Source: Cellulomonas shaoxiangyii
Lineage (GTDB): Bacteria; Actinomycetota; Actinomycetes; Actinomycetales; Cellulomonadaceae
NCBI RefSeq assembly: GCF_004798685.1
Contig: NZ_CP039291.1
Coordinates: forward strand, 3,720,001-3,784,000
DNA length: 64,000 bases
Reading direction: 5' to 3'
In this document: positions 1 to 64,000 of the stretch, piece after piece
Layout: every line of letters starts with the position of its first letter
Numbering within the stretch: position 1 is the stretch's first letter
The notes under the pieces: model-generated
Seen by the model: the letters and a program-made list of their open reading frames with translations, nothing else
Database searches by the model: none
Told to the model about the DNA's origin: nothing
Made by a program: the position numbers and the translations under genes

Positions 1-494
1 CCGAGGCCGAGCACCGCGACGCCCACGGTCGCGAGGCCCGTCGCGACGCCCCACGTGCCCGACGGCCGCTCGCGCCGCACCGCCCACGCGAGCAGGCCCG
101 TGACGACCGGTGCCGACCCCAGCGCGATCACCGTGCCGACGGCCACGCCGTTGCGCGCCGTGCCGAGGAAGAACGCGGGCTGGTACGCGAGCACGCCCGC
201 GGCCCCGAGCGCGACGGCACCGACCCGGGCGGCGGTGGTGCGGGCGGCGGTGGTGCGGGCGGCGGCGGTGCGGGCGGCGGCGGTGCGGGCGGCCGTCGCC
301 GCCACCTCGTCGTCCGGCACCGGCTGTGGCGCCCGGCGCGCGACCACCGCGGCGACCAGCGCGAGCGCCAACCCGCCGACGGCGATGCGCGCCGCGCCGA
401 GGGCCACCGGGTCGGCGTCGGGCCCGAGCGCCTGGGCGGTGCCCGTCGTGCCGAAGCACACGGCGGCGAGGAGGACGGCGAGGACGGCACGCAC
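1..494 (-). CDS. EamA/DMT-family transporter, N-terminal part
   Basis: The minus-strand frame reads as a hydrophobic membrane protein. It opens at a GTG (494) with a first helix followed by FGTTGTAQALGPDADPVALG, the usual start of EamA-domain drug/metabolite transporters. A second stretch contains YQPAFFLGTARNGVAVGTV, and a third follows GSAPVVTGLLAWAV. About 165 residues are visible, so the second EamA repeat lies outside the window. No purine-rich ribosome site precedes the GTG, but a GACGAT box ends 7 bases upstream, which fits a leaderless transcript. The loop between helices 2 and 3 is expanded by a 15-base tandem repeat coding for Ala-Ala-Arg-Thr units. The substrate cannot be told from sequence. 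Confidence 0.75.
   Translation of the reverse strand, partial: MRAVLAVLLAAVCFGTTGTAQALGPDADPVALGAARIAVGGLALALVAAVVARRAPQPVPDDEVAATAARTAAARTAAARTTAARTTAARVGAVALGAAGVLAYQPAFFLGTARNGVAVGTVIALGSAPVVTGLLAWAVRRERPSGTWGVATGLATVGVAVLGL
226..293. repeat. 15-bp tandem repeat inside the transporter gene
   Basis: Four head-to-tail copies of a 15-mer (CGGGCGGCGGTGGTG or its GCGGTG variant) run from 226 to 285 and are followed by a partial copy. Copies 1-2 and 3-4 are identical pairs. Read on the minus strand they stay in frame and give AARTA/AARTT units in a cytoplasmic loop. Confidence 0.9.
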
Positions 495-579
495 GGGCGG
501 GATCGTCGCACGCCGGACGGGCTCCGGAACGCACGGGCGCGGGCGGCGCGCGCCGCGGGTCAGGCCGGGTCAGGCCAGG

Positions 580-1143
580 TCAGGCCGGGACGGTGGCCCG
601 CCGGCCCAGCGCCGCGAGCGCGCGCGTCTGCCGGTCGGCGTCCGCGGGGACGTCCAGCGGCGGTGCGCACACGCCCTCGCCGTACAGGTGCTCCCCCATC
701 GCGGCGACCATGCCCTCGAGGACGTCGAGGTCGGCGTCGGTGAACCGGTGCGCGCGCCCGTCGGCGGCGGCGACGTCCCAGCGGTGCGCGACCATGTCGA
801 ACCCGTAGAACATGTCGAACGTGGCGCCGAGGGTCGACGGGCCGGTCATGGCCTCGAACGGGCGGTCGACGACGCCGGGCAACGCGAGTGCGCTGCGGAC
901 GGCGTCCGCGTGCGCGTGCCAGGCGGCCGCGGGTTCGGCGAGATCGGGGCGCGGGCCGAGGTCGACGTCGTGGCGGGCGAGGTACTCGCGCTGCGTGTCG
1001 ACGACGTGCGCGACGACGTCGCGGCCGGTCCAGCCCTCGCACGGCGAGGGCGCGTCCCAGGCCGCCGGGCGCGCCGCGTCGAGGACGCCCGCGAAGCCGT
1101 CGGAGCGCATCGTGTAGGCGTCGAGGATCGGGTTGTCGGTCAT
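580..1143 (-). CDS. TIGR03086-type metal-binding protein (DinB / mycothiol-dependent maleylpyruvate isomerase fold)
   Basis: This is a 187-residue protein whose early motif PCEGWTGRDVVAHVVDTQ matches the 'pcpgW-t-rdlvaHv' signature of the TIGR03086 / maleylpyruvate-isomerase N-terminal family. Those proteins form a four-helix DinB-like bundle that binds a divalent metal through histidines. Further candidate ligands sit in DMVAHRWDVAAADG. An upstream ATG exists, but the ATG at 1143 is preferred because a TAGCGT -10 box lies 7 bases before it. The gene is divergent from an AraC-type regulator at 1179, which may control it. Many members of this family are annotated only as mycothiol- or metal-dependent enzymes, so the reaction is unknown. 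Confidence 0.8.
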   Translation of the reverse strand: MTDNPILDAYTMRSDGFAGVLDAARPAAWDAPSPCEGWTGRDVVAHVVDTQREYLARHDVDLGPRPDLAEPAAAWHAHADAVRSALALPGVVDRPFEAMTGPSTLGATFDMFYGFDMVAHRWDVAAADGRAHRFTDADLDVLEGMVAAMGEHLYGEGVCAPPLDVPADADRQTRALAALGRRATVPA

Positions 1144-1150
1144 GTGCACG

Positions 1151-1156
1151 ACGCTA
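1151..1156 (-). promoter_or_regulatory. -10 box TAGCGT for a leaderless transcript
   Basis: On the minus strand TAGCGT ends 7 bases before the ATG at 1143, the spacing expected when transcription starts at or next to the start codon. The same hexamer precedes the lysR-type gene at 8760 and both small peptide genes at 29322 and 40968, so it looks like a common -10 form in this genome. Confidence 0.45.
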
Positions 1157-1178
1157 GGGCCGGACGAGGAGGTGGGCA

Positions 1179-2039
1179 TTGGACGAACGCGACAGCGTCC
1201 GCGCGGCCGACGACGTCGAGCGCGCGCACCTGGTCGACCCGCGGGACACGTCGTTCCGGATCGGCCGCTGGGGCCCGCCGGACGACCTCGCGCCGCTCGT
1301 GCGCCGCTACTGGGTGCCCACGTGGTCGGTGCCCGGCGGGCAGGAGGCCGAGCAGCGGGTGCTGCAGTACCCGGTGTGCCTCGTGGTCGTGGCCGACTCC
1401 TACGCGCGGTTCTACGGCGTGCAGCCCGGGTTGTCGACGACGACGCTGCGCGGCACCGGCTGGGCGGTCGGCGTCATGCTGCAGCCGGCGGCGGGGGCGC
1501 TGCTCGTGGGCGGGTCGGTCGCGCCGTGGACCGGCCGGCACGCGGACGTCGCCGACGCGCTGGCGGCGACGACGCCGCGGCCCGACGTCGACGCGATGGT
1601 GGCGGGGGTGCGGGACGTCATGGCCCCGGACCCGGCCGACGAGGCGCGGCAGCGTGCCGCGACGGACCTCGTCGGGACGTTCCTGCGCCGCTACCTGCCG
1701 GTGGACGACGAGGGGCGGCTGGTCGACGCCGTGGTCGCCGCGGTCGAGGACGACCCCGGCCTGGTGCGCGTCTCGCAGCTGTGCGAGCGGTTCGCCACGA
1801 CGGAGCGGACGTTGCAGCGGCTGACCCGGCGGCGGCTCGGGCTCACGCCGAAGTGGCTCGTGCAGCGCCGGCGCCTGCACGAGGCGGCGGGGCGGCTGCG
1901 CGCGGGCGGGACGACGCTCGCGGACCTCGCGGCCGAGCTCGGCTACGCCGACGAGTCGCACCTGTCCCGCGACTTCCGGCACGTCACCGGCATGACGCCG
2001 GGCGCGTTCGCGGCCCGCTTCACGGGCCGCGGCGCCTGA
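1179..2039 (+). CDS. AraC-family transcriptional regulator
   Basis: This is a 286-residue protein with an N-terminal sensing region of the DUF6597/AraC-like type (RYWVPTWSVP, then a short barrel) and a C-terminal double helix-turn-helix. The second half shows FATTERTLQRLTRRRLGLTP and LAAELGYADESHLSRDFR, the characteristic AraC HTH signature ending in the TPGAFAARF family tail. It starts with TTG, chosen because a GAGGAGG ribosome site lies 6-12 bases upstream and the frame has no better start. It is divergent from the DinB-like gene at 1143, with about 35 bases between the start codons, so autoregulation or control of that neighbour is likely. The ligand is unknown. Confidence 0.85.
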   Translation: MDERDSVRAADDVERAHLVDPRDTSFRIGRWGPPDDLAPLVRRYWVPTWSVPGGQEAEQRVLQYPVCLVVVADSYARFYGVQPGLSTTTLRGTGWAVGVMLQPAAGALLVGGSVAPWTGRHADVADALAATTPRPDVDAMVAGVRDVMAPDPADEARQRAATDLVGTFLRRYLPVDDEGRLVDAVVAAVEDDPGLVRVSQLCERFATTERTLQRLTRRRLGLTPKWLVQRRRLHEAAGRLRAGGTTLADLAAELGYADESHLSRDFRHVTGMTPGAFAARFTGRGA

Positions 2040-2135
2040 CGCGCGCCCCCTCCGTGACGGGCTCACTGCGGACGTGAAGCGATGTGGACGCCCGGTGTCC
2101 GGAACGCTGCACGGGCCGCGCACCGCGGCGCGGGG

Positions 2136-2585
2136 TCAGGCGCCCGCGGCGCGGGGGCGCCGCTCGGCGGGCGTCGCGGCGGCCGGGCGTGCGCGGCGGC
2201 CGCGGGCCAGCTCGGTGGCGAGCGCGTCGAGCGGCTGTGTGAACGGGTCCTGGAACGCGTGCAGCCAGTCCCCGACGACCGCGAGGGCGCGGGGGTCGAC
2301 GGCGTAGACGCGTCGGCTCCCGTCCGCGCGCACCGTCACGACGCCCGCCTCGCGCAGCACGCGCAGGTGCTGGGACGTCGCGGGCTGGGAGATGCCGAAC
2401 TCGGCGCCCGCGAGCGCGACGAGGTCACCCGCGGTGCACTCCCCGACGGCGAGCCGCTCGAGCAGACGCCGGCGCACCGGCTCGGCGAGCGCGGCGAGGA
2501 CGCCGTCGACGGCGGGCGCACGGGCACCCGCCGCCCCGGCGTCGTCCCCGTCCGCCACCGCCGCGTGCCGGCGCGCCGCGCTCAA
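2136..2585 (-). CDS. ArsR-family repressor
   Basis: This 149-residue winged-helix protein carries the ArsR core: a LAEPVRRRLLERLAVGECTA helix, then GISQPATSQHLRVLREAGVV as recognition helix, then a RRVYAVDP wing. It lacks the CxC metal site of classic ArsR, so it is the metal-independent type that is usually paired with an SRPBCC protein. The start codon overlaps the stop of the upstream SRPBCC gene (ATGA at 2582-2585), so the two are translationally coupled. The C-terminal 25 residues are a basic Ala/Arg/Pro tail. Its probable operator is the perfect inverted repeat at 3314-3335 in front of the operon. Confidence 0.88.
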   Translation of the reverse strand: MSAARRHAAVADGDDAGAAGARAPAVDGVLAALAEPVRRRLLERLAVGECTAGDLVALAGAEFGISQPATSQHLRVLREAGVVTVRADGSRRVYAVDPRALAVVGDWLHAFQDPFTQPLDALATELARGRRARPAAATPAERRPRAAGA

Positions 2586-3301
2586 CCCGCCTGCCCGGTG
2601 CCGTCGGGTGCGCCCTCCGCCGTGCCATCGGCTGCACTCTCTGCCGTGCCGGCGCCGTCCGCCCCCGGCGCCTCCTGCCCGGTGTAGAACGCGATGGTCC
2701 GCGCGCCGGCGCGCTGCGCGGCGTCGGGGTCCTCGCCGTCACCGACCGCGGCGGCGGCCCAGCCGGTCGCGGCGGACGTGACGACCGCCTGCCCCTCCGG
2801 CCCGACCGTCCACGCCTCGGCGGCGGCCGGGTCGACCGCCTCGCCCGTCGCGAGGTGCAGCACGAGGCCCCACAGCGCCAGGTCCCAGCCGACGCCGACC
2901 GCTCCCGGCCCGAACTGCTCCCAGAACGCGGGGTCGACGTGGGCCTCGTGCAGCAGGCGCAGCTCGGTGCCGCCCTCCGCGGGCGCGAGGTGCACCTCGA
3001 CCCAGCCGACGTCGCCGCCGTACTCCCAGGTGACGGCGAGCCGGTCGGGCCGGTCGCACGCCTCGACCGTGCCGCCGGCGTTGCCCTCGAGCTGGTAGCG
3101 CCCGCCGACGCGCAGGTCGCCGCTGACGGGCATGAACCAGCGCGGCAGACGCTCGGGGCTCGTGACGGCGTCCCAGACGTCGTCGACCTCGGCGCGGTAC
3201 ACGCGGCGCGCCTCGGCGATCTTCGTGGGCCGTCCGTCCCGCTCGCCCGTGCGCACCACGCGCGTGACCAGCCCGACCTGCTCCAGTGCGTCGATCGTCA
3301 T
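2582..3301 (-). CDS. SRPBCC / AHSA1-type protein
   Basis: This is a 239-residue protein of the START-like (Activator of Hsp90 ATPase homologue 1) fold. It shows RAEVDDVWDAVTSPERLPRW followed by FMPVSGDLRVGGRYQLEGNAGG and a C-terminal ELRLLHEAHVDPAFWEQFGPGAVGVGWDLAL-type helix region, which is the order typical of ArsR-linked SRPBCC proteins. The last 40 residues are a low-complexity Gly/Ala/Asp/Thr tail not expected for the fold. It is first in a two-gene operon with the ArsR repressor. The ligand is unknown. The start at 3301 sits only 12 bases from the inverted-repeat operator. Confidence 0.88.
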   Translation of the reverse strand: MTIDALEQVGLVTRVVRTGERDGRPTKIAEARRVYRAEVDDVWDAVTSPERLPRWFMPVSGDLRVGGRYQLEGNAGGTVEACDRPDRLAVTWEYGGDVGWVEVHLAPAEGGTELRLLHEAHVDPAFWEQFGPGAVGVGWDLALWGLVLHLATGEAVDPAAAEAWTVGPEGQAVVTSAATGWAAAAVGDGEDPDAAQRAGARTIAFYTGQEAPGADGAGTAESAADGTAEGAPDGTGQAG

Positions 3302-3313
3302 GACCCGGCCTCT

Positions 3314-3335
3314 CGTATAAGTGGTGTCTTATACG
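3314..3335. promoter_or_regulatory. Perfect inverted-repeat operator upstream of the SRPBCC-arsR operon
   Basis: The sequence is CGTATAAG, six bases (TGGTGT), then CTTATACG: two 8-bp arms that are exact reverse complements. It is the most A/T-rich spot for kilobases around and also contains TATAAG/TATACG hexamers that could serve as the -10 box on the minus strand. Position directly before the operon and perfect symmetry fit an ArsR dimer site that blocks RNA polymerase. Confidence 0.8.
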
Positions 3336-3435
3336 CTAGCGGGTGACGCGGCCCGCTGTCGAGAGGGGGCAGCGCCCGGCACGTCGCCGTCGTCGGCCGC
3401 CCGGGTCGGAGCGTCGCCGGCCCGGGTGCACCGAC

Positions 3436-3654
3436 CTAGGCCCGCTCCTCCGCGAACGACAGCCCGCGCGCCGCGAGCTCCTCGCGCAGGATGCCGACCG
3501 CCCTCGGGCCGACCCCGTGCAGCGCGAGCAGGTCGTGGGCGCGCACCGCCGGCAGCTGCTCCCACCGCGTGTACCCCGCGAGCGCGAGGGCGCGGCGCGC
3601 CGTGCGGCCGATCGCGGGCGGGTACTGCGTGGGCACGGGCGCGTCGTCGGGCAC
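3436..3654 (-). CDS. Small helix-hairpin-helix protein
   Basis: This is a 72-residue protein. After a short N-terminus ([20 protein letters not shown]) it has two hairpin segments, [20 protein letters not shown] and [19 protein letters not shown]. The [16 protein letters not shown] part is a clear helix-hairpin-helix, as found in RNA polymerase alpha C-terminal domains and in many small actinobacterial DNA-binding proteins. The GTG at 3654 is preferred to longer readings because GGAGG lies 6 bases upstream and the protein then begins directly before the domain. It is divergent from phosphofructokinase. Non-specific DNA binding is the likely biochemical property; the role is unknown. Confidence 0.75.
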
Positions 3655-3804
3655 GGCGTCCTCCGTCGTCGGGTCGTGACGGCCAGTGTGCCGCGCACCG
3701 CCGACACCCCGCCGCGCCTTCCCGTTGCCGCAGGTCACGCGCTGCACCAGGCTGTGCGCCGACAGGGCCGGTCCGCCGGCCTGGCACGAGCACGGGAGAT
3801 CGTC

Positions 3805-4935
3805 GTGGGACGCAGGACGAAGCGGGTCGGCATCCTCACCGCCGGTGGGGACAGCCCCGGGCTCAACGCGGCGATCCGCGGGTTCGGCAAGACGGCGATC
3901 GGGCACTACGGCATGGAGCTCATCGGCTTCCGCGACGGCGTCACGGGCCTCGTCGAGAACCGGTACGTCGAGCTCGACGCGGAGGCGCTGTCCGGCATCC
4001 TCACCGTCGGCGGCACGATCCTCGGCACGAGCCGCGACAAGGTGCACCGCTTCCCGGTCGACGGCACCCCGCAGGACATGGTCCCGACCGTCGTCGAGAA
4101 CTACCGCGAGCTGGGCCTCGACGCGCTCATCATGCTGGGCGGCGGCGGGACGGCGAAGAACGCGAAGCGCCTCGTCGACGCCGGCCTCAACGTGGTGCAC
4201 CTGCCGAAGACGATCGACAACGACATCGCCGAGACCGACACGACGTTCGGCTTCGCGACCGCCACCGAGATCGCGACGGAGGCGGTGGACCGCGTGCACT
4301 CCACGGCGCACAGCCACCACCGGATCATCCTCACCGAGATCATGGGCCACCGGGCCGGCTGGCTGACCCTCGCGGCGGGCATCGCGGGCGGCGCGGACAT
4401 CATCCTCATCCCCGAGATCCCGTACACGGTGGCGTCCGTCGCGGACACGATCAAGGCCCGCACGGCGCGCGGGTCGTCGTTCTCGGTCGTCGCGGTCGCG
4501 GAGGGCGCGCGGGACGCCGACGACACCGCGGACTACGAGGCGGCGCAGCTGCTGGTCAAGGCCGCGAAGACGCCCGAGGCCCAGCGGGCCGCGCGCACGC
4601 ACCTCGCCAACGTGGAGGACCAGCAGCGCGAGCACACGTTCCGGCTCGCGCGCGAGCTCGAGGCCGCCACGGGCCTGGAGACGCGCGTGACGATCCTCGG
4701 CTACGTGCAGCGCGGCGGGACGCCGTGCGCCGCCGACCGCCTGCTCGCGACCCGGCTCGGGGCGGCCGCCGCGGACCACGTCGCACGCGGCGAGTTCGGG
4801 GTCATGATCGCGGCGCGCGGCGAGGGCACGGCCGCCGTGCCGCTGGGTGACGTCGCGGGCAAGGTCAAGCTCGTCCCGCCGGACCACGCGTGGATCGCCG
4901 CGGCGCGCCAGGTCGGGACTGGGCTGGGCGACTGA
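3805..4935 (+). CDS. pfkA: 6-phosphofructokinase (ATP/PPi 'mixed' group)
   Basis: This 376-residue enzyme phosphorylates fructose 6-phosphate in glycolysis. The nucleotide loop [18 protein letters not shown], the catalytic [17 protein letters not shown] with its TIDND aspartates, the EIMGHRAGW sugar-binding helix and GYVQRGGTP are all present. The phosphoryl-donor residues are mixed. The stretch equivalent to Escherichia coli GGDGS is GGGGT, and the residue before TIDND is Lys, as in pyrophosphate enzymes, rather than the Gly of ATP enzymes. Donor choice therefore cannot be called. The GTG at 3805 has GGGAG 6 bases upstream and begins just before the first strand; the open frame extends further back but without family sequence. 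Confidence 0.92.
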
Positions 4936-4962
4936 CACCCCGCAGGACCCGCGCCATTGTCC

Positions 4963-4991
4963 TTCTCGACGGGCGGCACGACCCCTAGGGT
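4963..4991 (+). promoter_or_regulatory. Promoter for the DUF6584 gene
   Basis: A TTCTCG -35 candidate at 4963-4968 and TAGGGT at 4986-4991 are separated by 17 bases. The -10 box ends 6 bases before the GTG at 4998, which suggests a leaderless mRNA. Confidence 0.4.
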
Positions 4992-4997
4992 CCCTCC

Positions 4998-5504
4998 GTG
5001 ACCGTGGAGCGGACCTTGGCGAAGGTCGACGACGACCTCCGGCGTGGCGACCTCACGATGGCGCGGACGCGGCTGAAGAGCCTCACCCACAGCCTGCCGC
5101 ACCGGCTGGACGCCCGGGAGCGGCTGGCCGACGTCTACCGGCTCGAGGGCAACACGGTGGAGGCGGGGCGCTGGTCGTACCTCGCCGAGCAGCGCGACCC
5201 GGCGGAGGTGGCGGCGTTCGAGCGCGCCTGCGGGCAGAAGCCGGTCCGGATCATGCGGGCGCTGCTCTGGCGTGGCTCCGAGGACGCGGCCGCCACCGAG
5301 ATCGCGAGGGACCGCCTGCGCGACGTCCGGGCGCGGGCCGAGGCGGACACCGGCAGGCGGCTCGACTGGTCCGACCCCGGGCGCGGTGCGGAGGGGCCGT
5401 GGTGGGAGGACGCCGCCGGCCTGATCGGCTGCATGGTCGTCGGCCTCGTGCTCGCGGTGCTGGTGGTGGTGGGCGCGGCCACGGTCGTCGGCTGGATCTT
5501 CTAG
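4998..5504 (+). CDS. DUF6584-type membrane-anchored protein
   Basis: This is a 168-residue protein. The first 110 residues are helical and TPR-like (TVERTLAKVDDDLRRGDLTM, then RLKSLTHSLPHRLDARERLA, then YRLEGNTVEAGRWSYLAEQ), matching the actinobacterial DUF6584 family. A single hydrophobic segment, AGLIGCMVVGLVLAVLVVVG, lies at the extreme C-terminus, so the helical domain would be cytoplasmic and tail-anchored. No catalytic residues stand out and the function is unknown. It lies between phosphofructokinase and a GH13 gene in the same direction, but with its own probable promoter. Confidence 0.7.
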   Translation: MTVERTLAKVDDDLRRGDLTMARTRLKSLTHSLPHRLDARERLADVYRLEGNTVEAGRWSYLAEQRDPAEVAAFERACGQKPVRIMRALLWRGSEDAAATEIARDRLRDVRARAEADTGRRLDWSDPGRGAEGPWWEDAAGLIGCMVVGLVLAVLVVVGAATVVGWIF

Positions 5505-5556
5505 GCGGCGGCGCACCGGTCGCGCCGTCGGCCGGAGCGGGGGCAGGCTGGAGCCC

Positions 5557-6825
5557 GTGACCAGCCCTGTTGTCCCGTCCGCACGCGCCTGGGTCGAGCA
5601 CGCCATCTGGTGGCACGTCTACCCGCTGGGCGCGGTCGGCGCGCCGGTCCGCGAGCCCGACCACGACCCGGAGCCCCACCGCCTGCGCCGGCTGATCCCG
5701 TGGCTCGACCACGTCGTCGCGCTCGGCGCCAACGGCGTGCTGCTCGGCCCGGTGTTCGCGTCCTCGACGCACGGGTACGACACGACGGACTACTTCCGCG
5801 TCGACCCGCGCCTGGGCACGGAGCAGGACCTGGACGCGCTGCTGGCCGCCGCCCGCGACCGCGGCGTCCGGGTCCTGATGGACGGCGTGTTCCACCACGT
5901 CGGCGCCGAGCACCCGCTGGTCGCGCAGGTGCTCGCCGAGGGGCGCGACGGTCCGCGCGCGTCGTGGGTCGCCGTGGACTGGGACGCCCCCGGCGGGCCG
6001 CGCACGGCGGACTTCGAGGGCCACCGCGCGCTCGTGAAGCTCAACCACGACGAGCCGGCGGTCGCGGACCTCGTCGTGGACGTCATGACGCACTGGCTCG
6101 ACCGCGGGATCGACGGCTGGCGGCTCGACGCCGCGTACGCGGTGCCGCCGGCGTTCTGGGCGCGAGTGCTCCCCCACGTGCGCGAGCGCCACCCGGGCGC
6201 CTGGGTGGTCGGGGAGGTCATCCACGGCGACTACGCCGCGATCGTGCGCGAGTCCGGCATGGACTCGATCACGCAGTACCCGCTGTGGAAGGCGACGTGG
6301 AGCAGCCTGCGCGACCGGAACTTCTACGAGCTGGACTGGGCGCTGCAGCGCCACGCGGAGCTGCTCGACGTGTTCCTCCCCCAGACGTTCGTCGGCAACC
6401 ACGACGTCACGCGCATCGCCACGCAGGTCGGCGGTGAGGCCGCGGTCCTCGCACTCGTCGTGCTCATGACCGTCGGCGGCGTGCCGTCCGTGTACTACGG
6501 CGACGAGGTGGGGGCGACGGGCCTCAAGGAGGACCGCGAGGGCGGGGACGACGTGGTCCGCCCCGCCCTGCCGGACACCCCGCCGGACCCCGCCGCGCCC
6601 GGGCAGGAGGTGCTGCACGCGCACCAGGCGCTCATCGCGCTGCGCCGGCGGCACCCGTGGCTCGTCACCGCCCGCACCACGGCCGACGAGCTGACCAACG
6701 AGCGCTACCGGTACACGGCGACGTCGGCCGACGGGACCCAGCGGCTGCAGGTGGAGCTCGACGTCACGGGCGCGCCGCGGGCCGTCGTGCGGGACGGGGA
6801 CCGCGTGCTCTACGCCTGGGGGTGA
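5557..6825 (+). CDS. GH13 alpha-amylase-family glycoside hydrolase
   Basis: This 422-residue cytoplasmic enzyme has no signal peptide. It begins directly with the (beta/alpha)8 barrel (WWHVYPLGAVG; NGVLLGPVFASSTHGYDTTD). The GH13 conserved regions are all seen: MDGVFHHVG, GWRLDAAYA with the nucleophile D191, VVGEVIHGDY with the acid/base E220, and FVGNHDVTRI with the stabilising D283. It is short for the family and has only a reduced C-terminal beta domain. The closest types are intracellular maltodextrin or trehalose-related hydrolases, but the substrate is not decided by the motifs. The GTG start has GGAG 4 bases upstream. Confidence 0.88.
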   Translation: MTSPVVPSARAWVEHAIWWHVYPLGAVGAPVREPDHDPEPHRLRRLIPWLDHVVALGANGVLLGPVFASSTHGYDTTDYFRVDPRLGTEQDLDALLAAARDRGVRVLMDGVFHHVGAEHPLVAQVLAEGRDGPRASWVAVDWDAPGGPRTADFEGHRALVKLNHDEPAVADLVVDVMTHWLDRGIDGWRLDAAYAVPPAFWARVLPHVRERHPGAWVVGEVIHGDYAAIVRESGMDSITQYPLWKATWSSLRDRNFYELDWALQRHAELLDVFLPQTFVGNHDVTRIATQVGGEAAVLALVVLMTVGGVPSVYYGDEVGATGLKEDREGGDDVVRPALPDTPPDPAAPGQEVLHAHQALIALRRRHPWLVTARTTADELTNERYRYTATSADGTQRLQVELDVTGAPRAVVRDGDRVLYAWG

Positions 6826-6883
6826 CGGGCGCACGCCCGCCCGGGTACCGCGTGGTGTGGGTGGCGGCCCCTACGGTGGCCGC

Positions 6884-8074
6884 GTGATCAGGACCGTCGC
6901 CGTCGAGGGCTACCGCTCCCTGCGCAGCCTCGTGCTCGAGCCCGGCGCGCTCACCGTCGTCACCGGCGGCAACGGGTCGGGCAAGTCGTCGCTGTACCGG
7001 TCGCTGCGCCTGCTGCAGGCGTGCAGCACGGGTGCCTTCGCGGCGACGCTCGCGCAGGAGGGCGGGCTCGCGTCCGCGCTGTGGGCCGGCCGCCGCGTGC
7101 GCGAGGGGCGCGGGCCGGGCGCGGGTCCGGTGCGGCTGCGGCTCGGCGTCCAGCACGGGCCGGGTCACGTGCGCGGGCAGATCGCGGACGACGACGTGGC
7201 GTTCGGCTACGCCTGCGAGGTCGGCCTGCCGCAGCTCGAGCGGACGTCGCCGTTCGTCCGCGACCCGGAGATCAAGGCGGAGACGGTGTGGGTCGGCCAC
7301 GCGCCGCGGCCGCGGGACGTCGTCGCCGAGCGGCGTGGGCCGTCCGTGCGGGCGCGCGACGCCGACGACGCCTGGGTGCAGGTGCCCGCGCAGCCCGACC
7401 CGACGGAGAGCCTGCTCACCGAGCTCGTCGACCCGCTGCTCGCGCCGCAGGTGCTGCTCGTGCGCGAGAGCCTGCGCGGGTGGCGGTTCTACGACCACGT
7501 CCGCACGGACGCCGAGGCCCCTGCGCGCCGCGGGTCGGTGCTCACCCGGACCCCGGTCCTCGCGGCCGACGGGCGGGACCTCGCCGCCGCGGTCGCGACC
7601 ATCCGGTACCTCGGCGGCGGCGCCGAGCTCGCGGAGGTCGTCGACCGGGCGTTCCCCGGGTCGACCCTCGACGTCGGCGGCACCGACGAGCACGCGACGG
7701 TGACCATGACGCAGCCGGGGCTGCTGCGCCCCCTCTCGGCCGCGGAGCTGTCCGACGGCACGCTGCGGTTCGTGCTGTGGGCGGCGGCGCTGCTCACGCC
7801 GCGTCCGCCGGCGCTCATGGTGGTCAACGAGCCGGAGACGAGCCTGCACCCGGACCTGCTGCCCGCGCTGGCGCACCTGCTGGCGGCCGCGGCCCGGCGC
7901 ACGCAGGTCGTCGTCGTCAGCCACGCGCGCCCGCTGGTCGACGCCCTGCTGGCCGACGACAGCACGCCCGCCGACACCAGGCACGTGGCGCTCGAGAAGG
8001 ACGTCGGCGAGACGGTCGTCGCCGGGCGCGGTGGTCTGCTCGACGTGCCGGCGTGGCACTGGCCGGGGCGGTGA
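6884..8074 (+). CDS. AAA-family ATPase (AAA_21 / RecF-SMC-like)
   Basis: This 396-residue P-loop protein begins with the RecF/OLD-like opening VIRTVAVEGYRSLRSL and Walker A TGGNGSGKSS near residue 28. The C-terminal half has the signature LSDGTLRFVLWAAALL, Walker B ALMVVNEPETSLHPDLLPAL and a histidine switch VVVSHARPLVDALL. These single-gene ATPases of the 'AAA family, predicted ATPase' group resemble the ATPase half of anti-phage and DNA-repair systems, but no nuclease partner (TOPRIM, HNH) is adjacent. The GTG at 6884 is preferred over the upstream ATG because the fold starts at its first residue. The function is open. Confidence 0.85.
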   Translation: MIRTVAVEGYRSLRSLVLEPGALTVVTGGNGSGKSSLYRSLRLLQACSTGAFAATLAQEGGLASALWAGRRVREGRGPGAGPVRLRLGVQHGPGHVRGQIADDDVAFGYACEVGLPQLERTSPFVRDPEIKAETVWVGHAPRPRDVVAERRGPSVRARDADDAWVQVPAQPDPTESLLTELVDPLLAPQVLLVRESLRGWRFYDHVRTDAEAPARRGSVLTRTPVLAADGRDLAAAVATIRYLGGGAELAEVVDRAFPGSTLDVGGTDEHATVTMTQPGLLRPLSAAELSDGTLRFVLWAAALLTPRPPALMVVNEPETSLHPDLLPALAHLLAAAARRTQVVVVSHARPLVDALLADDSTPADTRHVALEKDVGETVVAGRGGLLDVPAWHWPGR

Positions 8075-8077
8075 GGC

Positions 8078-8689
8078 TCAGAGCAGGTCGACGACCAGGG
8101 TGACCGCGATGGCGACCATGACGAGCGCGATCACGCTGTCGAGGACCCGCCACGCGCCGGGCCGCGCGAACAGGGGTCGCAGCGCCGCCGCGCCGAAGCC
8201 CAGGCCCGTGAACCACACGACGCTCGCCACGGCCGCGCCGAGCGCGAACCACCAGCGGCCGTCGCCGTGGCCGGTGGCGACGGACCCGAGCAGGACGACC
8301 GTGTCCAGGTACACGTGCGGGTTCAGCCACGTGAGGGCGAGGGTCGTCGCGACGGCCGCCCCCGTGCTCAGGGCCGCGCCGCCCTCCTCCGCGACGAGCG
8401 CGGCCGGACGGGCCGCACGCCGGGCCGCCACGGCCGCGTACCCGAGCAGCACGAGCGCGCCGAGCACCGTGACGACCACCGTCACGGCCCGGCTCGCGGC
8501 GATCACCGCGCCCACGCCGGCCGTCCCCACCGCGATGAGGACCACGTCCGACAGCGCGCAGATCGCCACCACCAGCCCCACGTGCTCGCGCCGCAGCCCC
8601 TGCCGCAGCACGTGCGCGTTCTGCGCACCGATCGCGACGATCAGCGCGAACCCGAACCCCGCGCCCGCGAGCGCCGCCGTCCATCCCAT
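8078..8689 (-). CDS. lysE: LysE/ArgO-type amino-acid exporter
   Basis: This 203-residue integral membrane protein has about six hydrophobic segments. The family opening GAGFGFALIVAIGAQNAHVL and LTWLNPHVYLDTVVLLG are diagnostic for LysE/ArgO exporters of basic amino acids. The ATG at 8689 is chosen; the longer frame adds a charged, non-hydrophobic extension. It is divergent from a LysG/ArgP-like regulator, the same arrangement as the lysE-lysG pair of Corynebacterium, so export of lysine or arginine when the intracellular level is high is the expected role. That substrate assignment comes from the family and the context. Confidence 0.9.
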   Translation of the reverse strand: MGWTAALAGAGFGFALIVAIGAQNAHVLRQGLRREHVGLVVAICALSDVVLIAVGTAGVGAVIAASRAVTVVVTVLGALVLLGYAAVAARRAARPAALVAEEGGAALSTGAAVATTLALTWLNPHVYLDTVVLLGSVATGHGDGRWWFALGAAVASVVWFTGLGFGAAALRPLFARPGAWRVLDSVIALVMVAIAVTLVVDLL

Positions 8690-8747
8690 GCCGCTGAACG
8701 TACGCACCCGCACGGCTGTACTCCAGCGAAAGTTCCTCACGCACCGT

Positions 8748-8753
8748 TAGCGT
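8748..8753 (+). promoter_or_regulatory. -10 box TAGCGT of the lysG-like gene
   Basis: TAGCGT ends 6 bases before the ATG at 8760, again suggesting a leaderless or nearly leaderless transcript. The 70-base divergent region also holds CGAAAGTTCCT at 8727-8737, a possible half-symmetric regulator site. Confidence 0.4.
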
Positions 8754-8759
8754 GGCTTC

Positions 8760-9656
8760 ATGCCCGACTGGGACCTCGGCCAGCTCCGCGCGCTCGCCGC
8801 CGCGGCGGACCTCGGCACGCTCGACGCGGCCGCGCGCGCCCTGCACCTCACCCCGTCGGCCGTGAGCCAGCGCATCAAGGCCCTGGAGCAGTCCGTCGGG
8901 GCGGTGCTGCTGCGCCGCGAGCGGCCCGTGCGGCCGACCGCCGCCGGTGAGCCGCTCGTCCGGCTGGCGCGTCAGCTCGACGCCCTCACCGCGGACGCGA
9001 CCCGCCACCTCGCCGAGGCACCCGCGCCGCGGGTCGCCCTCGCGGTCAACGGCGACTCGCTCACCACGTGGCTGCTGCCGGCGCTCGCCCCCCTCGCCGG
9101 GCGGGTCGCGATCCAGCTCCTCCGCGAGGACCAGGACCGCTCCGCGGCGCTGCTGCGCGACGGGTCCGTCATGGCCGCCGTCACCGCGGAGGCCACGGCG
9201 GTGCAGGGCTGCACGGCCGAGCCGCTGGGCGTCGTGCGCTACCGCCCGTACGCCGCGCCCGCGTTCCGGGACCGCTGGTTCGCCGAGGGGGCCACGGCCG
9301 GCGCGCTGACCGTGGCGCCCGTCGTCGTCTTCGACGCCGCCGACCGCCTCCAGGACCGCTGGCTCGAGCGCCGGGGCGCGGACCCGCTCGCGCCGCCGCG
9401 GCACCTCGTCCCCGCGTCCGCCGACTTCGCGACCGCGGTCCGGCTCGGCTTCGGCTGGGGCATGCTGCCCGACCAGCAGAGCGACGACGACGTGGCGGCC
9501 GGCCGGCTCGTGCTGCTCGACGACGGGCCGGGCGTCGACGTGCCGCTGTTCTGGCAGCAGTGGTCGCTGCGGACGGCCGCGCTCGACGCCGTCGCCGCGC
9601 ACGTGCGCCGGGGCGCGCGGGCGGCACTCGCACCGCTGCGAGGGTCGCGGGGCTGA
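8760..9656 (+). CDS. lysG: LysR-family regulator of the LysG/ArgP type
   Basis: This is a 298-residue LysR-type regulator. Its N-terminal winged helix (TLDAAARALHLTPSAVSQRI then KALEQSVGAVLLRRERPVRP) matches the LysG/ArgP/IciA subgroup, and the effector domain follows with LAVNGDSLTTWLLPALAPLA and GFGWGMLPDQQ, both typical of that subgroup. It is divergently placed from the lysE-like exporter, which it most likely activates on binding a basic amino acid. Confidence 0.92.
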   Translation: MPDWDLGQLRALAAAADLGTLDAAARALHLTPSAVSQRIKALEQSVGAVLLRRERPVRPTAAGEPLVRLARQLDALTADATRHLAEAPAPRVALAVNGDSLTTWLLPALAPLAGRVAIQLLREDQDRSAALLRDGSVMAAVTAEATAVQGCTAEPLGVVRYRPYAAPAFRDRWFAEGATAGALTVAPVVVFDAADRLQDRWLERRGADPLAPPRHLVPASADFATAVRLGFGWGMLPDQQSDDDVAAGRLVLLDDGPGVDVPLFWQQWSLRTAALDAVAAHVRRGARAALAPLRGSRG

Positions 9657-9709
9657 CGGCTGTCGGCGGCGTCACCGCCTACCGTCGCGGGGGCTCGACC
9701 GCCGAGGCG

Positions 9710-10240
9710 TCACCCGCGGCGCAGCGTGGGGTCGTCCGCCGGGTCGTAGAAGTCGTCGTCGGCGGCGGCGCGGTGGTGCGGCGCGAGGGCGCGCACCCGG
9801 CCGGCGCCTCCGACCGCCTCGGCACGGTCGTACCCGGCACGGTCGTCCGGCGCTCCGTCGTCCGGCGCTCCGTCGTCCGGCGCTCCGTCGTCGTCCGGTC
9901 CGTCGCCGCCCGCACGGTCGCCCGTGCCACCCCCGACCTCCGCGCCGCCGTCGGGGTCGGCGATGCGGACGGTCAGCGCCACGTCGTCCCCGAGCTCGAC
10001 CCCCTCGGCGCGGCGCACCCGGGCCTTGACCGGCACGACGTACCCGCCGTCCTTGGGGAACAGCGACGTGGTGAACGTCGTGTCCCCCAGCGTGACGGTC
10101 GCCGGGATGCAGCCCCAGCCGTACGTCACCCGCCCCGCGACGGCCCGCAACCGCGCCACCTCGGGCTCCGGCAGCGCGACGAAGTGGAACGGCGTGGGCC
10201 CGCGCCACCAGACCACCTCACCGTCGAACTCCAGCTCCAC
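9710..10240 (-). CDS. DUF1905-domain protein with a repetitive acidic tail
   Basis: This is a 176-residue protein. The first 95 residues (VELEFDGEVVWWRGPTPFHF then VALPEP, GWGCIPATVTLGDTTFTTSL, FPKDGGYVVPVKARVRRAEG) form the small beta barrel of PF08922 (DUF1905). After it comes a low-complexity segment with three exact DDGAP repeats from a 15-base tandem repeat, then a C-terminal HHRAAADDDFYDPADDP. The GTG at 10240 is used because the domain starts at once. It ends close to, and converges with, the lysG-like gene. The function of DUF1905 is unknown. Confidence 0.8.
   Translation of the reverse strand: MELEFDGEVVWWRGPTPFHFVALPEPEVARLRAVAGRVTYGWGCIPATVTLGDTTFTTSLFPKDGGYVVPVKARVRRAEGVELGDDVALTVRIADPDGGAEVGGGTGDRAGGDGPDDDGAPDDGAPDDGAPDDRAGYDRAEAVGGAGRVRALAPHHRAAADDDFYDPADDPTLRRG
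9845..9889. repeat. 15-bp tandem repeat in the DUF1905 gene
   Basis: Three exact copies of GTCCGGCGCTCCGTC run head to tail and encode repeated Asp-Asp-Gly-Ala-Pro on the minus strand. The unit length matches the 15-base repeat in the transporter gene at 226-285, but the sequence is unrelated. Confidence 0.9.
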
Positions 10241-10305
10241 CCGGCGAGCATGGCAGCGCCCACCGACACCGGGAGCACGCGACGCACGTCCCGAGCGCTC
10301 CCCGC

Positions 10306-11079
10306 TCAGTCGCCCGGCGCCCGGCCCACCGGCTCGCGCGGGGCGGGGACGTCCCCGTCGGCGCGCGCGGCGCGCTGGCTCAGCTCCGCCCGCAGGGCGC
10401 GGACCTCCTCGGCCAGCTCGGTGACCTGCGTGCGCGTCGCGACCTGCTCCTGCTCGTTCTCGGCCGCCACCCGGTCGACCAGCCACGAGGCGATCGTGGC
10501 CGTGACGACACCGACGAGCGCCACGCCGCCGATCATCAGCGCCGCGGCGACGAACCGGCCCGTCGTCGTCACCGGGTACCGGTCCCCGTAGCCGACGGTG
10601 GTCATGGTGGTCAGGGCCCACCACAGGCCGTCACCGAGGTGGGTGATCGTCGCGTCCGGCGCGCCCCGCTCGGCGTCGGTGACCGCGAGCGCGCCGGTGA
10701 GCACGAGCAGCACCGTGCCGGCCCCGACGTACAGCACGACGCGGCCGCGCAACGACCGCGCACCGACCCGGTGCAGCACCGACAGCAGCGCGGCGAGCCG
10801 CAGCAGCCGCAGCGGGCGCAGCACGGGCAGGAGCAGCAGCGCGAGGTCCAGCAGGTGCGCCCGGACGAACCGCGGGCGGTCGTCGGCGAGCACCAGGCGC
10901 GTGGCGTAGTCGAGGCCGAGCACGACCCACGTCGCCGTGACGACCCACCCGCAGAGGCGGTCGACGCCCGCCGGCAGGCTGGGCCACGCGATCGGGCCGC
11001 CGTACGCGACGAGGAACACCAGCGACACCGCGATCAGCGGCGTCTCCGCGCGGTGCTCCCACCGCTCCACCCGTGACAC
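10306..11079 (-). CDS. Voltage-gated-like potassium channel
   Basis: This 257-residue membrane protein has six predicted helices. The first four form a voltage-sensor-like unit with an S4-type string RPLRLLRLAALLSVLHRV. The pore follows, with filter TTVGYGD at residues 160-166, then the last helix. The C-terminus is a charged coiled coil (ENEQEQVATRTQVTELAEEV) that could mediate tetramer assembly. It belongs to the KvAP-like single-subunit prokaryotic channel family (Ion_trans plus Ion_trans_2). It is read from a GTG and is divergent from the CE1 esterase gene. Confidence 0.9.
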   Translation of the reverse strand: MSRVERWEHRAETPLIAVSLVFLVAYGGPIAWPSLPAGVDRLCGWVVTATWVVLGLDYATRLVLADDRPRFVRAHLLDLALLLLPVLRPLRLLRLAALLSVLHRVGARSLRGRVVLYVGAGTVLLVLTGALAVTDAERGAPDATITHLGDGLWWALTTMTTVGYGDRYPVTTTGRFVAAALMIGGVALVGVVTATIASWLVDRVAAENEQEQVATRTQVTELAEEVRALRAELSQRAARADGDVPAPREPVGRAPGD

Positions 11080-11162
11080 CCGGCGACCCTACCCACCCGC
11101 ACGCCGCCCGGCCCGCAAGGCGAGCCGCCCGGGGCCGGTGCGCCGTGAATCGTTTCCGACTG

Positions 11163-11191
11163 TTCGCCCGGATGGGGTGTATCGGTACATT
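11163..11191 (+). promoter_or_regulatory. Candidate promoter of the CE1-type esterase
   Basis: TTCGCC at 11163-11168 and TACATT at 11186-11191 are separated by 17 bases and lie about 75 bases before the GTG. The -10 half overlaps TGTA-N4-TACA (11178-11189), a short inverted repeat that could be an operator half-site. This is a weak call, made by position and base composition. Confidence 0.35.
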
Positions 11192-11266
11192 CGGGCGGGC
11201 CGCGGGCGTGCCCACGCCCGCGCACCGCGCCCGGCAACGCCGCCGGGCCTGCTGGAGGGAGCCACC

Positions 11267-12580
11267 GTGCGACACCCCACCCCGACCCGAGGCAGGCGCG
11301 CCCTGCTCGCCGCCGCGGCCGCCGTGCTCGCCCTCGCGGGCCTCACGGCACCCGCGTCCGCGCTGCCCGGCGGTCCCGTCACCGCCGCCGCCACCGCCGG
11401 CTGCGGCAGGCCGGCCGCCCTGTCGACCGGCAACCACACGATCACGAGCGGCGGGCAGGCCCGCACGTTCCGCCTCGACGTGCCGGCCGGGTACGACCCG
11501 AACCGGCAGTACCGCCTCGTCGTCGGGCTGCACTGGTGGCACGGCACGTCGCAGGACGTCGTCAACCAGGGCTTCTACGGCCTCAAGCCGCTCGCGAACA
11601 ACAGCACGATCTTCGTCGCGCCCCAGGGCATCGACAACGCGTGGCCCAACACGAACGGCCGCGACCTCACCTTCGTCGACGACGTGCTGCGGGCCGTCGA
11701 GTCCGCGTTGTGCGTCGACACGACGCAGCGGTTCGCGACCGGCTTCAGCTACGGCGGCGGCATGAGCAACGCCATCGCGTGCGCGCGCGCCGACGTCTTC
11801 CGCGCGGTCGCCGTGCTCAACGGCGCCCAGCTCTCCGGGTGCGCCGGCGGCACGCAGCCCATCGCCTACCTCGGCTCGCACGGCGTCGTCGACGACGTCC
11901 TCAACATCTCCCAGGGCCGCGCGCTGCGGGACCGCGTGCTGCGCACCAACGGCTGCCAGGCGCAGCAGGCGCCGGAGCCCGCCGCGGGCAGCGGCACGCA
12001 CGTGCGGACGGCGTACACGTGCCGCGCCGGCTACCCCGTCGTGTGGATCGCGTCGGACAGCGGCCACCAGTGGGACCCGCGCGACCGCGGCCAGCAGCAG
12101 TCGTGGGTGCCGGGTGAGGTCTGGCGGTTCTTCTCGTCGCTGACGTCCACGACGACGCCCACGCCCACGCCCACCGCGACGCCGACCACCAACCCCACGC
12201 CGACGGCGAGCCCGACCGCCACGCCCACCGCGACGCCGACGAACAACCCCACGCCGACGCCCACGGCCAACCCCACGACCCCGCCGCCCGCCGGCGCGTG
12301 CACGGCGACGTACCGCACCGTGAACTCCTGGCCCGGCGGGTTCCAGGGCGAGGTCACCGTGCGCGCCGGGTCCCCGTCGACCTCCTGGAGCGTGACCTGG
12401 CAGCCCGCCGGTGAGCGCGTCGAGCAGGTGTGGAACGGGACGCTGACGACGCAGGGCGGCCTCGTGGTCGTCCGCAGCTCCGCCTGGAACGGCGCCCTGC
12501 CCGCGGGCGGCTCCGCGACGTTCGGCCTGCTCGGCAGCGGCACCCCGCCGACGCCGGCGCTGACCTGCACCAGCTCCTGA
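11267..12580 (+). CDS. Secreted CE1 / PHB-depolymerase-like esterase with CBM2
   Basis: This 437-residue exported enzyme begins with a twin-basic signal peptide (RGRRALLAAAAAVLALAGL) cleaved near residue 32. The alpha/beta-hydrolase domain (about 45-285) resembles feruloyl esterases and LpqC/poly(3-hydroxybutyrate) depolymerases, with nucleophile S161 in GFSYGGG, Asp near 209-210 in SHGVVDDVL and H267 in SGHQWD. A Thr/Pro linker (about 290-345) leads to a family-2 carbohydrate-binding module with flanking cysteines and conserved tryptophans (VNSWPGGFQGEV; SSAWNGALPAGGSATFG). It probably removes feruloyl or acetyl groups from hemicellulose on cellulose-bound plant fibre. The GTG is supported by GGAGGGA 7 bases upstream. 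Confidence 0.9.
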   Translation: MRHPTPTRGRRALLAAAAAVLALAGLTAPASALPGGPVTAAATAGCGRPAALSTGNHTITSGGQARTFRLDVPAGYDPNRQYRLVVGLHWWHGTSQDVVNQGFYGLKPLANNSTIFVAPQGIDNAWPNTNGRDLTFVDDVLRAVESALCVDTTQRFATGFSYGGGMSNAIACARADVFRAVAVLNGAQLSGCAGGTQPIAYLGSHGVVDDVLNISQGRALRDRVLRTNGCQAQQAPEPAAGSGTHVRTAYTCRAGYPVVWIASDSGHQWDPRDRGQQQSWVPGEVWRFFSSLTSTTTPTPTPTATPTTNPTPTASPTATPTATPTNNPTPTPTANPTTPPPAGACTATYRTVNSWPGGFQGEVTVRAGSPSTSWSVTWQPAGERVEQVWNGTLTTQGGLVVVRSSAWNGALPAGGSATFGLLGSGTPPTPALTCTSS

Positions 12581-12590
12581 CGTCGGAGCG

Positions 12591-12627
12591 CACCGGCCGC
12601 CGGCGGCGAGTCCGCCGGCGGCCGGTG
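12591..12627. terminator. Bidirectional terminator hairpin
   Basis: A perfect 16-bp inverted repeat around a 5-base loop (CGAGT) lies 11 bases after the esterase stop and ahead of the convergent YbjN-like gene end. No U-run follows, as is common in high-G+C actinobacteria. Confidence 0.8.
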
Positions 12628-12655
12628 GTGCGCCAGGCGCCGGAGCGGACCCGCG

Positions 12656-13141
12656 TCAGCTCCGGCCGAGCTCCGCGCGCGCTGCCGCGGCGATCTGCGG
12701 GTACGCCTCGTCGAGGCGCTCGAACAGCGCGAGCGCCGTGCTGATCCCGCAGGCCAGGTGCGTGTCGAGCTGCTCGTCGGTGAGGCCGTGCTCGTAGTCG
12801 ACCGTGTGCTCGGCGTACACGCCCAGCTGACCGTCCTCGACGCGCACGTAGCCCTTGGGCCAGAGCCGCTCGGCGTTCCAGTCGTTGACCAGGCGCGTCA
12901 CCGCGTCGAGCTCCGCGATCGGCACCGGACGGTTCCAGCGGCCGCGCACCTGCAGGTACTCGCGGTTCTCGCCGAGGCGCAGGAAGTAGAACAGGTGCCC
13001 GTCCCAGTAGCCGCCGATGTCGCCCTCGTCGTCGATGCCGTAGCGCATCTCCCGCTTCTCGAGCGTCGCGGTGATCCGCTCGTGCGTGAGCAGCGGGAGC
13101 GCGGGCGCGGTGCCCTCGGACGGCGTGGTGAAGAAGGCCAT
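12656..13141 (-). CDS. YbjN-domain protein
   Basis: This 161-residue protein has the T3SS-chaperone-like YbjN fold: LTHERITATLEKREMRYGID, then GDIGGYWDGHLFYFLRLGEN, then YLQVRGRWNRPV, and a helical tail VNDWNAERLWPKGYVRVEDG with AEHTVDYEHGLTDEQLD. In actinobacteria such proteins are cytoplasmic, small and of unknown role; the related chaperones bind partner peptides. It stands alone between converging and diverging genes. Confidence 0.85.
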   Translation of the reverse strand: MAFFTTPSEGTAPALPLLTHERITATLEKREMRYGIDDEGDIGGYWDGHLFYFLRLGENREYLQVRGRWNRPVPIAELDAVTRLVNDWNAERLWPKGYVRVEDGQLGVYAEHTVDYEHGLTDEQLDTHLACGISTALALFERLDEAYPQIAAAARAELGRS

Positions 13142-13275
13142 GGGTCCTCGTCGGTCGGGCGGCAGGGAATGCGGCGCGCCGGGGCGAACCACCTCGACGA
13201 GCCTAGACCTGCGTGCAATGTCCCGTCTGTGCCGTGCCCCTCCCGGCTCCCGCCGGCGGCGCGCGCGCGGGACGA

Positions 13276-13303
13276 TGTCGAGAACCGCCGACCGGCTCCG
13301 CTC
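13276..13303 (+). promoter_or_regulatory. Probable ECF42 promoter
   Basis: TGTCGA at 13276-13281, a 17-base spacer and CGCTC at 13299-13303 lie 49 bases before the YCII gene. ECF42 factors are known to recognise a TGTCGA -35 element in front of their own operon, so autoregulation is likely. Confidence 0.5.
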
Positions 13304-13351
13304 ATCGGGTGAGGGCCGCGACGGGCGCGGGCCACGACACCGGAGGCGACC

Positions 13352-13762
13352 ATGCCGAAGTACCTGCTCCTCAAGCACTACCGCGGCGGCCCCGAGCACC
13401 ACCGCCCCGTGCCGCCGATGGACCAGTGGGCGCCCGAGGACGTCGAGGCGCACATGACGTTCCTGCGGCACGTCGGCGAGATGCTCGAGGAGAGCGGCGA
13501 GTACGTCGACGCGCAGGCACTCACGCCCGCGCAGACGTGGGTGCGCTACGGCGGCCCCGGGGCCGCGCCCGTGGTCACGGACGGCCCCCACCCGGAGACG
13601 AGCGACCTCGTGGCCGGCTGGTACATGGTCGACGTCGCGTCGTACGAGCGGGCGGTGGAGATCGCCGCGTACGTGTCGTCCGAGCCCGGGCCGGGCGGCA
13701 CGCCGCTCCACGAGTGGATCGACGTGCGTGAGGTCATGTCCGGGATGCCGACGGAGGACTGA
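13352..13762 (+). CDS. YCII-related (DGPF) protein, ECF42 partner
   Basis: This is a 136-residue ferredoxin-like-fold protein. KYLLLKHYRGGPEHHRP, then MTFLRHVGEMLEESGEYVDA, then VVTDGPHPETSDLVAGWYMV and YERAVEIAAYVSSEPGPGG follow the YCII/DGPF pattern, with the TDGPHPE loop in place of DGPF. GGAGGCGACC before the ATG is a good ribosome site. It is immediately followed, 5 bases later, by the ECF42 sigma gene; DGPF proteins always travel with these sigma factors and are thought to be part of the same signalling unit, though no enzyme activity is proven. Confidence 0.9.
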   Translation: MPKYLLLKHYRGGPEHHRPVPPMDQWAPEDVEAHMTFLRHVGEMLEESGEYVDAQALTPAQTWVRYGGPGAAPVVTDGPHPETSDLVAGWYMVDVASYERAVEIAAYVSSEPGPGGTPLHEWIDVREVMSGMPTED

Positions 13763-13767
13763 CGGCC

Positions 13768-15012
13768 GTGGCCGACGGGCGGGTGGACGGCGTGCCGGTC
13801 GCGCCGCCCGACGACCGGCCGCCGCTGGACGAGGGCGCCCTGCGCGCCCTCGTCCCGCGCGTGCTCGCGGGGCTGGTCCGCCGGGGCGAGGACTTCGACG
13901 CCGCCGAGGACGCCCTGCAGGAGGCGCTGCTCGAGGCGCTGCGGGTCTGGCCCGAGCACCCGCCGCGGGACGCGCGCGCGTGGCTGGCCACGGTCGCGAC
14001 GCGGCGGCTCGTCGACGCTCGCAGGAGCGCGGCGGCACGGACCCGGCGGGAGGACGCGACGTGGGCCGAGCCGCGCCCCGGCGCGGTCGAGGAGGGCGAC
14101 GACACGCTGCTCCTGCTGTTCTGCTGCTGCCACCCGGACCTCGCGCCGGCGTCGCAGGTCGCGCTGACGCTGCGGGCCGTCGGCGGCCTGACGACACGGG
14201 AGATCGCCGACGCGTTCTGGGTGCCGGAGGCGACCATGGCGCAGCGGATCAGCCGCGCCAAGCGCACGCTCCGGGGGCGGCGCCTGGACCGTCCGGGCGA
14301 CCTGGCCGTCGTCCTGCACGTGCTGTACCTGGTCTACGACGCGGGGCACGCGGGACGCGTCGACCTGGCGGCGGAGGCGATCCGGCTCGCGCGCCAGCTC
14401 ACGCTCGCGACGGACGAGCCCGAGGCCCGCGGGCTGCTCGCCCTGATGCTGCTGCACCACGCGCGCCTCCCCGCGCGGTTCGACGACGGCCGGCTCGTCC
14501 CGCTCGACCGGCAGGACAGGTCGCGGTGGGACACGCGTCAGGTCGCCGAGGGCGTCCGCGTGCTGCAGTCCGCGCTGGCGGCGCAGACGGACGCACGCCC
14601 GCCCGGCCGTTACCAGGTGCAGGCGGCCGTCGCGGCGCTGCACGACGACGCGGCGAGCGCCGCGGAGACGGACTGGCCCCAGGTGCTCGCCTGGTACGAC
14701 GACCTCGTCGCGCTGTCCGCCGACCCGGTCCGCCAGGACCCCGCCGCCGTCCTGGGCCGGGCCGTGGCGGTCGGGCACGTGCTCGGTGGGGCCGCCGGGC
14801 TGCGCGAGACGGACCGGCTGGCGGGCGTGCTCGGCGACCGGCACCGGTGGCACGCGACGCGCGGCTACCTGCACGAGCTCGCGGGCGACCTGCCGGCGGC
14901 GGCGGAGGCGTACGCGCGGGGCGCCGGGCGCGCGACGAACGCGGCCGAGCGCGACCACCTCGTGCTGGAGGCGGCACGGGCCCGGGCCGGGCGGTCGCGG
15001 CCGGTGCGCTGA
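13768..15012 (+). CDS. ECF42-group RNA polymerase sigma factor
   Basis: This 414-residue protein, about twice the length of a normal ECF factor, has region 2 (VLAGLVRRGEDFDAAEDALQ, then EALRVWPEHPPRDARAWLAT), region 4 (LTLRAVGGLTTREIADAFWV, then EATMAQRISRAKRTLRG) and a 200-residue TPR-like C-terminal extension (LHVLYLVYDAGHAGRVDLAA; GRYQVQAAVAALHDDAAS; GYLHELAGDLPAAAEAYARG). That long extension is characteristic of ECF42 and replaces an anti-sigma factor in regulation. The operon partner is the YCII protein just upstream. It begins with GTG. The signal sensed is unknown. Confidence 0.93.
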   Translation: MADGRVDGVPVAPPDDRPPLDEGALRALVPRVLAGLVRRGEDFDAAEDALQEALLEALRVWPEHPPRDARAWLATVATRRLVDARRSAAARTRREDATWAEPRPGAVEEGDDTLLLLFCCCHPDLAPASQVALTLRAVGGLTTREIADAFWVPEATMAQRISRAKRTLRGRRLDRPGDLAVVLHVLYLVYDAGHAGRVDLAAEAIRLARQLTLATDEPEARGLLALMLLHHARLPARFDDGRLVPLDRQDRSRWDTRQVAEGVRVLQSALAAQTDARPPGRYQVQAAVAALHDDAASAAETDWPQVLAWYDDLVALSADPVRQDPAAVLGRAVAVGHVLGGAAGLRETDRLAGVLGDRHRWHATRGYLHELAGDLPAAAEAYARGAGRATNAAERDHLVLEAARARAGRSRPVR

Positions 15013-15014
15013 CA

Positions 15015-15049
15015 GCGGCGTGCACCTGCCCGTGGCGCCGGCACGCCGC
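15015..15049. terminator. Candidate bidirectional terminator
   Basis: A 9-bp perfect stem (GCGGCGTGC with GCACGCCGC) encloses a 17-base loop in the 48-base gap between two converging genes. Alternative pairings exist, so the structure is only probable. Confidence 0.45.
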
Positions 15050-15060
15050 CGTGCCGCAGG

Positions 15061-16512
15061 TCAGCCGCCGGCGTGCGCCCGCGCGCGCCGCCGACGCACC
15101 AGCGCCGTCACCCCGTACACGGCGACGACGACCGCCACGAGCCCGGTCGTCGCGGCCAGCTGTGCCCGCGCCGCGGCGTCGGTCGCCATGAGCACGACCA
15201 CGCCCGCGAGCGCGGCGAGCGTCGCCCACGTCAGCCACGGGTACAGCCACATGCGCAGCTCGAGCGGGCGGCCCGCGGCGCGCGCCTCGGCCTCCAGGCG
15301 CGGGCGCAGCCGCAGCTGGGAGACCGCGACGAGCAGCCACACGACCAGCAGCGACGCCCCGACGGCGTTGAGCAGGATGCCGAGCAGGGCGTCCGGGAGC
15401 AGCCAGTTGAGCGCGACGGCGACGAGGGCGAGCACGACCGAGACGACCACCGCGACCCACGGCACGTCGCGGCCCGACACGCGCCGCAGCACCGCCGGCC
15501 CGTCGCCGCGTCCCGCGAGCGAGAACGCCATGCGCGACGTCGCGTAGACGTTCGCGTTGAACGCCGACAGCAGGGCGAGCACGACCACGACCTCCATCAG
15601 GCGCGCCGCGCCCGCCAGCCCAGCCAGGTCGAGCACCGCGACGAACGGCCCCTGCTGCAGCGCGGGCGCGTCCCACGGGAGCACGAGCACCATGAGGGCG
15701 ACGGAACCGACGTAGAACAGCAGGACCCGCCACACGATGGACCGGGTCGCGCGCGCCACGGCCCGCTGCGGCTCCTCCGCCTCGGCGGCGGCGATCGTGA
15801 CGATCTCGATGCCGCCGAACGCGAAGACCACCACGAGCAGGCCCGCCGCGATCCCGGCGACGCCCGTGGGCGCGAACCCGTCCTCGAGCAGCACCGACGT
15901 GCCGACGGGGTCCGTGCCCGGCAGCAGCCCGAGCACGAGCGCGGTGCCGACGACCAGGAACGCGACGATCGCCACGACCTTGACGGCGGCGAACCAGAAC
16001 TCCATCTCCCCGAACTGCCGCACGCCCACGAGGTTCACGACCGCGAACAGCGCGACGACCGCCAGCGCGACCGCCCACTGCGGCACGCCCGGCGCCCACC
16101 CGGTGACGATCCGCGCCACGCCCGTCACCTCGACGCCGAGCACCATGACGATCGTGAACCAGTAGACCCACCCGAGCGTGAACCCGGCCCACCGGCCCAG
16201 CGCCTTCTCCGCGTACACCGAGAACGACCCGCTCGACGGCACCGCGGACGCCATCTCGGCGAGCATCCGCATGACGAGGACGACCAGCGCACCCGCGAGC
16301 GCGTACGACACGAGGACCGCCGGCCCGGCGGTCGCGATGCCGACGCCGCTGCCGAGGAACAGCCCCGCACCGATCGCCGACCCGAGGCCCATCATCGTCA
16401 GGTGCCGCGTGCGCAGCCCGTGCCGCAGGGGGTCGTCGGTGCCGGTGGCCGGCTGCGGGGCGGGGCCGGCGTCCGCGGGGGCGGACGGGTCGGCGGGGGT
16501 GGTCGACGTCAT
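15061..16512 (-). CDS. APC-superfamily amino-acid permease
   Basis: This is a 483-residue transporter with twelve hydrophobic segments. The family opening RHLTMMGLGSAIGAGLFLGS is the substrate-binding, broken first helix of AAT-family permeases, and the AEAEEPQRAVARATRSIVWR loop also matches. The gene starts at the ATG 16512 after a short Pro/Ala-rich N-terminus. Relatives take up neutral or aromatic amino acids, or GABA, by proton symport; the exact substrate is not clear. It stands apart from its neighbours and converges with the ECF42 operon. Confidence 0.9.
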   Translation of the reverse strand: MTSTTPADPSAPADAGPAPQPATGTDDPLRHGLRTRHLTMMGLGSAIGAGLFLGSGVGIATAGPAVLVSYALAGALVVLVMRMLAEMASAVPSSGSFSVYAEKALGRWAGFTLGWVYWFTIVMVLGVEVTGVARIVTGWAPGVPQWAVALAVVALFAVVNLVGVRQFGEMEFWFAAVKVVAIVAFLVVGTALVLGLLPGTDPVGTSVLLEDGFAPTGVAGIAAGLLVVVFAFGGIEIVTIAAAEAEEPQRAVARATRSIVWRVLLFYVGSVALMVLVLPWDAPALQQGPFVAVLDLAGLAGAARLMEVVVVLALLSAFNANVYATSRMAFSLAGRGDGPAVLRRVSGRDVPWVAVVVSVVLALVAVALNWLLPDALLGILLNAVGASLLVVWLLVAVSQLRLRPRLEAEARAAGRPLELRMWLYPWLTWATLAALAGVVVLMATDAAARAQLAATTGLVAVVVAVYGVTALVRRRRARAHAGG

Positions 16513-16589
16513 GGCGGTGCCTCGGTGGTGCGGGGGTGCTCGGCCGGGCGGCCGACGGGCCACCGTAGTCGCGCGGCGCCCTCCCGGGT

Positions 16590-17285
16590 TCACCGGCCTG
16601 CGGGGCTCCGGGTGGACGCGCCGTGCACGGTGAGCCGCAGGACGTCGCCGTCGGCCGTGACGCGGACCCGGCCGGGGGCGTCGACGAGGACGTCCGCACC
16701 GGCGGCGCGCAGGTCGTCCGGCGCGTGCGTGCCGAGCACGCCGACGACCCGCAGTCCCGCCGCGCGGGCCGACCGGACGCCGTCGGGCGTGTCCTCGAGC
16801 GCGACGGCGTCGACCGGGTCGACGCCGACCAGCTCCGCCCCCCGCAGGTACGGCTGCGGGTGCGGCTTGCCGCACTCGACGTCCTCGGCCGTGACGAACA
16901 CGGCGGGGACGGGCAGGCCGGCGCCGCGCAGCCGGGCGGTCAGGATCTCCCGGCGGCCGGACGTGACGCAGCCCCACGCGCCGTCGGGCAGGCTCCCCAG
17001 CAGGTCGGCCGCGCCGGGCAGCGCCCGCACCAGGTGGGCGGTGCCGACCGACGCGCGCAGCGACGCGTCCAGCGCGTGGGCGCGGTCCTCGGGCGCGAAG
17101 AACTCCTCCGCCACCTCGGTGGCGCGCCGGGCGAGCGCGGCCGCCGCGACCGTGCCGGCGTCCGCGCCCAGCTCCTGCGCCACCGCGGACCACGCCGCGC
17201 GCACCGACTCCGCCGAGTCGACGAGCGTCCCGTCGACGTCCAGCAGCAGCGCACGGCACGTCCACGTCACGAGGGAGCCATCCAC
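16590..17285 (-). CDS. HAD-superfamily sugar-phosphate phosphatase
   Basis: This is a protein of about 231 residues with motif I LLLDVDGTLVDS (nucleophile Asp), motif II as VTSGR, Lys in ECGKPHPQPYLRGAELVG and the acidic motif IV VALEDTPDGVRSARAAG. The helical cap after motif I is of the beta-phosphoglucomutase / 2-deoxyglucose-6-phosphate phosphatase type. The GTG at 17285 is taken as the start. A GTG at 17270 is also possible, and the open frame continues to an ATG at 17360 with no family-like residues. The substrate is probably a small sugar phosphate. Confidence 0.85.
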   Translation of the reverse strand: MDGSLVTWTCRALLLDVDGTLVDSAESVRAAWSAVAQELGADAGTVAAAALARRATEVAEEFFAPEDRAHALDASLRASVGTAHLVRALPGAADLLGSLPDGAWGCVTSGRREILTARLRGAGLPVPAVFVTAEDVECGKPHPQPYLRGAELVGVDPVDAVALEDTPDGVRSARAAGLRVVGVLGTHAPDDLRAAGADVLVDAPGRVRVTADGDVLRLTVHGASTRSPAGR

Positions 17286-17366
17286 CCCCCGATCCCAGCA
17301 CACCGACGCCCCACGGGCCCGCGCCCACCCCGCTCGCCCCCTCCCCGCCGAGTTCGTCACTCCGGT

Positions 17367-17420
17367 GCCGAGTTCGGTGGGTACGACCGGCGAGCTCGAT
17401 GCCGAACCACCGAGCTCGGC
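17367..17420. repeat. Intergenic palindrome (CCGAG-type)
   Basis: The arms GCCGAGTTCGGTGG and CCACCGAGCTCGGC pair over 14 positions with a single G-T wobble, around a 26-base loop that holds a further partial palindrome. It is the main content of the 172-base gap between two genes read in the same direction. It may act as terminator for the MFS gene side or be a mobile palindrome; similar core words recur in the hairpin at 21732. Confidence 0.7.
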
Positions 17421-17457
17421 GGCGGGTGTGGTGGCGGGACGGGGACGCGGGGTGCCG

Positions 17458-18726
17458 TCAGGTCACCGGGTCGGTGACCTGGGACGTGACGACGGGCGGG
17501 CGCAGCTGCACCGCGGTCGTCACGGCGACGAGCACGACGAGGACCCCCGCGAGCCCGCCGAACCCGAGGAGCGTCAGCACCGGGCCGGCCAGGGCGCCGC
17601 CGACGGCTCCCGCCAGGCTCATCAGCGCGTCGGACACGCCCTGCAGCGCGGGCCGCCGCGCGGGCTCGACGGCCGTCACGACGAGCGCGGACCCCGCGAC
17701 CGTCGACGCCGACCAGCCCAGGCCCAGCAGCACCAGCGCGACGACGACCGCGATGTGCGACTCGGCGCCGACGAGCACGAGCAGCAGCGACGCGAGCAGC
17801 AGCGCCTGGCCGACGAGCACCACCTGCCGCCGTCCCCAGCGGTCCGCGAGGTACCCGAACACGGGCGACAGCGCGAACATCCCGGCGACGTGCAGGCTGA
17901 TCGTCAGGCCGACCGCCGTCATGGTGGCGCCGTGGCCGGTCAGGTGCACGGGCGTCATGCTCATGAGCGCGACCATGACGGCGTGGCTCAGCGCCACCGT
18001 GAGCACGGCGCGGCGTGCGGGCGGGCTCTCCCGCAGCACCCGCAGCCCACCGGCACGCGGCGCCGGTGAGGTGTCCGCGGGGGTGCGCGCGGCGTCGTCG
18101 GCCGCCGCCGTGAGCAGCGGGTCCGGTCGCAGGCCGACCAGGTAGACCAGCGCGCCGACGGCCTGCGCGACGGCCGCGATGACGAACCCTCCCGCCAGCG
18201 GCGGCACGCCCAGCGCCCGGCCCAGGTCCTCCCCCGGCTCGTACAGGTTGGGCCCCACGACCGCGCCGACGGTCGTCGCCCACACGACGAGCGACAGGTC
18301 ACGGGCCCGCGCGTCCGGCGCGGCCAGGTCGGTGGCGGCGAACCGCGCCTGCAGGTTCAGCGAGGTCGCGGCACCGACCAGCAGGACGCCGAGCAGCAGC
18401 GGCAGGAGCGCGCCCGCGACCGCCGCGACGACCACGACGAGGCTGCCGAGCACCGCGACGACCGCGCCCGTGGTCAGCGACACGCGCCGGCCCCGGCGCA
18501 GGGCGAGGGTCGCCAACGGCACCGAGAGCAGCGCGGCACCCAGCGTGCCCATGGTCGCCGACATGCCGGACCACGCCGGCGAGCCGGCGACCTCCGCGAC
18601 GAGCAGCGCCCCCAGGCCGAGCGCGGCGCCCGTGCCGAGCCCGCCGAGCACCTGCCCGGCCGCGAGGACCCGCACGACGCGCCCCTGCAGGCGGCGGCGG
18701 TCGGGCGTGGTGGCGGGCTGCGGCAC
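17458..18726 (-). CDS. MFS transporter
   Basis: This 422-residue membrane protein has twelve hydrophobic segments and the two-halves arrangement of the major facilitator superfamily. It shows FGYLADRWGRRQVVLVGQAL, the GxxxDRxGRR loop between helices 2 and 3 of the second half, and a counterpart LATLALRRGRRVSLTTGAVV in the first half. This is the DHA/multidrug type often found as single genes in soil actinobacteria. It starts at GTG 18726 with GAGGAG 5 bases before it. The substrate is unknown. Confidence 0.9.
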   Translation of the reverse strand: MPQPATTPDRRRLQGRVVRVLAAGQVLGGLGTGAALGLGALLVAEVAGSPAWSGMSATMGTLGAALLSVPLATLALRRGRRVSLTTGAVVAVLGSLVVVVAAVAGALLPLLLGVLLVGAATSLNLQARFAATDLAAPDARARDLSLVVWATTVGAVVGPNLYEPGEDLGRALGVPPLAGGFVIAAVAQAVGALVYLVGLRPDPLLTAAADDAARTPADTSPAPRAGGLRVLRESPPARRAVLTVALSHAVMVALMSMTPVHLTGHGATMTAVGLTISLHVAGMFALSPVFGYLADRWGRRQVVLVGQALLLASLLLVLVGAESHIAVVVALVLLGLGWSASTVAGSALVVTAVEPARRPALQGVSDALMSLAGAVGGALAGPVLTLLGFGGLAGVLVVLVAVTTAVQLRPPVVTSQVTDPVT

Positions 18727-18819
18727 GGGTGCTCCTCGGGGTGGGCCGGGGCTCGCGGCCCGGGTGGGCGGACGCCCGCGACCGCCAGGATGGCAGGCGG
18801 GACGGCCCCCGCCGAAGCG

Positions 18820-19644
18820 TCAGGCGAGGTCCACGTACACGTCGAGCCCGCCGACCTCGGTGAACCCCAGCCGCGCGTACACGCGTGCGGCCGCGTCGGT
18901 GTCGGGGTGCAGGTGCGCGAGCCGGGCACCGGCGCCCGCCGCGCGGTGCAGCAACCAGGCCGACACGGCTGCGCCGACGCCCCGCCGGCGTGCCGCGGGC
19001 AGCACGGCGACGCCCGCCAGGTACGCGGCCGGCCCCGCGCGGCCGTCCGAGCGCAGCGTGTACGCGGTGGCGACCGGGTCGCCGTCGAGCTGCGCGAGCG
19101 CGACGGTCGTGCGCGAGGCGGTCAGGTGCGGGCGGATCCACGGCTCCTCGCCGGCCGGGTCGCCGTCGAAGGCGATGGCGTCGACGTGCAGCACCGCGTC
19201 GAGGTCGGCCGGTCCGGCGGCGCGCACGTGCAGGCCCGGGACGTCCGGCGCGGTGGCGAGGTCACCGAGGTGCAGCAGCATGAGGCGCTTCGTGAACAGC
19301 CGCCGCCCGTGGGGCCACGGCGCGCCCGCCGGCACGCGCACGCCCCACGGCACGCCCCGTCGCGCGTACCAGCGGCGGACGGCGTCGACGTCGACGCGCG
19401 CGGGGTCGGTGACGTCCGCGTTGTTCCACTGCGCGTGCGGCAGGCCGCTGGCCATGAGGCGGACGCCGGGCAGCTCCGCGGCCGCGCCGCCCGTGCCCGC
19501 ACGCAGCAGCCCGTGCTGCTGCCATGCGTCGGCGTGCGCCGTGCGCGCCAGGTCCGTGCCCGCCAGGCCCGCGCGTGCGGGCTCGGTTCGTGCACCGTCC
19601 GTACGTGCGGGATCCGTGCCTGGACCGGTCGATGTCACACCCAT
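18820..19644 (-). CDS. GNAT-family N-acetyltransferase
   Basis: This is a 274-residue protein. The first 35 residues are a low-complexity run (TDPAR/TDGAR/TEPAR repeats). An N-terminal degenerate acyltransferase half follows, and then a C-terminal GNAT domain with the acetyl-CoA loop VAVLPAARRRGVGAAVSAWL and the tail VYARLGFTEVGGLDVYVDLA. The ATG at 19644 is supported by AGGAG 6 bases upstream. Two fused GNAT halves are common in actinobacteria and rarely have known substrates. Confidence 0.85.
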   Translation of the reverse strand: MGVTSTGPGTDPARTDGARTEPARAGLAGTDLARTAHADAWQQHGLLRAGTGGAAAELPGVRLMASGLPHAQWNNADVTDPARVDVDAVRRWYARRGVPWGVRVPAGAPWPHGRRLFTKRLMLLHLGDLATAPDVPGLHVRAAGPADLDAVLHVDAIAFDGDPAGEEPWIRPHLTASRTTVALAQLDGDPVATAYTLRSDGRAGPAAYLAGVAVLPAARRRGVGAAVSAWLLHRAAGAGARLAHLHPDTDAAARVYARLGFTEVGGLDVYVDLA

Positions 19645-19680
19645 CCCCGGCTCCTTCCTCCCCGGCACCCTCGGACCCTG

Positions 19681-19748
19681 GCCTCCGTGCCAGCGCCTCC
19701 GTGCCGCGCGCCTCCGTGCCGGCGCCCCGTGCCCCGTGCCTCCGTGCC
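19681..19748. repeat. Four copies of GCCTCCGTGCC upstream of the GNAT gene
   Basis: The 11-mer occurs exactly at 19681, 19695, 19710 and 19738, with related CCGTGCC words between, in the 368-base region (19645-20012) between the divergent GNAT and CE15 genes. The spacing of 14, 15 and 28 bases is irregular. It may be slippage-derived or a cluster of regulator half-sites. Confidence 0.7.
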
Positions 19749-19854
19749 CGGCGCCTCCGCCTCGCACGCCCCCGAGCATGCCGACCGCGCGCCGCGCCGT
19801 GCCGCTCATTTCCGGCGCCGCACCGTCACGGGCGCGCCCGGTGCGACCCCGCGG

Positions 19855-19865
19855 CAAAAGTTTCG
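19855..19865. promoter_or_regulatory. Upstream CGAAANTTTCG-like operator
   Basis: CAAAAGTTTCG differs at one position from the CGAAANTTTCG palindrome known in front of actinobacterial xylanase genes. It lies upstream of the predicted -35 box of the CE15 gene and exactly 100 bases before a second copy. Confidence 0.5.
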
Positions 19866-19882
19866 CTAAAGGGTTCGCGCGA

Positions 19883-19911
19883 TTGATCTGCGCCGGGACC
19901 CTCCGGACAGT
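19883..19911 (+). promoter_or_regulatory. Promoter of the CE15 glucuronoyl esterase gene
   Basis: TTGATC at 19883-19888 and GACAGT at 19906-19911 are spaced by 17 bases, in the only moderately A/T-rich patch of this intergenic region. It is flanked on both sides by CGAAANTTTCG-like sites. Confidence 0.5.
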
Positions 19912-19954
19912 GGGCACGAGTGCCGTCGGGACCCGTCCCGATCGCGCGGCGGAG

Positions 19955-19965
19955 CGGAAGTTTCG
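19955..19965. promoter_or_regulatory. Downstream CGAAANTTTCG-like operator
   Basis: CGGAAGTTTCG is again one mismatch from the palindrome and lies about 45 bases after the -10 box in the mRNA leader. With the copy at 19855 it brackets the promoter, an arrangement suited to repression by looping. Confidence 0.5.
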
Positions 19966-20012
19966 ACCCAACGACGGGCCGCGACCTGCTCCCACCCCGG
20001 AGGGAGACACTC

Positions 20013-21716
20013 GTGACCACACCCCGCCACCCGTCCCGCAGGACGGCGGTCCGCTCGGCGGTCGTCGTCCTGGCGGTGGCCGCCCTGACGACCGCCTCGG
20101 TCGTGACCGACGTCGGCACCGCGGCGCCGGCGCAGGCCGCGCCGTTCGCGTCGGCGGTCGAGAACGAGGGCGCCGACTGCGCCGTGCCGACGCTGCCCGA
20201 CGCCGGCGCCCTGCCCACGAACGCACAGCTGCCCGACCCGTTCCGCCGGCTCGACGGCTCGCGCATCGCGACCAAGGCCGACTGGCGCTGCCAGCGCGAG
20301 CTCACGCGCCGGCTCGCCGAGAAGTTCGTCTACGGCGAGAAGCCGGCGAGGCCCGCGAGCGTCACCGGCACGGTGAGCAGCACCAGCATCACCGTGACCA
20401 CCTCCCACCAGGGCCGCAGCTCGAGCTTCTCGGCGAAGGTCGAGCTGCCCAGCGGCACCGGCCCGTTCCCGGCCGTCGTCGTCTACGGCGGGTTCGGCGC
20501 GGACACCGCCGCGATCAAGGCCGCCGGCGCCGCCGTCATCAGCTACGACCCGTACACGGTCGGGCGCGAGGGCACGGGCCGCGCCACCAAGCAGGGCGCG
20601 TTCTACACGCTGTACGGCGCGCAGAGCCAGACCGGCCTGCTCATGGCGTGGGCGTGGGGCGTCAGCCGGATCATCGACGTCATCGGCCAGTCCGGCGGGA
20701 CGGTCCTCAAGGCCGACGCGACCGGCGTCACCGGCTGCTCACGCTTCGGCAAGGGCGCGTTCGTCGCCGGCGCCTTCGACCAGCGCATCGCGCTCACCAT
20801 GCCGATCGAGTCCGGCAGCGCCGGCGTGCCGATCTTCCGCGGCATCCCCGGCGAGGGCGCCCAGAGCCTGAGCAGCGCGTACGGCGAGCAGCCGTGGCTG
20901 GGCGACGCGTTCGGGTCGTTCACGAGCAGCCCGAACCGCCTGCCGATCGACACGCACCAGGTCGTGGGGCTCGTGGCGCCGCGCGGGCTGCTCATCATGG
21001 ACAACCCGCACATCGCCAACCTCGGCCCGCGCTCGGCGAGCGTCGCCGCGCTCGGCGGCGCGGAGGTCTACAAGGCGCTCGGCGCGGGCCAGAACATCTC
21101 CTACTGGTCCGACGTGCAGGACGGCTCGCACTGCGCCAACCGCCCCGAGTGGCGCACGCCCATCCAGCAGCACGTGCAGAAGTACCTCGTCGGCACGGGC
21201 ACCGCCCCCGGCGCGATCCGGATCTCCAGCCGCGCGCAGGGACGCCTCGCCGACTGGGCGTCGTGGTCGACGCCGACGCTGACGGACGGCCCGGGCACCA
21301 CCCCAACGCCCACGCCCACGCCCACGGTCTCCCCCACGCCGACCGTGTCGCCCACGCCGACGCCCTCCCCGACGCCGACGGTCTCGCCCACGCCGACCGC
21401 CACGCCGACGCCCACGCCCTCCCCGACGCAGCAGCCCGGCGGCGCGTGCTCGGCGAGCGTCTCCGTCAACCAGTGGAACGGCGGGTTCGTCGCCACCGTG
21501 CGGGTCACGGCCGGCGCCGCGGCGCTGAGCCGGTGGACCGTCGGCGTCACGCTGCCGGCGGGCGCGGCGGTCACCAACGCGTGGAACGCGTCGGTGAACG
21601 GCACGCGGTTCTCGAACGCCGCCTGGAACGGGTCGGTGAGCGCGGGCGGGAGCACCGAGTTCGGGTTCCAGGGCACGGGCAGCGCGAGCGGCCTGACGGC
21701 GACCTGCTCGGGCTGA
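20013..21716 (+). CDS. Secreted CE15 glucuronoyl methylesterase with CBM2
   Basis: This is a 567-residue exported protein with a signal peptide to about residue 43 (ending AAPAQAAP). The CE15 catalytic domain (about 55-420) has nucleophile S243 in GVTGCSRFGKGAF, E266 in MPIESGSAG and H373 in DGSHCANRPEW, the Ser-Glu-His triad of bacterial CE15 enzymes. They cleave the ester between glucuronoxylan and lignin. A Pro/Thr/Ser linker (about 430-470) joins a C-terminal family-2 cellulose-binding module (VNQWNGGFVATVRVT; NAAWNGSVSAGGSTEFGFQG). The GTG start at 20013 has GGAGGGAG 7 bases upstream. It acts outside the cell on lignocellulose. Confidence 0.92.
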   Translation: MTTPRHPSRRTAVRSAVVVLAVAALTTASVVTDVGTAAPAQAAPFASAVENEGADCAVPTLPDAGALPTNAQLPDPFRRLDGSRIATKADWRCQRELTRRLAEKFVYGEKPARPASVTGTVSSTSITVTTSHQGRSSSFSAKVELPSGTGPFPAVVVYGGFGADTAAIKAAGAAVISYDPYTVGREGTGRATKQGAFYTLYGAQSQTGLLMAWAWGVSRIIDVIGQSGGTVLKADATGVTGCSRFGKGAFVAGAFDQRIALTMPIESGSAGVPIFRGIPGEGAQSLSSAYGEQPWLGDAFGSFTSSPNRLPIDTHQVVGLVAPRGLLIMDNPHIANLGPRSASVAALGGAEVYKALGAGQNISYWSDVQDGSHCANRPEWRTPIQQHVQKYLVGTGTAPGAIRISSRAQGRLADWASWSTPTLTDGPGTTPTPTPTPTVSPTPTVSPTPTPSPTPTVSPTPTATPTPTPSPTQQPGGACSASVSVNQWNGGFVATVRVTAGAAALSRWTVGVTLPAGAAVTNAWNASVNGTRFSNAAWNGSVSAGGSTEFGFQGTGSASGLTATCSG

Positions 21717-21731
21717 CCGGCGCCCGCCGCA

Positions 21732-21809
21732 CCGCCGAGATCGCCGGTCCGACGCCGAGGTCGCCGCTCGCAGGAGGCGACCTCGGTGCGGAACCGGCGA
21801 TCTCGGCGG
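21732..21809. terminator. Long nested hairpin, terminator of the CE15 gene
   Basis: The outer arms CCGCCGAGATCGCCGGTCCG (21732-21751) and its complement ending at 21809 pair over 20 positions with one bulged A. Inside them CGCCGAGGTCGCC pairs with GGCGACCTCGGTG. The total stem is about 33 bp around a 10-base loop, 15 bases after the esterase stop codon. Confidence 0.8.
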
Positions 21810-21870
21810 GAGGGCGGGAGGGCGGGGCGGGAGGGCGAGGCGGGAGGGCGAGGCGGGAGGGCGGTGGTGG
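21808..21870 (+). other. G-quadruplex-forming tract
   Basis: More than eight runs of three or four G on the plus strand are separated mostly by single A or C (GGGAGGGCGGGAGGGCGGGG and onward), with a repeated GGGAGGGCGAGGC unit. It begins where the hairpin of the CE15 terminator ends and lies 87 bases before the lipoprotein start. Confidence 0.85.
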
Positions 21871-21956
21871 GCGCGTGGGCGTGCCGGGCGCCGCACGGCG
21901 CGCCACAGTGGGACATGACGGGCGTTCCGGACGCCCGCGACCGATCGGGGGACGAC

Positions 21957-22454
21957 GTGCGACACGGAGGACTCACCGCGGCGGCGGTGCTCGCGCTGGC
22001 GCTCTGCGCGGGCTGCGCCGACACCCCGGCCCCCGGCAGCGGCGGTCTGGAGACGTCCGCGGCCCCCACGCCCGACGACACGGCGTCGCCCACGGCGCAG
22101 GGCTCGGCGTCGCCGGGCCGCTCGGCGATCCCGAACGCGGCCGAGACCTCCTTCCCCGGTGCGCCGCAGGACGTGGAGTCGGAGGAGATCGCGGTGGCGC
22201 CCGATGACGACCCGCGCCGGTTCCGGCTCGTCACGTGGGGCAGCTCGACCTGCCCGACCCTGCCCGACGAGGTCGAGTGGGACGAGTCGGCCCAGGTCGT
22301 CCGCGTGACGCTCACGGACGCCACCGCCTACGGGGACGCCCCGTGCACGGCGGACATCGCACCCACGACGAGCGTCGTGGCCCTGCCGGACGGGGCCCCC
22401 GACGCGCCGGGGCTCGTGGTCGAGGTCGCCGGCGCGCGGCTCACGATCGACTGA
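21957..22454 (+). CDS. Small putative lipoprotein
   Basis: This is a 165-residue protein starting at GTG 21957 with a short signal peptide (HGGLTAAAVLALALCAGC) ending in a lipobox-like CAGC, so it is probably acylated at the following Cys and outside the cell. A Ser/Thr/Pro-rich linker follows, then a compact domain (RRFRLVTWGSSTCPTLPDEV, TADIAPTTSVVALPDGAP) with two cysteines that could pair. The open frame extends upstream through the G-rich tract, but that part is not protein-like. I do not recognise the domain. Confidence 0.7.
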   Translation: MRHGGLTAAAVLALALCAGCADTPAPGSGGLETSAAPTPDDTASPTAQGSASPGRSAIPNAAETSFPGAPQDVESEEIAVAPDDDPRRFRLVTWGSSTCPTLPDEVEWDESAQVVRVTLTDATAYGDAPCTADIAPTTSVVALPDGAPDAPGLVVEVAGARLTID

Positions 22455-22462
22455 CGGCGGCG

Positions 22463-23200
22463 TCAGGCGCCCGCGGGCACGTCCACCGCCGCGAGCGGCA
22501 CGTCCAGCCCCACCACGCCCAGCTCGACCCGCCGGATGCCGTCGCTCGGCACCGCGACCGACGCCCCCAGCCCGGCGGCCGTCCGGTCCCCCGTGCTCGT
22601 CCACGTGCCGACCACGGAGCGCCCGCCGTCCTCGTCGACGACGACGAGCTCGTACACGCCCTCCGCGAGCTCCGCCGCCGTGTACTCGCACCACCAGTCC
22701 AGCCGCGTGCCCCAGCCGGCGGCCGTGAGCGTCAGGTCGGCGGTCACACCGGACCCGCCGACGGGCGTCAGCGTCACGGTCCGCGCCTCGCCCGCGAGGA
22801 CGGGCGGCGCGGCCTGCTCACCACCCACGACCGCGGCGCCGCCGAGACCGCCCGCGACGACGAGCCCCGCCGCGGCGACGCCCAGCAGGGTGCGCACGCG
22901 GGTGCGCCGCCGCCGCGCGCGGCCCGCGAGCGCCGCCAGCGGCACGACCGGCGCGAGGCCGTCGTCGCCGGCGGCGTCCGCCGGCCCGGGAACAGCCGGC
23001 GCGGCCGGTGCCGCGGCCGTCGCGACGTCCCGCGGGACCGTGCCGAGCAGCCCGGGCATGCCGGCCAGCTCGGCCACGGCCTCCCGGCACGGGGCGCACA
23101 CGGCGAGGTGCTGCTCGTAGTCGCGGCGCTCGTCGGGGGCGAGCGCGCCGAGCACGTAGGCGGCGTCCCACTCGCGGTACGGGTCGGTGCCCGGGTTCAT
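22463..23200 (-). CDS. Zinc-finger anti-sigma factor
   Basis: This is a 245-residue protein. The N-terminal zf-HC2 anti-sigma domain contains YEQHLAVCAPCREAVAEL with HxxxCxxC, one transmembrane helix lies near residue 100 (LLGVAAAGLVVAGGLGGAAV), and the C-terminal extracytoplasmic part is an RskA-like beta domain (ARTVTLTPVGGSGV; YELVVVDEDGGRSVVGTW). Its start overlaps the sigma stop by four bases (23197-23200), so the two are made together. It would hold the sigma factor at the membrane until an extracytoplasmic signal arrives. Confidence 0.92.
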   Translation of the reverse strand: MNPGTDPYREWDAAYVLGALAPDERRDYEQHLAVCAPCREAVAELAGMPGLLGTVPRDVATAAAPAAPAVPGPADAAGDDGLAPVVPLAALAGRARRRRTRVRTLLGVAAAGLVVAGGLGGAAVVGGEQAAPPVLAGEARTVTLTPVGGSGVTADLTLTAAGWGTRLDWWCEYTAAELAEGVYELVVVDEDGGRSVVGTWTSTGDRTAAGLGASVAVPSDGIRRVELGVVGLDVPLAAVDVPAGA

Positions 23201-23700
23201 GAGGACACTCCCTTCTCCTGGAGCGCGAGCCGCAGCGCGCGCAGCGCGTAGTGCAGGCGGGACTTCACGGTGCCCTGCGGCACGCCGTGCTCGTCCGCGA
23301 GCTCGGCGACCGAGCGGCCGCCGTAGTAGGCGCCGACGACGACGGCGCGGTGCTCGGGCGTCAGGCCCTCGAGCGCGTCGGCGACGAGCCACGCGTCGAG
23401 GACGCGCTGCGTGCCGTCCGGCGTCGGCGCGTCGGGGACGCGGTCGGTGGCGAGCTCGCGGCGGCGGTGGGCGCTGCGCACGTCGTCGACGACGAGGTTG
23501 CGCGCGACCGTGAACAGCCACGCCCGCACCGAGTTCTCCGTGCGCGTGAGCACCTCCGGGTGCCGCCACGCGCGCAGCAGGGTCTCCTGCACGACGTCCT
23601 GGGCGCGCGCGTCGTCGGTCATGCGCGCGACGTACCGGTGCAGCTCGGTCGCGTGCGCGGCGTGCACGGCACGCAGCAGCTCGTCGGCGTCGGCGGTCAT
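23197..23700 (-). CDS. ECF sigma factor (SigK/SigL-like)
   Basis: This 167-residue factor has region 2 (ELHRYVARMTDDARAQDVVQ, then ETLLRAWRHPEVLTRTENSV, RAWLFTVARNLVVDDVRSAH) and region 4 (LTPEHRAVVVGAYYGGRSVA, then ELADEHGVPQGTVKSRLHYA). It closely resembles the SigL/SigK group that is paired with membrane anti-sigma factors and often with a YceI or lipoprotein gene. The ATG at 23700 is chosen over one 15 bases upstream because GGGAGGAG is in place. It is second in the yceI-sigma-anti-sigma operon. Confidence 0.93.
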   Translation of the reverse strand: MTADADELLRAVHAAHATELHRYVARMTDDARAQDVVQETLLRAWRHPEVLTRTENSVRAWLFTVARNLVVDDVRSAHRRRELATDRVPDAPTPDGTQRVLDAWLVADALEGLTPEHRAVVVGAYYGGRSVAELADEHGVPQGTVKSRLHYALRALRLALQEKGVSS

Positions 23701-23711
23701 CGCTCCTCCCG

Positions 23712-24389
23712 TCACCCCGCGGCCGGGGCGAGGGCGAGGTCGAACTCGACCGTGCCGGTGTCCTCGACCTTGACGAAGCCGAGGTCGGGCGGGGTGATGC
23801 CGAAGTCCTCGAACGTGACGGGCACCGACCCCACCACCTGCACGGTGTCCCCCGCGGACGCGATCTGCGCGTCGACCGTCACGGGGCGCGTGACGTCCCG
23901 GACCGTCAGGTCGCCGACGAGCCGCGCGTCGGTCGCACCCGCGGTCAGCTCGGCCGGCTCCGTCAGCACGAACGTCGCCGTCGGGTAGGTCGCGACGTCG
24001 ATCGCGGTGCCGCGGAAGTAGTCGTCGCGGCGCTGCTGGTCGGTGGCGATGCTCGCCAGGTCGACCTCGACCGTCGCCTCGGTGAGCGCACCGCCGTCGA
24101 CCGTGACCCCGCCCGTGACCTGCTCCGTGCGGCCCGTGACGGTGACGTCCTCACCGCCCAGCACCTCCTCGAGCCGGTAGCCGGCGAAGGAGCCGTCGCC
24201 GACCGTCCACGTGCCGTCGAGCGTGGCCGGGTCGGGCAGGCCGCCGTCGGCCGCGGCCGCGTCGAGGGTCGGCGCCGCCTCGGCCACGACCGTGCTCTCG
24301 TAGATCCGCGGACCCACGACCGCACCCACGCCGGCCAGCACCCCCACCGCGACCCCCGCGCCCGTGAGCACCTTCGTCCGTCGCTGCAT
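23712..24389 (-). CDS. YceI-family protein
   Basis: This is a 225-residue protein with an N-terminal anchor (VLTGAGVAVGVLAGVGAVVG), then a YceI lipocalin-like barrel (GTWTVGDGSFAGYRLEEVLG; VTVDGGALTEATVEVDLASI; DDYFRGTAIDVATYPTATFV; GDLTVRDVTRPVTVDAQIAS; VGSVPVTFEDFGITPPDLGF). The fold binds isoprenoid quinone-like molecules in characterised members. It is exported and probably membrane-anchored. As first gene of the ECF operon, under an ECF-type promoter, it is the likely effector of this envelope-stress regulon. Confidence 0.93.
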   Translation of the reverse strand: MQRRTKVLTGAGVAVGVLAGVGAVVGPRIYESTVVAEAAPTLDAAAADGGLPDPATLDGTWTVGDGSFAGYRLEEVLGGEDVTVTGRTEQVTGGVTVDGGALTEATVEVDLASIATDQQRRDDYFRGTAIDVATYPTATFVLTEPAELTAGATDARLVGDLTVRDVTRPVTVDAQIASAGDTVQVVGSVPVTFEDFGITPPDLGFVKVEDTGTVEFDLALAPAAG

Positions 24390-24427
24390 GGTCCCGCCTC
24401 CTGCTGCCGTCGTGGGTACTCGTACAG

Positions 24428-24455
24428 GAGACGAGACGGCGGGCCCGGAGGTTCA
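24428..24455 (-). promoter_or_regulatory. ECF-type promoter of the yceI-sigma-anti-sigma operon
   Basis: On the minus strand TGAACC (24455-24450), a 16-base spacer and CGTCTC (24433-24428) match the ECF -35/-10 pattern in sequence and spacing. It lies 39 bases before the yceI ATG, so the sigma factor probably drives its own operon. Confidence 0.75.
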
Positions 24456-24549
24456 CCGGGGTGCGGGGCGGCACGCTCTCGCGGGCGTCGACCGACCGGG
24501 CCGCGCGCGTACGCCGAGCACGGTCGTCGCCGGGCCCGCGGGGTGTCGG

Positions 24550-25113
24550 TCAACCGGCCGGCGCGCGCAGGCGGGCGCCCCGGTAGAGCAGCGACGGCAG
24601 GACGTACCCGCGCACCAGCACGCGGTCGAACGCGACGCCGGGCACGTCCGCGACGGCACGTCGAACCCCGTCGAACGGCGCCGCGCCGACGTCGTACAGG
24701 TACGCGCTCCCGCCGGGGCGCAGGACGCGCAGCACCTCGTGCACCGACCCGGCCAGCGGCTGCCAGTGGTGAAAGCTCATGGTGGACGTCACGACGTCGA
24801 AGGACGCGTCGGCGAACGGCAGCGCGGCGGCGTCCCCCCTGATCACGCGCGTGCGGTCCGCGAGCCCGGCGTCCGCCAGGAGGCGCGCCGCGTGGTCGAC
24901 CATCTGCGGGGTCACGTCGACGCCCTCGACCCGCAGGTCGGGGCGGCGGCGCGCGAGCAGGCGCACGAGCCGCCCGGGGCCGCAGCCGACGTCGAGCGCT
25001 GCACCGCCGCGCGGCGCGGCCGCGGACGCGTGCCGCGCCGCACGGTGGTGCAGCGCGGTGAAGAACACGCCCGTCGACCGCTGGTAGCCGTCGGGCGACG
25101 TGTAGTCAGGCAT
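24550..25113 (-). CDS. Class I SAM-dependent methyltransferase (UbiE/Methyltransf_11 type)
   Basis: This is a 187-residue protein with motif I ALDVGCGPGRLVRLLARRRP, motif II RVEGVDVTPQMVDHAARLLA and GDAAALPFADASFDVVTST, the order of small-molecule class I methyltransferases. The substrate-binding tail is short. It is divergent from the phosphopantetheinyl transferase at 25241 and could belong to the biosynthetic island, but it has no specific signature. Confidence 0.85.
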   Translation of the reverse strand: MPDYTSPDGYQRSTGVFFTALHHRAARHASAAAPRGGAALDVGCGPGRLVRLLARRRPDLRVEGVDVTPQMVDHAARLLADAGLADRTRVIRGDAAALPFADASFDVVTSTMSFHHWQPLAGSVHEVLRVLRPGGSAYLYDVGAAPFDGVRRAVADVPGVAFDRVLVRGYVLPSLLYRGARLRAPAG

Positions 25114-25200
25114 CGGGCCCCCTCGGACGCGCCCAGGCTAGTCACCTCCGCGTCCGTGCGCGCGGGCCGTCCCCAGCCCCGGCGCCGTGCCGGGTGCGCG

Positions 25201-25210
25201 GTGTCGACAC
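25201..25210. promoter_or_regulatory. Palindrome GTGTCGACAC before the phosphopantetheinyl transferase gene
   Basis: This is a perfect 10-bp palindrome located 30 bases before the ATG at 25241, in the divergent gap between the methyltransferase and the PPTase. It may be an operator at the left edge of the biosynthetic island. Confidence 0.35.
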
Positions 25211-25240
25211 GGGACCCGCGCCGCCGGGAAGGTGGTCCCC

Positions 25241-26047
25241 ATGACGCACGACGCGACCCCCCCGCCCGTCGTGCACGTGCTCCGCACCCCGCACCAGGAC
25301 GTCGGCGCGGCGGGACTGGCCCTGCTGTCCCCCGGTGAGCGCGCGCGCGCCGACGCGTACCGCCGCGACGACGACCGCCGCCGCTCGCGCACGGCTGCGC
25401 TCCTGCTGCGGTGCGCGACCGCCGCGCTGACGGGCACACCCCCGGCGGCCGTGCCGGTCCACCGCCGCTGCGCCACGTGCGGGGACGGCGACCACGGGCG
25501 GCCGGGTCTGCCCGGCACGGGGTGGCACGCGTCGGTGAGCCACGCCGGCGCGTGGTGCGTCGTCGCGCTGACCCGGTCGGGGCCCGTGGGCGTCGACGTG
25601 GAGGTGCTGGTCCCGCTCGACGTGGCCGAGGTCGCACCGGGCGTGCTCGGACCGGGCGAGGTGGCCGCCGGCGCGGCGGCGCTGCTGCGGCTGTGGACGC
25701 GCAAGGAGGCGGTGGTCAAGGCCACCGGGCAGGGGCTGCGCACCCCGCTCGGCGAGGTGCTCGTGGGGCCGGCGGACGCACCGGCGGTGCTGCTGGCCTG
25801 CCCCGGCGTCCCCCCCGGCACCGGGGTGCTCCGGGACGTCGACGCGCCGCCGGGGCACCTGGCCGCGGTGTGCGTGCTGACCGCCGCCCGCCCGCCCGGG
25901 GCACGGCCGTCCCGCCTGGTCGTGCGGGGCGCCGCCGTGGCCGCGCCCGCCGACGCGGCGCACGTCCTGCCCGGGCCCGCCGGGGCGCCGACCGGTGCGG
26001 CGCCGTCTCCACCGGACGGTGGAGGGCGGTCCCCCCGGCACGCATGA
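25241..26047 (+). CDS. Sfp-type 4'-phosphopantetheinyl transferase
   Basis: This is a 268-residue protein. It carries the two-domain Sfp pattern: GVDVE at residues 117-121 with the magnesium-binding Asp/Glu pair, and WTRKEAVVKATGQGL at 152-166, with SVSHAGAWCVVAL before it. It attaches phosphopantetheine from coenzyme A to carrier domains, so it would activate the ACP and PCP domains of the NRPS/PKS operon at 41-60.7 kb. The ATG at 25241 is chosen over an upstream start without family sequence. The last 50 residues are a Pro/Gly tail. It marks the left end of the biosynthetic island. Confidence 0.92.
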   Translation: MTHDATPPPVVHVLRTPHQDVGAAGLALLSPGERARADAYRRDDDRRRSRTAALLLRCATAALTGTPPAAVPVHRRCATCGDGDHGRPGLPGTGWHASVSHAGAWCVVALTRSGPVGVDVEVLVPLDVAEVAPGVLGPGEVAAGAAALLRLWTRKEAVVKATGQGLRTPLGEVLVGPADAPAVLLACPGVPPGTGVLRDVDAPPGHLAAVCVLTAARPPGARPSRLVVRGAAVAAPADAAHVLPGPAGAPTGAAPSPPDGGGRSPRHA

Positions 26048-26125
26048 GCATGGACGCCGACCGCCGGCGCGGGTGCGACGGGCACCTGCCGGCACCGGCC
26101 CGCCGGCGGCGACGAGGAGGCGCCC

Positions 26126-27502
26126 GTGCCCACGGCCCGCAGCTCGAACGGCGTGCGCACGCCGCCGATCACGACCGCCCGCCTCGCGAACGGGCTGCGC
26201 GCCGTGGTGGTGCCCGACCGGGCCACGCACGTCGCGTGCGTCGCAGTCGTCTACGACGTCGGCATGCGCGCCGAGCCGCCGGGCCGCACCGGCTTCGCCC
26301 ATCTCGTCGAGCACCTCATGTTCGCGGGCTCGCGCCGGGCCGCACCGGGGGGACACGCCCGGTTCGTGCAGGGCGTCGGCGGCACGTTCAACGGGTCCAC
26401 CGCCGCGGACCGCACGTGCTTCCACCAGGTCGTGCCGCCGGCCGCCGTCGAGCGCGTGCTCGCCCTCGAGGCGGACCGCATGGCCGGACCGGTGCTGACG
26501 CCGGACGCGCTCGCCGCCCAGCGCGCGGTCGTGCGCGAGGAGGTGCGCGGCAAGACGCTGCACCGCCCCTACGGCGGGTTCCCGCGCGTGCCCGTGTCGG
26601 CGCTGCTCTTCGACGAGTTCGCGTACGCCCACGACGGGTTCGGCTCCCTCGCCGACCTCGAGGCGGCGACCCTGGAGGACGCCGTGGCGTTCGTCGAGCA
26701 GCACTACCGGCCCCGTCACGCCGTCGTGGCCGTGGTCGGCGACGTCGACCCGGACGACGTGCTCGCCGCCGTGCAGCGGTGGTTCGGCGACCTGCCCGCG
26801 GGGGCGTCGGCGCCGGCCGCCCCGCGCGCACGGCCGGCGTCGCTCGCCGCGGACCGCACGGCCCGCTCGTGGGACCCGCTCGCGCCGGTCCCCGCCCTGG
26901 CGTGCGCCTGGCGCGTCCCCGACCCGGCCGACCTCGCCGCGTACCTGCCGTACGTGCTGCTGGCCGACCTGCTCGGCGACGGTGCCACGGGCCGGCTCGC
27001 CCGAGCCCTGGTCCGCCGCGCGGGCGTCGCCCACGCGGTCGGCGCGGGCCTCGACCTCGCGGGCGACCCGTTCGACGTGCGCGACCCCACCGGCCTCGTG
27101 GCGACCGCGTTCCTGCGGCCCGGTGCGGACCCGGCACACGCGCTGCGCCTGGTGGACGACGAGCTCGCCGCCGTCGCGGCCCACGGCGTGCCGGCGGACG
27201 AGCTCGAGCGGCTGCACGCGGTGGCGACCGCGCGCACGTGGGCGCGTGTCGAGCGTCCCGCACGCCGGGCGCTCGCGGTCGCGACCGCGCTGCTGCAGCG
27301 CGACCGGCCGTCGCTGCCGTGGGAGGTGCCGGGCCTGCTGGCGCAGGTCGGACCGGCCGACCTCCGCGCTGCGGCGGCCGACCTGGGCGCGGCTCCGCGC
27401 GCGGTGCACGTCGTGCTGCCCGGGGAGCCCGGTGCCGGACCCGGCTCCGCGCCGGACGCGACCGGACCGCGCGAGCGGACGTCCGCGGGGGCCGTCGCGT
27501 GA
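26126..27502 (+). CDS. M16 metallopeptidase, catalytic subunit
   Basis: This is a 458-residue inverzincin. The zinc motif HLVEH (residues 59-63) lies in RTGFAHLVEHLMFAGSR, and the third ligand Glu is at about 139 in VVREEVRGK. It has two M16 halves, the second without a metal site. It starts at GTG 26126 with GAGGAGG 5 bases before. Its stop overlaps the GTG of the next M16 gene, so an obligate heterodimer is expected, as in PqqF/PqqG-type enzymes that trim the PQQ precursor. With small precursor-like genes in the same region it is the best candidate for leader removal. No signal peptide is seen. Confidence 0.92.
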   Translation: MPTARSSNGVRTPPITTARLANGLRAVVVPDRATHVACVAVVYDVGMRAEPPGRTGFAHLVEHLMFAGSRRAAPGGHARFVQGVGGTFNGSTAADRTCFHQVVPPAAVERVLALEADRMAGPVLTPDALAAQRAVVREEVRGKTLHRPYGGFPRVPVSALLFDEFAYAHDGFGSLADLEAATLEDAVAFVEQHYRPRHAVVAVVGDVDPDDVLAAVQRWFGDLPAGASAPAAPRARPASLAADRTARSWDPLAPVPALACAWRVPDPADLAAYLPYVLLADLLGDGATGRLARALVRRAGVAHAVGAGLDLAGDPFDVRDPTGLVATAFLRPGADPAHALRLVDDELAAVAAHGVPADELERLHAVATARTWARVERPARRALAVATALLQRDRPSLPWEVPGLLAQVGPADLRAAAADLGAAPRAVHVVLPGEPGAGPGSAPDATGPRERTSAGAVA

Positions 27503-28908
27503 CCGCCGGCGCCATGTCCCGGTCCGATCCGTCCACCGCTGCCCACCTCACCCCGGGCCCGGACCTCGCCGCACCCCTCGACCTGGCCGGCGCCCACGCT
27601 CGCACCGACGCCCCGCCGACCGTCCGCGTGCGCGCGGCCTCCGGGCTGGCGGTCGTCGCCGTCCGCCTCCCCACCGTGCCGCTCGTCGAGGTGCGTCTGC
27701 GGGTGCCGCTGCACGGCGCCGCGCCCGCGGGGGCCGTCCTGCTCGCGCACCTGCTCGCCCGGCCGGACCGCCCTGTGCCCGGCGGCACGCTGGCCGCGCA
27801 GGTCCAGCGGCTCGGCGGGCACGTCGCCGTCGGCGCGGACGCCGACGCGCTGCAGGTCTCCGCCGGCTGCCTGGCCGAGCACCTGCCGCGGCTGCTCGCG
27901 CTGCTGGCGCACGTGCTGGGCGAGGACGTGGCGCCGGACGGCGTGCCCGCGCCCGACCGCACCCAGGTCGCGCAGGTCGCGGCGATGGGGCGCGCGCAGC
28001 CGGCCCTGCGGGCCGTGGAGACGCTCAACCGGTCTGCGTACGGCGGCCGCCACCCGTACGGCCGGGCCGGCGCGGGGCCTGCCGAGGTGCTGGAGCTGCC
28101 GGCGCCCGAGGTGGAGGCCCTGCGCCGCGCGCGCGTGCTGCCCGGTGCGGCGACGCTCGTGCTCGTCGGGGACCTCGACCCGGACCGTGCGGCGGCCGCC
28201 GCGCAGGACGCGCTGCGGGGCTGGACGGGGACGCCGGCCGCCCCGCCCCTGCCGCCGGTGCCGCGCGACCTGTCCGGCCCCGTCGTGCTCGACCCCGTGC
28301 CGGGTGCGGTGCAGTCGTGCCTGCGGGCCGCGCTGCCCGTGGTCGGGCGCGCGCACCCGGACTACGCGGCGCTGCAGGTGGCCAACCTCGTCCTGGGCGG
28401 GTACTTCTCGTCGCGTCTCGTGCTCGACCTGCGCGAGCGCCGCGGCATCTGCTACGGCGCGCGCACGGCGTTCGTCCACGCCCACGCCGGCGCGCTGCTC
28501 GTGGCGTCGGTCGACGTCGGCCGGGACGCGACCGCAGAGGCCCTCGGCGCGCTGTGGGACCAGCTGGACGGCCTGCGGCGCCGCCCGCCGACGGCGCTCG
28601 AGCACGGGCACGCCCGCCGCCACGCGCTCGGGGCCCAGCAGCTCGCGGCGAGCACGCAGGGGTCGTACGCGGACCGCACGGTCGAGCTCGAGCACCAGGG
28701 GCTGGGCGCCGGCTGGGTGGCCGCGCACCTGGAGCAGCTCACCCGCGTGACCGCGCGGGACGTGGCCGCGGCCGTCGAGCGGCACCTCGACCCGGCACGG
28801 GCGGCGCTCGTGCTCACCGGCGACGCCGTGGTCGCCGCACCGCTGGCCCCGGTGGCCGCCGCGGTCGGCCGCGCGCTCCAGGTCCTGCCCGCGACCGGTA
28901 CCGCCTGA
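27499..28908 (+). CDS. M16 peptidase, non-catalytic partner subunit
   Basis: This is a 469-residue M16-fold protein without HxxEH in its first half (LRVPLHGAAPAGAVLLAHLL at the corresponding place). The second half keeps GGYFSSRLVLDLRERRGICY, the substrate-binding Arg/Tyr pair typical of the inactive partner of M16B heterodimers. Coupled by a GTGA overlap to the catalytic subunit. The N-terminal 40 residues are variable. It probably completes the proteolytic chamber and binds the substrate C-terminus. It ends before a strong bidirectional terminator shared with the small gene at 29053. Confidence 0.9.
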   Translation: MTAGAMSRSDPSTAAHLTPGPDLAAPLDLAGAHARTDAPPTVRVRAASGLAVVAVRLPTVPLVEVRLRVPLHGAAPAGAVLLAHLLARPDRPVPGGTLAAQVQRLGGHVAVGADADALQVSAGCLAEHLPRLLALLAHVLGEDVAPDGVPAPDRTQVAQVAAMGRAQPALRAVETLNRSAYGGRHPYGRAGAGPAEVLELPAPEVEALRRARVLPGAATLVLVGDLDPDRAAAAAQDALRGWTGTPAAPPLPPVPRDLSGPVVLDPVPGAVQSCLRAALPVVGRAHPDYAALQVANLVLGGYFSSRLVLDLRERRGICYGARTAFVHAHAGALLVASVDVGRDATAEALGALWDQLDGLRRRPPTALEHGHARRHALGAQQLAASTQGSYADRTVELEHQGLGAGWVAAHLEQLTRVTARDVAAAVERHLDPARAALVLTGDAVVAAPLAPVAAAVGRALQVLPATGTA

Positions 28909-29007
28909 GGCCGCCGCGCCGGGTCGCGTTCGCGGTCCGCCCCACGCGCCGGTCCCGCCTGCACGGCCCCGTACGCCGCCGCACCCCGACGCCCGGCGCC
29001 GGACACG

Positions 29008-29047
29008 CCACGGCCGGGCGGGGGCGTCGCCACCCGCCCGGCCGTGG
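29008..29047. terminator. Bidirectional terminator between the M16 pair and precursor 1
   Basis: A perfect 15-bp stem (CCACGGCCGGGCGGG with its complement) encloses a 10-base loop. It lies 6 bases after the precursor 1 stop on the minus strand and 100 bases after the M16 stop on the plus strand. Confidence 0.85.
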
Positions 29048-29052
29048 GGGGA

Positions 29053-29322
29053 TCAGCCGGCCAGGTAGTCCTGACGTGCGGCGATGAGCTCGCCGACGCC
29101 CATCTCACCGAAGCCGACGGAGGCCGTGGCGGCCTCCGCCTCGCTGTAGCCGAACACCATGTCCATCACCGCGTAGCCGGCCAGGACTCCCTGGAAGCCC
29201 GCCCAGGCGAGCGCCGGCGTGGCCAGCGTCGGGACGGTGCTCCTGGGCATCTCGAGCGGACGGACGACGTCGCCCTCGGTACCGCGGACGAGCCGGGTGG
29301 CGGCAGCCTCGATCGCGTTCAT
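29053..29322 (-). CDS. Precursor-like peptide 1 of a putative RiPP/bacteriocin system
   Basis: This 89-residue peptide begins MNAIEAAATRLVRGTEGDVV and ends GVGELIAARQDYLAG. It aligns without gaps over residues 1-41 with the peptide at 40696. Identical residues include MN-x-IE-x-AA-x-RLV, V19, PLE (22-24), P31, L33, A37 and AWA (39-41). The region after AWA is hydrophobic and has a GxxxG (GVLAG, 45-49), then an acidic tail. There are no Cys residues. GAGGAG lies 6 bases before the ATG, a dedicated promoter is at 29357-29390 and a terminator follows. I know no family for it. It looks like leader plus core, with the M16 pair next door; a structural protein or regulator cannot be excluded. Confidence 0.75.
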   Translation of the reverse strand: MNAIEAAATRLVRGTEGDVVRPLEMPRSTVPTLATPALAWAGFQGVLAGYAVMDMVFGYSEAEAATASVGFGEMGVGELIAARQDYLAG

Positions 29323-29356
29323 GCGTACTCCTCGTGGGTGGTGGGATGTGCACCGC

Positions 29357-29390
29357 CGACGCTAGGCAACGCGTCCCACGCCGACATCAA
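29357..29390 (-). promoter_or_regulatory. Promoter of precursor 1 (shared element, copy 1)
   Basis: Read on the minus strand: TTGATG, a 20-base spacer containing GGGACGCG, then TAGCGT followed by CG. The same order and the same 20-base spacing occur before the second peptide gene at 41019-41052. The -35 hexamer overlaps the last codon of the upstream winged-helix gene. Confidence 0.7.
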
Positions 29391-29722
29391 CCGTTCTGCG
29401 GAGATCGTCGGCGGGCGCCCCACCGGCTGCCGAGGCGCGCCATGGTCGCCCAGTAGTCGTCCACGACGTAGGAGCCGAGCTCCGAGAGCTCGACCCACGT
29501 GCGCGGCCGGCGGTCGGCGTAGCCCTTCGTGATGGTGACGAGGCCCGCCGCCTCCAGGGTGAGCAGGTGGCTCGAGAGGTTGCCCTTGGACAGGCCGGTG
29601 GCCCGGTGCAGGTACACGAAGTCCGCCGCCTCGCACTCCGCGAGCGCCGACACCACGGCGAGCCGGGCCGGCTCGTGGACGAGCTTGTCGAGCCGGGCGA
29701 GCTCCGCGAAGGGCTCGCTCAT
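29387..29722 (-). CDS. Winged-helix regulator (HTH_34 type)
   Basis: This is a 111-residue DNA-binding protein. LDKLVHEPARLAVVSALAEC, then FVYLHRATGLSKGNLSSHLL, then LEAAGLVTITKGYADRRPRT is the HTH_34 pattern, a MarR-like dimer without a ligand domain. It is coupled by an ATGA overlap to the upstream membrane protein. It sits directly before the precursor 1 promoter, so control of the peptide genes is plausible. Confidence 0.85.
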   Translation of the reverse strand: MSEPFAELARLDKLVHEPARLAVVSALAECEAADFVYLHRATGLSKGNLSSHLLTLEAAGLVTITKGYADRRPRTWVELSELGSYVVDDYWATMARLGSRWGARRRSPQNG

Positions 29723-30333
29723 GCCCCGGCCGCCGGGTGCGCGCCGAGCACCCGACGCAGGACGAGGTGGCACCACACGGCGATGACGACCTGCGCGAGC
29801 GCGACCGCCGTGAGGAGGACGGCCATCTGCGACAGCGGGTGCACGTCCGTGCCGGCCCAGCGCCCGAGCGGCAGCGCGGACGCGACGGCGCCCACGACGC
29901 CCGCCGTGATGAGCGGCGGCGCGAGCGGCCCGGCCCGCAGGCCCGCGACGACGACCACGGCGGAGACCACGAGCCCCTCCGGGCTGGCGTCCGTGCGCAG
30001 GTCGAGCAGGTGCACGACGAGCACGCCCGCGAGCGCGACGAACGAGACGAGCGCGTACCGCGACCCGACGCCGGCGTGCGGGCGCACCGACCCGTACCGC
30101 TCCCGGTACCGCCGGGCGGCGAGGGTTGCGAGGGCTGTGGCGAGGACGCCGAGGGCGACGACGCCGAACCGCCAGCCCGCGCCCTCGAGCACCGCGCCCG
30201 ACGGCGTGGCGGCGAACATGAGCAGCGCGATCACGAGCATGCCGGGCGCGACGACCAGGCCCTGCAGCATCTCGTAGTGGGCGCTGACGAACCGCACGTC
30301 CTCGATGCGCTCGGCGGACACGTTCGACGTCAT
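29719..30333 (-). CDS. Membrane protein of unknown function
   Basis: This is a 204-residue protein with about five or six hydrophobic segments (LQGLVVAPGMLVIALLMFAA; WRFGVVALGVLATALATLAA; YALVSFVALAGVLVVHLLDL; GLVVSAVVVVAGLRAGPLAP; LLTAVALAQVVIAVWCHLVL) and a short charged N-terminus. I do not recognise the family. Membrane proteins paired with HTH_34 regulators are frequent in actinobacteria, the membrane partner often acting as signal receptor. It could also be an immunity protein for the neighbouring peptides. GGGAGCC precedes the ATG. Confidence 0.7.
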   Translation of the reverse strand: MTSNVSAERIEDVRFVSAHYEMLQGLVVAPGMLVIALLMFAATPSGAVLEGAGWRFGVVALGVLATALATLAARRYRERYGSVRPHAGVGSRYALVSFVALAGVLVVHLLDLRTDASPEGLVVSAVVVVAGLRAGPLAPPLITAGVVGAVASALPLGRWAGTDVHPLSQMAVLLTAVALAQVVIAVWCHLVLRRVLGAHPAAGA

Positions 30334-30372
30334 GGTGGCTCCCTCTGCTCGGCGTACCTCCAGCCTGCGCCG

Positions 30373-30384
30373 CGGACCGGTCCG
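30373..30384. promoter_or_regulatory. Palindrome CGGACCGGTCCG in a divergent promoter region
   Basis: This is a perfect 12-bp palindrome, 40 bases before the membrane-protein start, in the 225-base gap (30334-30558) between that operon and the O-methyltransferase. The rest of the gap is repetitive GC-rich sequence (several GACACGG and CGGACCG words) without a clear promoter. Confidence 0.4.
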
Positions 30385-30558
30385 TGCGGCAGACCCCTCG
30401 GTGCGGCCGACCGGGCATGGCCGGACGGGCAGGCTGCCGCGGACCGTCCGCACCTTCCGCACGCTCGCCGGCCTGCGGACGCTGGAGGTCCGCCCGCCGC
30501 CGGGCCGGCCGCGGCGACGCGCCGTGCGGCCGACACGGCCGACACGACAGGAGCACCG

Positions 30559-31674
30559 ATGACCGCCACGTCGACCGTCACGCCCGCGCGGCGGGCCGTC
30601 CCGCCCCCGCTCGCCCCGCCGCCGCCGCTCACGCCGGACGACGAGCGGCGCGCCGGCGAGCTCATCAACTTCATGAGCGTGCTGCCGCAGGCGGCGCTGC
30701 GGGCGGTCGCGACGCTGCGGGTCGCCGACCTGGTCGCCGCGGGCGTCGACGAGGTCGGCGCGCTCGCGGCGCACGCGGGGGTGCAGCCGGACCGACTGCT
30801 GCGGGTGCTGCGCTACCTGGCCGTGCGCGGGTTCGTCGTCGAGGCCGCGCCCGGCCGGTTCGCGCTGACCGACCTCGGGCAGCTGCTGCGCGACGACCAC
30901 CCGCTGGGCCTGCGGGCGCACTTCGACCTGCACGGCGTCACGCACCGCATGGAGCAGGCGTACGAGGGCCTGCTGGGCACGCTGTGCACGGGCGAGCCGG
31001 CGTACCGCGGCACCCACGGGCGCGACCTGTACGACGACGTCGAGGACGAGCCCGGGCGGACCGCGGCCTTCACGGCGCAGATGTCCTCCCGCGCGCAGCC
31101 GTCGGCGCGAGGGCTCGCTGCGCTGCCGGGCTGGGCGGACGGGCAGGACGTCGTCGACGTCGGCGGTGGCGACGGCGCCCACCTCGCCGAGCTGCTCACC
31201 GCGCACCCGCACCTGCGCGGCACGGTGGTCGACCTGCCCGCCACGTGCCGGCAGGCCGTGCGGCGGTTCGCGGCGCTGGGGCTCGGGGAGCGCGCGCGCA
31301 CCGCCGCGGGCAGCTTCTTCGACCCGCTCCCCGCGGGGGCGGACGCGTACCTGCTGTGCAGCATCCTCATCGACTGGCCCGACGAGGACGCCGTGCGCGT
31401 GCTGACGCGCTGCGCCGAGGCGTGCCGGCCCGGCGGTGCCGTGCTCGTCGTCGACTGGCTCCGGGCCGAGGGTGCGAACCCCGTCGTCACCACGCACGTC
31501 GACCTGCACGAGATGGTGCTGGTCGGCGGGCGCGTGCGCACGCCGACCGAGGTCGCGGCGCTCGCCGCGCGCGCCGGCCTGCGGCACGTCGCCACGGCGC
31601 CGTGCGGGGCGGGGACCACGCTCCTCACGCTCGTCCCGGTGACCGACGGCGCGGCGGGCGACCCCCCGCGCTGA
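30559..31674 (+). CDS. O-methyltransferase (Methyltransf_2 type)
   Basis: This is a 371-residue protein with an N-terminal dimerisation winged helix (INFMSVLPQAALRAVATLRV, then VQPDRLLRVLRYLAVRGFVV) and a SAM domain (VVDVGGGDGAHLAELLTAHP; SILIDWPDEDAVRVLTRCAE; ACRPGGAVLVVDWLR). This is the family that methylates phenolic hydroxyls in polyketide and peptide natural products, and also N-acetylserotonin and related substrates. The ATG has AGGAG 5 bases upstream. It is flanked by a divergent regulatory operon and a terminator. It is the likely tailoring methyltransferase of the island; which of the two systems it serves is not clear. Confidence 0.88.
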   Translation: MTATSTVTPARRAVPPPLAPPPPLTPDDERRAGELINFMSVLPQAALRAVATLRVADLVAAGVDEVGALAAHAGVQPDRLLRVLRYLAVRGFVVEAAPGRFALTDLGQLLRDDHPLGLRAHFDLHGVTHRMEQAYEGLLGTLCTGEPAYRGTHGRDLYDDVEDEPGRTAAFTAQMSSRAQPSARGLAALPGWADGQDVVDVGGGDGAHLAELLTAHPHLRGTVVDLPATCRQAVRRFAALGLGERARTAAGSFFDPLPAGADAYLLCSILIDWPDEDAVRVLTRCAEACRPGGAVLVVDWLRAEGANPVVTTHVDLHEMVLVGGRVRTPTEVAALAARAGLRHVATAPCGAGTTLLTLVPVTDGAAGDPPR

Positions 31675-31692
31675 GCCGGTCCGCGCACGCCG

Positions 31693-31724
31693 CTGCGCCC
31701 CGGGTGGTGGGACCCGGGGCGCAG
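31693..31724. terminator. Bidirectional terminator after the O-methyltransferase
   Basis: A 13-bp perfect stem (CTGCGCCCCGGGT with its complement) closes a 6-base loop GGTGGG in the 75-base gap between converging genes. Confidence 0.8.
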
Positions 31725-31749
31725 GTGCGTCAGGACCGGCGCGGCCGCC

Positions 31750-33435
31750 TCAGCCGCGCGCGCGGGCCCACGGCGTCGCCACGCCGGGTGCGGTCGGCGC
31801 GTCGGGGGGACCGGTCGGCGCGGGCTCGACGGCGTGGCTGCGCGCCCCCGCGGCGTCGGGCCCGGACAGCGCCGCAGCGGGCCACGGCACCGGCTCGGGA
31901 CCCGCCGGGCACGTCACGTCCGCCCCCGGGCCGGATGCGTCGGCGGGCAGGGCGCCGTCGACGAGGTAGCGGACCACCACGGGGTCGACGCACGCGTCCC
32001 CGCGCACCAGGGAGACGCTGTGCTCGCGCCCGCCGTCGGACAGCACGAGCCGCGACGCCGGGAACGCGGCGTGCATCGCGAGCCCGCCGGACAGCCGCAT
32101 GCCGGCGTCGTGGGTCGCGTGCACGACGAGCGCGGGCACCCGCCCGCCGTGCACCGCCACCGGGCGCGCCTTCACGGGCCACGCGACGCAGGGGGCGACG
32201 TACCAGACGTTGTTCCACGTCGCGAAGGGCGCCTGCGCGTGCGTCGCGGCCGCGTCCCGCCGCCAGCGGCGCCAGTCCCGGCTCCACCGGGCGTCGGTGC
32301 ACTGCGCGGCGGTGTACGCCGCGTAGCTCGTGTCGTCCGGGTGGGCGCCGAAGTCCTGGTGCACGAGGCGCAGGAGCGTGGTGTCGCCGTGCACCGCGGC
32401 GTCCGCGAGCACCTGCCCGAGGATCGGCCAGAACGCCGTCTCCCAGCCGAGGTTGAGGAAGGTCGCCTCGAGCTCCCACGGCCCGACGACGCCGTCGACC
32501 GGCGCCTGCGCCGTCCGCGCGCGCAGCGCGTGGTACGCCGCGGCGACCTCGCCCTCCGTGCCGCCGAGGCCGTACGTCCCGTCGTGGCGCGCCGCCCACG
32601 CGAAGAACTCGTGCGCGCGGACGTCGAAGTCGCGGCTCTGGTCGAGGTAGTGCTGGTACAGGTCCCCGTCGGGCCGCAGGCTCGAGTCGAGCACGAGGCG
32701 GCCGACGGTGCGGGGGTGCAGCGTCGCGTACAGGGCGGCGACGTAGGCCCCGTACCCGTAGCCGGCGAGGTGCAGGGTGCGCTCGCCGAGCGCGCGGCGC
32801 ACGACCTCGAGGTCCCGCGCCGCGTCCGCGGACGACAGGTGCGCCAGCAGGTCCCCGTGGGCGGCCGCGCACTCGCGGGCGTACCCGGCCGCGCCGGCCA
32901 GCATCGCGGCCTCCTGCGCAGGCCCCGCCGGGACGGGGTCGGGCTGCACCGGCGCCAGCTGGGCCGGGTCGCACGACAGCCTCGGCATGCTGCCGCCGAC
33001 GCCGCGCGGGTCGACGCCGACGACGTCGTAGCGGGCCAGCACGTCGGGGGCGAGGCGCGCCGCGAGCATGCCCGCCGTCGACCGCCCGGGGATGCCCGGG
33101 CCGCCGGGCTGGACGACGAGCGAGCCGAGCCGCTGCCCCGCCGGCCCGTCGGCGGGCCGCCGCGCCACCGCGAGGGTCAGCCGCCGGCCGTGCGGGCGCC
33201 GGTGGTCGCGGGGCACCGCGACGTCCGCGCACTGCAGGCCGAGCGCGGCGAGGTCCGGCTCCACGCAGGCGCGCCACGCCACCGGCGCCGGCGCACCGGT
33301 GGCTGTCGCCGCGTCCGTGCGTGCCGCCGTGCCCGCCACGCCGGGCGGGGCGGTCAGCACCGTGACGACGACCGCGACGACGAGCGCCGCCACGGCGGAC
33401 CGGGGCGCCCGGCCGCCGCGGCGGGGCCGCGTCAC
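31750..33435 (-). CDS. Secreted TAP-type alpha/beta hydrolase lacking the nucleophile serine
   Basis: This is a 561-residue protein with a basic-then-hydrophobic signal peptide (RSAVAALVVAVVVTVL). The domain order matches tripeptidyl-aminopeptidase-like hydrolases: SLVVQPGGPGIPG oxyanion loop, DVVGVDPRGVGGS, nucleophile elbow, a large lid, then VHATHDAGMRL with the Asp, GREHSVSL with the His, and the TAP_C tail. The elbow reads LHLAGYGYGAYVAALYA: the usual GxSxG serine is Gly227 (codon GGG at 32757-32755). Asp and His remain. It is last in the peptide operon, coupled by GTGA to the halogenase. It may be a binding, immunity or chaperone protein rather than a peptidase. Confidence 0.88.
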   Translation of the reverse strand: MTRPRRGGRAPRSAVAALVVAVVVTVLTAPPGVAGTAARTDAATATGAPAPVAWRACVEPDLAALGLQCADVAVPRDHRRPHGRRLTLAVARRPADGPAGQRLGSLVVQPGGPGIPGRSTAGMLAARLAPDVLARYDVVGVDPRGVGGSMPRLSCDPAQLAPVQPDPVPAGPAQEAAMLAGAAGYARECAAAHGDLLAHLSSADAARDLEVVRRALGERTLHLAGYGYGAYVAALYATLHPRTVGRLVLDSSLRPDGDLYQHYLDQSRDFDVRAHEFFAWAARHDGTYGLGGTEGEVAAAYHALRARTAQAPVDGVVGPWELEATFLNLGWETAFWPILGQVLADAAVHGDTTLLRLVHQDFGAHPDDTSYAAYTAAQCTDARWSRDWRRWRRDAAATHAQAPFATWNNVWYVAPCVAWPVKARPVAVHGGRVPALVVHATHDAGMRLSGGLAMHAAFPASRLVLSDGGREHSVSLVRGDACVDPVVVRYLVDGALPADASGPGADVTCPAGPEPVPWPAAALSGPDAAGARSHAVEPAPTGPPDAPTAPGVATPWARARG

Positions 33436-34760
33436 AGCTCCCCCACGAGCACGGGGTCGGCCGGGTCGACGGTGCCCGCGCGCACGTCGGCGGCCTCCGC
33501 GGCGGCCGGGTCGTCGACGCCCGGGATCTCGTACAGCGCGGACAGCGCGAGCGTGCCCGCGACCACCGCCACGAAGGCGTGCCGGGCCTCCGGGTACCGC
33601 TCGTGGAAGTCCGCCATCGCGCGTGCCTGCGCGAAGTAGTCCTCGCGGTCGCGGTCGGGGTCGTAGAAGAAGCGCACGTAGGACAGGAAGCTCGAGATCA
33701 TCCGCCGGTACCCGGCGTCGTACGCGGCGACCGCCTGCGCCTCCAGGTCGGGCCGGCGCAGCGCCACGTCGACGGCCGCGGCCGCCGGGTCGGCCCCGAG
33801 GACCGCGAGGCACACGCCGCCCGAGAACAGGGGGTCGATGAACGCGCCGGCGTCGCCCGCGGCCAGCCAGCCCGGACCGGCGAACCGCTCCGAGCAGTAC
33901 GACCAGTCGCGCGTCGTGCGGTACCCGGACACGCACTCCGCGCCCTCGAGGAGGTGCCGCAGCTCGCGCGTGCGCGCACGACGCGAGTCGAACAGCTCCT
34001 GCAGCCCCAGGCCCGTCTCCTGCAGGGTCGACGTCGGGGTCACGAACCCGACGCTCAGGCGGCTCGTGCGGTCGTCCACCGGGATCGCCCAGAACCACCC
34101 GTCGTCCACCCGCTCGACGAGGATGTTGCCCCGCTGGCCCTCGGGCAGCGGGCGGGTGCCCTCGAAGTAGGTCCAGTACGCGACGTTGCGCAGGTCCTCC
34201 TGCCACTGCACCTGGGTGAGGCGGCGCGTGAGGACCCGGGCCTGGCCGGACGCGTCGACGGTCAGGCGCGCCCGCAGGTCCTGCTCCACCCCGTCGACCG
34301 ACGCCCGCACGCCCGTGACACGCCCGTCCTCGACCAGCGGTGCGCTCACGGTCGCCCGCTCGAGCACCCGCACGCCGAGCTCGCGGGCACGGTCCAGCAG
34401 CAGCGCGTCGAACTCGTCGCGCCGCACGTGGTAGCTCGACGGGTACGGGCCGCCCGCCTCGGCGAAGTCGACGTTCCACAGGTCGCGGTCGGCTCCCCAC
34501 ACGAGGCTCAGCCCGTTCTTGCGCGGGAAGCCGGCGGCGGCGACGCGGTCGAGCACACCCAGCCGGTCGAGCACGCCGAGCATCCCCGTGATGAGGGACT
34601 CACCGATGTGGTAGCGCGGGAACGTCTCGCGCTCGAGGAGCGTGACGGCGTGACCGCGCTGCGCGAGCAGGCCGGCCGTCGCGGAGCCGGCGGGACCGCC
34701 GCCGACCACGAGCACGTCGGTCGGCGCGGGCGTCCCGCCCGGGGTCGTGGGCACGGTCAT
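33432..34760 (-). CDS. FADH2-dependent halogenase-like flavoprotein
   Basis: This is a 442-residue flavoprotein. The FAD-binding GGGPAG is at 20-25, FPRYHIGESL at 48-57 is typical of tryptophan-halogenase-superfamily enzymes acting on carrier- or peptide-bound substrates (CndH/PltA type), Lys81 sits in GFPRKNGLSLVWG, and the halogenase hallmark WxWxIP appears as WFWAIP at 222-227. GWLAAGDAGAFIDPLFSGGV closes the FAD site. Either halogenation or a monooxygenation is possible, since some CndH-like relatives are not halogenases. It is coupled on both sides (ATGA upstream, GTGA downstream) in the peptide operon. No flavin reductase is seen nearby. Confidence 0.87.
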   Translation of the reverse strand: MTVPTTPGGTPAPTDVLVVGGGPAGSATAGLLAQRGHAVTLLERETFPRYHIGESLITGMLGVLDRLGVLDRVAAAGFPRKNGLSLVWGADRDLWNVDFAEAGGPYPSSYHVRRDEFDALLLDRARELGVRVLERATVSAPLVEDGRVTGVRASVDGVEQDLRARLTVDASGQARVLTRRLTQVQWQEDLRNVAYWTYFEGTRPLPEGQRGNILVERVDDGWFWAIPVDDRTSRLSVGFVTPTSTLQETGLGLQELFDSRRARTRELRHLLEGAECVSGYRTTRDWSYCSERFAGPGWLAAGDAGAFIDPLFSGGVCLAVLGADPAAAAVDVALRRPDLEAQAVAAYDAGYRRMISSFLSYVRFFYDPDRDREDYFAQARAMADFHERYPEARHAFVAVVAGTLALSALYEIPGVDDPAAAEAADVRAGTVDPADPVLVGEL

Positions 34761-35227
34761 GGGGTCCTCCTGGGGTCGGTGCGGGACGGGACGGACGGTG
34801 CGTGGTCCAGGCGGCATGCCACGGTGCCGCCCGGCATGCGGTGGCGGTGCCGGGCGACCACCCGGTACACGCCGGCGGCGAGCCAGCGCACGGGCGGGGC
34901 GCCGAGGACGGCGCCGGCCCCGCGCCACGCGGCGGCCCCCCGGCCGGTCGCCCGGCGCAGCAGACCGGCCGCCGCGAGGGCCCCGCCGGCCGGGCGCGCA
35001 CCCGGGGCGAGCAGGACCATCTCCCGGTCCGTCCGCCCCGGGGCGAGGCCGAACGCGGCGTGGTCGACGACGTACGACGCGACGGGCGTCGCGTCCGGGC
35101 GGACGTGGTCGTCCGCCCACGTGACGGCGCGTGTGCAGAAGCCGCAGTCGGCGTCGTACACGAGCAGGGCGTGCCCGGGCGCGATCGGCGGGCCGACGAG
35201 CGGCCGGGCACCGGTGGTCGGGGTCAC
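34757..35227 (-). CDS. DCC1-like thiol-disulfide oxidoreductase (DUF393)
   Basis: This is a 156-residue thioredoxin-like protein. LLVYDADCGFCTRAV at 21-35 holds the DxDCxxC signature (C28, C31) of the DCC family. The rest (VASYVVDHAAFGLAPGRTDR; LGAPPVRWLAAGVYRVVARH) follows the family pattern. DCC1 proteins often occur beside or fused to HTTM proteins, as here at 39470. The CxxC could form or reduce the disulfide of precursor 2, which has two Cys. GTG 35227 has GAGGAG 5 bases upstream. Confidence 0.88.
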   Translation of the reverse strand: MTPTTGARPLVGPPIAPGHALLVYDADCGFCTRAVTWADDHVRPDATPVASYVVDHAAFGLAPGRTDREMVLLAPGARPAGGALAAAGLLRRATGRGAAAWRGAGAVLGAPPVRWLAAGVYRVVARHRHRMPGGTVACRLDHAPSVPSRTDPRRTP

Positions 35228-35235
35228 GGGTCTCC

Positions 35236-35925
35236 TCACAGCCGACCGACGGCGTCCCGGCCGTCGATCTCGGTCTCGTCGGTCTCCATGTCGAGCAGCC
35301 CGGTCCGGTAGGCGCGTACGACGGCGTCCGTGCGGTTCCGGGCGCCGAGCTTGCGCAGGATGCTCAGCACGTGCGTGCGCACCGTCGCCGGCGCGATGAA
35401 CAGGCGCTCCGCGACCTGCGCGTTCGAGCGGCCCAGCGCCATGTGCCGCAGCACCTCGAGCTCGCGCTCGGTGAGCGGCACCACCGGCCCGGGCACGGTC
35501 GGGCGCGTCGCGAGCCGGGTCACACCGGCCAGGAGCACGGGCGGCACGAACGGGTGCCCGGCGGCCACCGCGCGCACGGCCGTCACGACCTCCTCGCGCG
35601 GTGCGCCCGTGAGCACGAACCCGCGCACGCCGGCTCGGAACAGCTCGACGACCTGCGCGAGCGTGCCCGTCTGCGACGCGGCGACGACCACCACGCCCGC
35701 GCCCGCCTGCTGCGTGAGCCACCGGTGCAGCAGGTCGTGGCCGAGGGCACCGGCCACGGCGTGCAGCACGTGCACCACCGGGCCGGCGCCCACCGGCACG
35801 CAGGGCGTGCCGAAGGGCCGGGTCAGGACGGCGTCGATCCCCTCGGCACCCGTGAGGGCGGCCGTGAGGCGCGCCTGCCACACGTCGTCCTGCGGACCGG
35901 TGCGCAGCAGGACCACGGTCGTCAT
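35236..35925 (-). CDS. LuxR/NarL-type regulator with degenerate receiver domain
   Basis: This is a 229-residue protein. The C-terminal LuxR HTH is clear (PLTERELEVLRHMALGRSNA, then QVAERLFIAPATVRTHVLSI, LRKLGARNRTDAVVRAYRTG). The N-terminal half has the outline of a response-regulator receiver (RAGVRGFVLTGAPREEVVTA, VRAVAAGHPFVPPVLL), but the phospho-acceptor region is altered. The usual acidic pair is missing from TTVVLLRTGPQDDV, and the expected D-V-x-M-P strand reads VVHVLHAVAGALGHD. It is likely phosphorylation-independent. It is inside the peptide operon and the best candidate activator of its promoters. Confidence 0.85.
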   Translation of the reverse strand: MTTVVLLRTGPQDDVWQARLTAALTGAEGIDAVLTRPFGTPCVPVGAGPVVHVLHAVAGALGHDLLHRWLTQQAGAGVVVVAASQTGTLAQVVELFRAGVRGFVLTGAPREEVVTAVRAVAAGHPFVPPVLLAGVTRLATRPTVPGPVVPLTERELEVLRHMALGRSNAQVAERLFIAPATVRTHVLSILRKLGARNRTDAVVRAYRTGLLDMETDETEIDGRDAVGRL

Positions 35926-35947
35926 GCCGGGCCCCGGCCGATCGCGC

Positions 35948-36499
35948 TCACGGCAGCGGGTGCAGGTTCGAGAGGAAGAGCAGCAGCGGTGCGTCGCTCT
36001 CCTCGTGGCCGGTCGACCGGGCGATGAGGAACTGCGTGCGCCGGGCACCGGGCGGGTGCTCGCGCCCGTGCGTCGCGTAGTTCAGCAGCACCAGGTAGGT
36101 GATCGTGACCTGCAGGTCCTCCTTCTTCTGCAGGACCTTCGAGTCGAGCACGCGGATGATCTCGCCGATCGCGTCCATGACGACCTTCTCGGCGCGGCGG
36201 TCCGGGTGCCACAGGATCTGGCTGACGCGACGCTGCTCGGCCGGGAAGCACTCCTTCCACGGCGTGAGCGACCCGTCCGCGAGCTGGTCGCGGTAGAGCA
36301 GGTGCGTGTCGTGCACGCCCGGGTTGGGCGCGAAGAACCGCCACTCCGGCAGGACGATCCCCCAGCCGTCGAGCTTGTCCAGCGCCTTGAGACGACGGGT
36401 CGGCTCCTGCTTGACGACGCTCGCGAGGAACCACGACCCGAGCAGGGTGACGACGGCGCCCAGGCGCACGTCCGCGGCGGACGGTCGCAGCGCGCTCAC
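35948..36499 (-). CDS. Membrane-anchored SdpA/DUF5819-like protein
   Basis: This is a 183-residue protein with one N-terminal hydrophobic segment (VRLGAVVTLLGSWFLASVV, 11-29) and then a soluble part starting WGIVLPEWRFFAPNPGVHD. The W-x-F-F-x-x-x-P block right after a signal anchor is the mark of small proteins that accompany HTTM/SdpB-like membrane enzymes, including SdpA, which is required to mature the Bacillus SDP toxin. The family call rests on this motif, size and neighbours, not on a search. It is coupled to the alpha/beta hydrolase gene (GTGA at 36496-36499). Confidence 0.55.
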   Translation of the reverse strand: MSALRPSAADVRLGAVVTLLGSWFLASVVKQEPTRRLKALDKLDGWGIVLPEWRFFAPNPGVHDTHLLYRDQLADGSLTPWKECFPAEQRRVSQILWHPDRRAEKVVMDAIGEIIRVLDSKVLQKKEDLQVTITYLVLLNYATHGREHPPGARRTQFLIARSTGHEESDAPLLLFLSNLHPLP

Positions 36500-37572
36500 C
36501 GGGCCACCTCCTCGGCCACGCCGACGGCCACGGGTGCCGGCGTCACGGCCGGCCCCTCCGCGCCGGGAGGCTCCGGCGGCGACGCGAGCGGCCGGCCCGT
36601 GCGCACCGCCGCCAGCACGTCGCGCACCGCGCCGACGACCGCGGCGGCGTGCTGCGCGTCGGTCAGCAGGCTGAAGTGGTCCGCGCCCGCGACGACCCGC
36701 ACGTCGTGGTCGTCGGACAGCGCGGCGATCTCGCGCTGCAGGACGAGGTGCACGGGGTCCTCCGTCAACGTCCGCTCGGCGACCAGGACGCACACGGGCA
36801 CGTCGCGCCGCAGCACGGACGTGCGCACCTCGTCGTTGACGAGTCGCGTCCATGCCTCGAACTCGGCGATCGCCGCCGTCCACGTCCGCCGCGCGCGGGA
36901 CGCCGCCACGCCCGACGCGGCACGCTCCGGCGGGAGGCCCGCGAGGTTGAGCCGCTCCGCGGTGGCGGTGCGGCGCAGCAGCCCGACGGCGGCCCGCAGC
37001 TCCGCGTCGCGCAGGTGCTGCTCCACGCCGGTGAGCCCCAGCTGCTGGCGCGGGGAGCGCGTGAGCTGGTCGGGGTGCGACACGTCGGCGAGCACGAGGC
37101 CCGCCACCTCGTCGGGGTGCGCGGAGGCGAAGTGCCGCGCCAGCAGGCCCCCGTAGGAGTGCGCGACCAGCACGTACGGCGGCGCGTGCCCGGCGGCGGC
37201 CAGGGCGGCCCGCAGCTCGGCCACGCTGCTCGCGGCCGTGCGCGGCCGGGGGCTGGGCGACGACCTCCCGAGCCCGGCACGGTCGTAGGCCACCACGGGC
37301 GCGTCCGCGCCCACGGCGTCCTGCACCCACGACCAGATCTCCAGCGGGCACGCCATGCCGTTCTCCAGGACCACGGTGGGGCCCGGCAGCCCCGCACCCC
37401 GCTCCTCGACGTGCAGGCGCACGCCGTCCGCGTCCACGAACCGCCCCGGCGGCGGGTACCGGCGACGGTCCCGCCGTGTGCCGACGGCCTCGGCCGCGGC
37501 CCCGGCGGCGGCGAGCGCGCCCGTCGCGACGGCCACGGCCGCCAGGCCTCCCCAGAACTGCGTCTCCCTCAT
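36496..37572 (-). CDS. Alpha/beta hydrolase, membrane-anchored
   Basis: This is a 358-residue protein with an N-terminal anchor (FWGGLAAVAVATGALAAAGA) and a complete alpha/beta-hydrolase domain: VVLENGMACPLEIWSWVQDA, VVAYDRAGLGRSSP, nucleophile S139 in VLVAHSYGGLLA, and a C-terminal His in VAGADHFSLL. Unlike the TAP-like gene at 31750 it keeps its serine. It is coupled by ATGA to the ABC exporter upstream. It could be an esterase, peptidase or acyltransferase acting outside on the exported product. The substrate is unknown. Confidence 0.87.
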   Translation of the reverse strand: MRETQFWGGLAAVAVATGALAAAGAAAEAVGTRRDRRRYPPPGRFVDADGVRLHVEERGAGLPGPTVVLENGMACPLEIWSWVQDAVGADAPVVAYDRAGLGRSSPSPRPRTAASSVAELRAALAAAGHAPPYVLVAHSYGGLLARHFASAHPDEVAGLVLADVSHPDQLTRSPRQQLGLTGVEQHLRDAELRAAVGLLRRTATAERLNLAGLPPERAASGVAASRARRTWTAAIAEFEAWTRLVNDEVRTSVLRRDVPVCVLVAERTLTEDPVHLVLQREIAALSDDHDVRVVAGADHFSLLTDAQHAAAVVGAVRDVLAAVRTGRPLASPPEPPGAEGPAVTPAPVAVGVAEEVAR

Positions 37573-39473
37573 CGGACCCCCTCCGTGACGGCGTCCTCGC
37601 CGGCCGCGGGGTCGCAGCCGGCGTCGATCAGCTGGTGCCGCACCAGGCGGCGGTACGTGTCGTCCGCGAGCAGCTCCGCATGGGTGCCGCTCGCGCGCAC
37701 CCGCCCGCCGTCCAGCACGTGGATCCGGTCGGCCTCGACGACGGTCGAGAGCCGGTGCGCGACCACGACGACGGCCCGCTCCCGAGCGACCTCGTGCACC
37801 GCGCGGCGCAGTGCCGCCTCGCTGTCGGCGTCGAGGTGCGCCGTGGCCTCGTCGAGCAGCAGCACGTCCGGCCGCAGCAGCAGCATCCGCGCGACCGCGA
37901 CGCGCTGACGCTGCCCGCCGGACAGCGCGGCGCCGCGCTCCCCCACCTCGGTGCGGTCACCCTCCGGCAGCGACCGGACCCAGTCGGTGAGGTCGGCCCG
38001 CGCCAGCGCCTCGGCGATCGCGTCGTCGTCCGCGTCCGGCGCGGCCAGCAGGACGTTCTCCCGGATGGACGCGTCGAGGACGGCAGCGTCCTGCTCGACC
38101 AGCGCGACGCGGCGGCGCAGCGTGCCCAGCGGCAGCTCGCGCACGTCGCGGCCGTCGAGCAGGATGCGCCCGGCGTCGGCCTCCCAGAGCCGCGTCAGCA
38201 GCGCGAGCAGCGTGGACTTGCCCGACCCGGACGCCCCCACGAGGGCGGTGACGCCGCGCGCCGGCACGTCGAGGTCGAGGCCGTCCAGCACCGGCCGGTC
38301 CGGCTCGTAGCCGAACGTCAGCCCCCGCACCCGCAGCACCGCGTCCGCGCCGGCGTCGGCCGGGGGCGCCGGCGGCACCGGCGCGCCGGCGGCCGCCGCC
38401 TCGTCGGGGAGCGCCAGCACGTCCGCGACGCGGGCCGCGGCGGCCATGCCCTGCTGCAGCTGCGCGAGCGCCCCGAACAGCGCCACCAGCGGCGAGATGA
38501 GGTAGAAGAGCAGCAGCAGGAACGACGCGAGGTCCCCGAGCGTGAGCGTCCCGGCCGCCATCCGGACGGCGCCCAGGGTGAACACGAGCGCGAAGGTGGC
38601 CTGCACGCCGCCGTTCGCGACGGGCGTCATGAGCGCCGCCAGGCGCAGCGAGCGCACGCCGCTGCGGTGCGCGGCCTCCGCGTGCCGGCCGATCCGCTCG
38701 GCCTCGCGGTCCTCCGCCCGGCTGAGCTTGAGCGTCGCCACCCCACCGAGCGCGCGCTGCAGGGCAGCGGACAGGTCGCCGACCCGCTCGAGCATGTCCT
38801 GCGTCGCTTCGCGGATGCGCCGCGAGACGAGCAGGGCGGCCCCGGCGGTGAGCGAGATGCACAGCACGAGCACGCCGGTGAGCACGGGGTCGACCGCCAC
38901 CATGAGACCCACGGCGCCGAGCACCGTGACGACGGACAGCACGAGCACCGCGAGCGCCTGCGTGAGGGACGTGCGCAGCGCCGAGGTGTCGGACACCAGC
39001 CGGCTGAGCGTGTCCCCCAGCCGGCGGCGCGCGTGCTCGGCCATGGGGGCGCGCAGCAGCGCGAGGGCCAGTCCGCGGCGCAGGTCGAGGACGACCCGGC
39101 TGCCGGAGACGCCGAGCACGTACGCCTGCACGCCGAGCAGCACGGCCTCGAGCAGGAAGACGCCGACCAGTGTGGCGGCCGTGGCGGTGCGCGCTCCGCC
39201 CTCCTGCACCTCGCCGACCACCCGGCCGATGAGCACCGGCTGGCTGAGCGATGCGGCCGCCGCGAGGACGCCGATCGCGACGGCGCCCAGGAGCGCGCGC
39301 AGGCGCGGCCGCAGCAGCGCCAGCACGAGCGCGCCCGGGCCGGCCTGGGCACCTCCGGGCGGCGCGGGCGGAGGAGTCCCGGGCGCAGGCGGGGCGGGCG
39401 GGGTTCCGGGCGCCCGGGCGGCGCCGGCCGGGACGTCGGCGCGGGCGGCACCCGCGCCGGCCACGGCGGTCAC
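37569..39473 (-). CDS. ABC exporter (fused permease and ATPase)
   Basis: This 634-residue half-transporter has a Pro/Ala-rich N-terminus of about 50 residues, six transmembrane helices of the ABC_membrane type, then an ATPase with Walker A ALVGASGSGKSTLL, Q-loop VALVEQDAAVLD, signature LSGGQRQRVAVARM, Walker B DVLLLDEATAHLD and H-loop VVAHRLSTVV. It has no N-terminal C39 peptidase, so it does not cleave double-Gly leaders itself; the M16 pair could do so. It belongs to the MsbA/LanT-like exporters and lies between HTTM and hydrolase genes with four-base overlaps on both sides, so it is the natural exporter for the peptide system. Confidence 0.92.
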   Translation of the reverse strand: MTAVAGAGAARADVPAGAARAPGTPPAPPAPGTPPPAPPGGAQAGPGALVLALLRPRLRALLGAVAIGVLAAAASLSQPVLIGRVVGEVQEGGARTATAATLVGVFLLEAVLLGVQAYVLGVSGSRVVLDLRRGLALALLRAPMAEHARRRLGDTLSRLVSDTSALRTSLTQALAVLVLSVVTVLGAVGLMVAVDPVLTGVLVLCISLTAGAALLVSRRIREATQDMLERVGDLSAALQRALGGVATLKLSRAEDREAERIGRHAEAAHRSGVRSLRLAALMTPVANGGVQATFALVFTLGAVRMAAGTLTLGDLASFLLLLFYLISPLVALFGALAQLQQGMAAAARVADVLALPDEAAAAGAPVPPAPPADAGADAVLRVRGLTFGYEPDRPVLDGLDLDVPARGVTALVGASGSGKSTLLALLTRLWEADAGRILLDGRDVRELPLGTLRRRVALVEQDAAVLDASIRENVLLAAPDADDDAIAEALARADLTDWVRSLPEGDRTEVGERGAALSGGQRQRVAVARMLLLRPDVLLLDEATAHLDADSEAALRRAVHEVARERAVVVVAHRLSTVVEADRIHVLDGGRVRASGTHAELLADDTYRRLVRHQLIDAGCDPAAGEDAVTEGVR

Positions 39474-40351
39474 CGCTCCCGCAGGCGGCGCAGCGCGCCA
39501 CCCACCCGCAGCGCGAGGTCCCGCGGGTCGTCCGGCGACAGGTGCCGCGCGCACGCGACCACGGCCGGGTACGTGCCGACGAACGCCCAGACGAAGCGGT
39601 TGAGCCCCATGAACGCGGCGTTGCCGAGGTGGAACGACGCCCCGAGGCCGAGCAGCCCCCAGCCCGACGCCTTCGGCGCGACGAGCACGAGCGGCAGGAC
39701 GACCTCGCCGGCGATGACCGCCCAGCCCGCGACGGTCGACAGTGCGCGGCGGTCCTTGAGCAGCTCGTACACGCGGCGGTCGCCGTAGACCTTGGTGCGG
39801 AAGATGCCGGGCATCGCGAGCCCCGTGCGCCAGGACGGACCCGCGGCCTTCGCGAGGCCCGCCGCGAGGTACGACAGCGTCGTCTGCCCCGCGAGGAACC
39901 AGGCGACCGCCTGACGCACGCGCTCGTCGGCGGGCAGCACCCGCGCGACGAACAGCGACGCGTACGTCAGCAGCGTCATGTGGTCCGTGCCGTCGGTGCC
40001 GTACCGGATCCGGTAGTGCAGCGCGTACGTGGTCGCGGACAGGTACCCGACCGCGATCGTGCGGGCCCGCGCCGGGGACGCGGGGTTGAGCAGCACGAGG
40101 GCGGCCAGCAGGCGCAGCGCGAAGATCACGTGGATGCCGGGCGGCTTCGCCAGCACGTTCAGTGCGTCGGCGCGCCGGCGGGACGCCGCCTTCATGCGCG
40201 TGCGCTCCACGTCCCAGCTGAGCAGCCCTTTGTCGCCCAGCTGGCCGGGACGCGCGAGATATTCCAGCGCGGTCAGCGCGATTCCCACGGAGGTGATCGT
40301 CTCGACCTGTTTCAGCGCACGCTCGAAAGGCGCGACGGAATTGGCTGCCAT
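39470..40351 (-). CDS. HTTM-like membrane protein (SdpB / vitamin-K carboxylase-related)
   Basis: This 293-residue protein has about six or seven hydrophobic helices. RYGTDGTDHMTLLTYASLFV, LAGQTTLSYLAAGLAKAAGP, SWRTGLAMPGIFRTKVYG and GWAVIAGEVVLPLVLVAPKA follow the HTTM (horizontally transferred transmembrane) pattern shared with SdpB and gamma-glutamyl carboxylases, though the family call is by pattern only. The related DCC1 and SdpA-like genes are in the same operon. It is first gene of the coupled operon 40351-31750. Codon usage at its N-terminus is less GC-rich than elsewhere (ATATT, ATTCC), hinting at transfer. It probably takes part in peptide maturation in the membrane. Confidence 0.72.
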   Translation of the reverse strand: MAANSVAPFERALKQVETITSVGIALTALEYLARPGQLGDKGLLSWDVERTRMKAASRRRADALNVLAKPPGIHVIFALRLLAALVLLNPASPARARTIAVGYLSATTYALHYRIRYGTDGTDHMTLLTYASLFVARVLPADERVRQAVAWFLAGQTTLSYLAAGLAKAAGPSWRTGLAMPGIFRTKVYGDRRVYELLKDRRALSTVAGWAVIAGEVVLPLVLVAPKASGWGLLGLGASFHLGNAAFMGLNRFVWAFVGTYPAVVACARHLSPDDPRDLALRVGGALRRLRER

Positions 40352-40395
40352 GAGCCCCCCGCTCGTCGTGACGCCGGCGGTCACCGGCGGCCGCG

Positions 40396-40427
40396 ACCAT
40401 CGTGCGCGTTCCCGGGAATTACCACCA
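40396..40427 (-). promoter_or_regulatory. Candidate promoter of the HTTM operon (degenerate copy of the shared element)
   Basis: Read on the minus strand: TGGTGG, 20 bases containing GGGAACGCGC, then GATGGTCG. Spacing and the central GGGA-ACGCG block match the two precursor promoters, but the hexamers are weaker. It lies 45 bases before the HTTM ATG. Confidence 0.45.
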
Positions 40428-40444
40428 ATGCCCCTGCGGCGGCT

Positions 40445-40477
40445 TGCCCGGCTACGGCCGCCGTAGCCGATCGGGCA
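40445..40477. promoter_or_regulatory. Compound palindrome upstream of the HTTM operon
   Basis: TGCCCG and CGGGCA form outer arms around GGCTACGG-CCG-CCGTAGCC. The inner arms are perfect. It sits just upstream of the predicted -35 box of the HTTM operon and could be an activator site or a weak terminator. It is one of three structures in the 344-base non-coding stretch 40352-40695. Confidence 0.5.
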
Positions 40478-40612
40478 GGGGGCCGCGCACCGCCCGACCT
40501 CGGTACCCCGACGCACGGCCGGGACCCGTGGTGCGAGGGCCCGCACGCCGGCGCCGGCGCGCACGCCCGGTGCCACGCGGGGCCGGCGCGCGGCGCTCCC
40601 GACCGGACGCAG

Positions 40613-40657
40613 CACGACGTGGGCCGCACGGGACGTTCCCGTGCGACCCACGTCGTG
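40613..40657 (-). terminator. Terminator of precursor 2
   Basis: CACGACGTGGG and CGCACGGGA pair with their complements around the loop CGT, with one C/A mismatch between the two segments: 20 base pairs in all. It lies 39 bases after the precursor 2 stop and 220 bases before the next operon's promoter, so the peptide gene is monocistronic. Sequence between it and the palindrome at 40445 shows nothing recognisable. Confidence 0.85.
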
Positions 40658-40695
40658 GTAGGTCAGAGGCGCCGTACGGACCGACGGCGATCCGG

Positions 40696-40968
40696 TCAGC
40701 CGCGCAGCAGCTCCGCGCGGCCGTGCAGCAGCTCGTCGGCCGACAGGTCGGCACCGTTGTCCTCGACCATGGTGACGAAGGCCGCCTCCACCGACGTGCA
40801 GCCGTTCTTGTAGCAGTGGTACGCGGCGCCGGCCGCCATCCCCGCCGCCCACGCGACGGCCACGGGGGTCAGCACGGGAGCGGCCACGGCCACCGGCTCG
40901 AGCGGCGCGATCACCGCCTCGCCCTCCGCCGGGACGAGACGCTGCGCGGCATTCTCGATGCTGTTCAT
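40696..40968 (-). CDS. Precursor-like peptide 2 of a putative RiPP/bacteriocin system
   Basis: This 90-residue peptide begins MNSIENAAQRLVPAEGEAVI and ends ADELLHGRAELLRG. Its first 41 residues align gaplessly with the peptide at 29053, and the last 13 share E, L, R, L and G. A hydrophobic stretch with GxxxG (GMAAG, 43-47) leads to YHCYKNGC, giving Cys52 and Cys57 in a CxxxxC arrangement, then an acidic segment. GGAGG lies 7 bases before the ATG at 40968. The operon that follows encodes an exporter and a thiol-disulfide protein, fitting a disulfide-containing secreted peptide. No known precursor family is recognised. The open frame extends 37 codons upstream, but without similarity to peptide 1. 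Confidence 0.78.
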   Translation of the reverse strand: MNSIENAAQRLVPAEGEAVIAPLEPVAVAAPVLTPVAVAWAAGMAAGAAYHCYKNGCTSVEAAFVTMVEDNGADLSADELLHGRAELLRG

Positions 40969-41018
40969 GTTTTCCTCCACGGGGTCGGTTCCGCCGGCGC
41001 CTCGTGCTCCGGCGAGAA

Positions 41019-41052
41019 CGACGCTACGAGCGCGTCCCGACCGCGGCATCCA
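41019..41052 (-). promoter_or_regulatory. Promoter of precursor 2 (shared element, copy 2)
   Basis: Read on the minus strand: TGGATG, a 20-base spacer containing GGGACGCG, then TAGCGTCG. Compared with the copy at 29357-29390, GGGACGCG and TAGCGTCG are identical and the -35 differs by one base. It lies inside the last codons of the adenylation-domain gene (stop at 41024). Confidence 0.72.
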
Positions 41053-42547
41053 CCATTGTGCTGGAACACGCGCGCGCATTTGCGAGCGCCTGCACGTCTA
41101 CCTTTCCGTGGTCCGTGACGGGCAGCCGGTCGTGCCGCACGACCCGGTCCGGGACGAGGTGGCGCGGCACCGCGGCGGCCAGGTGACGGACCACGTCGCC
41201 GGGCGCCAGCGCGGCGCCGGGCACGGTCGCGTAGTCGGCGGCGAGCAGGGCCGTGCCGTCGGGCGCCGCGACCACGTGCACGACGGCCTGCAGCACGTCG
41301 GGGTGCGCCCGCAGCACGGCCTCCGGCTCGCCCAGCTCGACCCGGAACCCACGCAGCTGCACCTGGCGGTCGCGGCGGCCGAGCACGTGCAGCTCGCCGT
41401 CCGCGTCGAGCAGGCCCCAGTCGCCGCTGCGGTAGGCGCGGCCGCGCGGACCGTCGACGAACCGCTCGCGGTCCAGCTCGGGGCGGTCGAGGTAGCCGTG
41501 CGCCACCGACGCGCCCGCGACGAGCAGCTCGCCCGGGGTGCCGGGTGGCACGGGCGTCAGGTGCTCGTCGACGACCGTGACGTCGAGGTGGTCCAGCGGC
41601 CGGCCGGCCGGCGTGGCGCCCGGCACGACGGCCCGCTCGCCGCCCGTCAGGTAGCGGTGCGTGACGTGCACCGTGGTCTCGGTGATCCCGTACATGTTCG
41701 ACACCCGCGCCGCGGGAGCGGCACCCAGGCGCCGCCAGCGCGCCACCGCGTCGAGGTCGACGGCCTCCCCGCCGAGCACGACGTGGCGCAGGTCGGGCAG
41801 CGGGCGCGGGGCGTCGACGAGCGCGCCGACCAGGTGCCCGAACACCGTCGGCACGAGGTTGAGGACGCTGACCTGCTCGGCCACGAGCAGGTCAGCCAGC
41901 GCGCCCAGGTCCCGCGTGAGCGCGCGCGGCACGACGACGGCCTGGCCGCCGGACAGGAGCGACCCGAACATCTCCCACACCGAGAAGTCGAAGGACGCGG
42001 AGTGGAAGAGCGTCCAGACGTCGTCCTCGCCGGTGTCGAGCCGCCCGGCGCACGCGTCGAGGAGCGCCAGCACGTGGGCGTGGCCGACGAGGACGCCCTT
42101 CGGCCGGCCCGTCGAGCCCGACGTGTGGATGACGTAGCAGGTGTCGTCCGGCACGCGGTGCGGCGGTCCCGCGTCCGCCGACGCGCACGGGTGCACCCGC
42201 GGACGGCCCGCGGCGTCCGGGACCACCACGACGGCCAGGCGCGCGTCCTGCTCCACGAGCTCGCGGCGCGCCGGCGGGTACGTCGGGTCGACCGGCACGT
42301 AGGCGCACCCGTGGCCGAGCACGCCCAGCAGCGCGGCCACGAGGCCCGCACCCCGGGGCATGCGCACGCCGACGAGCGATCCCGGCGCCACGCCCGCGGC
42401 GGCGAGACCGGCGGTGACGTCGGCCGCGTCGGCCGCGAGCTCGGCGTAGGTGAGCCAGCGCGTCCCGTCGACCAGCGCGACCGCGTCGGGGCGGCGCGCC
42501 ACGACCGCGGCGAACCGTGCGTCGACGCGGTCGGCCGACCCCGTCAC
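41024..42547 (-). CDS. Stand-alone NRPS adenylation enzyme, predicted threonine-specific
   Basis: This 507-residue adenylation domain has no carrier domain. The A3 loop is YVIHTSGSTGRPKGVLVG, A5 NMYGITETTVHVTH, A7 YRSGDWGLLDADGELHVLGR and A10 PVTDHGKVD. Reading the specificity pocket by eye from FDFSVWEMF, VLNLVPTVF, VVLGGEAV and NMYGITETTVHV gives D-F-W-N-V-G-M-V-H, one step from the threonine code D-F-W-N-I-G-M-V-H. It should load threonine in trans on the carrier of the C-PCP-reductase protein encoded just upstream, which lacks its own A domain. It is last in the NRPS operon, with a GTGA overlap. Confidence 0.9.
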   Translation of the reverse strand: MTGSADRVDARFAAVVARRPDAVALVDGTRWLTYAELAADAADVTAGLAAAGVAPGSLVGVRMPRGAGLVAALLGVLGHGCAYVPVDPTYPPARRELVEQDARLAVVVVPDAAGRPRVHPCASADAGPPHRVPDDTCYVIHTSGSTGRPKGVLVGHAHVLALLDACAGRLDTGEDDVWTLFHSASFDFSVWEMFGSLLSGGQAVVVPRALTRDLGALADLLVAEQVSVLNLVPTVFGHLVGALVDAPRPLPDLRHVVLGGEAVDLDAVARWRRLGAAPAARVSNMYGITETTVHVTHRYLTGGERAVVPGATPAGRPLDHLDVTVVDEHLTPVPPGTPGELLVAGASVAHGYLDRPELDRERFVDGPRGRAYRSGDWGLLDADGELHVLGRRDRQVQLRGFRVELGEPEAVLRAHPDVLQAVVHVVAAPDGTALLAADYATVPGAALAPGDVVRHLAAAVPRHLVPDRVVRHDRLPVTDHGKVDVQALANARACSSTMVDAAVGTRS

Positions 42548-45483
42548 CGCGCACCCGCCGGGGCCGGGGTCACGAACCCCGCGTCGGCGAGGTGGCGCAG
42601 GTAGCGGCCCACGAGTTCGGCGTCGACGGGGACGCCGGCCGCGTCGGGCCCGGCCAGGCGAACCGCCTCGTCGGTGGCGTACCGCCCCTCGCGCCGCCCC
42701 GCGTGCAGGTCCGCGAGCCACGGCTCGAGCACGGCCAGCACCATCGCCCACGTCGAGCCCGGGTCGTCCGCGGCGAGCCGGCGCAGGCCGCCCGCCCACG
42801 GGTCCAGCGGCACCGTACGGGCCGGCACGCCGAGGTCGCCCAGCGCCTCGGCCAGGACGGGGAAGGTGAAGCGGGACCGGCTCGCGACGGTGAGCCACCG
42901 GCCGGTGGACGCCGCCGACGCACCGGCGGCGACGACCGCGCGGGCCGCGACGTCCACGGGCATGAGGTCGATCTCGGCCTCCGTGTCGGGGACCTCGCCC
43001 AGCGCGACGCACGCGCGCAGCACCTGGCTCAGCACGTCGCCCAGCTTCCAGCGGCCCGTCACGCTGTCGCCCGCCATGCGGCCCAGCCGGTGCACGGTCA
43101 CGGGCAGCCCTCGGTCGTGCGCGAGGCCCACCACCTGCTCGGCGACCCACTTGGACTGCTCATACCCGTTCTCCAGCCCCGGCGGGACCGGCCCGAGCCG
43201 GCCCTCCGGATGGTCCGCGCCGCCCGGCTGCCACCCGCCGTGCACCGCCGTGGACGACACGTGGTGCACCCGGGCGCCCCCGAGCGCCGCGAGGCGCAGC
43301 ACCTCGACCACCCCCTGCACGTTGGTCGGGGCGAGCCGGCGGTACGGCGGGAGGAAGTTGACCGACGCGCCCGCGTGCAGCACGTCGTCGACGCGCCGCG
43401 CGAGCGTGCGGAACGTCTCCTCGTCGAGGCCGAGCAGCGGGCGCGCGAGGTTGCCGCTCACCACCTCGACGCGGTCCGCCGCGTCCTCGTCGCCGCCGGA
43501 CGCCGCGAGCGCGGCCAGCACCCGCTCGCGGCCCGCGTCGGCACGCCCGCGCACGAGGCAGACGACGTGCGCGGGCGTGCCGCGCAGCAGCGCCGCGAGC
43601 AGTGCCGCACCGACCGTGCCCGTGGCGCCGGTGAGGAGCACCCCGCCCCGGAACCCCGGGCGCGGGTCGGCCGCGCCGGCCGCGGCGCGCCGCACGTCGT
43701 CGTCGAGGCGGACGTGCGCCGTCAGGTCGGACGCGGGGCCGTGCGGCTGGTCGGGAGCCCGGTCGGCCCGGTGGCCGGACGTGCGCGCCGGCGCGGTGCC
43801 GGACCCGCCCGCCGCGCCGGCCGGGGCGTCGGCGGGCGCCGCGGCCGCGGCCAGCAGCGCGTCGACCGTGCGCGCCAGCCCGGCGACCGTCGGCCGCTCG
43901 AACAGCACCCGCAGCGGCACGTCGACGCCCAACCGCCGGGCCAGGCGGTTGACGACACGCGTGCCGAGCAGCGAGTGCAGACCGAGCTCGAGCAGGTCCT
44001 GCCCGCGGCCGAGTGCGGGCTGGTCGAGGAGCTCGGCGAGGACCGCCGCGACCTCCGTCTCCGTCCCGGCGCGCGGGGCGGCCTCCGGCGGGCCGTCGAC
44101 GGCGTCCGCAGACGACCCTGCGGCGGGGTCCGGCACCGTCAGGTCGGGCACGTCGCCGAGCAGCCCTCGCAGCGCCGCGACCGTGACCCGCCCGTCGTGC
44201 GCGCCCGCGTCCGCCAGCGCGTCCACGACCCGCACGGTCGCCTCGAGCAGGGCCCGCGCGGCGCCCGCACCCACCCGGCGCGTGTCGTGCACGAGGCGGA
44301 GCGGCAGGTCGCCCGGCGGGACCACCAGGCTCAGGGGCACGTGGGGGCGGCTGTCCATCGCGACGCCGACGAGCCGCGGCCCGTGCGCGCCCAGGTCGAC
44401 GGCGGGCAGCGGGACGTTCATGTGCTCGACGAGGGTCTCGACCAGCTCGGCGCCGGCGGGCGTGCCCGCCACGCGCTGCACGTCGGCGAGCGGCACGTCG
44501 AGGTGGTCCCGCACGCGCTGCACCGTCGCCTGGACGCCCGCCAGCCAGTCGTCGACCGGCGCGTCGTCGCTCACGTGCACGCGCACGGGGACGGTCGCGA
44601 GCAGGCAGCCCACGACGCCCTCGACACCGGAGACGTCGGCGGGGCGGTGCGCGAACGTGGTGCCCGCAGCGACGTCGTCCCGTCCGGTCGCCGCCGCCAG
44701 GACCAGCGACCACGACGCCTGCACCACGCTGTGCCGGCTGACGCGCGCGCGCCGCGCCGCCCGGTCGAGGCGCTCGGCCACCGCGCCGGCGTCGACCTCG
44801 ACGAGGCCGTGCGGCAGGTCGCCCGCGGCCTCGCCCGCGTCGGCGCTCCGCACGGGCGGCGGTGGCACCCAGCCGGCCGTCTCGGCGCGCCAGAACGCGA
44901 GCTCGTCCGGGTCGCCGGCCCGCCGCGCCCACCGCTCGACGTAGGGGCGCAGCGGCGGCGCGGGCGGCAGCACCGGCACGCGGCCGGCCGCGAGCGCGCG
45001 GTACGCCGCGACGAACTCGCCGCACAGCACGCCGACCGACCAGCCGTCGACGACGAGGTGCGACATGCGCAGCGCGACGACGTGCGCGTCGTCGCCGTGG
45101 TGCACGAGCGCGACGCGCAGCAGCGGCGGCCGCTCGAGGTCGAGGCCCGCCCGGCGCTCCGTGTCGAGCAGGTCACGCAGCCGCCGCTCGACCTCCGCGG
45201 GCGGCGCGCCGCGCCAGTCGAGCTCCTCGTGCGGGAGCACCACGCCCCGGCGGACGACCTGGACGGGCACGCGCACGTCGCGCCAGTGCACACCCGTGCG
45301 CAGCGACGGGTGGCGGTCGACGACGAGCTGCCACGCGTCCCAGAACGCCGCGCCGTCCAACGGGCCGGCCAGGCGCAGGAGCGTCTGCTCGACGTAGGCG
45401 CCGTCCTGCGGCGCGCGCAGGCCGTGCACCAGCATCCCGCGCGGCACCGGTGCGAGCTCGTAGATGTCCTCGACGTCGATCAT
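42544..45483 (-). CDS. NRPS terminal protein: C-PCP-thioester reductase
   Basis: This is a 979-residue protein. The condensation domain (1 to about 430) keeps the catalytic His and DG in MSHLVVDGWSVG. The carrier domain near 505 has LGLHSLLGTRVV with the attachment Ser. The C-terminal NAD(P)-binding reductase domain starts at about 610 (VLLTGATGTVGAALLAALL), with YEQSKWVAEQ near 773. The acceptor carrier has no adenylation domain, so the separate threonine-type enzyme next door must supply it. The reductase releases the product as an aldehyde or alcohol, replacing a thioesterase. ATGA overlap with the upstream type II thioesterase. Confidence 0.92.
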   Translation of the reverse strand: MIDVEDIYELAPVPRGMLVHGLRAPQDGAYVEQTLLRLAGPLDGAAFWDAWQLVVDRHPSLRTGVHWRDVRVPVQVVRRGVVLPHEELDWRGAPPAEVERRLRDLLDTERRAGLDLERPPLLRVALVHHGDDAHVVALRMSHLVVDGWSVGVLCGEFVAAYRALAAGRVPVLPPAPPLRPYVERWARRAGDPDELAFWRAETAGWVPPPPVRSADAGEAAGDLPHGLVEVDAGAVAERLDRAARRARVSRHSVVQASWSLVLAAATGRDDVAAGTTFAHRPADVSGVEGVVGCLLATVPVRVHVSDDAPVDDWLAGVQATVQRVRDHLDVPLADVQRVAGTPAGAELVETLVEHMNVPLPAVDLGAHGPRLVGVAMDSRPHVPLSLVVPPGDLPLRLVHDTRRVGAGAARALLEATVRVVDALADAGAHDGRVTVAALRGLLGDVPDLTVPDPAAGSSADAVDGPPEAAPRAGTETEVAAVLAELLDQPALGRGQDLLELGLHSLLGTRVVNRLARRLGVDVPLRVLFERPTVAGLARTVDALLAAAAAPADAPAGAAGGSGTAPARTSGHRADRAPDQPHGPASDLTAHVRLDDDVRRAAAGAADPRPGFRGGVLLTGATGTVGAALLAALLRGTPAHVVCLVRGRADAGRERVLAALAASGGDEDAADRVEVVSGNLARPLLGLDEETFRTLARRVDDVLHAGASVNFLPPYRRLAPTNVQGVVEVLRLAALGGARVHHVSSTAVHGGWQPGGADHPEGRLGPVPPGLENGYEQSKWVAEQVVGLAHDRGLPVTVHRLGRMAGDSVTGRWKLGDVLSQVLRACVALGEVPDTEAEIDLMPVDVAARAVVAAGASAASTGRWLTVASRSRFTFPVLAEALGDLGVPARTVPLDPWAGGLRRLAADDPGSTWAMVLAVLEPWLADLHAGRREGRYATDEAVRLAGPDAAGVPVDAELVGRYLRHLADAGFVTPAPAGAR

Positions 45484-46217
45484 GCGCTCACCTCGGCGAC
45501 GGGCCCACCGACGCGCAGGGCGTCGGCGAGCGTGCGGAGCAGGCCCTCGCGGGAGGGCCGCAGGAAGAAGTGGTCCCCCGGGAGCAGGTGGCGCCGGAAG
45601 GGCCCGGTGGTGGCCGCGGCCCACGCGTCGAGCGCGGCGGCGGTGACGCTGCGGTCGGCGGTGCCGCCCAGGGCCGTGACCGGGCAGCCGACGCCCGGGC
45701 CGTCGCGCCACAGGTAGGAGTCGGCGACAGCGAAGTCCGCGCGGAGGACGGGCTCCATGAGCGCCATGAACCCCAGGTCGTCGAGCAGCTCGCGGGGCGT
45801 GCCGTTGAGGCGCGCGAGCCGGTGGCGGAACCGCTCGGGCGACAGCTGCGCCACCTGCACGACCGGCCCGGGCCAGCGCGGCCCCCGCATCGCGGCGACG
45901 ACGAGGTGCTCCGGCCGCAGCCCGTGCGCGTGCTCGAGCGCCCGGGCCAGCTCGAACGCCAGCACCGCGCCGTAGCTGTAGCCGAGCACCGCGAAGGGCG
46001 CGGGCCCGTGCGCGACGCGGTCCCGCAGCACGGAGCCCACGACGTCGCGCACCACCGGCTCCAGGCGGTCGAGGGGCTCCTCGCGCAGGCGGGAACCACG
46101 GCCCGGCAGCTCGAGCGGGACGACGTCGACGCGGGGTGCCAGGTCGGGCCCCCAGTCCGCGAACACCCGGCCCGACCCTCCCGCGTAGGGGAGGCAGTAC
46201 AGGCGCAGGGGGGTCAC
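45480..46217 (-). CDS. Type II thioesterase
   Basis: This is a 245-residue alpha/beta hydrolase of the editing thioesterase family: RLYCLPYAGGSGRVFADWGP, PLELPGRGSRLREEPLDRLE, nucleophile Ser in FAVLGYSYGAVLAFELAR, and His in LLPGDHFFLRPSREGLL. It clears stalled or mis-loaded acyl groups from carrier domains of the assembly line. It overlaps both neighbours by four bases. Confidence 0.93.
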   Translation of the reverse strand: MTPLRLYCLPYAGGSGRVFADWGPDLAPRVDVVPLELPGRGSRLREEPLDRLEPVVRDVVGSVLRDRVAHGPAPFAVLGYSYGAVLAFELARALEHAHGLRPEHLVVAAMRGPRWPGPVVQVAQLSPERFRHRLARLNGTPRELLDDLGFMALMEPVLRADFAVADSYLWRDGPGVGCPVTALGGTADRSVTAAALDAWAAATTGPFRRHLLPGDHFFLRPSREGLLRTLADALRVGGPVAEVSA

Positions 46218-47458
46218 CGCGCACCGCCCAGCAGCACCGACGCGAGCGTGCGCAGCTGCATGTTCGTCGTCCCCTCGTAGATGGTGCCGACCTTCGCGTC
46301 GCGGTAGAGCCGCTCGACGGGGTGGGCGTCGGTGAAGCCCGCGCCGCCCAGCGTCTCGACCGCCTGCGACGCGGCCCGCTCCGCCACCTGCGAGGCGAGC
46401 AGCTTGGCCGTCGCGGCTGCCGCCATGCGCTCCGCGGGATCGGGGTGCTCCATGAGCGCGACGCCGTCGTGCACGAGCAGGCGCACCGCGCGCACCTCGG
46501 CGGCCAGCTGGGCGAGCGGGAACTGCACGCCCTGGAACGTGCCGACGGGCACGCCGAACTGGCGGCGCTCCTGCGCGTAGGCGACCGCCGCGGCGAGCGC
46601 GCCCTCGGCGAGCCCGAGCAGCTGGGCAGCGATGCCGAGCTTGCCGATGTTGAGCGTCTCGACGGTCACGTGCTCGCCGTCGCCCACGCCGCCGAGCACC
46701 TGCTCGCGGCCCACGCGCACGTCATCGAGCACGACGTCGCACGTCGAGCTCGCGCGGATGCCGAGCGTGCGCACCGGCGGCTGCACCGACACGCCCGGCC
46801 GGTCGCGGTCCACGAGGAACGCCGTGGTGCGCCGGGCGCCGCCCCCGTCGGCCGCGTCGGGCCCGTCCAGGACCGCGGCGAACACCACCAGGACCCCGGC
46901 CTCCCGCGCGCTCGTCGTCCACGCCTTGCGTCCCGTCAGCCGGTAGCCGTCGCCGTCCGGGACCGCGACGGTGGTCAGCGCGAACGCGTCGCTGCCGGAC
47001 CCCGGCTCGGACAGCGCGTACGCGCCCACCGTGCCGGTCGCCAGCCGCGGCAGGTACCGCCGCCGCTGGTCGCCCGTCCCGTGCCGCAGCAGCGCCGCCG
47101 CGACGAGCGCGTTCTGCACGTCGACGAAGACCCCGACGGCCGGGTCGACGCGGCTGATCTCCTCGATGGCCACGACCACGTCGAGGAGGTCGCCCCCGTG
47201 CCCGCCGTACACGCGCGGCACCTCGACCGCCAGGAGGCCCGCCCGGACCAGCTCCGGCAGCAGGTCGGGGTCGATGCGCGCCTGCGCGTCCATGGCGGCC
47301 GAGCGCGGCGCCACGTGCGTGCGGGCGAACGTGCGCACGTGCGTCCGCCAGGCATCCCGTCCGGGCGGCAGCACGCTGAGCGACGCCAGCGGAGCCGCGG
47401 GTGCGGGTGCCGCGGCCCGCGTGGGCCCGGCGACGACGGTGACGACCGGCGCGCTCAC
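46214..47458 (-). CDS. Acyl-CoA dehydrogenase family flavoenzyme
   Basis: This is a 414-residue acyl-CoA dehydrogenase. N-terminal helices, then the FAD/substrate loop VGAYALSEPGSGSDAFALTT, GRKAWTTSAREAGVLVVFAA and the catalytic Glu in KVGTIYEGTTNMQLRTLASV. The first 35 residues are an Ala/Pro-rich tail. In NRPS clusters such enzymes oxidise carrier-bound acyl or prolyl groups. Here the likely substrate is the fatty acyl starter loaded by FAAL, or a thiazoline on a carrier. It is translationally coupled between the PKS-NRPS and thioesterase genes, so a dedicated role is expected. Confidence 0.92.
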   Translation of the reverse strand: MSAPVVTVVAGPTRAAAPAPAAPLASLSVLPPGRDAWRTHVRTFARTHVAPRSAAMDAQARIDPDLLPELVRAGLLAVEVPRVYGGHGGDLLDVVVAIEEISRVDPAVGVFVDVQNALVAAALLRHGTGDQRRRYLPRLATGTVGAYALSEPGSGSDAFALTTVAVPDGDGYRLTGRKAWTTSAREAGVLVVFAAVLDGPDAADGGGARRTTAFLVDRDRPGVSVQPPVRTLGIRASSTCDVVLDDVRVGREQVLGGVGDGEHVTVETLNIGKLGIAAQLLGLAEGALAAAVAYAQERRQFGVPVGTFQGVQFPLAQLAAEVRAVRLLVHDGVALMEHPDPAERMAAAATAKLLASQVAERAASQAVETLGGAGFTDAHPVERLYRDAKVGTIYEGTTNMQLRTLASVLLGGAR

Positions 47459-50400
47459 CGCGCACCGTCCTGCGTGAGCGCGGCCAGCAGGCCGGTGAGC
47501 TCGTCGTCGTCGAGGCCCGACATCGGGAAGTCGCCGGCCGTGACGCCCGCCGTCCCGTCCGCCGCCGTGCAGCCCGCCGCGAGGTCGGTCAGCGCCGCGG
47601 CCAGCGCGGACGCGGCGGCGCCGGCCGCGTCGACGTCGGCGGCGGCCACCGAGAGCCGCAGGCCGTGGCCCGTCAGCACCGCCGTCACCACCACCGGGTG
47701 GGTGCGGACCGCGCCGGGCAGCACGTCGAGCACCGGTCCCGCGGTGGCGTCCGAGGCATCCGGGGCGGCTGAGCCGGGCGCGCCTGCGCCCGTCAGCCCG
47801 CGCCCGTCCACGACCCGCAGCAGCACGTCGCCGGGCGGGTCCCCGGCCGCGCCGGCCGCCGCGACGGCCGCCCGTGCGCGGTGCTTGGCCGCGGCGAGCC
47901 ACCCTGCGACGTCGGGGCCGTCGCCCGCACCCGGGTCGCCGCCGGCAGGCACGGCCGCCGTCCAGCCGAACGGCCCCGCGGTGCGGTGCAACGCGCCGGC
48001 CGGCACCGCGTCGCGCCCGTCGACCACGAGGTCGACGCGGAGGCCCGCACCCAGTCGGTCGACCGCCGCGAGAAGGACGTGCGTGGGCTCCGCGCGGTGC
48101 GCCGCCCACGCGCCGTCGAGGAGGGCGGCGCTCGCGTCGGCCTCCCACCCGACGCTCGCCACGGCTGTCGCGTCCGCGCCGACGGGCAGCGGGTGCCGCG
48201 GCACGTCCGGCAGCGCGCCCGCCCAGGACGTGAACGCGTCCTCGGGCAGCGCCGGGACGACCTGCTCGCCGCGGACCAGCGTCACGACGGTCCGCGCGAG
48301 CGCGTCGGCCAACAGGCGGCACGACGGCGCGTCGACCACCAGCTCGCTGAGCACCCACACCAGCGACCGGCCCTGCGACCCGCGGTCGAGCAGCACGAGC
48401 TTCGTGGCGGGGCCGTGCACGGTGTCCAGCTCGTCGTGCAGCTGCGCGACGACCTCCTCGGCCGCTGCGGGGCGAGCCTGCGGGTCGAGGACGCCGAGCT
48501 CGACGAGCGCCACGTAGTCGTCCTCGTCGGCCGCGGGTGCGACCGCCTGCCGGGCTCCGTCCCCGTCGGCCACCACGCGCAGGCGCAGCGCGTCGTGCGC
48601 GTCGAGCAGGTGGCGGAACGCCGCGCGGGCGACGTCGGGGCAGACGTCGGCCGACACCGGCAGCTCCACCCGGAACGCCCCGGGCGCCGTCCCGCCGGAC
48701 GCGCCCGCCAGGACGGCGTCCTGCAGCGGCGTGAGCGCCACCGTGCCGCCGCCGCAGGCGGCCGCACCGTGCCGGGCCCGCTCCTCGACGAGCACGCCGA
48801 GCTCGGCGATCGACGTCGCCTCGAACAGGTCGTGCAGCACGACCGGCACGCCCTCGCGGCTCGCCCGGTTGACCACCCGGACGCCCGCGATGGAGTCCCC
48901 GCCGAGGTCGAAGAAGCTCGCGTACGGGTCGACCTCGGCCGCGCCCAGCACCTCCCGCGCCAGCTCGGCGATCCGGAGCGCGGCGGGCGTCAGGTCGGGC
49001 CGCACGGCCGGCGCCGCCGGCGCACCCCCGCCCGCGACGAGCGCCGCCAGGCGGCTGCGGTCGACCTTGCCGTTCGCGCTGAGCGGCAGGGCGTCGAGGA
49101 CCTCGAGCGCGCCGGGCACCATGTAGTGCGGCAGCACGGTCGCGACGTGCGCGAGCACGCCGGCCGCGACCGCCGGCGGGTCGGCGTCCGGTCCGCCGGC
49201 GTCCGGGGCGAGGACGACGCCGGCGACCAGGCGCCGGTGGTGCCGCTCGCCGACGGCGGCCGCGACCGCGCCCAGCACCGCGGGGTGCCGCTGCAGCACG
49301 GCCTCGATCTCGCCGAGCTCGATGCGGTACCCGCCGACCTTGACCTGGAGGTCGACGCGGCCGAGGAACTCCAGCGTGCCGTCCGGCCCGCGTCGCGCCA
49401 GGTCGCCCGTGCGGTACAGCCGCCGGCCCGTCACCGGGTGCGTGACGAACGCTGCGGCGGTGCGCTCCGGGTCGTCCCAGTACCCGTCGGCGAGGCCGGT
49501 GCCGCCGATGTACAGGTCGCCGGTCACCTCGACCGGGCACTCCTGCATCCGGTCGTCGAGCACATGCAGGGTCTGGTTGCGCAGCGGCCGGCCGTACGGG
49601 ATCGAGTCCCACGCGGGGTCGACCTCGTCGACCTCGTGCAGGACCGACCAGATGCCTGCCTCCGTCGCCCCGCCCAGGCTCACCACGCGGCACGCCGGCG
49701 CGACCGCGCGGAGCCGGTCCGGCAGGTCCACGGGGATCCAGTCGCCGCTGAGCAGCGACAGCCGCAGGCCCCCGAGGCCGGCGTCGGCACCGCCCTCCAC
49801 GTGCTCCACGAGCATCTGCATGAGCGCGGGCACCGAGTTCCACAGCGTCACGCCGTGCGTGCGCACCAGCTCGAGCCAGCGGGCCGGGTCCCGGCGCGCC
49901 GCCGGCTCCGGCAGCACGAGCGTGCCGCCGGCACCGAGCACGCCGAACACGTCCCACACCGACAGGTCGAACCCGAGGGACGACAGGCCCAGCACCGCGT
50001 CGCCCGGGCCGACGCCGAAGCGCTCGTCCACGTCGACGCACGTGTTGACCGCCGCGCGGTGCGAGACCACGACGCCCTTCGGCAGGCCCGTGGAGCCGGA
50101 CGTGTAGATGACGTACGCCGTGTCGCCCGGCTCCACCAGCGCACGGGGCGCGTCGTGGCGCCGGGGGGCCCCGGCGCCTGCGAGCACGGGCACGGCCGTC
50201 ACACCGGCGGGCCGCGCACGGTCGTCGTCCTGCGCGACGACGACGACGCGGCAGCCGCCCAGGCCGACCACCTGGTCCTGGCGTGCGGCCGGTGCGCTCG
50301 CGTCGACCGGCAGGTACGCGGCGCCGGTGAGCAGCACCGCGAGCGCGGCGACCACCTGCTCGGCGGACTTGTCCACCGTCACGGCGACCCGCTGCCCCGG

Positions 50401-53400
50401 CCCGACCCCCAGGTCGCGCAGCTGCCAGGCGAGGCCGCACGCGCGCTCGTGCAGGTCGCGGTACGTCACGGGACCGGCGGCGTCGACGACCGCGACGGCC
50501 TCCGGCGTGCGGACGGCGTGGTCGATCAGGCGGGTGTGCAGCAGCCCGTCCGGCACGGTCCCGGCCGTCGCGTTGGCGGCCTCGACGACCTCCCGGTCCC
50601 CCGCCGGCAGCAGGTCCGGCGCCGCGTCCCACGCGCCGCCGTCCGGGTCGCCGAGCGCCTCCAGCAAGGCGCGGTACGCCGCGAACATCGCGTCGACGAC
50701 GCCCTCGCGGAACAGGCCGTCGACCGCCGGGAACCCGACGACGAGGCCCGCCTCGACCTCGAGCGCCGCGGCGTCGAGCCACACCTGCGGAGTCTGGATG
50801 ATCTCGTGCGCCAGGTCGCCGAGCCAGTCGACCATCGACGTGCGGTCCTCGCCGACGCTGTTGACGAGCGTGCTGGTGAAGACGACGGGCATGAGCGCGC
50901 CGGACCCGTCGCCGCGGACCCGCGCGAGCTCGCGGAGCACCTCCACGCCGTTGACCCAGCGGTGCTCGAGGTCCTGCCAGCTCTGCTCCTGCAGGGCGCG
51001 CGCGACCTGCAGGACGGTCGGACGGTCGGCCAGGTCCACGGGCAGCAGCCCGAACGACGCGAACCCGCCGGCGATCTGCTCGACGTCCTCGTGCACGGGC
51101 AGGCGCACGTTGCTCGTCACGTTGAGCGTGAACGCCGCCGTGCGGCTCCACCGCCCGAGCACCAGCGCGTACGACGCGAGCAGCACCGTCGAGGGCGTCA
51201 GCCCGTGCCGCGCGGCGCGCGCGGTGACGCGGTCCCAGACCTCCCGCTGGATGCGCGCGGTGCGCGGGCTGAACCGCGGCGTGCGCACCTCCTCGGGCGC
51301 CACGGCCAGCGGCAGGTCGGGCGCCGGCGGCAGCTGCGCGACGCGCTCGCGCCAGTACGCCAGGCTGCGCCGGTACCGCTCGGTCTCCTTCATGCGCGCC
51401 GACGCGAGCTGGTAGTCGCGGAAGGACAGGCCGAGGGCCGGCAGCTCGCGCGCCGGGTCCTCGTACATCGCGCGCCAGTCGCGCAGCAGGATGCGGACGC
51501 TGCCCATGTCGGCCATGACGAGCTCGAAGCCGAGGAAGAGGCGCGTCACCCCGCCGGGCAGCTGCACCGCGCGCACGTCGAACAGCGGCCACCGGTCGAG
51601 CGGGCGCATCTCGTGCGACAGGGCGGTGCGCATGTCCGCGAGGTGCTGCTCGCGCTCGGCGGCGGGCACGTCACGCAGGTCGGTGACGCCGATGCGGTAC
51701 GGCTCGACGTGCGGCAGCACCTGCTGCAGGCCGTCCTCCCGGATCACCGCGCGCAGCATCGCGTGCCGGTCGACCAGCCGGTGCAGCGCCGCCTCGAGCC
51801 GCGGCAGGTCGAGCGTCGTGCCGTCGACCTCCCAGTACATGTGCGCGCCGACCTCGCCGAGGGCGAACGTGCTCATCCGGCCGAGCCACTGCACCTGCTG
51901 GATCTCGCTGAGCGGGAACGCCTCGTGCAGGTGCTCGGGGTCGGGCACGGCGCGCGGCAGGTCGTCCGCGTCCTCGTCGGCGCCCGCGGCCGCGTCGCCC
52001 GGGGCGCGTCCCCCGAGCTCCTCGACGAGCGCCGCGACGGCCTCGACGGTCGCCGCGTCGACGAGGCGCCGCAGCGGCAGCTCGACACCGGTCTCGCGAC
52101 GCAGCCGGCTGACCACCTTCGTCGCGAGCAGGGAGTGCCCGCCGAGCTCGACGAACGCGTCGTGCAGGCCGACGGGGGCGACGCCCAGCAGGTCCTCCCA
52201 CACCGCGGCCACGCACCGCTGCAGCGGCGTCGCGGGCGCGACCCAGGCCGTCGAGAGGTCGGGCCGCGGGTCCGCGGCCCGAGGTGCGGCGAGGTCGGTG
52301 CCGGGCGTGGCCGGGTCGGCCGCGGCGGGGTCGTGCACGGCCGGGTCGGCGGCGCCCGGGACCGCGACGACGAGCTCCGCGGCGAAGGCGGTCGCCGGCA
52401 CGGCGTGGGCGTCCGCCCAGTACCGGCGCCGGCGGAACGGCGTGCCGGGCAGCCCGGTGCGGCGCACGGGCGTGTCGGCGGCGGGCGCGAGCGCGTCCCA
52501 GTCGACGTCGACGCCGGCGGTCCACAGCCGCCCGACCGCCGTGAGCGCGGTGCGCAGGTCGGCGTGCGACTCCTGCGCGCCGGCGGCCCCGGCGGCCGCC
52601 ATCGTCGCCACCACGGTGCGGCCGCGCACGGCGGGCTCGGTGCGGGCGAGGGTGGACAGGGCGGTGCCCGGACCGACCTCGACGACGGCACCGACGCCCT
52701 CGGCGACGGCCCGGCGCAGCGCCGGGCCGAACAGGACGGTGCGGCGCAGGTGGCGCACGTAGTGCTCCGGGTCCGTCGCCTGCTCCGCCGTGACCCAGTC
52801 ACCCGTGACCCCGGTCAGGTACGGCAGGCGTGGCGCGTGCAGCGGGACCCCGGCGACGACGTCGCGGAACGCCGCGAGCGCGGGCTCGACCATCGCGGAG
52901 TGGTACGCGTGCGACGTGTGCAGCCGGCGCGACGCGACGCCCGCGTCGTCGAGGACGGCGCGCGCGGCGTCCACGGCGGCGTGAGGGCCGGAGACGACGC
53001 ACAGGTGCGGTCCGTTGTCCGCCGCGACCTCGACCTCCGGCGGCAGGAGCGGCGCCACCACGGACGCCGCCTCCGCGACCGAGAGCATCGCGCCGGTCGG
53101 CAGCGCGTCGAGCAGCCGGCCCCGCGCGGCCACGACCCGCACCGCGCCGGGCAGGTCGAGCACGCCCGCCAGGCACGCCGCCGCGAGCTCGCCGACGCTG
53201 TGCCCGAGCATCGCCGCGGGGCGCAGGCCCCAGCGCAGCAGCAGCCGAGCGACCGCGATCTCGACGACGAACAGCGCGGGCTGCGTGACGGCGGTGCGAG
53301 CGAGCTCCGCCGCGGCGCGCGACGCGTCCTCTGGCGTCGCGGGCCGGTCGAGCAGCAGGCCGCGCAGGTCGGCGTCCACCTCCGGGGCGAACAGCTCGAG

Positions 53401-55089
53401 GCACGCGTCGACGTCCGCGGCGACACCCGGGTCGGAGGCGTGCAGGCCGGCCGCCATGCCGGGGTGCTGGCTGCCCTGCCCGGGCAGCAGCCACACGGCG
53501 CCGGTCCCGCCCGTCGGCACGGGCGGGCCCACGGCCCGGCCGGGGTCCGCCAGGGTGCGGGCCGCCTCGTCGAGGTCGGCCGCGACGACCGCGTCGCGCC
53601 GGCGCTCGTGGCGCCGGCCCGTCTGCAGCGTGCGAGCCACGACGCCGAGGGACGCCTGCCCGGGCAGCGCCCTCGAGAGGTCGGCGCGCAGCGCGGTCAG
53701 CCCCTCGGCGTCGCGCGCGGAGACCGGCAGCAGCACGGGGGGCGCGTCGGCGGCCGCGGGCGCGGGGGGTGCCGGCCGCGGTGGCGCCTGCTCGAGCACC
53801 ACGTGCACGTTGGTGCCCCCGAACCCGAAGGCGCTCACGCCGATGCGGCGCGGGCCGTCGGGCTCCCACGGCGTCGTCGCCGTCGCCACCCGGAACGGCG
53901 AGCCCTCCAGACCCGCACCCGGGTTCGGCTCCTCGAAGTGCACGCTCGGCACCAGCTCGCCGTGCCGTACCTGCAGCACCGCCTTGACCAGCGACGTGAC
54001 GCCCGCGGCACAGTCGAGGTGCCCGACGTTGGACTTGACCGAGCCGATCGTCACCGACCCGGGCGCCACGTCGCCGTCCTGCGCCCACACCTTCGTCAGC
54101 GCGGCGACCTCCACGGGGTCACCCAGCTGCGTGCCCGTGCCGTGCGCCTCGACCGCCGTGACGTCCCGCGGGCGCAGCCCGGCCGCCGCGAGCGCGGCCG
54201 CGACGACCGACGCCTGGCCTGCGACGCTGGGCGCCGTGTACCCGACCTTCGTCGCGCCGTCGTTGTTGGCCGCCGACCCCCGGATCACCGCGTCGACGCG
54301 GTCGCCGTCGGCCAGCGCGTCGGCCAGCCGGCGCAGCACCACGAGCCCGGCGCCGTTGCCGGCGACCGTCCCCGCAGCGCGCGCGTCGAACGGCCGGCAC
54401 CGGCCGTCGGGCGACAGGATCATGCCCTCCTGGTGCAGGTACCCCGCGTCCTGCGGGAAGCGCACCGTCACCCCGCCCGCGAGCGCCATGTCGCACTCGT
54501 CGTCGAGCAGCGCCTGGCACGCGAGGTGCACCGCCAGCAGCGACGTCGAGCAGGCGCTCTGCACGCACACTGCCGGGCCGGTCAGGCCGAGCTTGTAGCT
54601 GATCCGGCTGGCCAGGTAGTCCTTGTCGTTCGCCACCAGGAGCTCGAGGCCGTCCGCGCCCGGCGGCAGGCCGCGGCCGCGCAGCAGCGTGCCCAGCAGG
54701 TACGTCGACACGCTGGCGCCGGCGTAGACGCCGACGCGCCCGTGGAACGCGCCCGGCGCGTGGCCGGCGTCCTCCAGCGCGTGCCACGCCACCTCGAGGA
54801 GCACGCGCTGCTGAGGGTCCAGCAGCGTCGCCTCCCGCGCGCTGTAGCCGAAGTGCGCGGCGTCGAACAGGTCCGCGTCGTCGAGCCGGCCCCACACCGG
54901 CACGTAGCGCGGGTCGTCGCGCGTGGCGTCGGCGACGCCCGCGGCCCGCAGGTCGTCGTCGTCGAAGCGGGTGACGGCGTCGACGCCGTCACGCAGGTTG
55001 CGCCACAGCGCGTCCACGTCCCGCGCGCCGGGGAACCGGCCGGCGAGTCCGATGACGGCGATGTCGGTGGTGCTCACGTGCTCGGTCAC
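47455..55089 (-). CDS. Hybrid PKS-NRPS: KS-AT-PCP-Cy-A-PCP-degenerate C
   Basis: This is a 2544-residue megasynthase. The ketosynthase (about 8-430) has Cys in VQSACSTSLLAV, EAHGTGT and NVGHLD. The acyltransferase has GHSVGE near 629 and HAYH near 730, indicating malonyl. The carrier has LGGHSLL near 981. The heterocyclisation domain (about 1050-1490) has motif ELVMAD near 1187, where the first Asp of DxxxxD is Glu. The A domain's pocket, from FDLSVWDVF, TLWNSVPAL and LLSGDWIP, suggests Cys. A second carrier has LGGDS near 2063. The final 420 residues are condensation-like but lack HHxxxDG. No KR, DH or MT domain is present. The start overlaps the previous gene (GTGA). Confidence 0.93.
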   Translation of the reverse strand: MTEHVSTTDIAVIGLAGRFPGARDVDALWRNLRDGVDAVTRFDDDDLRAAGVADATRDDPRYVPVWGRLDDADLFDAAHFGYSAREATLLDPQQRVLLEVAWHALEDAGHAPGAFHGRVGVYAGASVSTYLLGTLLRGRGLPPGADGLELLVANDKDYLASRISYKLGLTGPAVCVQSACSTSLLAVHLACQALLDDECDMALAGGVTVRFPQDAGYLHQEGMILSPDGRCRPFDARAAGTVAGNGAGLVVLRRLADALADGDRVDAVIRGSAANNDGATKVGYTAPSVAGQASVVAAALAAAGLRPRDVTAVEAHGTGTQLGDPVEVAALTKVWAQDGDVAPGSVTIGSVKSNVGHLDCAAGVTSLVKAVLQVRHGELVPSVHFEEPNPGAGLEGSPFRVATATTPWEPDGPRRIGVSAFGFGGTNVHVVLEQAPPRPAPPAPAAADAPPVLLPVSARDAEGLTALRADLSRALPGQASLGVVARTLQTGRRHERRRDAVVAADLDEAARTLADPGRAVGPPVPTGGTGAVWLLPGQGSQHPGMAAGLHASDPGVAADVDACLELFAPEVDADLRGLLLDRPATPEDASRAAAELARTAVTQPALFVVEIAVARLLLRWGLRPAAMLGHSVGELAAACLAGVLDLPGAVRVVAARGRLLDALPTGAMLSVAEAASVVAPLLPPEVEVAADNGPHLCVVSGPHAAVDAARAVLDDAGVASRRLHTSHAYHSAMVEPALAAFRDVVAGVPLHAPRLPYLTGVTGDWVTAEQATDPEHYVRHLRRTVLFGPALRRAVAEGVGAVVEVGPGTALSTLARTEPAVRGRTVVATMAAAGAAGAQESHADLRTALTAVGRLWTAGVDVDWDALAPAADTPVRRTGLPGTPFRRRRYWADAHAVPATAFAAELVVAVPGAADPAVHDPAAADPATPGTDLAAPRAADPRPDLSTAWVAPATPLQRCVAAVWEDLLGVAPVGLHDAFVELGGHSLLATKVVSRLRRETGVELPLRRLVDAATVEAVAALVEELGGRAPGDAAAGADEDADDLPRAVPDPEHLHEAFPLSEIQQVQWLGRMSTFALGEVGAHMYWEVDGTTLDLPRLEAALHRLVDRHAMLRAVIREDGLQQVLPHVEPYRIGVTDLRDVPAAEREQHLADMRTALSHEMRPLDRWPLFDVRAVQLPGGVTRLFLGFELVMADMGSVRILLRDWRAMYEDPARELPALGLSFRDYQLASARMKETERYRRSLAYWRERVAQLPPAPDLPLAVAPEEVRTPRFSPRTARIQREVWDRVTARAARHGLTPSTVLLASYALVLGRWSRTAAFTLNVTSNVRLPVHEDVEQIAGGFASFGLLPVDLADRPTVLQVARALQEQSWQDLEHRWVNGVEVLRELARVRGDGSGALMPVVFTSTLVNSVGEDRTSMVDWLGDLAHEIIQTPQVWLDAAALEVEAGLVVGFPAVDGLFREGVVDAMFAAYRALLEALGDPDGGAWDAAPDLLPAGDREVVEAANATAGTVPDGLLHTRLIDHAVRTPEAVAVVDAAGPVTYRDLHERACGLAWQLRDLGVGPGQRVAVTVDKSAEQVVAALAVLLTGAAYLPVDASAPAARQDQVVGLGGCRVVVVAQDDDRARPAGVTAVPVLAGAGAPRRHDAPRALVEPGDTAYVIYTSGSTGLPKGVVVSHRAAVNTCVDVDERFGVGPGDAVLGLSSLGFDLSVWDVFGVLGAGGTLVLPEPAARRDPARWLELVRTHGVTLWNSVPALMQMLVEHVEGGADAGLGGLRLSLLSGDWIPVDLPDRLRAVAPACRVVSLGGATEAGIWSVLHEVDEVDPAWDSIPYGRPLRNQTLHVLDDRMQECPVEVTGDLYIGGTGLADGYWDDPERTAAAFVTHPVTGRRLYRTGDLARRGPDGTLEFLGRVDLQVKVGGYRIELGEIEAVLQRHPAVLGAVAAAVGERHHRRLVAGVVLAPDAGGPDADPPAVAAGVLAHVATVLPHYMVPGALEVLDALPLSANGKVDRSRLAALVAGGGAPAAPAVRPDLTPAALRIAELAREVLGAAEVDPYASFFDLGGDSIAGVRVVNRASREGVPVVLHDLFEATSIAELGVLVEERARHGAAACGGGTVALTPLQDAVLAGASGGTAPGAFRVELPVSADVCPDVARAAFRHLLDAHDALRLRVVADGDGARQAVAPAADEDDYVALVELGVLDPQARPAAAEEVVAQLHDELDTVHGPATKLVLLDRGSQGRSLVWVLSELVVDAPSCRLLADALARTVVTLVRGEQVVPALPEDAFTSWAGALPDVPRHPLPVGADATAVASVGWEADASAALLDGAWAAHRAEPTHVLLAAVDRLGAGLRVDLVVDGRDAVPAGALHRTAGPFGWTAAVPAGGDPGAGDGPDVAGWLAAAKHRARAAVAAAGAAGDPPGDVLLRVVDGRGLTGAGAPGSAAPDASDATAGPVLDVLPGAVRTHPVVVTAVLTGHGLRLSVAAADVDAAGAAASALAAALTDLAAGCTAADGTAGVTAGDFPMSGLDDDELTGLLAALTQDGAR

Positions 55090-58000
55090 AACAGCTCCAG
55101 GGCGTCGGGTCGGACGGTGTCGGCGAGGACGGCGGCGGGTGCCGGGGAGCGGCGCGCGGCCCGGCGCGGTGCACGCGCCCCCGTCGGCGCCTCCTCCCGG
55201 CCGTCGAGGTGGTCGGCGAGCGCCCGCACCGTCGGGTGCTCGAAGAAGGCGGTCAGCGGCACGGGCCGGCCCGTCGCCTCGAGCAGGCGGCGGTGCAGGC
55301 GGACGAGGCCGACGCTGTCCACGCCGAGCTCGAACAGGTGGGTGTCGATGCCGACGTCGCCGCCGACCTCCGCCGCAGTGAGGCGGCGCAGCAGCTCGGC
55401 GGTCGCGCCGGCCGCGGACCCCGGGCCGGGCGGTACCCCGCCGACCACGGGTGCCGCGGACGCCGCCGCGGCGGCCGCCTGCGCGAGCGCCGCCCGGTCG
55501 ACCTTGCCGTTGGCCGTGAGGGGCAGGTCCGGGCGGACGAGGACCGCGGACGGCACGAGCGCCGCAGCGAGCACCGTCGCGGCGTGCGCGCGCACGTCGT
55601 CCGCGAGGGCGCGGGCGTCCGCGGCACCGCACCCCGCGCCGTCCTCCGGGACGACGTGCGCGACGAGCCGCCGCCGGTGCCGCGGCCCCACGGCCGACGC
55701 GACCGCCGCACGCACCCGCGGGTGCCGCGCGAGGGCCGCCTCCACCTCGCCGAGCTCGACGCGGTGGCCGCCGATCTTCACCTGCCCGTCCTCGCGGCCG
55801 AGGAACTCGACGAGCCCGCCGGGCCGCCAGCGCCCGAGGTCGCCCGTGCGGTACAGCCGCTCCCCCGTCGCCGGGTGGGTGACGAACGACCGCGCGGTGC
55901 GCTCCGCGTCGCCGCGGTAGCCGAGCGCCAGCCCGACGCCGGCGAGGTGGATCTCGCCCGTGACCCACGCGGGGCACTCGTGGCCGCGGTCGTCGAGCAC
56001 GTGCACGCGCTGGTTGCGCAGCGCATGCCCGTACGGCACCGAGTCCCACCCGGCCGGCGTGCGGACGCCCGGCTCGTGCGCGATGGACCAGATGGCCGCC
56101 TCGGTCGCGCCGCCGAGAGCGACCAGCCGCGCCCCGGGGACGACCCGCGCGAGCCGCGCGGGCAGGTCCACCGGGATCCAGTCGCCGCTGAGCAGGACCA
56201 GCCGCAGCGGGGGCGCCGGTGCGGCCGCACCGTCGAGGTGCTCGAGGAGCATGCCCATGAGCGCGGGCACCGTGTTCCACAGCGTCACGCCGTGCGCGGC
56301 CATGAGGTCCACCCAGCGGGCCGGGTCGCGTCGGTCGGCGGGGTCGGGCAGGACGAGCGCACCGCCCGCGCCCAGCACCCCGAAGACGTCCCACACCGAC
56401 AGGTCGAAGCTCATGGACGACAGGCCGAGCACGCGGTCGCCCGCGCCGACGTCGTACCGCTCGACCAGGTCGACGCACGTGTTCAGGGCGGCGGCGTGCG
56501 TGACCGTCACACCCTTGGGCACACCCGTGGAGCCGGAGGTGTAGATGACGTACGCGGGCGCGTCCGGGTCGACCGGGACGTCCGCGAGTGCGAGCGCGGT
56601 GTCGAGGTCGAGGCCGGGGTCGGCGCCGGCGTCCGCGGCCGCGTCCGCGCCGACGTCGGGACCGGCGCCGAGGTCCGCCGGCACTGCGGGCACCCCCGCC
56701 GCCGCGGCCACCGCCGGGTCGCCGGCGGGCCCGACGACGACGGCGACCGCCCCGCCGTGGCGCACCAGGTGGTCCTGCCGCTCGCGCGGCAGCGCCGGGT
56801 CGACCGGCAGGTAGGCGGCACCGGTGAGCAGGGCGGCGAGCACGCCCGCGACCTGCTCGGGGCTCGTCGCCGCCAGCACGGCGACCGTGGTGCCGGGGCC
56901 CGCGCCGGCTGCGCGCAGCCCGGCCGCCGCCCGCCCGGCCGCCGCGAGCAGCTCGCCGCGGCGCACCGCACGGTCCGCGGTGAGCACGGCGGGCGCGTCC
57001 GGGTCCTCCCGCACCCGCTCGACGAGGGGGCCGTGCAGGGCACCGCGGGGCGCGGGCCCCTGCGTCGCGTTCGCGGCGGCAACCTCGGCGAGGTGCTCGT
57101 GGTCGGGCGTGCGCGCGGCCTGCGACCAGGCGCCGTCGTCGGCGGCGAGCCGGTCGAGCAGGTCCGCGCACGCCGCCACGAGGCGCCGCGCGACGCCGTC
57201 GGGCAGGGCCGCTTCGACGACGTCCCACGACAGCAGCAGCGCGCCACCCGCCTCGACTGCCTGGTGGTCGAGGGCGACCTGCGGCGTCTGGGACACCGCG
57301 AAGACCTCCTCGCCGAGCCAGCGCGTCGGCAGGTCGTCCCCGCCGCCGCCCTGCCCGAGCGCGCACGTCAGCACGACGCCCGGTGCGGGCGCTCGCCGCC
57401 CGTCGCGGCGCACCAGGAGGCGCAGCACCTCGACGCCCGGCACCGCGCGGTGCTCCAGGTCAGCGGCCAGGCGCGCCTGCAGTGCCGCCGCAAGGTCCGC
57501 GACCGTCGGGTCGCCGGTCAGGTCGACCTCGAGGACCTCCACCCCGGTGAAGTCGCCGACGACGCCCTCGATGCCCGGCAGCCCCGGCCGGTCGGCCACC
57601 GTGAGGGTCACGTGGAAGCGCCCGGTGCGGCTCCACGTGCCGACGGCCGCCGCCCAGGCGGTCGCCAGCACGGTCGCCGGCGTCAGCCCGCGGGCCGCCG
57701 CGCGCTCGCGCAGCCGTCCCCACGCCGCGGGGTCGAGCCGGTGCCGGAGCCGGGTGAACCGCGGCGGCCCGGCCGTGTCGAGGTCGGGCGCCCACGGCAG
57801 GTCCGGCCCCGCCGGCAGAGTCTCCAGCCGATCCCGCCAGTAGCGCTCGGCGCGGTCGCCCGCGGGTCCGGCGGCGCGCGCGTCGAGGGCGCGCACCCCG
57901 TCGCGGAACGAGGTGCGCAGCGCGGGCAGCACCCGCGCGTCGGCGTCGGACGCGTAGAGCTGCCGCCACTCGTCGAGCAGGACGCGCAGGCTCGCCGCGT

Positions 58001-60707
58001 CCGCGACCAGGAGGTCGACCCCGAGGTGCACACGCCGGCGCCCGCTGCCGAGGTCGGTCGTCTCGAGGTCCACCAGCGGCCACACCGCGGGATCGCGCAC
58101 CGCGTGCGACAGCCGCTCGCGCACCTGCGCCAGGTGCGCCTCGCGGGCCGGGGCGTCGGCGTCCGCGAGGTCGTGGTGGCGCACGGGCACGGACGGCACC
58201 ACGGGGAGCACGCGCTGGCCGGAGCCGGGCGTGACGACCGCACGGAGCATCTCGTGCCGCCCGACCAGCGCGTCGAACGCCCGCACGAGCCGGTCGGTGT
58301 CCACGCCGTCGGCGTCGACCTCCACGTACCAGTGCGCCGCGACGCCGCCGAGGCGGTGCGCCGGGCTGCGCCCGACCAGGTACGCCTGCTGGACGGGGGT
58401 GAGGGCGAACTCGCCGTCCGGCCCACCCGGGTCGGCGGCGGCCGGGCGCACGCCGGCCCGGTCGCTGCCGGCACGGTCGGCGCCGGCACGGTCGGCGTCG
58501 GCACGGTCGGCGTCGGCACGGTCGGCGTCGGCGATCGGAGGTGCGTCCGTGCTCGGGGGTGCGTCCGCCGCCGCGGGTCCCGCGGTCGGTGCGTCGCACG
58601 CGGCCACCAGCCGCTCGGCGAGCCGCGCCGGCGTCGCCGCCAGCAGGTCCGCGAGCGGCACCTCGGTGCCGTGGTCGTCCACCAGCGCGCGCTGCAGCGC
58701 CATCGCCCGCAGCGAGTCGACGCCGAGCGCGACGAGGGGCCGGTCCCGGTCGGCGCCACCGCCGGTGACCCGGCGCAGCACGTCCGCCAGCGCGACCTCG
58801 TGCCGGAGCGTGGCGGGCAGGCCCCGCAGCAGGTCGCGCATCGCGGGGCCGCCGACGGGTCCGGCCGGCACGGTCGCGGGCCGGGCGGGCGCGACCCACC
58901 GGTGCAGCTCCGCGAGCGTGCCGGCCGTGAACCGCTCGGCGCACGCGCCGCGCTGCACCTTGCCGCTCGTGGTGCGCGGCAGACCGCCGGGGCGCAGCAG
59001 GACGACCGCGCCGGGCTCGACCTCGAGGTCCGCGAGCACCGCCGCGCACACGGCCTCGACGACCTCGGCGAGGTCGTCGGCCGCGGTGTCGCGCGCCACC
59101 TCGGCCGCGACCAGGACGCGCTCCTCCCCGTCGACGTCGAGGGACGAGGCCGCGCACAGGTGCTGCCGCACGGCCGGGTGCGCCTCGGCGGCCGCGTGCT
59201 CGACGTCCTGCGGGTGCACGTTGCGCCCGCGCACGATGATGAGGTCCTTGCGCCGCCCGCACACGACGACGCCCACGGGACCGCCGTCGGGGTCCGGTAC
59301 CACGAAGCCGAGGTCGCCGGTGCGCAGGAAGGGCCCGTCCCCCGTGGCGGTGCGGGCGCCGAACGTCCCGCCGCTGAGCTCGGGCCGACCCCAGTAGCCG
59401 AGCGCCACGCTGGGCCCGGCGACCCAGATCTCGCCGGTACGTCCCGGGGGCAGCTCCTCGCCGGTCGCGGGGTCGACGATCCGCAGGTCCTGCCGCGGGT
59501 CCACGTCCTGCCCCGAGACGACGAGGGTGCGGGCCACGGTGCCGGGTGCGGCGTCGTCGTCGACCCGGCGGACCTCGCCGTCCGCCAGCGCGGCGGCGTC
59601 GACGCGGACGGTCGCGGCGGGCCGGCCCAGCGCGCCGACCGCCACCGCGAGCGTGGACTCGGCGAGCCCGTACCCGCCGTGCACGGAGGCCGCCCGCATG
59701 CCGCAGGGGCCGAAGGTCTTCACGAACCGCTCGAAGGTCGGCGCCCGCAACGGCTCGGCGCCGACCACGAGGCTGCGCACGGTCGACAGGTCGAGGGTGG
59801 CACGCTCCTGCGCGGTGACCCGCTCGGTGCACAGGTCGAGCGCGAAGGTGGGGGCGTACGCGTACGTGCCGCCGTGCCGGGTGATCGCCTCGAGCCACCG
59901 GTACGGGTCCGCCGCGAACGTCGCGGGGGCGAGGAGCACCGCGTGACAACCGGACGCCAGCGGCTCGAGGATCCCGGCGACGAGCCCCATGTCGTGGAAC
60001 GGAGGCAGCCAGCTGACGGACACGCCGCGCGCCGCCTCCGCCGGGTCGTCGTGCCCGAGGCGCCGCGCGAGCACCGCCACGTTGTGCGCGAGGGCGCCCT
60101 GGCCGACCATCACGCCGCGCGGTCGCCGCGTGGTACCGGACGTGTACTGCAGGAACGCGACGTCGTCGGGCCGGTGCTCGGGACGGCGCCACTCGGTCGT
60201 GTCTGCCGTGCAGTCGGCGACGTCGATCCACCGCACGTCGCCGAGGCGGCCCGCGGCCCGCAGTGCCGCGGCCGACGCGGTCGCCTCCCCCGCGGTGAGC
60301 ACCACCGCGGGTGTGGCGTCGGCGACGACCGCCCCGAGCAGCTCGCCGCCGTGCGCGAGCGCCCGCGGGTGGCTCGTCACGGGGACGAGCCCGGCCGCGA
60401 CGCTCGCCAGGAACGAGACGACGTAGTCGACGCCCGCCGCCTGCACGACCACCGCGCGGTCCCCCGGCGCGGCGACCTGCTGCAGCCCGGCCGCCGTCGC
60501 CCGGACGCGGTGCGCGAGCTCGGCGCGCGTCAGGTGCGCGCGATCCGCGCCGTCCCGGCCGACGAGCGTGACGGCCGGCGCGCCGGGCGCCTCGTCCGCC
60601 CGCCGCATGATGGTGTCGACGACCGTCGTACACCTGTCGGCCCCCTCGCCGCGGGCTGTGACGTCAACGCCCCCGACCGTCGTCCCCGTGCTCTCCGCCA
60701 CCCGCAT
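55086..60707 (-). CDS. NRPS loading/first module: FAAL-ACP-Cy-A(Cys)-PCP
   Basis: This is a 1873-residue first protein of the assembly line. The N-terminal 600 residues are a fatty acyl-AMP ligase (FLQYTSGTTRRPRGVMVG; SWLPPFHDMGLVAGILEPLA; YGLAESTLAV). An ACP follows (LGVDSLRAM, near 664), then a heterocyclisation domain with LTPVQQAYLVGRS and an intact DLLVAD near 896. The A domain (about 1220-1735), with YVIYTSGSTGVPKGVTVTH, has a pocket D-L-W-N-L-S consistent with cysteine. A carrier (LGVDSVGLV, near 1797) ends it. It activates a fatty acid, condenses it with Cys and closes a thiazoline. The ATG at 60707 has GGAGG 6 bases before. Confidence 0.93.
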   Translation of the reverse strand: MRVAESTGTTVGGVDVTARGEGADRCTTVVDTIMRRADEAPGAPAVTLVGRDGADRAHLTRAELAHRVRATAAGLQQVAAPGDRAVVVQAAGVDYVVSFLASVAAGLVPVTSHPRALAHGGELLGAVVADATPAVVLTAGEATASAAALRAAGRLGDVRWIDVADCTADTTEWRRPEHRPDDVAFLQYTSGTTRRPRGVMVGQGALAHNVAVLARRLGHDDPAEAARGVSVSWLPPFHDMGLVAGILEPLASGCHAVLLAPATFAADPYRWLEAITRHGGTYAYAPTFALDLCTERVTAQERATLDLSTVRSLVVGAEPLRAPTFERFVKTFGPCGMRAASVHGGYGLAESTLAVAVGALGRPAATVRVDAAALADGEVRRVDDDAAPGTVARTLVVSGQDVDPRQDLRIVDPATGEELPPGRTGEIWVAGPSVALGYWGRPELSGGTFGARTATGDGPFLRTGDLGFVVPDPDGGPVGVVVCGRRKDLIIVRGRNVHPQDVEHAAAEAHPAVRQHLCAASSLDVDGEERVLVAAEVARDTAADDLAEVVEAVCAAVLADLEVEPGAVVLLRPGGLPRTTSGKVQRGACAERFTAGTLAELHRWVAPARPATVPAGPVGGPAMRDLLRGLPATLRHEVALADVLRRVTGGGADRDRPLVALGVDSLRAMALQRALVDDHGTEVPLADLLAATPARLAERLVAACDAPTAGPAAADAPPSTDAPPIADADRADADRADADRAGADRAGSDRAGVRPAAADPGGPDGEFALTPVQQAYLVGRSPAHRLGGVAAHWYVEVDADGVDTDRLVRAFDALVGRHEMLRAVVTPGSGQRVLPVVPSVPVRHHDLADADAPAREAHLAQVRERLSHAVRDPAVWPLVDLETTDLGSGRRRVHLGVDLLVADAASLRVLLDEWRQLYASDADARVLPALRTSFRDGVRALDARAAGPAGDRAERYWRDRLETLPAGPDLPWAPDLDTAGPPRFTRLRHRLDPAAWGRLRERAAARGLTPATVLATAWAAAVGTWSRTGRFHVTLTVADRPGLPGIEGVVGDFTGVEVLEVDLTGDPTVADLAAALQARLAADLEHRAVPGVEVLRLLVRRDGRRAPAPGVVLTCALGQGGGGDDLPTRWLGEEVFAVSQTPQVALDHQAVEAGGALLLSWDVVEAALPDGVARRLVAACADLLDRLAADDGAWSQAARTPDHEHLAEVAAANATQGPAPRGALHGPLVERVREDPDAPAVLTADRAVRRGELLAAAGRAAAGLRAAGAGPGTTVAVLAATSPEQVAGVLAALLTGAAYLPVDPALPRERQDHLVRHGGAVAVVVGPAGDPAVAAAAGVPAVPADLGAGPDVGADAAADAGADPGLDLDTALALADVPVDPDAPAYVIYTSGSTGVPKGVTVTHAAALNTCVDLVERYDVGAGDRVLGLSSMSFDLSVWDVFGVLGAGGALVLPDPADRRDPARWVDLMAAHGVTLWNTVPALMGMLLEHLDGAAAPAPPLRLVLLSGDWIPVDLPARLARVVPGARLVALGGATEAAIWSIAHEPGVRTPAGWDSVPYGHALRNQRVHVLDDRGHECPAWVTGEIHLAGVGLALGYRGDAERTARSFVTHPATGERLYRTGDLGRWRPGGLVEFLGREDGQVKIGGHRVELGEVEAALARHPRVRAAVASAVGPRHRRRLVAHVVPEDGAGCGAADARALADDVRAHAATVLAAALVPSAVLVRPDLPLTANGKVDRAALAQAAAAAASAAPVVGGVPPGPGSAAGATAELLRRLTAAEVGGDVGIDTHLFELGVDSVGLVRLHRRLLEATGRPVPLTAFFEHPTVRALADHLDGREEAPTGARAPRRAARRSPAPAAVLADTVRPDALELL

Positions 60708-60881
60708 GACGTCCTCCGCCTCGTGCCGCTCCGCCGCTCGCGGCACAGACGATCACGGGGGGGTGGAGGCGAGGAATGGTCGAGTGGGTGGCCCGCACGG
60801 GTACCGCGGACGCCTGGTCGTCCGGCTACCCCGGCCCTGCCCGGCGGGCGTCCGGCCGGGCGCCGAGCAGCGCGCACGCCA

Positions 60882-60912
60882 ACGGCGCGGCCCCCCTCCC
60901 GGGCCGCGCCGT
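60882..60912 (-). terminator. Terminator of the DrrAB-like exporter operon
   Basis: ACGGCGCGGCCC pairs perfectly with GGGCCGCGCCGT (12 bp) around a 7-base C/T loop, 13 bases beyond the permease stop. A second small hairpin (60918-60934) spans the stop codon itself. The rest of the 217-base gap 60708-60924 must hold the NRPS operon promoter, but I see no clear hexamers. Confidence 0.75.
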
Positions 60913-60924
60913 GACGCCCGGGCC

Positions 60925-61770
60925 CTAGGCCCGGCCGCGTGCGACGCGCCCGCGGAGGGCGAGCAGCGCCATGGTGTGGGTGATGACCGCGACGATGCCG
61001 ATGGCGACGAACGCGCGGAGCAGGAGGGTGCCGTCCCAGCCGTCGGTGACCAGCGAGCGCAGTGCCGCGAACACGTGCGTCAGGGGGTTCACGTCGGCCA
61101 CCGCGGCGAGCCAGTCGGTCATGCGCTCCTGGGGCACGATCGTCGTGGTGAGGAACACGAACGGGAAGAACAGCAAGAACGCCTGGGCCGTGACGGTCGG
61201 GTTGCCGGTGCGCAGCGCAACCGCGTAGAGCCACCCGACGTACCCGAGCGCCCAGGCGGCCGCGACGCCGACGAACGCCAGCATCCCCAGCACCCCGGTC
61301 GTGAACTCGACGCCGACGGCGAAGCCGAGCGCGAGCACGGGCAGGCTCATGAGGAGCACCATCACCAGGTCGGTGACCATGAAGCCGAGGAGCAGGGCCA
61401 GCCGGTTGACCGGCGCCATGAGCATCCGGTCGAAGTACCCCGTCGTGATGTCGTGCACGAGCGCCGTGGCGCGCGTCAGGCCGGTCGTCGCGACCACGAT
61501 CGAGACGGGCAGCTGGAACGCCCGGAAGTCCTCCACCCCCGCCCCGCCGAGCATGTCCTCGAGTGAGCCGACGAACACGGCGAAGAAGAAGACGGGGATG
61601 AACAGCGGCGCGACGAACTCGGCCGGCTCGCGCCGCGCCTGGCGCAGGGAGCGCCCGGCGACGGACACGACGTCGCGCCAGAAGCCGGCGGGCCGGGCGA
61701 GCGCGGGCGGGCGCGGTTCGACGGAGCGCGCCGTCGTCGCGGTGGGCAGGGCCGCCGTGGGCACGGTCAT
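60925..61770 (-). CDS. ABC-2 type permease (DrrB-like)
   Basis: This is a 281-residue membrane protein with about six helices. FVAPLFIPVFFFAVFVGSLE, TTGYFDRMLMAPVNRLALLL and LTTTIVPQERMTDWLAAVAD (near NPLTHVFAALR) are the DrrB/ABC2 pattern for daunorubicin-type exporters. The N-terminus is a 30-residue Pro/Ala stretch. It overlaps the ATPase gene by ATGA. With the ATPase it should export or confer resistance to the product of the NRPS operon that follows, though lipid transport is also possible. Confidence 0.9.
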   Translation of the reverse strand: MTVPTAALPTATTARSVEPRPPALARPAGFWRDVVSVAGRSLRQARREPAEFVAPLFIPVFFFAVFVGSLEDMLGGAGVEDFRAFQLPVSIVVATTGLTRATALVHDITTGYFDRMLMAPVNRLALLLGFMVTDLVMVLLMSLPVLALGFAVGVEFTTGVLGMLAFVGVAAAWALGYVGWLYAVALRTGNPTVTAQAFLLFFPFVFLTTTIVPQERMTDWLAAVADVNPLTHVFAALRSLVTDGWDGTLLLRAFVAIGIVAVITHTMALLALRGRVARGRA

Positions 61771-62801
61771 CGCGTGGCCTCCCGGGCCTCGTCGGGGTGG
61801 GGCGCGCCGTCGTCCGTGGCGAAGTGGCGGCCGGTGAGGGACAGGAACACGTCGTCGAGCGTCGGCCGGCGCAGCGCGAGGCTGCGGGTGCGGACCCCGG
61901 CGGTGGCGAGCGCGACGGCGACGGGCCCGAGCGCGCGCGTGCCGTCGAGCACGGACGCGGTCACCTGGTCACCGCGGACCTCGACGCCCTCGACGACGTC
62001 GAGCCGGCGCAGCGCGTCGGCCGCGTCGCCGGCCTGCTCGTCGACCTCGGCGACGACGACGTCGGTGCCGATGGTCCGCTTGAGCTCGTCGGGCGTGCCC
62101 TCGGCGACGACCCGGCCGGCGCTGATGATGCCGACCCGGTGCGCGAGCACGTCGGCCTCCTCGAGGTACTGCGTGGTGAGGAAGACGGTGACGCCCAGCT
62201 CGGCGTTGAGGTGCTGCACCTCGGCCCACAGCGCCTCGCGGCTCTCCGGGTCGAGGCCGGTCGTCGGCTCGTCGAGGAAGACGACGCCCGGGCTGTGCAC
62301 GAGCGCCATCGCGACGTCCAGCCGGCGGCGCATGCCGCCCGAGTAGCTGCCGGCGGGCCGGTCGAGCGCCGACCCGAGGGCGACGAGGTCGCCGAGCTCG
62401 CGCAGCCGCCGGTCGATCTGCGCGGCGCGCATGCCGTAGAGCCGCCCCTGCAGCCGCAGCAGCTCGCGGCCGGTCTGCTTGAGGTCGAGCGCGGTGGCCT
62501 GCAGGGCGGCGCCGATCCGCAACCGCACCTCGCCGGGGCGCGTCGCGACGTCGAAGCCGGCGACGACGGCGCGTCCGGACGTGGGGGCCAGCAGCGTGCA
62601 CAACGTGCGCACGAGGGTCGTCTTCCCGGCGCCGTTGGGACCGAGGAAGCCGTAGACCTCCCCGTCACGGACGGCGAGGTCCACCCCGGCGAGGACGTCG
62701 CGGCCCCCGAGGGTCCGGTGCAGGTCCTCCACGAGGACGGAGCACGGCGTCCCGTCGCCGGGCGGGCGCCGCACGGGCGCGAGGGTCGCAGACGTCGTCA
62801 T
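61767..62801 (-). CDS. ABC transporter ATPase (DrrA-like)
   Basis: This is a 344-residue ATPase with Walker A GFLGPNGAGKTTLVRTL, signature GSYSGGMRRRLDVAMALVHS, Walker B VVFLDEPTTGLDPESREALW and the DrrA C-terminal domain (LALRRPTLDDVFLSLTGRHF). It pairs with the permease at 60925. It is divergent from a TetR regulator at 62898, the usual set-up for drug-inducible export. GAAGG lies 8 bases before the ATG. Confidence 0.93.
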   Translation of the reverse strand: MTTSATLAPVRRPPGDGTPCSVLVEDLHRTLGGRDVLAGVDLAVRDGEVYGFLGPNGAGKTTLVRTLCTLLAPTSGRAVVAGFDVATRPGEVRLRIGAALQATALDLKQTGRELLRLQGRLYGMRAAQIDRRLRELGDLVALGSALDRPAGSYSGGMRRRLDVAMALVHSPGVVFLDEPTTGLDPESREALWAEVQHLNAELGVTVFLTTQYLEEADVLAHRVGIISAGRVVAEGTPDELKRTIGTDVVVAEVDEQAGDAADALRRLDVVEGVEVRGDQVTASVLDGTRALGPVAVALATAGVRTRSLALRRPTLDDVFLSLTGRHFATDDGAPHPDEAREATR

Positions 62802-62833
62802 GTTCGGGCCTTCGTTCCGCCGGGGGCAGGGTT

Positions 62834-62846
62834 ACCCTCACAGGGT
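62834..62846. promoter_or_regulatory. Candidate TetR operator
   Basis: ACCCT-CAC-AGGGT is a perfect short inverted repeat in the middle of the 96-base divergent gap between drrA-like and tetR-like genes, overlapping likely promoter positions for both. Confidence 0.45.
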
Positions 62847-62897
62847 GCCGATACAGTGGGGAGAAGGTCAAGACATGATGTCTCGGGGTCAGTCATC

Positions 62898-63542
62898 GTG
62901 ATCGAGTCGGGCGCACCGGTCGCCACCGGGTGGCAGGACGCGATCGAGGCCCACAAGGCCCGCTACCGCGACCGGATCATGGACGCCGCGGTCGAGCTCG
63001 CCGCGTCGGAGGGGGCTGCGCGCATCACCATGGCGCGGCTCGCGCAGCACGCCGGCATCGGTCGCGCGACGCTCTACAAGTACTTCCCCGACGTGGAGCA
63101 GGCGCTGCTGGCGCACGTCCGGCGGGAGATCGACCGCTGCGCCGAGGTGCTGGCCCGCGCCGCCGCCCTGCCCGGCTCCACCGGTCTCGAGCGGCTGCAC
63201 GGCAGCATCACCGCGGTCGCCGACTACTTCGCCAGCAGCGGCCACCGCATGAGCTGGGCGAGCCTCGACCGCGCCGAGCTGAGCACGACCGCGAACAGCG
63301 TGGTGACCGCGCACATGGCTGCGCTCGTCGAGCCGGTCGTCGGCGTCTTCGCGGACGGTCTGCGCGACGGCAGCATCCGCGCCGGGCTCGACCCGGCCGT
63401 GCACGGGCCGCTCGTCCTCAAGCTCGTCGTCAGCCTGCACGACGAGCTGTTCCGAGGCGTCATGACGAGCGCCGAGGCCGTCGAGGCCGTGTGGCAGCTG
63501 GTCGCGCGGGGCATCGCCGCGCAGCCCGACGCGACCGTCTGA
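62898..63542 (+). CDS. TetR/AcrR-family repressor
   Basis: This is a 214-residue protein. The N-terminal HTH is ARYRDRIMDAAVELAASEGA, then RITMARLAQHAGIGRATLYK YFPDVEQALL across the recognition helix and its flank. The all-helical C-terminal ligand domain (GHRMSWASLDRAELSTTANS; HGPLVLKLVVSLHDELFRGV) ends at 63542. The GTG at 62898 is the only in-frame start close to the domain; ATG codons just upstream are out of frame. It is divergent from the exporter operon, which it most probably represses until the product or a similar drug binds. Confidence 0.9.
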   Translation: MIESGAPVATGWQDAIEAHKARYRDRIMDAAVELAASEGAARITMARLAQHAGIGRATLYKYFPDVEQALLAHVRREIDRCAEVLARAAALPGSTGLERLHGSITAVADYFASSGHRMSWASLDRAELSTTANSVVTAHMAALVEPVVGVFADGLRDGSIRAGLDPAVHGPLVLKLVVSLHDELFRGVMTSAEAVEAVWQLVARGIAAQPDATV

Positions 63543-63599
63543 CGCGCTCGCGAGAGGTCGGCAGGGCGCCCGCCGGGAGGACCGGCCGGGCCGGCGGAC

Positions 63600-63630
63600 G
63601 ACGGCCGCGCGACGGTGCGCGCGGGCCGTC
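63600..63630. terminator. Bidirectional terminator between tetR-like and luxR-like genes
   Basis: GACGGCC and GCGCG pair with CGCGC and GGCCGTC, 12 base pairs with one bulged G and a 6-base loop, between two converging genes. Confidence 0.7.
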
Positions 63631-63635
63631 CCCGG

Positions 63636-64000
63636 TCAGCGGTGGGCGAGCGCGAGCGCCCCCGTCGCGGGGACGCGACGCTGCGCCCCGGTCACGTGCT
63701 CGGCACGGCGCGGCGCACCCGCGGGCTCCTCGGCACCCGGGCGCGGCTCCACGAGGTTCTCGCGCAGGGCCACGGACACCGCCGACGTGCGGTTGGAGCA
63801 GTTGAGCTTGGCGAGGACGTTGGCGACGAGCCGCTTGACGCCGTGCTGCGAGATGCGCAGGGCCTTGGCGATCTGCTTGTTGCTCATGCCGTCCACCAAG
63901 AGCGCCACGACCTCCCGCTCACGCGGCGTGAGCTGGCCGTACGCCGGCCGCCGGCCCACCTGACCCTCGCGGGCGCTGGCGAGCAGGCGCCCGGCGAGGG
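63636..64000 (-). CDS. LuxR-type regulator, C-terminal part
   Basis: The last 120 or so residues of a regulator whose N-terminus lies beyond the window edge. The frame stays open to base 64000 and reads RLLASAREGQVGRRPAYGQL before the DNA-binding domain. The HTH is clear: LTPREREVVALLVDGMSNKQ, then IAKALRISQHGVKRLVANVL and AKLNCSNRTSAVSVALRENL. The sequence after it is an Ala/Pro/Arg-rich tail. A GTG at 63959 could start a short HTH-only protein, but the upstream frame looks protein-like. Relation to the biosynthetic island is unclear. Confidence 0.75.
   Translation of the reverse strand, partial: LAGRLLASAREGQVGRRPAYGQLTPREREVVALLVDGMSNKQIAKALRISQHGVKRLVANVLAKLNCSNRTSAVSVALRENLVEPRPGAEEPAGAPRRAEHVTGAQRRVPATGALALAHR

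Follow-up and report, generated by a model that had tools for sequence, protein, structure and literature searches.

Our analysis suggests with good confidence that peptides A and B, two paralogous products of about 90 amino acids encoded on the minus strand and flanking a tailoring and export operon, are the predicted precursors in a RiPP system of linaridin type that belongs to a distinct subgroup. The features of the window, namely the whole stretch of 64,000 nucleotides analysed, are collected in Table 1. As judged from its predicted products, the operon encodes LinG, LinT, LinE and LinL together with a LuxR-type regulator, a DCC1 protein and a halogenase-like enzyme. In the accessible part of a published account, linaridin clusters hold the trio of LinL, LinG and LinE with an exporter and a PxxxTP-type precursor, and the linaridin-type assignment is made because the trio, the exporter and the PxxxTP-type site of peptide A match this description (PMC9927463). 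An earlier note on this DNA could not match the pair to a known RiPP class; this has to be revised, since the trio is the mark of linaridins and a LinL relative stands beside a cypemycin-family precursor. In fact the LinL profile A3 reaches the LinL of another Cellulomonas (E 2.4e-26), and the precursor beside it passes the NCBIfam model NF033752 'cypemycin family RiPP' with 85 bits against a cut-off of 35 (E 2.9e-24); this locus of the same genus has its own HTTM protein, hydrolase and flavoprotein. A and B themselves matched none of the NCBIfam precursor models, the cypemycin-family one included, at E 1, and when six precursors of relatives were scanned with NF033752, only the L109 peptide was matched.

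Table 1. Features of the window around peptides A and B
Feature	Position	Strand	Family match and remarks
4'-Phosphopantetheinyl transferase	25187..26047	+	PF01648
M16 peptidase subunit with HLVEH	26126..27502	+	PF00675, PF05193
M16 peptidase subunit	27514..28908	+	PF05193 only, without PF00675 match
Hairpin 3' of peptide A	29010..29045	-	-45.6 kcal/mol, z -3.0; coordinates from dot-bracket
Precursor peptide A (predicted), P2 type	29053..29322	-	89 aa; leader, PTLATP (residues 31-36), hydrophobic middle to about residue 59, tail; VGELIAARQDYLAG
Winged-helix regulator (HTH_34)	29387..29722	-	
Protein without family match	29719..30333	-	hydrophobic stretches by eye
O-methyltransferase	30559..31674	+	PF00891
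TAP-like alpha/beta hydrolase	31750..33432	-	PF08386
Flavin-dependent halogenase-like enzyme with WFWAIP	33432..34760	-	PF04820, E 2.5e-34
DCC1-like thiol-disulfide oxidoreductase	34757..35224	-	PF04134, E 1.6e-9
LuxR-type (GerE) regulator	35236..35925	-	PF00196
LinL-type protein with P-x-W-x-F-F-A-P-x-P	35948..36493	-	DUF5819 below cut-off; start uncertain
LinE-type alpha/beta hydrolase	36496..37572	-	PF00561, E 1.5e-15
ABC exporter, LinT-type, permease and ATPase in one chain	37569..39455	-	PF00664, PF00005; start uncertain
LinG-type HTTM membrane protein	39470..40351	-	293 aa; PF05090, E 1.3e-4, 22.1 bits, below 27.7 cut-off
Hairpin 3' of peptide B	40613..40657	-	21 bp; -58.9 kcal/mol, z -5.5; coordinates from dot-bracket
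Precursor peptide B (predicted), P1 type	40696..40968	-	90 aa; leader, PVLTP, middle with CYKNGC, tail; ADELLHGRAELLRG
Free-standing NRPS adenylation protein	41024..42538	-	PF00501
NRPS C-PCP-reductase protein	42544..45483	-	PF00668, PF00550, PF07993
Thioesterase	45480..46217	-	PF00975
Acyl-CoA dehydrogenase	46214..47455	-	PF02771, PF02770, PF00441; end approximate
Open frame with KS, AT, carrier, C and A domains	47455..57366	-	gene limits approximate
Open frame with two A stretches, one C, two carriers	55086..60746	-	overlaps the 47455..57366 frame; limits approximate
DrrAB-type ABC exporter pair	60925..62801	-	PF01061, PF00005, PF13732

Both open reading frames were confirmed at these positions, with N-termini that align without gaps over residues 1-41, and the described GxxxG in both peptides and CxxxxC in B are present. 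The gapped global alignment of A with B reaches a score of 99, where 2000 shuffles give a mean of -21 (sd 11, best 27; z about 10.5), and the two retrieve one another in their own genome at E about 6e-5. Moreover, a second Cellulomonas genome (G016) carries the same pair, spaced by 11 kb and each 79% identical to its counterpart, with substitutions at codon positions 1/2/3 numbering 15/10/36 for A and 12/8/34 for B; since the pair recurs there with substitutions biased to the third position, A and B are regarded as real genes. The precursor-like nature proposed for them is supported by homologues in several families, which keep the N-terminus and have maturation genes beside them. When 396 genomes belonging to the order were searched with the peptides at E 1e-4, only their own genome was matched, G016 not being among the matches, and a plasmid search with B gave no match; weak matches of B in nine further genomes (E 6e-4 to 1e-2) were discarded, as they cover residues 12-54 (in one case 24-80) within frames of 247-586 aa.

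As read from their sequences, A and B each begin with a leader whose end lies near a P-x-x-(x)-T-P site, continue with a hydrophobic middle and close with a C-terminal tail that is conserved; the hexapeptide is complete in A, while that of B is one residue short. A conserved leader with a variable core had been proposed, of which the conserved N-termini stand and the variable middle does not: between the two Cellulomonas species the leader and the tail vary and conservation is highest in the middle, residues 31-59 being nearly invariant (0 of 29 changed in A, 1 of 29 in B), and the conserved tail is to be added as a third part. This tail, S/T-x-x-E-L-L-x-x-R or near variants, occurs in both window peptides and in all 33 subgroup precursors found (18 loci), against none of 41 precursors of 19 canonical linaridin loci and none of 11 plasmid precursors (6 loci), a count that is partly circular in that the precursors were found by a profile seeded with tailed peptides, the loci being grouped by the LinL tree and not by the tail. 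A similar tail and DCC1 also accompany LinL-LinG in Bacteroidota and Nitrosospira. In residues 34-59, A has one Thr and B two Thr and one Ser. The accessible text on linaridins describes a Thr-rich core, with seven Thr in that of corynaridin (PMC9927463); such a core is absent from the window peptides, and it is not stated there as a condition.

Compared with the known linaridins (cypemycin, grisemycin, legonaridin and corynaridin), the window is alike in LinL, LinG, LinE, the ABC exporter and, complete in A only, the P-x-x-x-T-P-type precursor site, and it differs in the few Thr of the middles, in having two paralogous types of precursor that flank the operon and in a LinL that lies across a branch with support of 100/99. 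The subgroup as a whole adds the precursor tail, LuxR, often DCC1, and sometimes halogenase and M16. On the LinL tree, which leaves out 16 of the 75 loci (these were placed by similarity and organism), it stands apart from the canonical linaridins by that branch; some rows of other phyla branch within it (86/85), and the subgroup may not be a single clade. LinL itself has 239 relatives among the genome contigs searched. In the neighbourhood survey LinG adjoins LinL in 74 of 75 loci. DCC1 occurs in 12 of 23 subgroup loci and in none of 29 canonical ones, and the catalytic M16 subunit in 6 of the 23, with weaker matches in three more. LinE was found in 22 of the 23 loci, halogenase in 6 and the O-methyltransferase in one, namely G016; the M16, halogenase and O-methyltransferase counts depend on the bit limits used. 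Ten of 24 subgroup rows, which come from five families, have a precursor immediately upstream of LinG and a second one downstream of LinL; two or more tailed precursors occur in 12 of the 24, and the precursor search found none in four (L037, L038, L049, L052). The P1/P2 labels, given by position except for L044, L045, L047 and L050, which were labelled by likeness, need 3 changes against 10.7 when shuffled, and still 3 over 27 rows without these four, the shuffle figure applying to the full set only. Such a recurrence of two paralogous precursor types across families speaks for the two-peptide idea, which is a possibility. Several precursors per cluster also occur in linaridins as far as the accessible sources report. 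No description of the subgroup was found among the literature matches listed, the coverage of which does not extend to Georgiou 2020, reportedly the main linaridin survey, and prior notice is possible.

For the maturation enzymes, the AlphaFold model of LinG (pLDDT 93.5) has the fold of the vitamin K-dependent gamma-glutamyl carboxylase (GGCX), which fills Foldseek ranks 1-13, while a sequence search of the PDB gave no match for LinG. The likeness to GGCX seems to extend to a thiol redox partner, which is VKOR for GGCX and would be DCC1 here; however, identity to LinG is 14-16%, and carboxylation is not implied. For LinL, the PDB searches gave nothing convincing (best E 0.072 by sequence and 0.24 by fold). 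We suppose that leader and tail would dock the precursor on a membrane pair of LinL and LinG, and that LinG may then act at C-alpha/C-beta of membrane-held residues, by dehydrating Thr, by L-to-D epimerisation or by both, as LinL and LinG are described to do in linaridins. Linaridin products carry dehydrated Thr (dehydrobutyrine), but for A and B this step is a weak guess, given the small number of Ser/Thr in their middle segments. DCC1 would serve the redox state of LinG rather than a peptide disulfide. A general role of DCC1 in forming peptide disulfides was rejected, as Cys is absent from the ORFs that lie upstream of LinL in three loci with DCC1 (L105, L061 and L055), yet the two Cys of B leave room, and DCC1 may make a disulfide in B itself. 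LinT would export the products and the M16 pair would trim their ends, leaving mature peptides of about segment 34-59 of each precursor, which may act jointly against competitors. The accessible text describes the mode of action of LinG/LinL as unclear (PMC9927463). The paired precursors, the fixed tail, DCC1 and the GGCX-type fold provide a concrete handle on tail binding and on the redox partner of the HTTM enzyme; a tail that serves in recognition would offer a C-terminal means of directing the modification of peptides within the membrane. More tentatively, LinL-LinG could be a cross-phylum RiPP module, where an S-x-x-E-L-L/I-x-x-R-type tail and DCC1 define a class wider than linaridins and the actinobacterial form is a true two-component system joined to a peptide-decorating NRPS/PKS line.

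Given the linked NRPS/PKS block, one may ask whether a part-ribosomal, part-assembly-line peptide is made. Supplementing the linaridin-type explanation and not replacing it, a joint product is conceivable but rather doubtful, in which an acyl or aminoacyl piece, perhaps halogenated, is made by the block, released by the reductase and joined to either modified peptide or to the two of them, just as PKS-made acyl chains are attached to peptides in lipolanthines. A similar block (A, C-PCP-R, acyl-CoA dehydrogenase, NRPS, DrrAB) adjoins the LinL operon of Cellulomonas G016, Micromonospora endolithica and Amycolatopsis vastitatis, with parts of it on contig fragments in Streptomyces sp. OfavH-34-F; among 81 Cellulomonas genomes the C-PCP-R gene (E 1e-60) is found only in the two with the peptides, and peptide B begins close behind the A-domain gene. 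However, a C-PCP-R match at the same threshold is missing from 8 of 16 genomes with subgroup loci, for example Actinopolyspora alba, which nevertheless has a halogenase-like gene beside DCC1; no enzyme joining the piece to a peptide was identified, and independent neighbouring clusters would give the same picture.

It is improbable that A and B form an unmodified two-peptide bacteriocin of class IIb type, with the enzymes serving the NRPS/PKS product only, although they are a paralogous pair with GxxxG in each and at least two tailed precursors recur in the subgroup rows counted above. Class IIb bacteriocins have a double-glycine leader and a C39 exporter and no modification genes; in the window the Pfam scan lists no C39 peptidase domain for the exporter, and LinL, LinG and LinE are linked. 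Moreover this trio is found with precursors of this kind across families, whether or not an NRPS is present, and in other phyla, too, LinL goes with a similar tail. An SDP-like toxin system (SdpA-SdpB-SdpC), with LinG as the SdpB-like HTTM protein and LinL as the SdpA analogue, is highly unlikely and was dropped: the SDP layout of Bacillus, a precursor, a small partner and an HTTM protein acting on a secreted peptide, is similar, and the HTTM protein weakly matches the SdpB model TIGR04033 (E 0.0046), but with 16.6 bits far below the cut-off of 178.4, while the SdpA model PF17418, which matches the B. subtilis control, finds nothing in this genome, 14 LinL relatives showed no SdpA match at E 0.1, and plasmid neighbourhoods hold peptides with the linaridin-type motif. 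A lead to TMcins was also set aside, which are alike in a hydrophobic precursor processed at the membrane, but use an S2P-type protease and a DsbA-like enzyme, no HTTM or LinL being described in the accessible part of their report (PMC13252029).

As to transcription, A and B had been taken as monocistronic with their own promoters, for which no support was obtained: same-strand genes end 64 nt before the start of A (the HTH gene) and 55 nt before that of B (the NRPS A-domain gene), and a scan limited to sigma-70-type promoters found none for either. As for terminators, each gene is followed by a strong hairpin that lacks a T tract. The calls of HTTM, DCC1, halogenase-like, O-methyltransferase, M16 pair and ABC exporter genes hold, that of HTTM with a match below the Pfam cut-off. 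The M16 pair resembles PttP1/PttP2, described in the accessible literature as heteromeric M16 leader proteases of class III lanthipeptides, and unlike them adjoins linaridin-type genes. The halogenase-like enzyme, whose WFWAIP motif is typical of flavin-dependent halogenases, matches the PDB entries 8zop 'Halogenase' (E 1e-109), 3e1t and 3i3l (CmlS).

The class assignment started from the 181-aa protein LinL, for which a protein search of plasmid records returned relatives in 16 records, 11 of them from Streptomyces. Twelve of these 16 neighbourhoods were inspected (H5, H6, H10 and H14 were omitted as near-copies), and in several of them small ORFs with APVMATPA-type motifs adjoin an HTTM protein, an alpha/beta hydrolase, the LinL relative, an exporter and other enzymes. 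The linaridin set, according to an excerpt of the corynaridin paper (PMC9927463), is marked by the gene LinL and further comprises an HTTM protein, an alpha/beta hydrolase and an exporter, with PxxxTP as the cleavage motif. With a profile built from 14 LinL relatives (A3), LinL is detected in 4 of 81 Cellulomonas genomes; at one of these loci, L109, the precursor beside LinL passes the NCBIfam cypemycin-family model NF033752 with 85 bits (cut-off 35), an HTTM protein and a hydrolase are further neighbours, and a CypD-like decarboxylase match reaches 159.5 bits, under its cut-off of 215. Because this precursor stands with an A3-found LinL, an HTTM protein and a hydrolase, the LinL-LinG-LinE trio of the window is tied to a linaridin locus by more than PMC9927463 alone. 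The earlier note could not match the peptide pair to a known RiPP class, but the trio is the linaridin set and a same-genus LinL adjoins a cypemycin-family precursor. Judged from sequence, the window very probably holds machinery of the linaridin type whose precursors are of a new kind, and no description of its subgroup was found in the literature searched. The product itself is not called a linaridin, because the Thr-rich core is missing and its chemistry is a prediction.

Features of the window and of the L109 locus
Feature	Location	Strand	Genome
Peptide A	29053-29322	-	C. shaoxiangyii
LinL	35948-36493	-	C. shaoxiangyii
LinE (alpha/beta hydrolase)	36496-37572	-	C. shaoxiangyii
LinG (HTTM protein)	39470-40351	-	C. 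shaoxiangyii
Peptide B	40696-40968	-	C. shaoxiangyii
C-PCP-R (NRPS protein)	42544-45483	-	C. shaoxiangyii
NRPS/PKS block	47455-60746	-	C. shaoxiangyii
Cypemycin-family linaridin locus (precursor, HTTM, hydrolase, LinL, CypD-like decarboxylase)	L109:7017-10262		Cellulomonas G452

The two paralogous minus-strand ORFs from which the earlier note set out, A and B, are real: both recur in a second Cellulomonas genome, G016, with 79% identity each and 11 kb apart, and the nucleotide differences that separate the two species fall preferentially at third codon positions. The G016 block corresponds to window positions of about 24.5 kb to 49 kb, the upper limit being the end of the G016 stretch compared, and at E 0.01 peptide A is found only in the window genome and G016 among the 39 genomes searched. 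The changes concentrate in leader and tail: within residues 31-59, limits set after seeing the alignment, none of 29 positions differs in A, against 19/60 elsewhere (p 2e-4), and 1 of 29 in B, against 18/61 (p 0.005). As for the promoter and terminator once assigned to each gene, a strong hairpin does lie 3' of both, while a scan for sigma-70-type promoters found none. Since the gaps to the upstream genes are short (64 nt for A, 55 nt for B), both peptides may be co-transcribed with those genes.

Genome contigs yielded 239 LinL relatives, the best 80 of which were retained as 75 loci. In a tree of LinL sequences from the window and from 59 of these loci, 25 canonical linaridin rows split at 100/99 from 35 others. 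Of these 35, 24 are counted as actinobacterial, the window among them, and the other 11 come from Bacteroidota, Nitrosospira, a Deltaproteobacteria MAG, an Acidobacteriota MAG and one Geodermatophilus. The actinobacterial rows are not established as a clade, because the 11 nest among them with modest support (86/85). Genes were counted, by tblastn with set bit limits, in 23 subgroup loci (the actinobacterial rows above without the window), 29 canonical and 23 other loci. The frequencies, in that order, are 22/23, 29/29 and 23/23 for LinG; 22/23, 28/29 and 0/23 for LinE; 19/23, 4/29 and 0/23 for LuxR; 6/23, 1/29 and 0/23 for the halogenase; 1/23, 0/29 and 0/23 for the O-methyltransferase; and 6/23, 0/29 and 0/23 for the catalytic M16 subunit, which has weaker matches in L035, L040 and L041. 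By sequence pattern DCC1 occurs in 12/23, 0/29 and 18/23, that is 30/46 subgroup and other loci against 0/29 canonical (p 1.3e-9, kinship ignored); tblastn with the window DCC1 again gave 12 subgroup and no canonical loci, with 0/23 in the other group, where the DCC1 of L105 is confirmed by Pfam (9.5e-22).

An iterated precursor profile kept 87 rows: 2 from the window, 33 subgroup (18 loci, G016 entered as two stretches), 41 canonical (19 loci) and 11 plasmid (6 loci). The C-terminal tail, S/T-x-x-E-L-L-x-x-R or a near variant, is present in both window peptides and 33/33 subgroup precursors, and absent from all 41 canonical and all 11 plasmid ones. As background, the 75 loci hold 8201 ORFs no longer than 300 aa; 58 of these show such a pattern, and by eye 42 of the 58 are either subgroup precursors or, in other phyla, ORFs immediately upstream of LinL. 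Among 24 subgroup rows, 12 have at least two tailed precursors, 8 have one, and in 4 none was found (L037, L038, L052 and L049, the last with masked stretches). Ten rows (window, L033, L035, L039-L043, L048, L066) have one precursor immediately upstream of LinG and a second one downstream of LinL, the latter inverted in L042 and L043. In a tree of 35 precursors the P1/P2 labels require 3 changes against 10.7 in shuffles; B clusters with Streptomyces and Micromonospora P1 peptides (86/88), and A joins Micromonospora P2 (97/89). The ORF directly upstream of LinL in the 23 other loci, which include one actinobacterium (L057), ends in S/P-L-D/E-x-L-x-x-L-R in 13 and, by eye, in a near variant in 8; L074 has no such ending and L057 is not clear-cut. 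Short runs of a small precursor-like ORF, LinL, LinG and often DCC1, without LinE and with a tail resembling the window's, were seen at about 8500-10800 in L055, L061, L088, L093, L105 and further non-actinobacterial loci (Bacteroidota, Nitrosospira). A single contig of Leifsonia sp. ALI-44-B carries LinL twice, at loci separated by about 14 kb: L066 has two tailed precursors, and none was found at L052.

The predicted LinG model (pLDDT 93.5, 50 sequences) has GGCX structures at Foldseek ranks 1-13, with probability 1.00 and query TM-scores of 0.47-0.60, ten of them at E <=0.001. The LinL model (pLDDT 83.4) gave no convincing fold match (best E 0.24), and the nearest PDB entries of the halogenase-like enzyme are 8zop, 3e1t and CmlS. 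Alongside the precursor anatomy, conservation and co-occurrence observed so far and the predicted fold of LinG, we propose that tail and leader would dock on LinL-LinG, that C-alpha chemistry would take place in LinG, that DCC1 would maintain the redox state of the LinG enzyme, and that the M16 pair would trim the peptides. Vitamin K reduction offers a parallel for the DCC1-LinG redox step, by analogy only. The title of Xue 2023, as it appears in a reference list (PMC10406935), ascribes the family-determining activity in the formation of cypemycin to two membrane-associated proteins; a review excerpt (PMC10373908) describes grmL as required for grisemycin and potentially encoding an epimerase, and in an excerpt of PMC10885120 the leaders of class III lanthipeptides are removed by an M16 pair.

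Next to the operon, the NRPS/PKS block shows long overlapping frames on both strands, and its gene limits are approximate. At E 1e-60, 2 of the 81 Cellulomonas genomes have C-PCP-R, both holders of peptide A, and it is matched in 8 of the 16 genomes of subgroup loci searched. It lies within about 20 kb of LinL on the same contig in Micromonospora endolithica and Amycolatopsis vastitatis, and several hundred kb away, if on the same contig, in Saccharomonospora piscinae. The wider block is kept beside LinL in M. endolithica, A. vastitatis and G016; in Streptomyces sp. OfavH-34-F portions of it are found on fragmentary contigs, so that linkage to LinL is not visible, and it was not found in the stretches compared around L108 and L109, two further Cellulomonas LinL loci. 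From gene positions, this amounts to repeated co-location, short of proof for a joint product.

LinL relatives also occur in other settings. On two Streptomyces plasmids (L023, L030) one directly adjoins genes of the lantibiotic dehydratase and LanC types, and small peptides containing Cys are also present. On a plasmid of the archaeon Haloplanus (L032) one lies, with another hypothetical protein, in the vicinity of YcaO, SagB-type and TOMM leader-binding genes.
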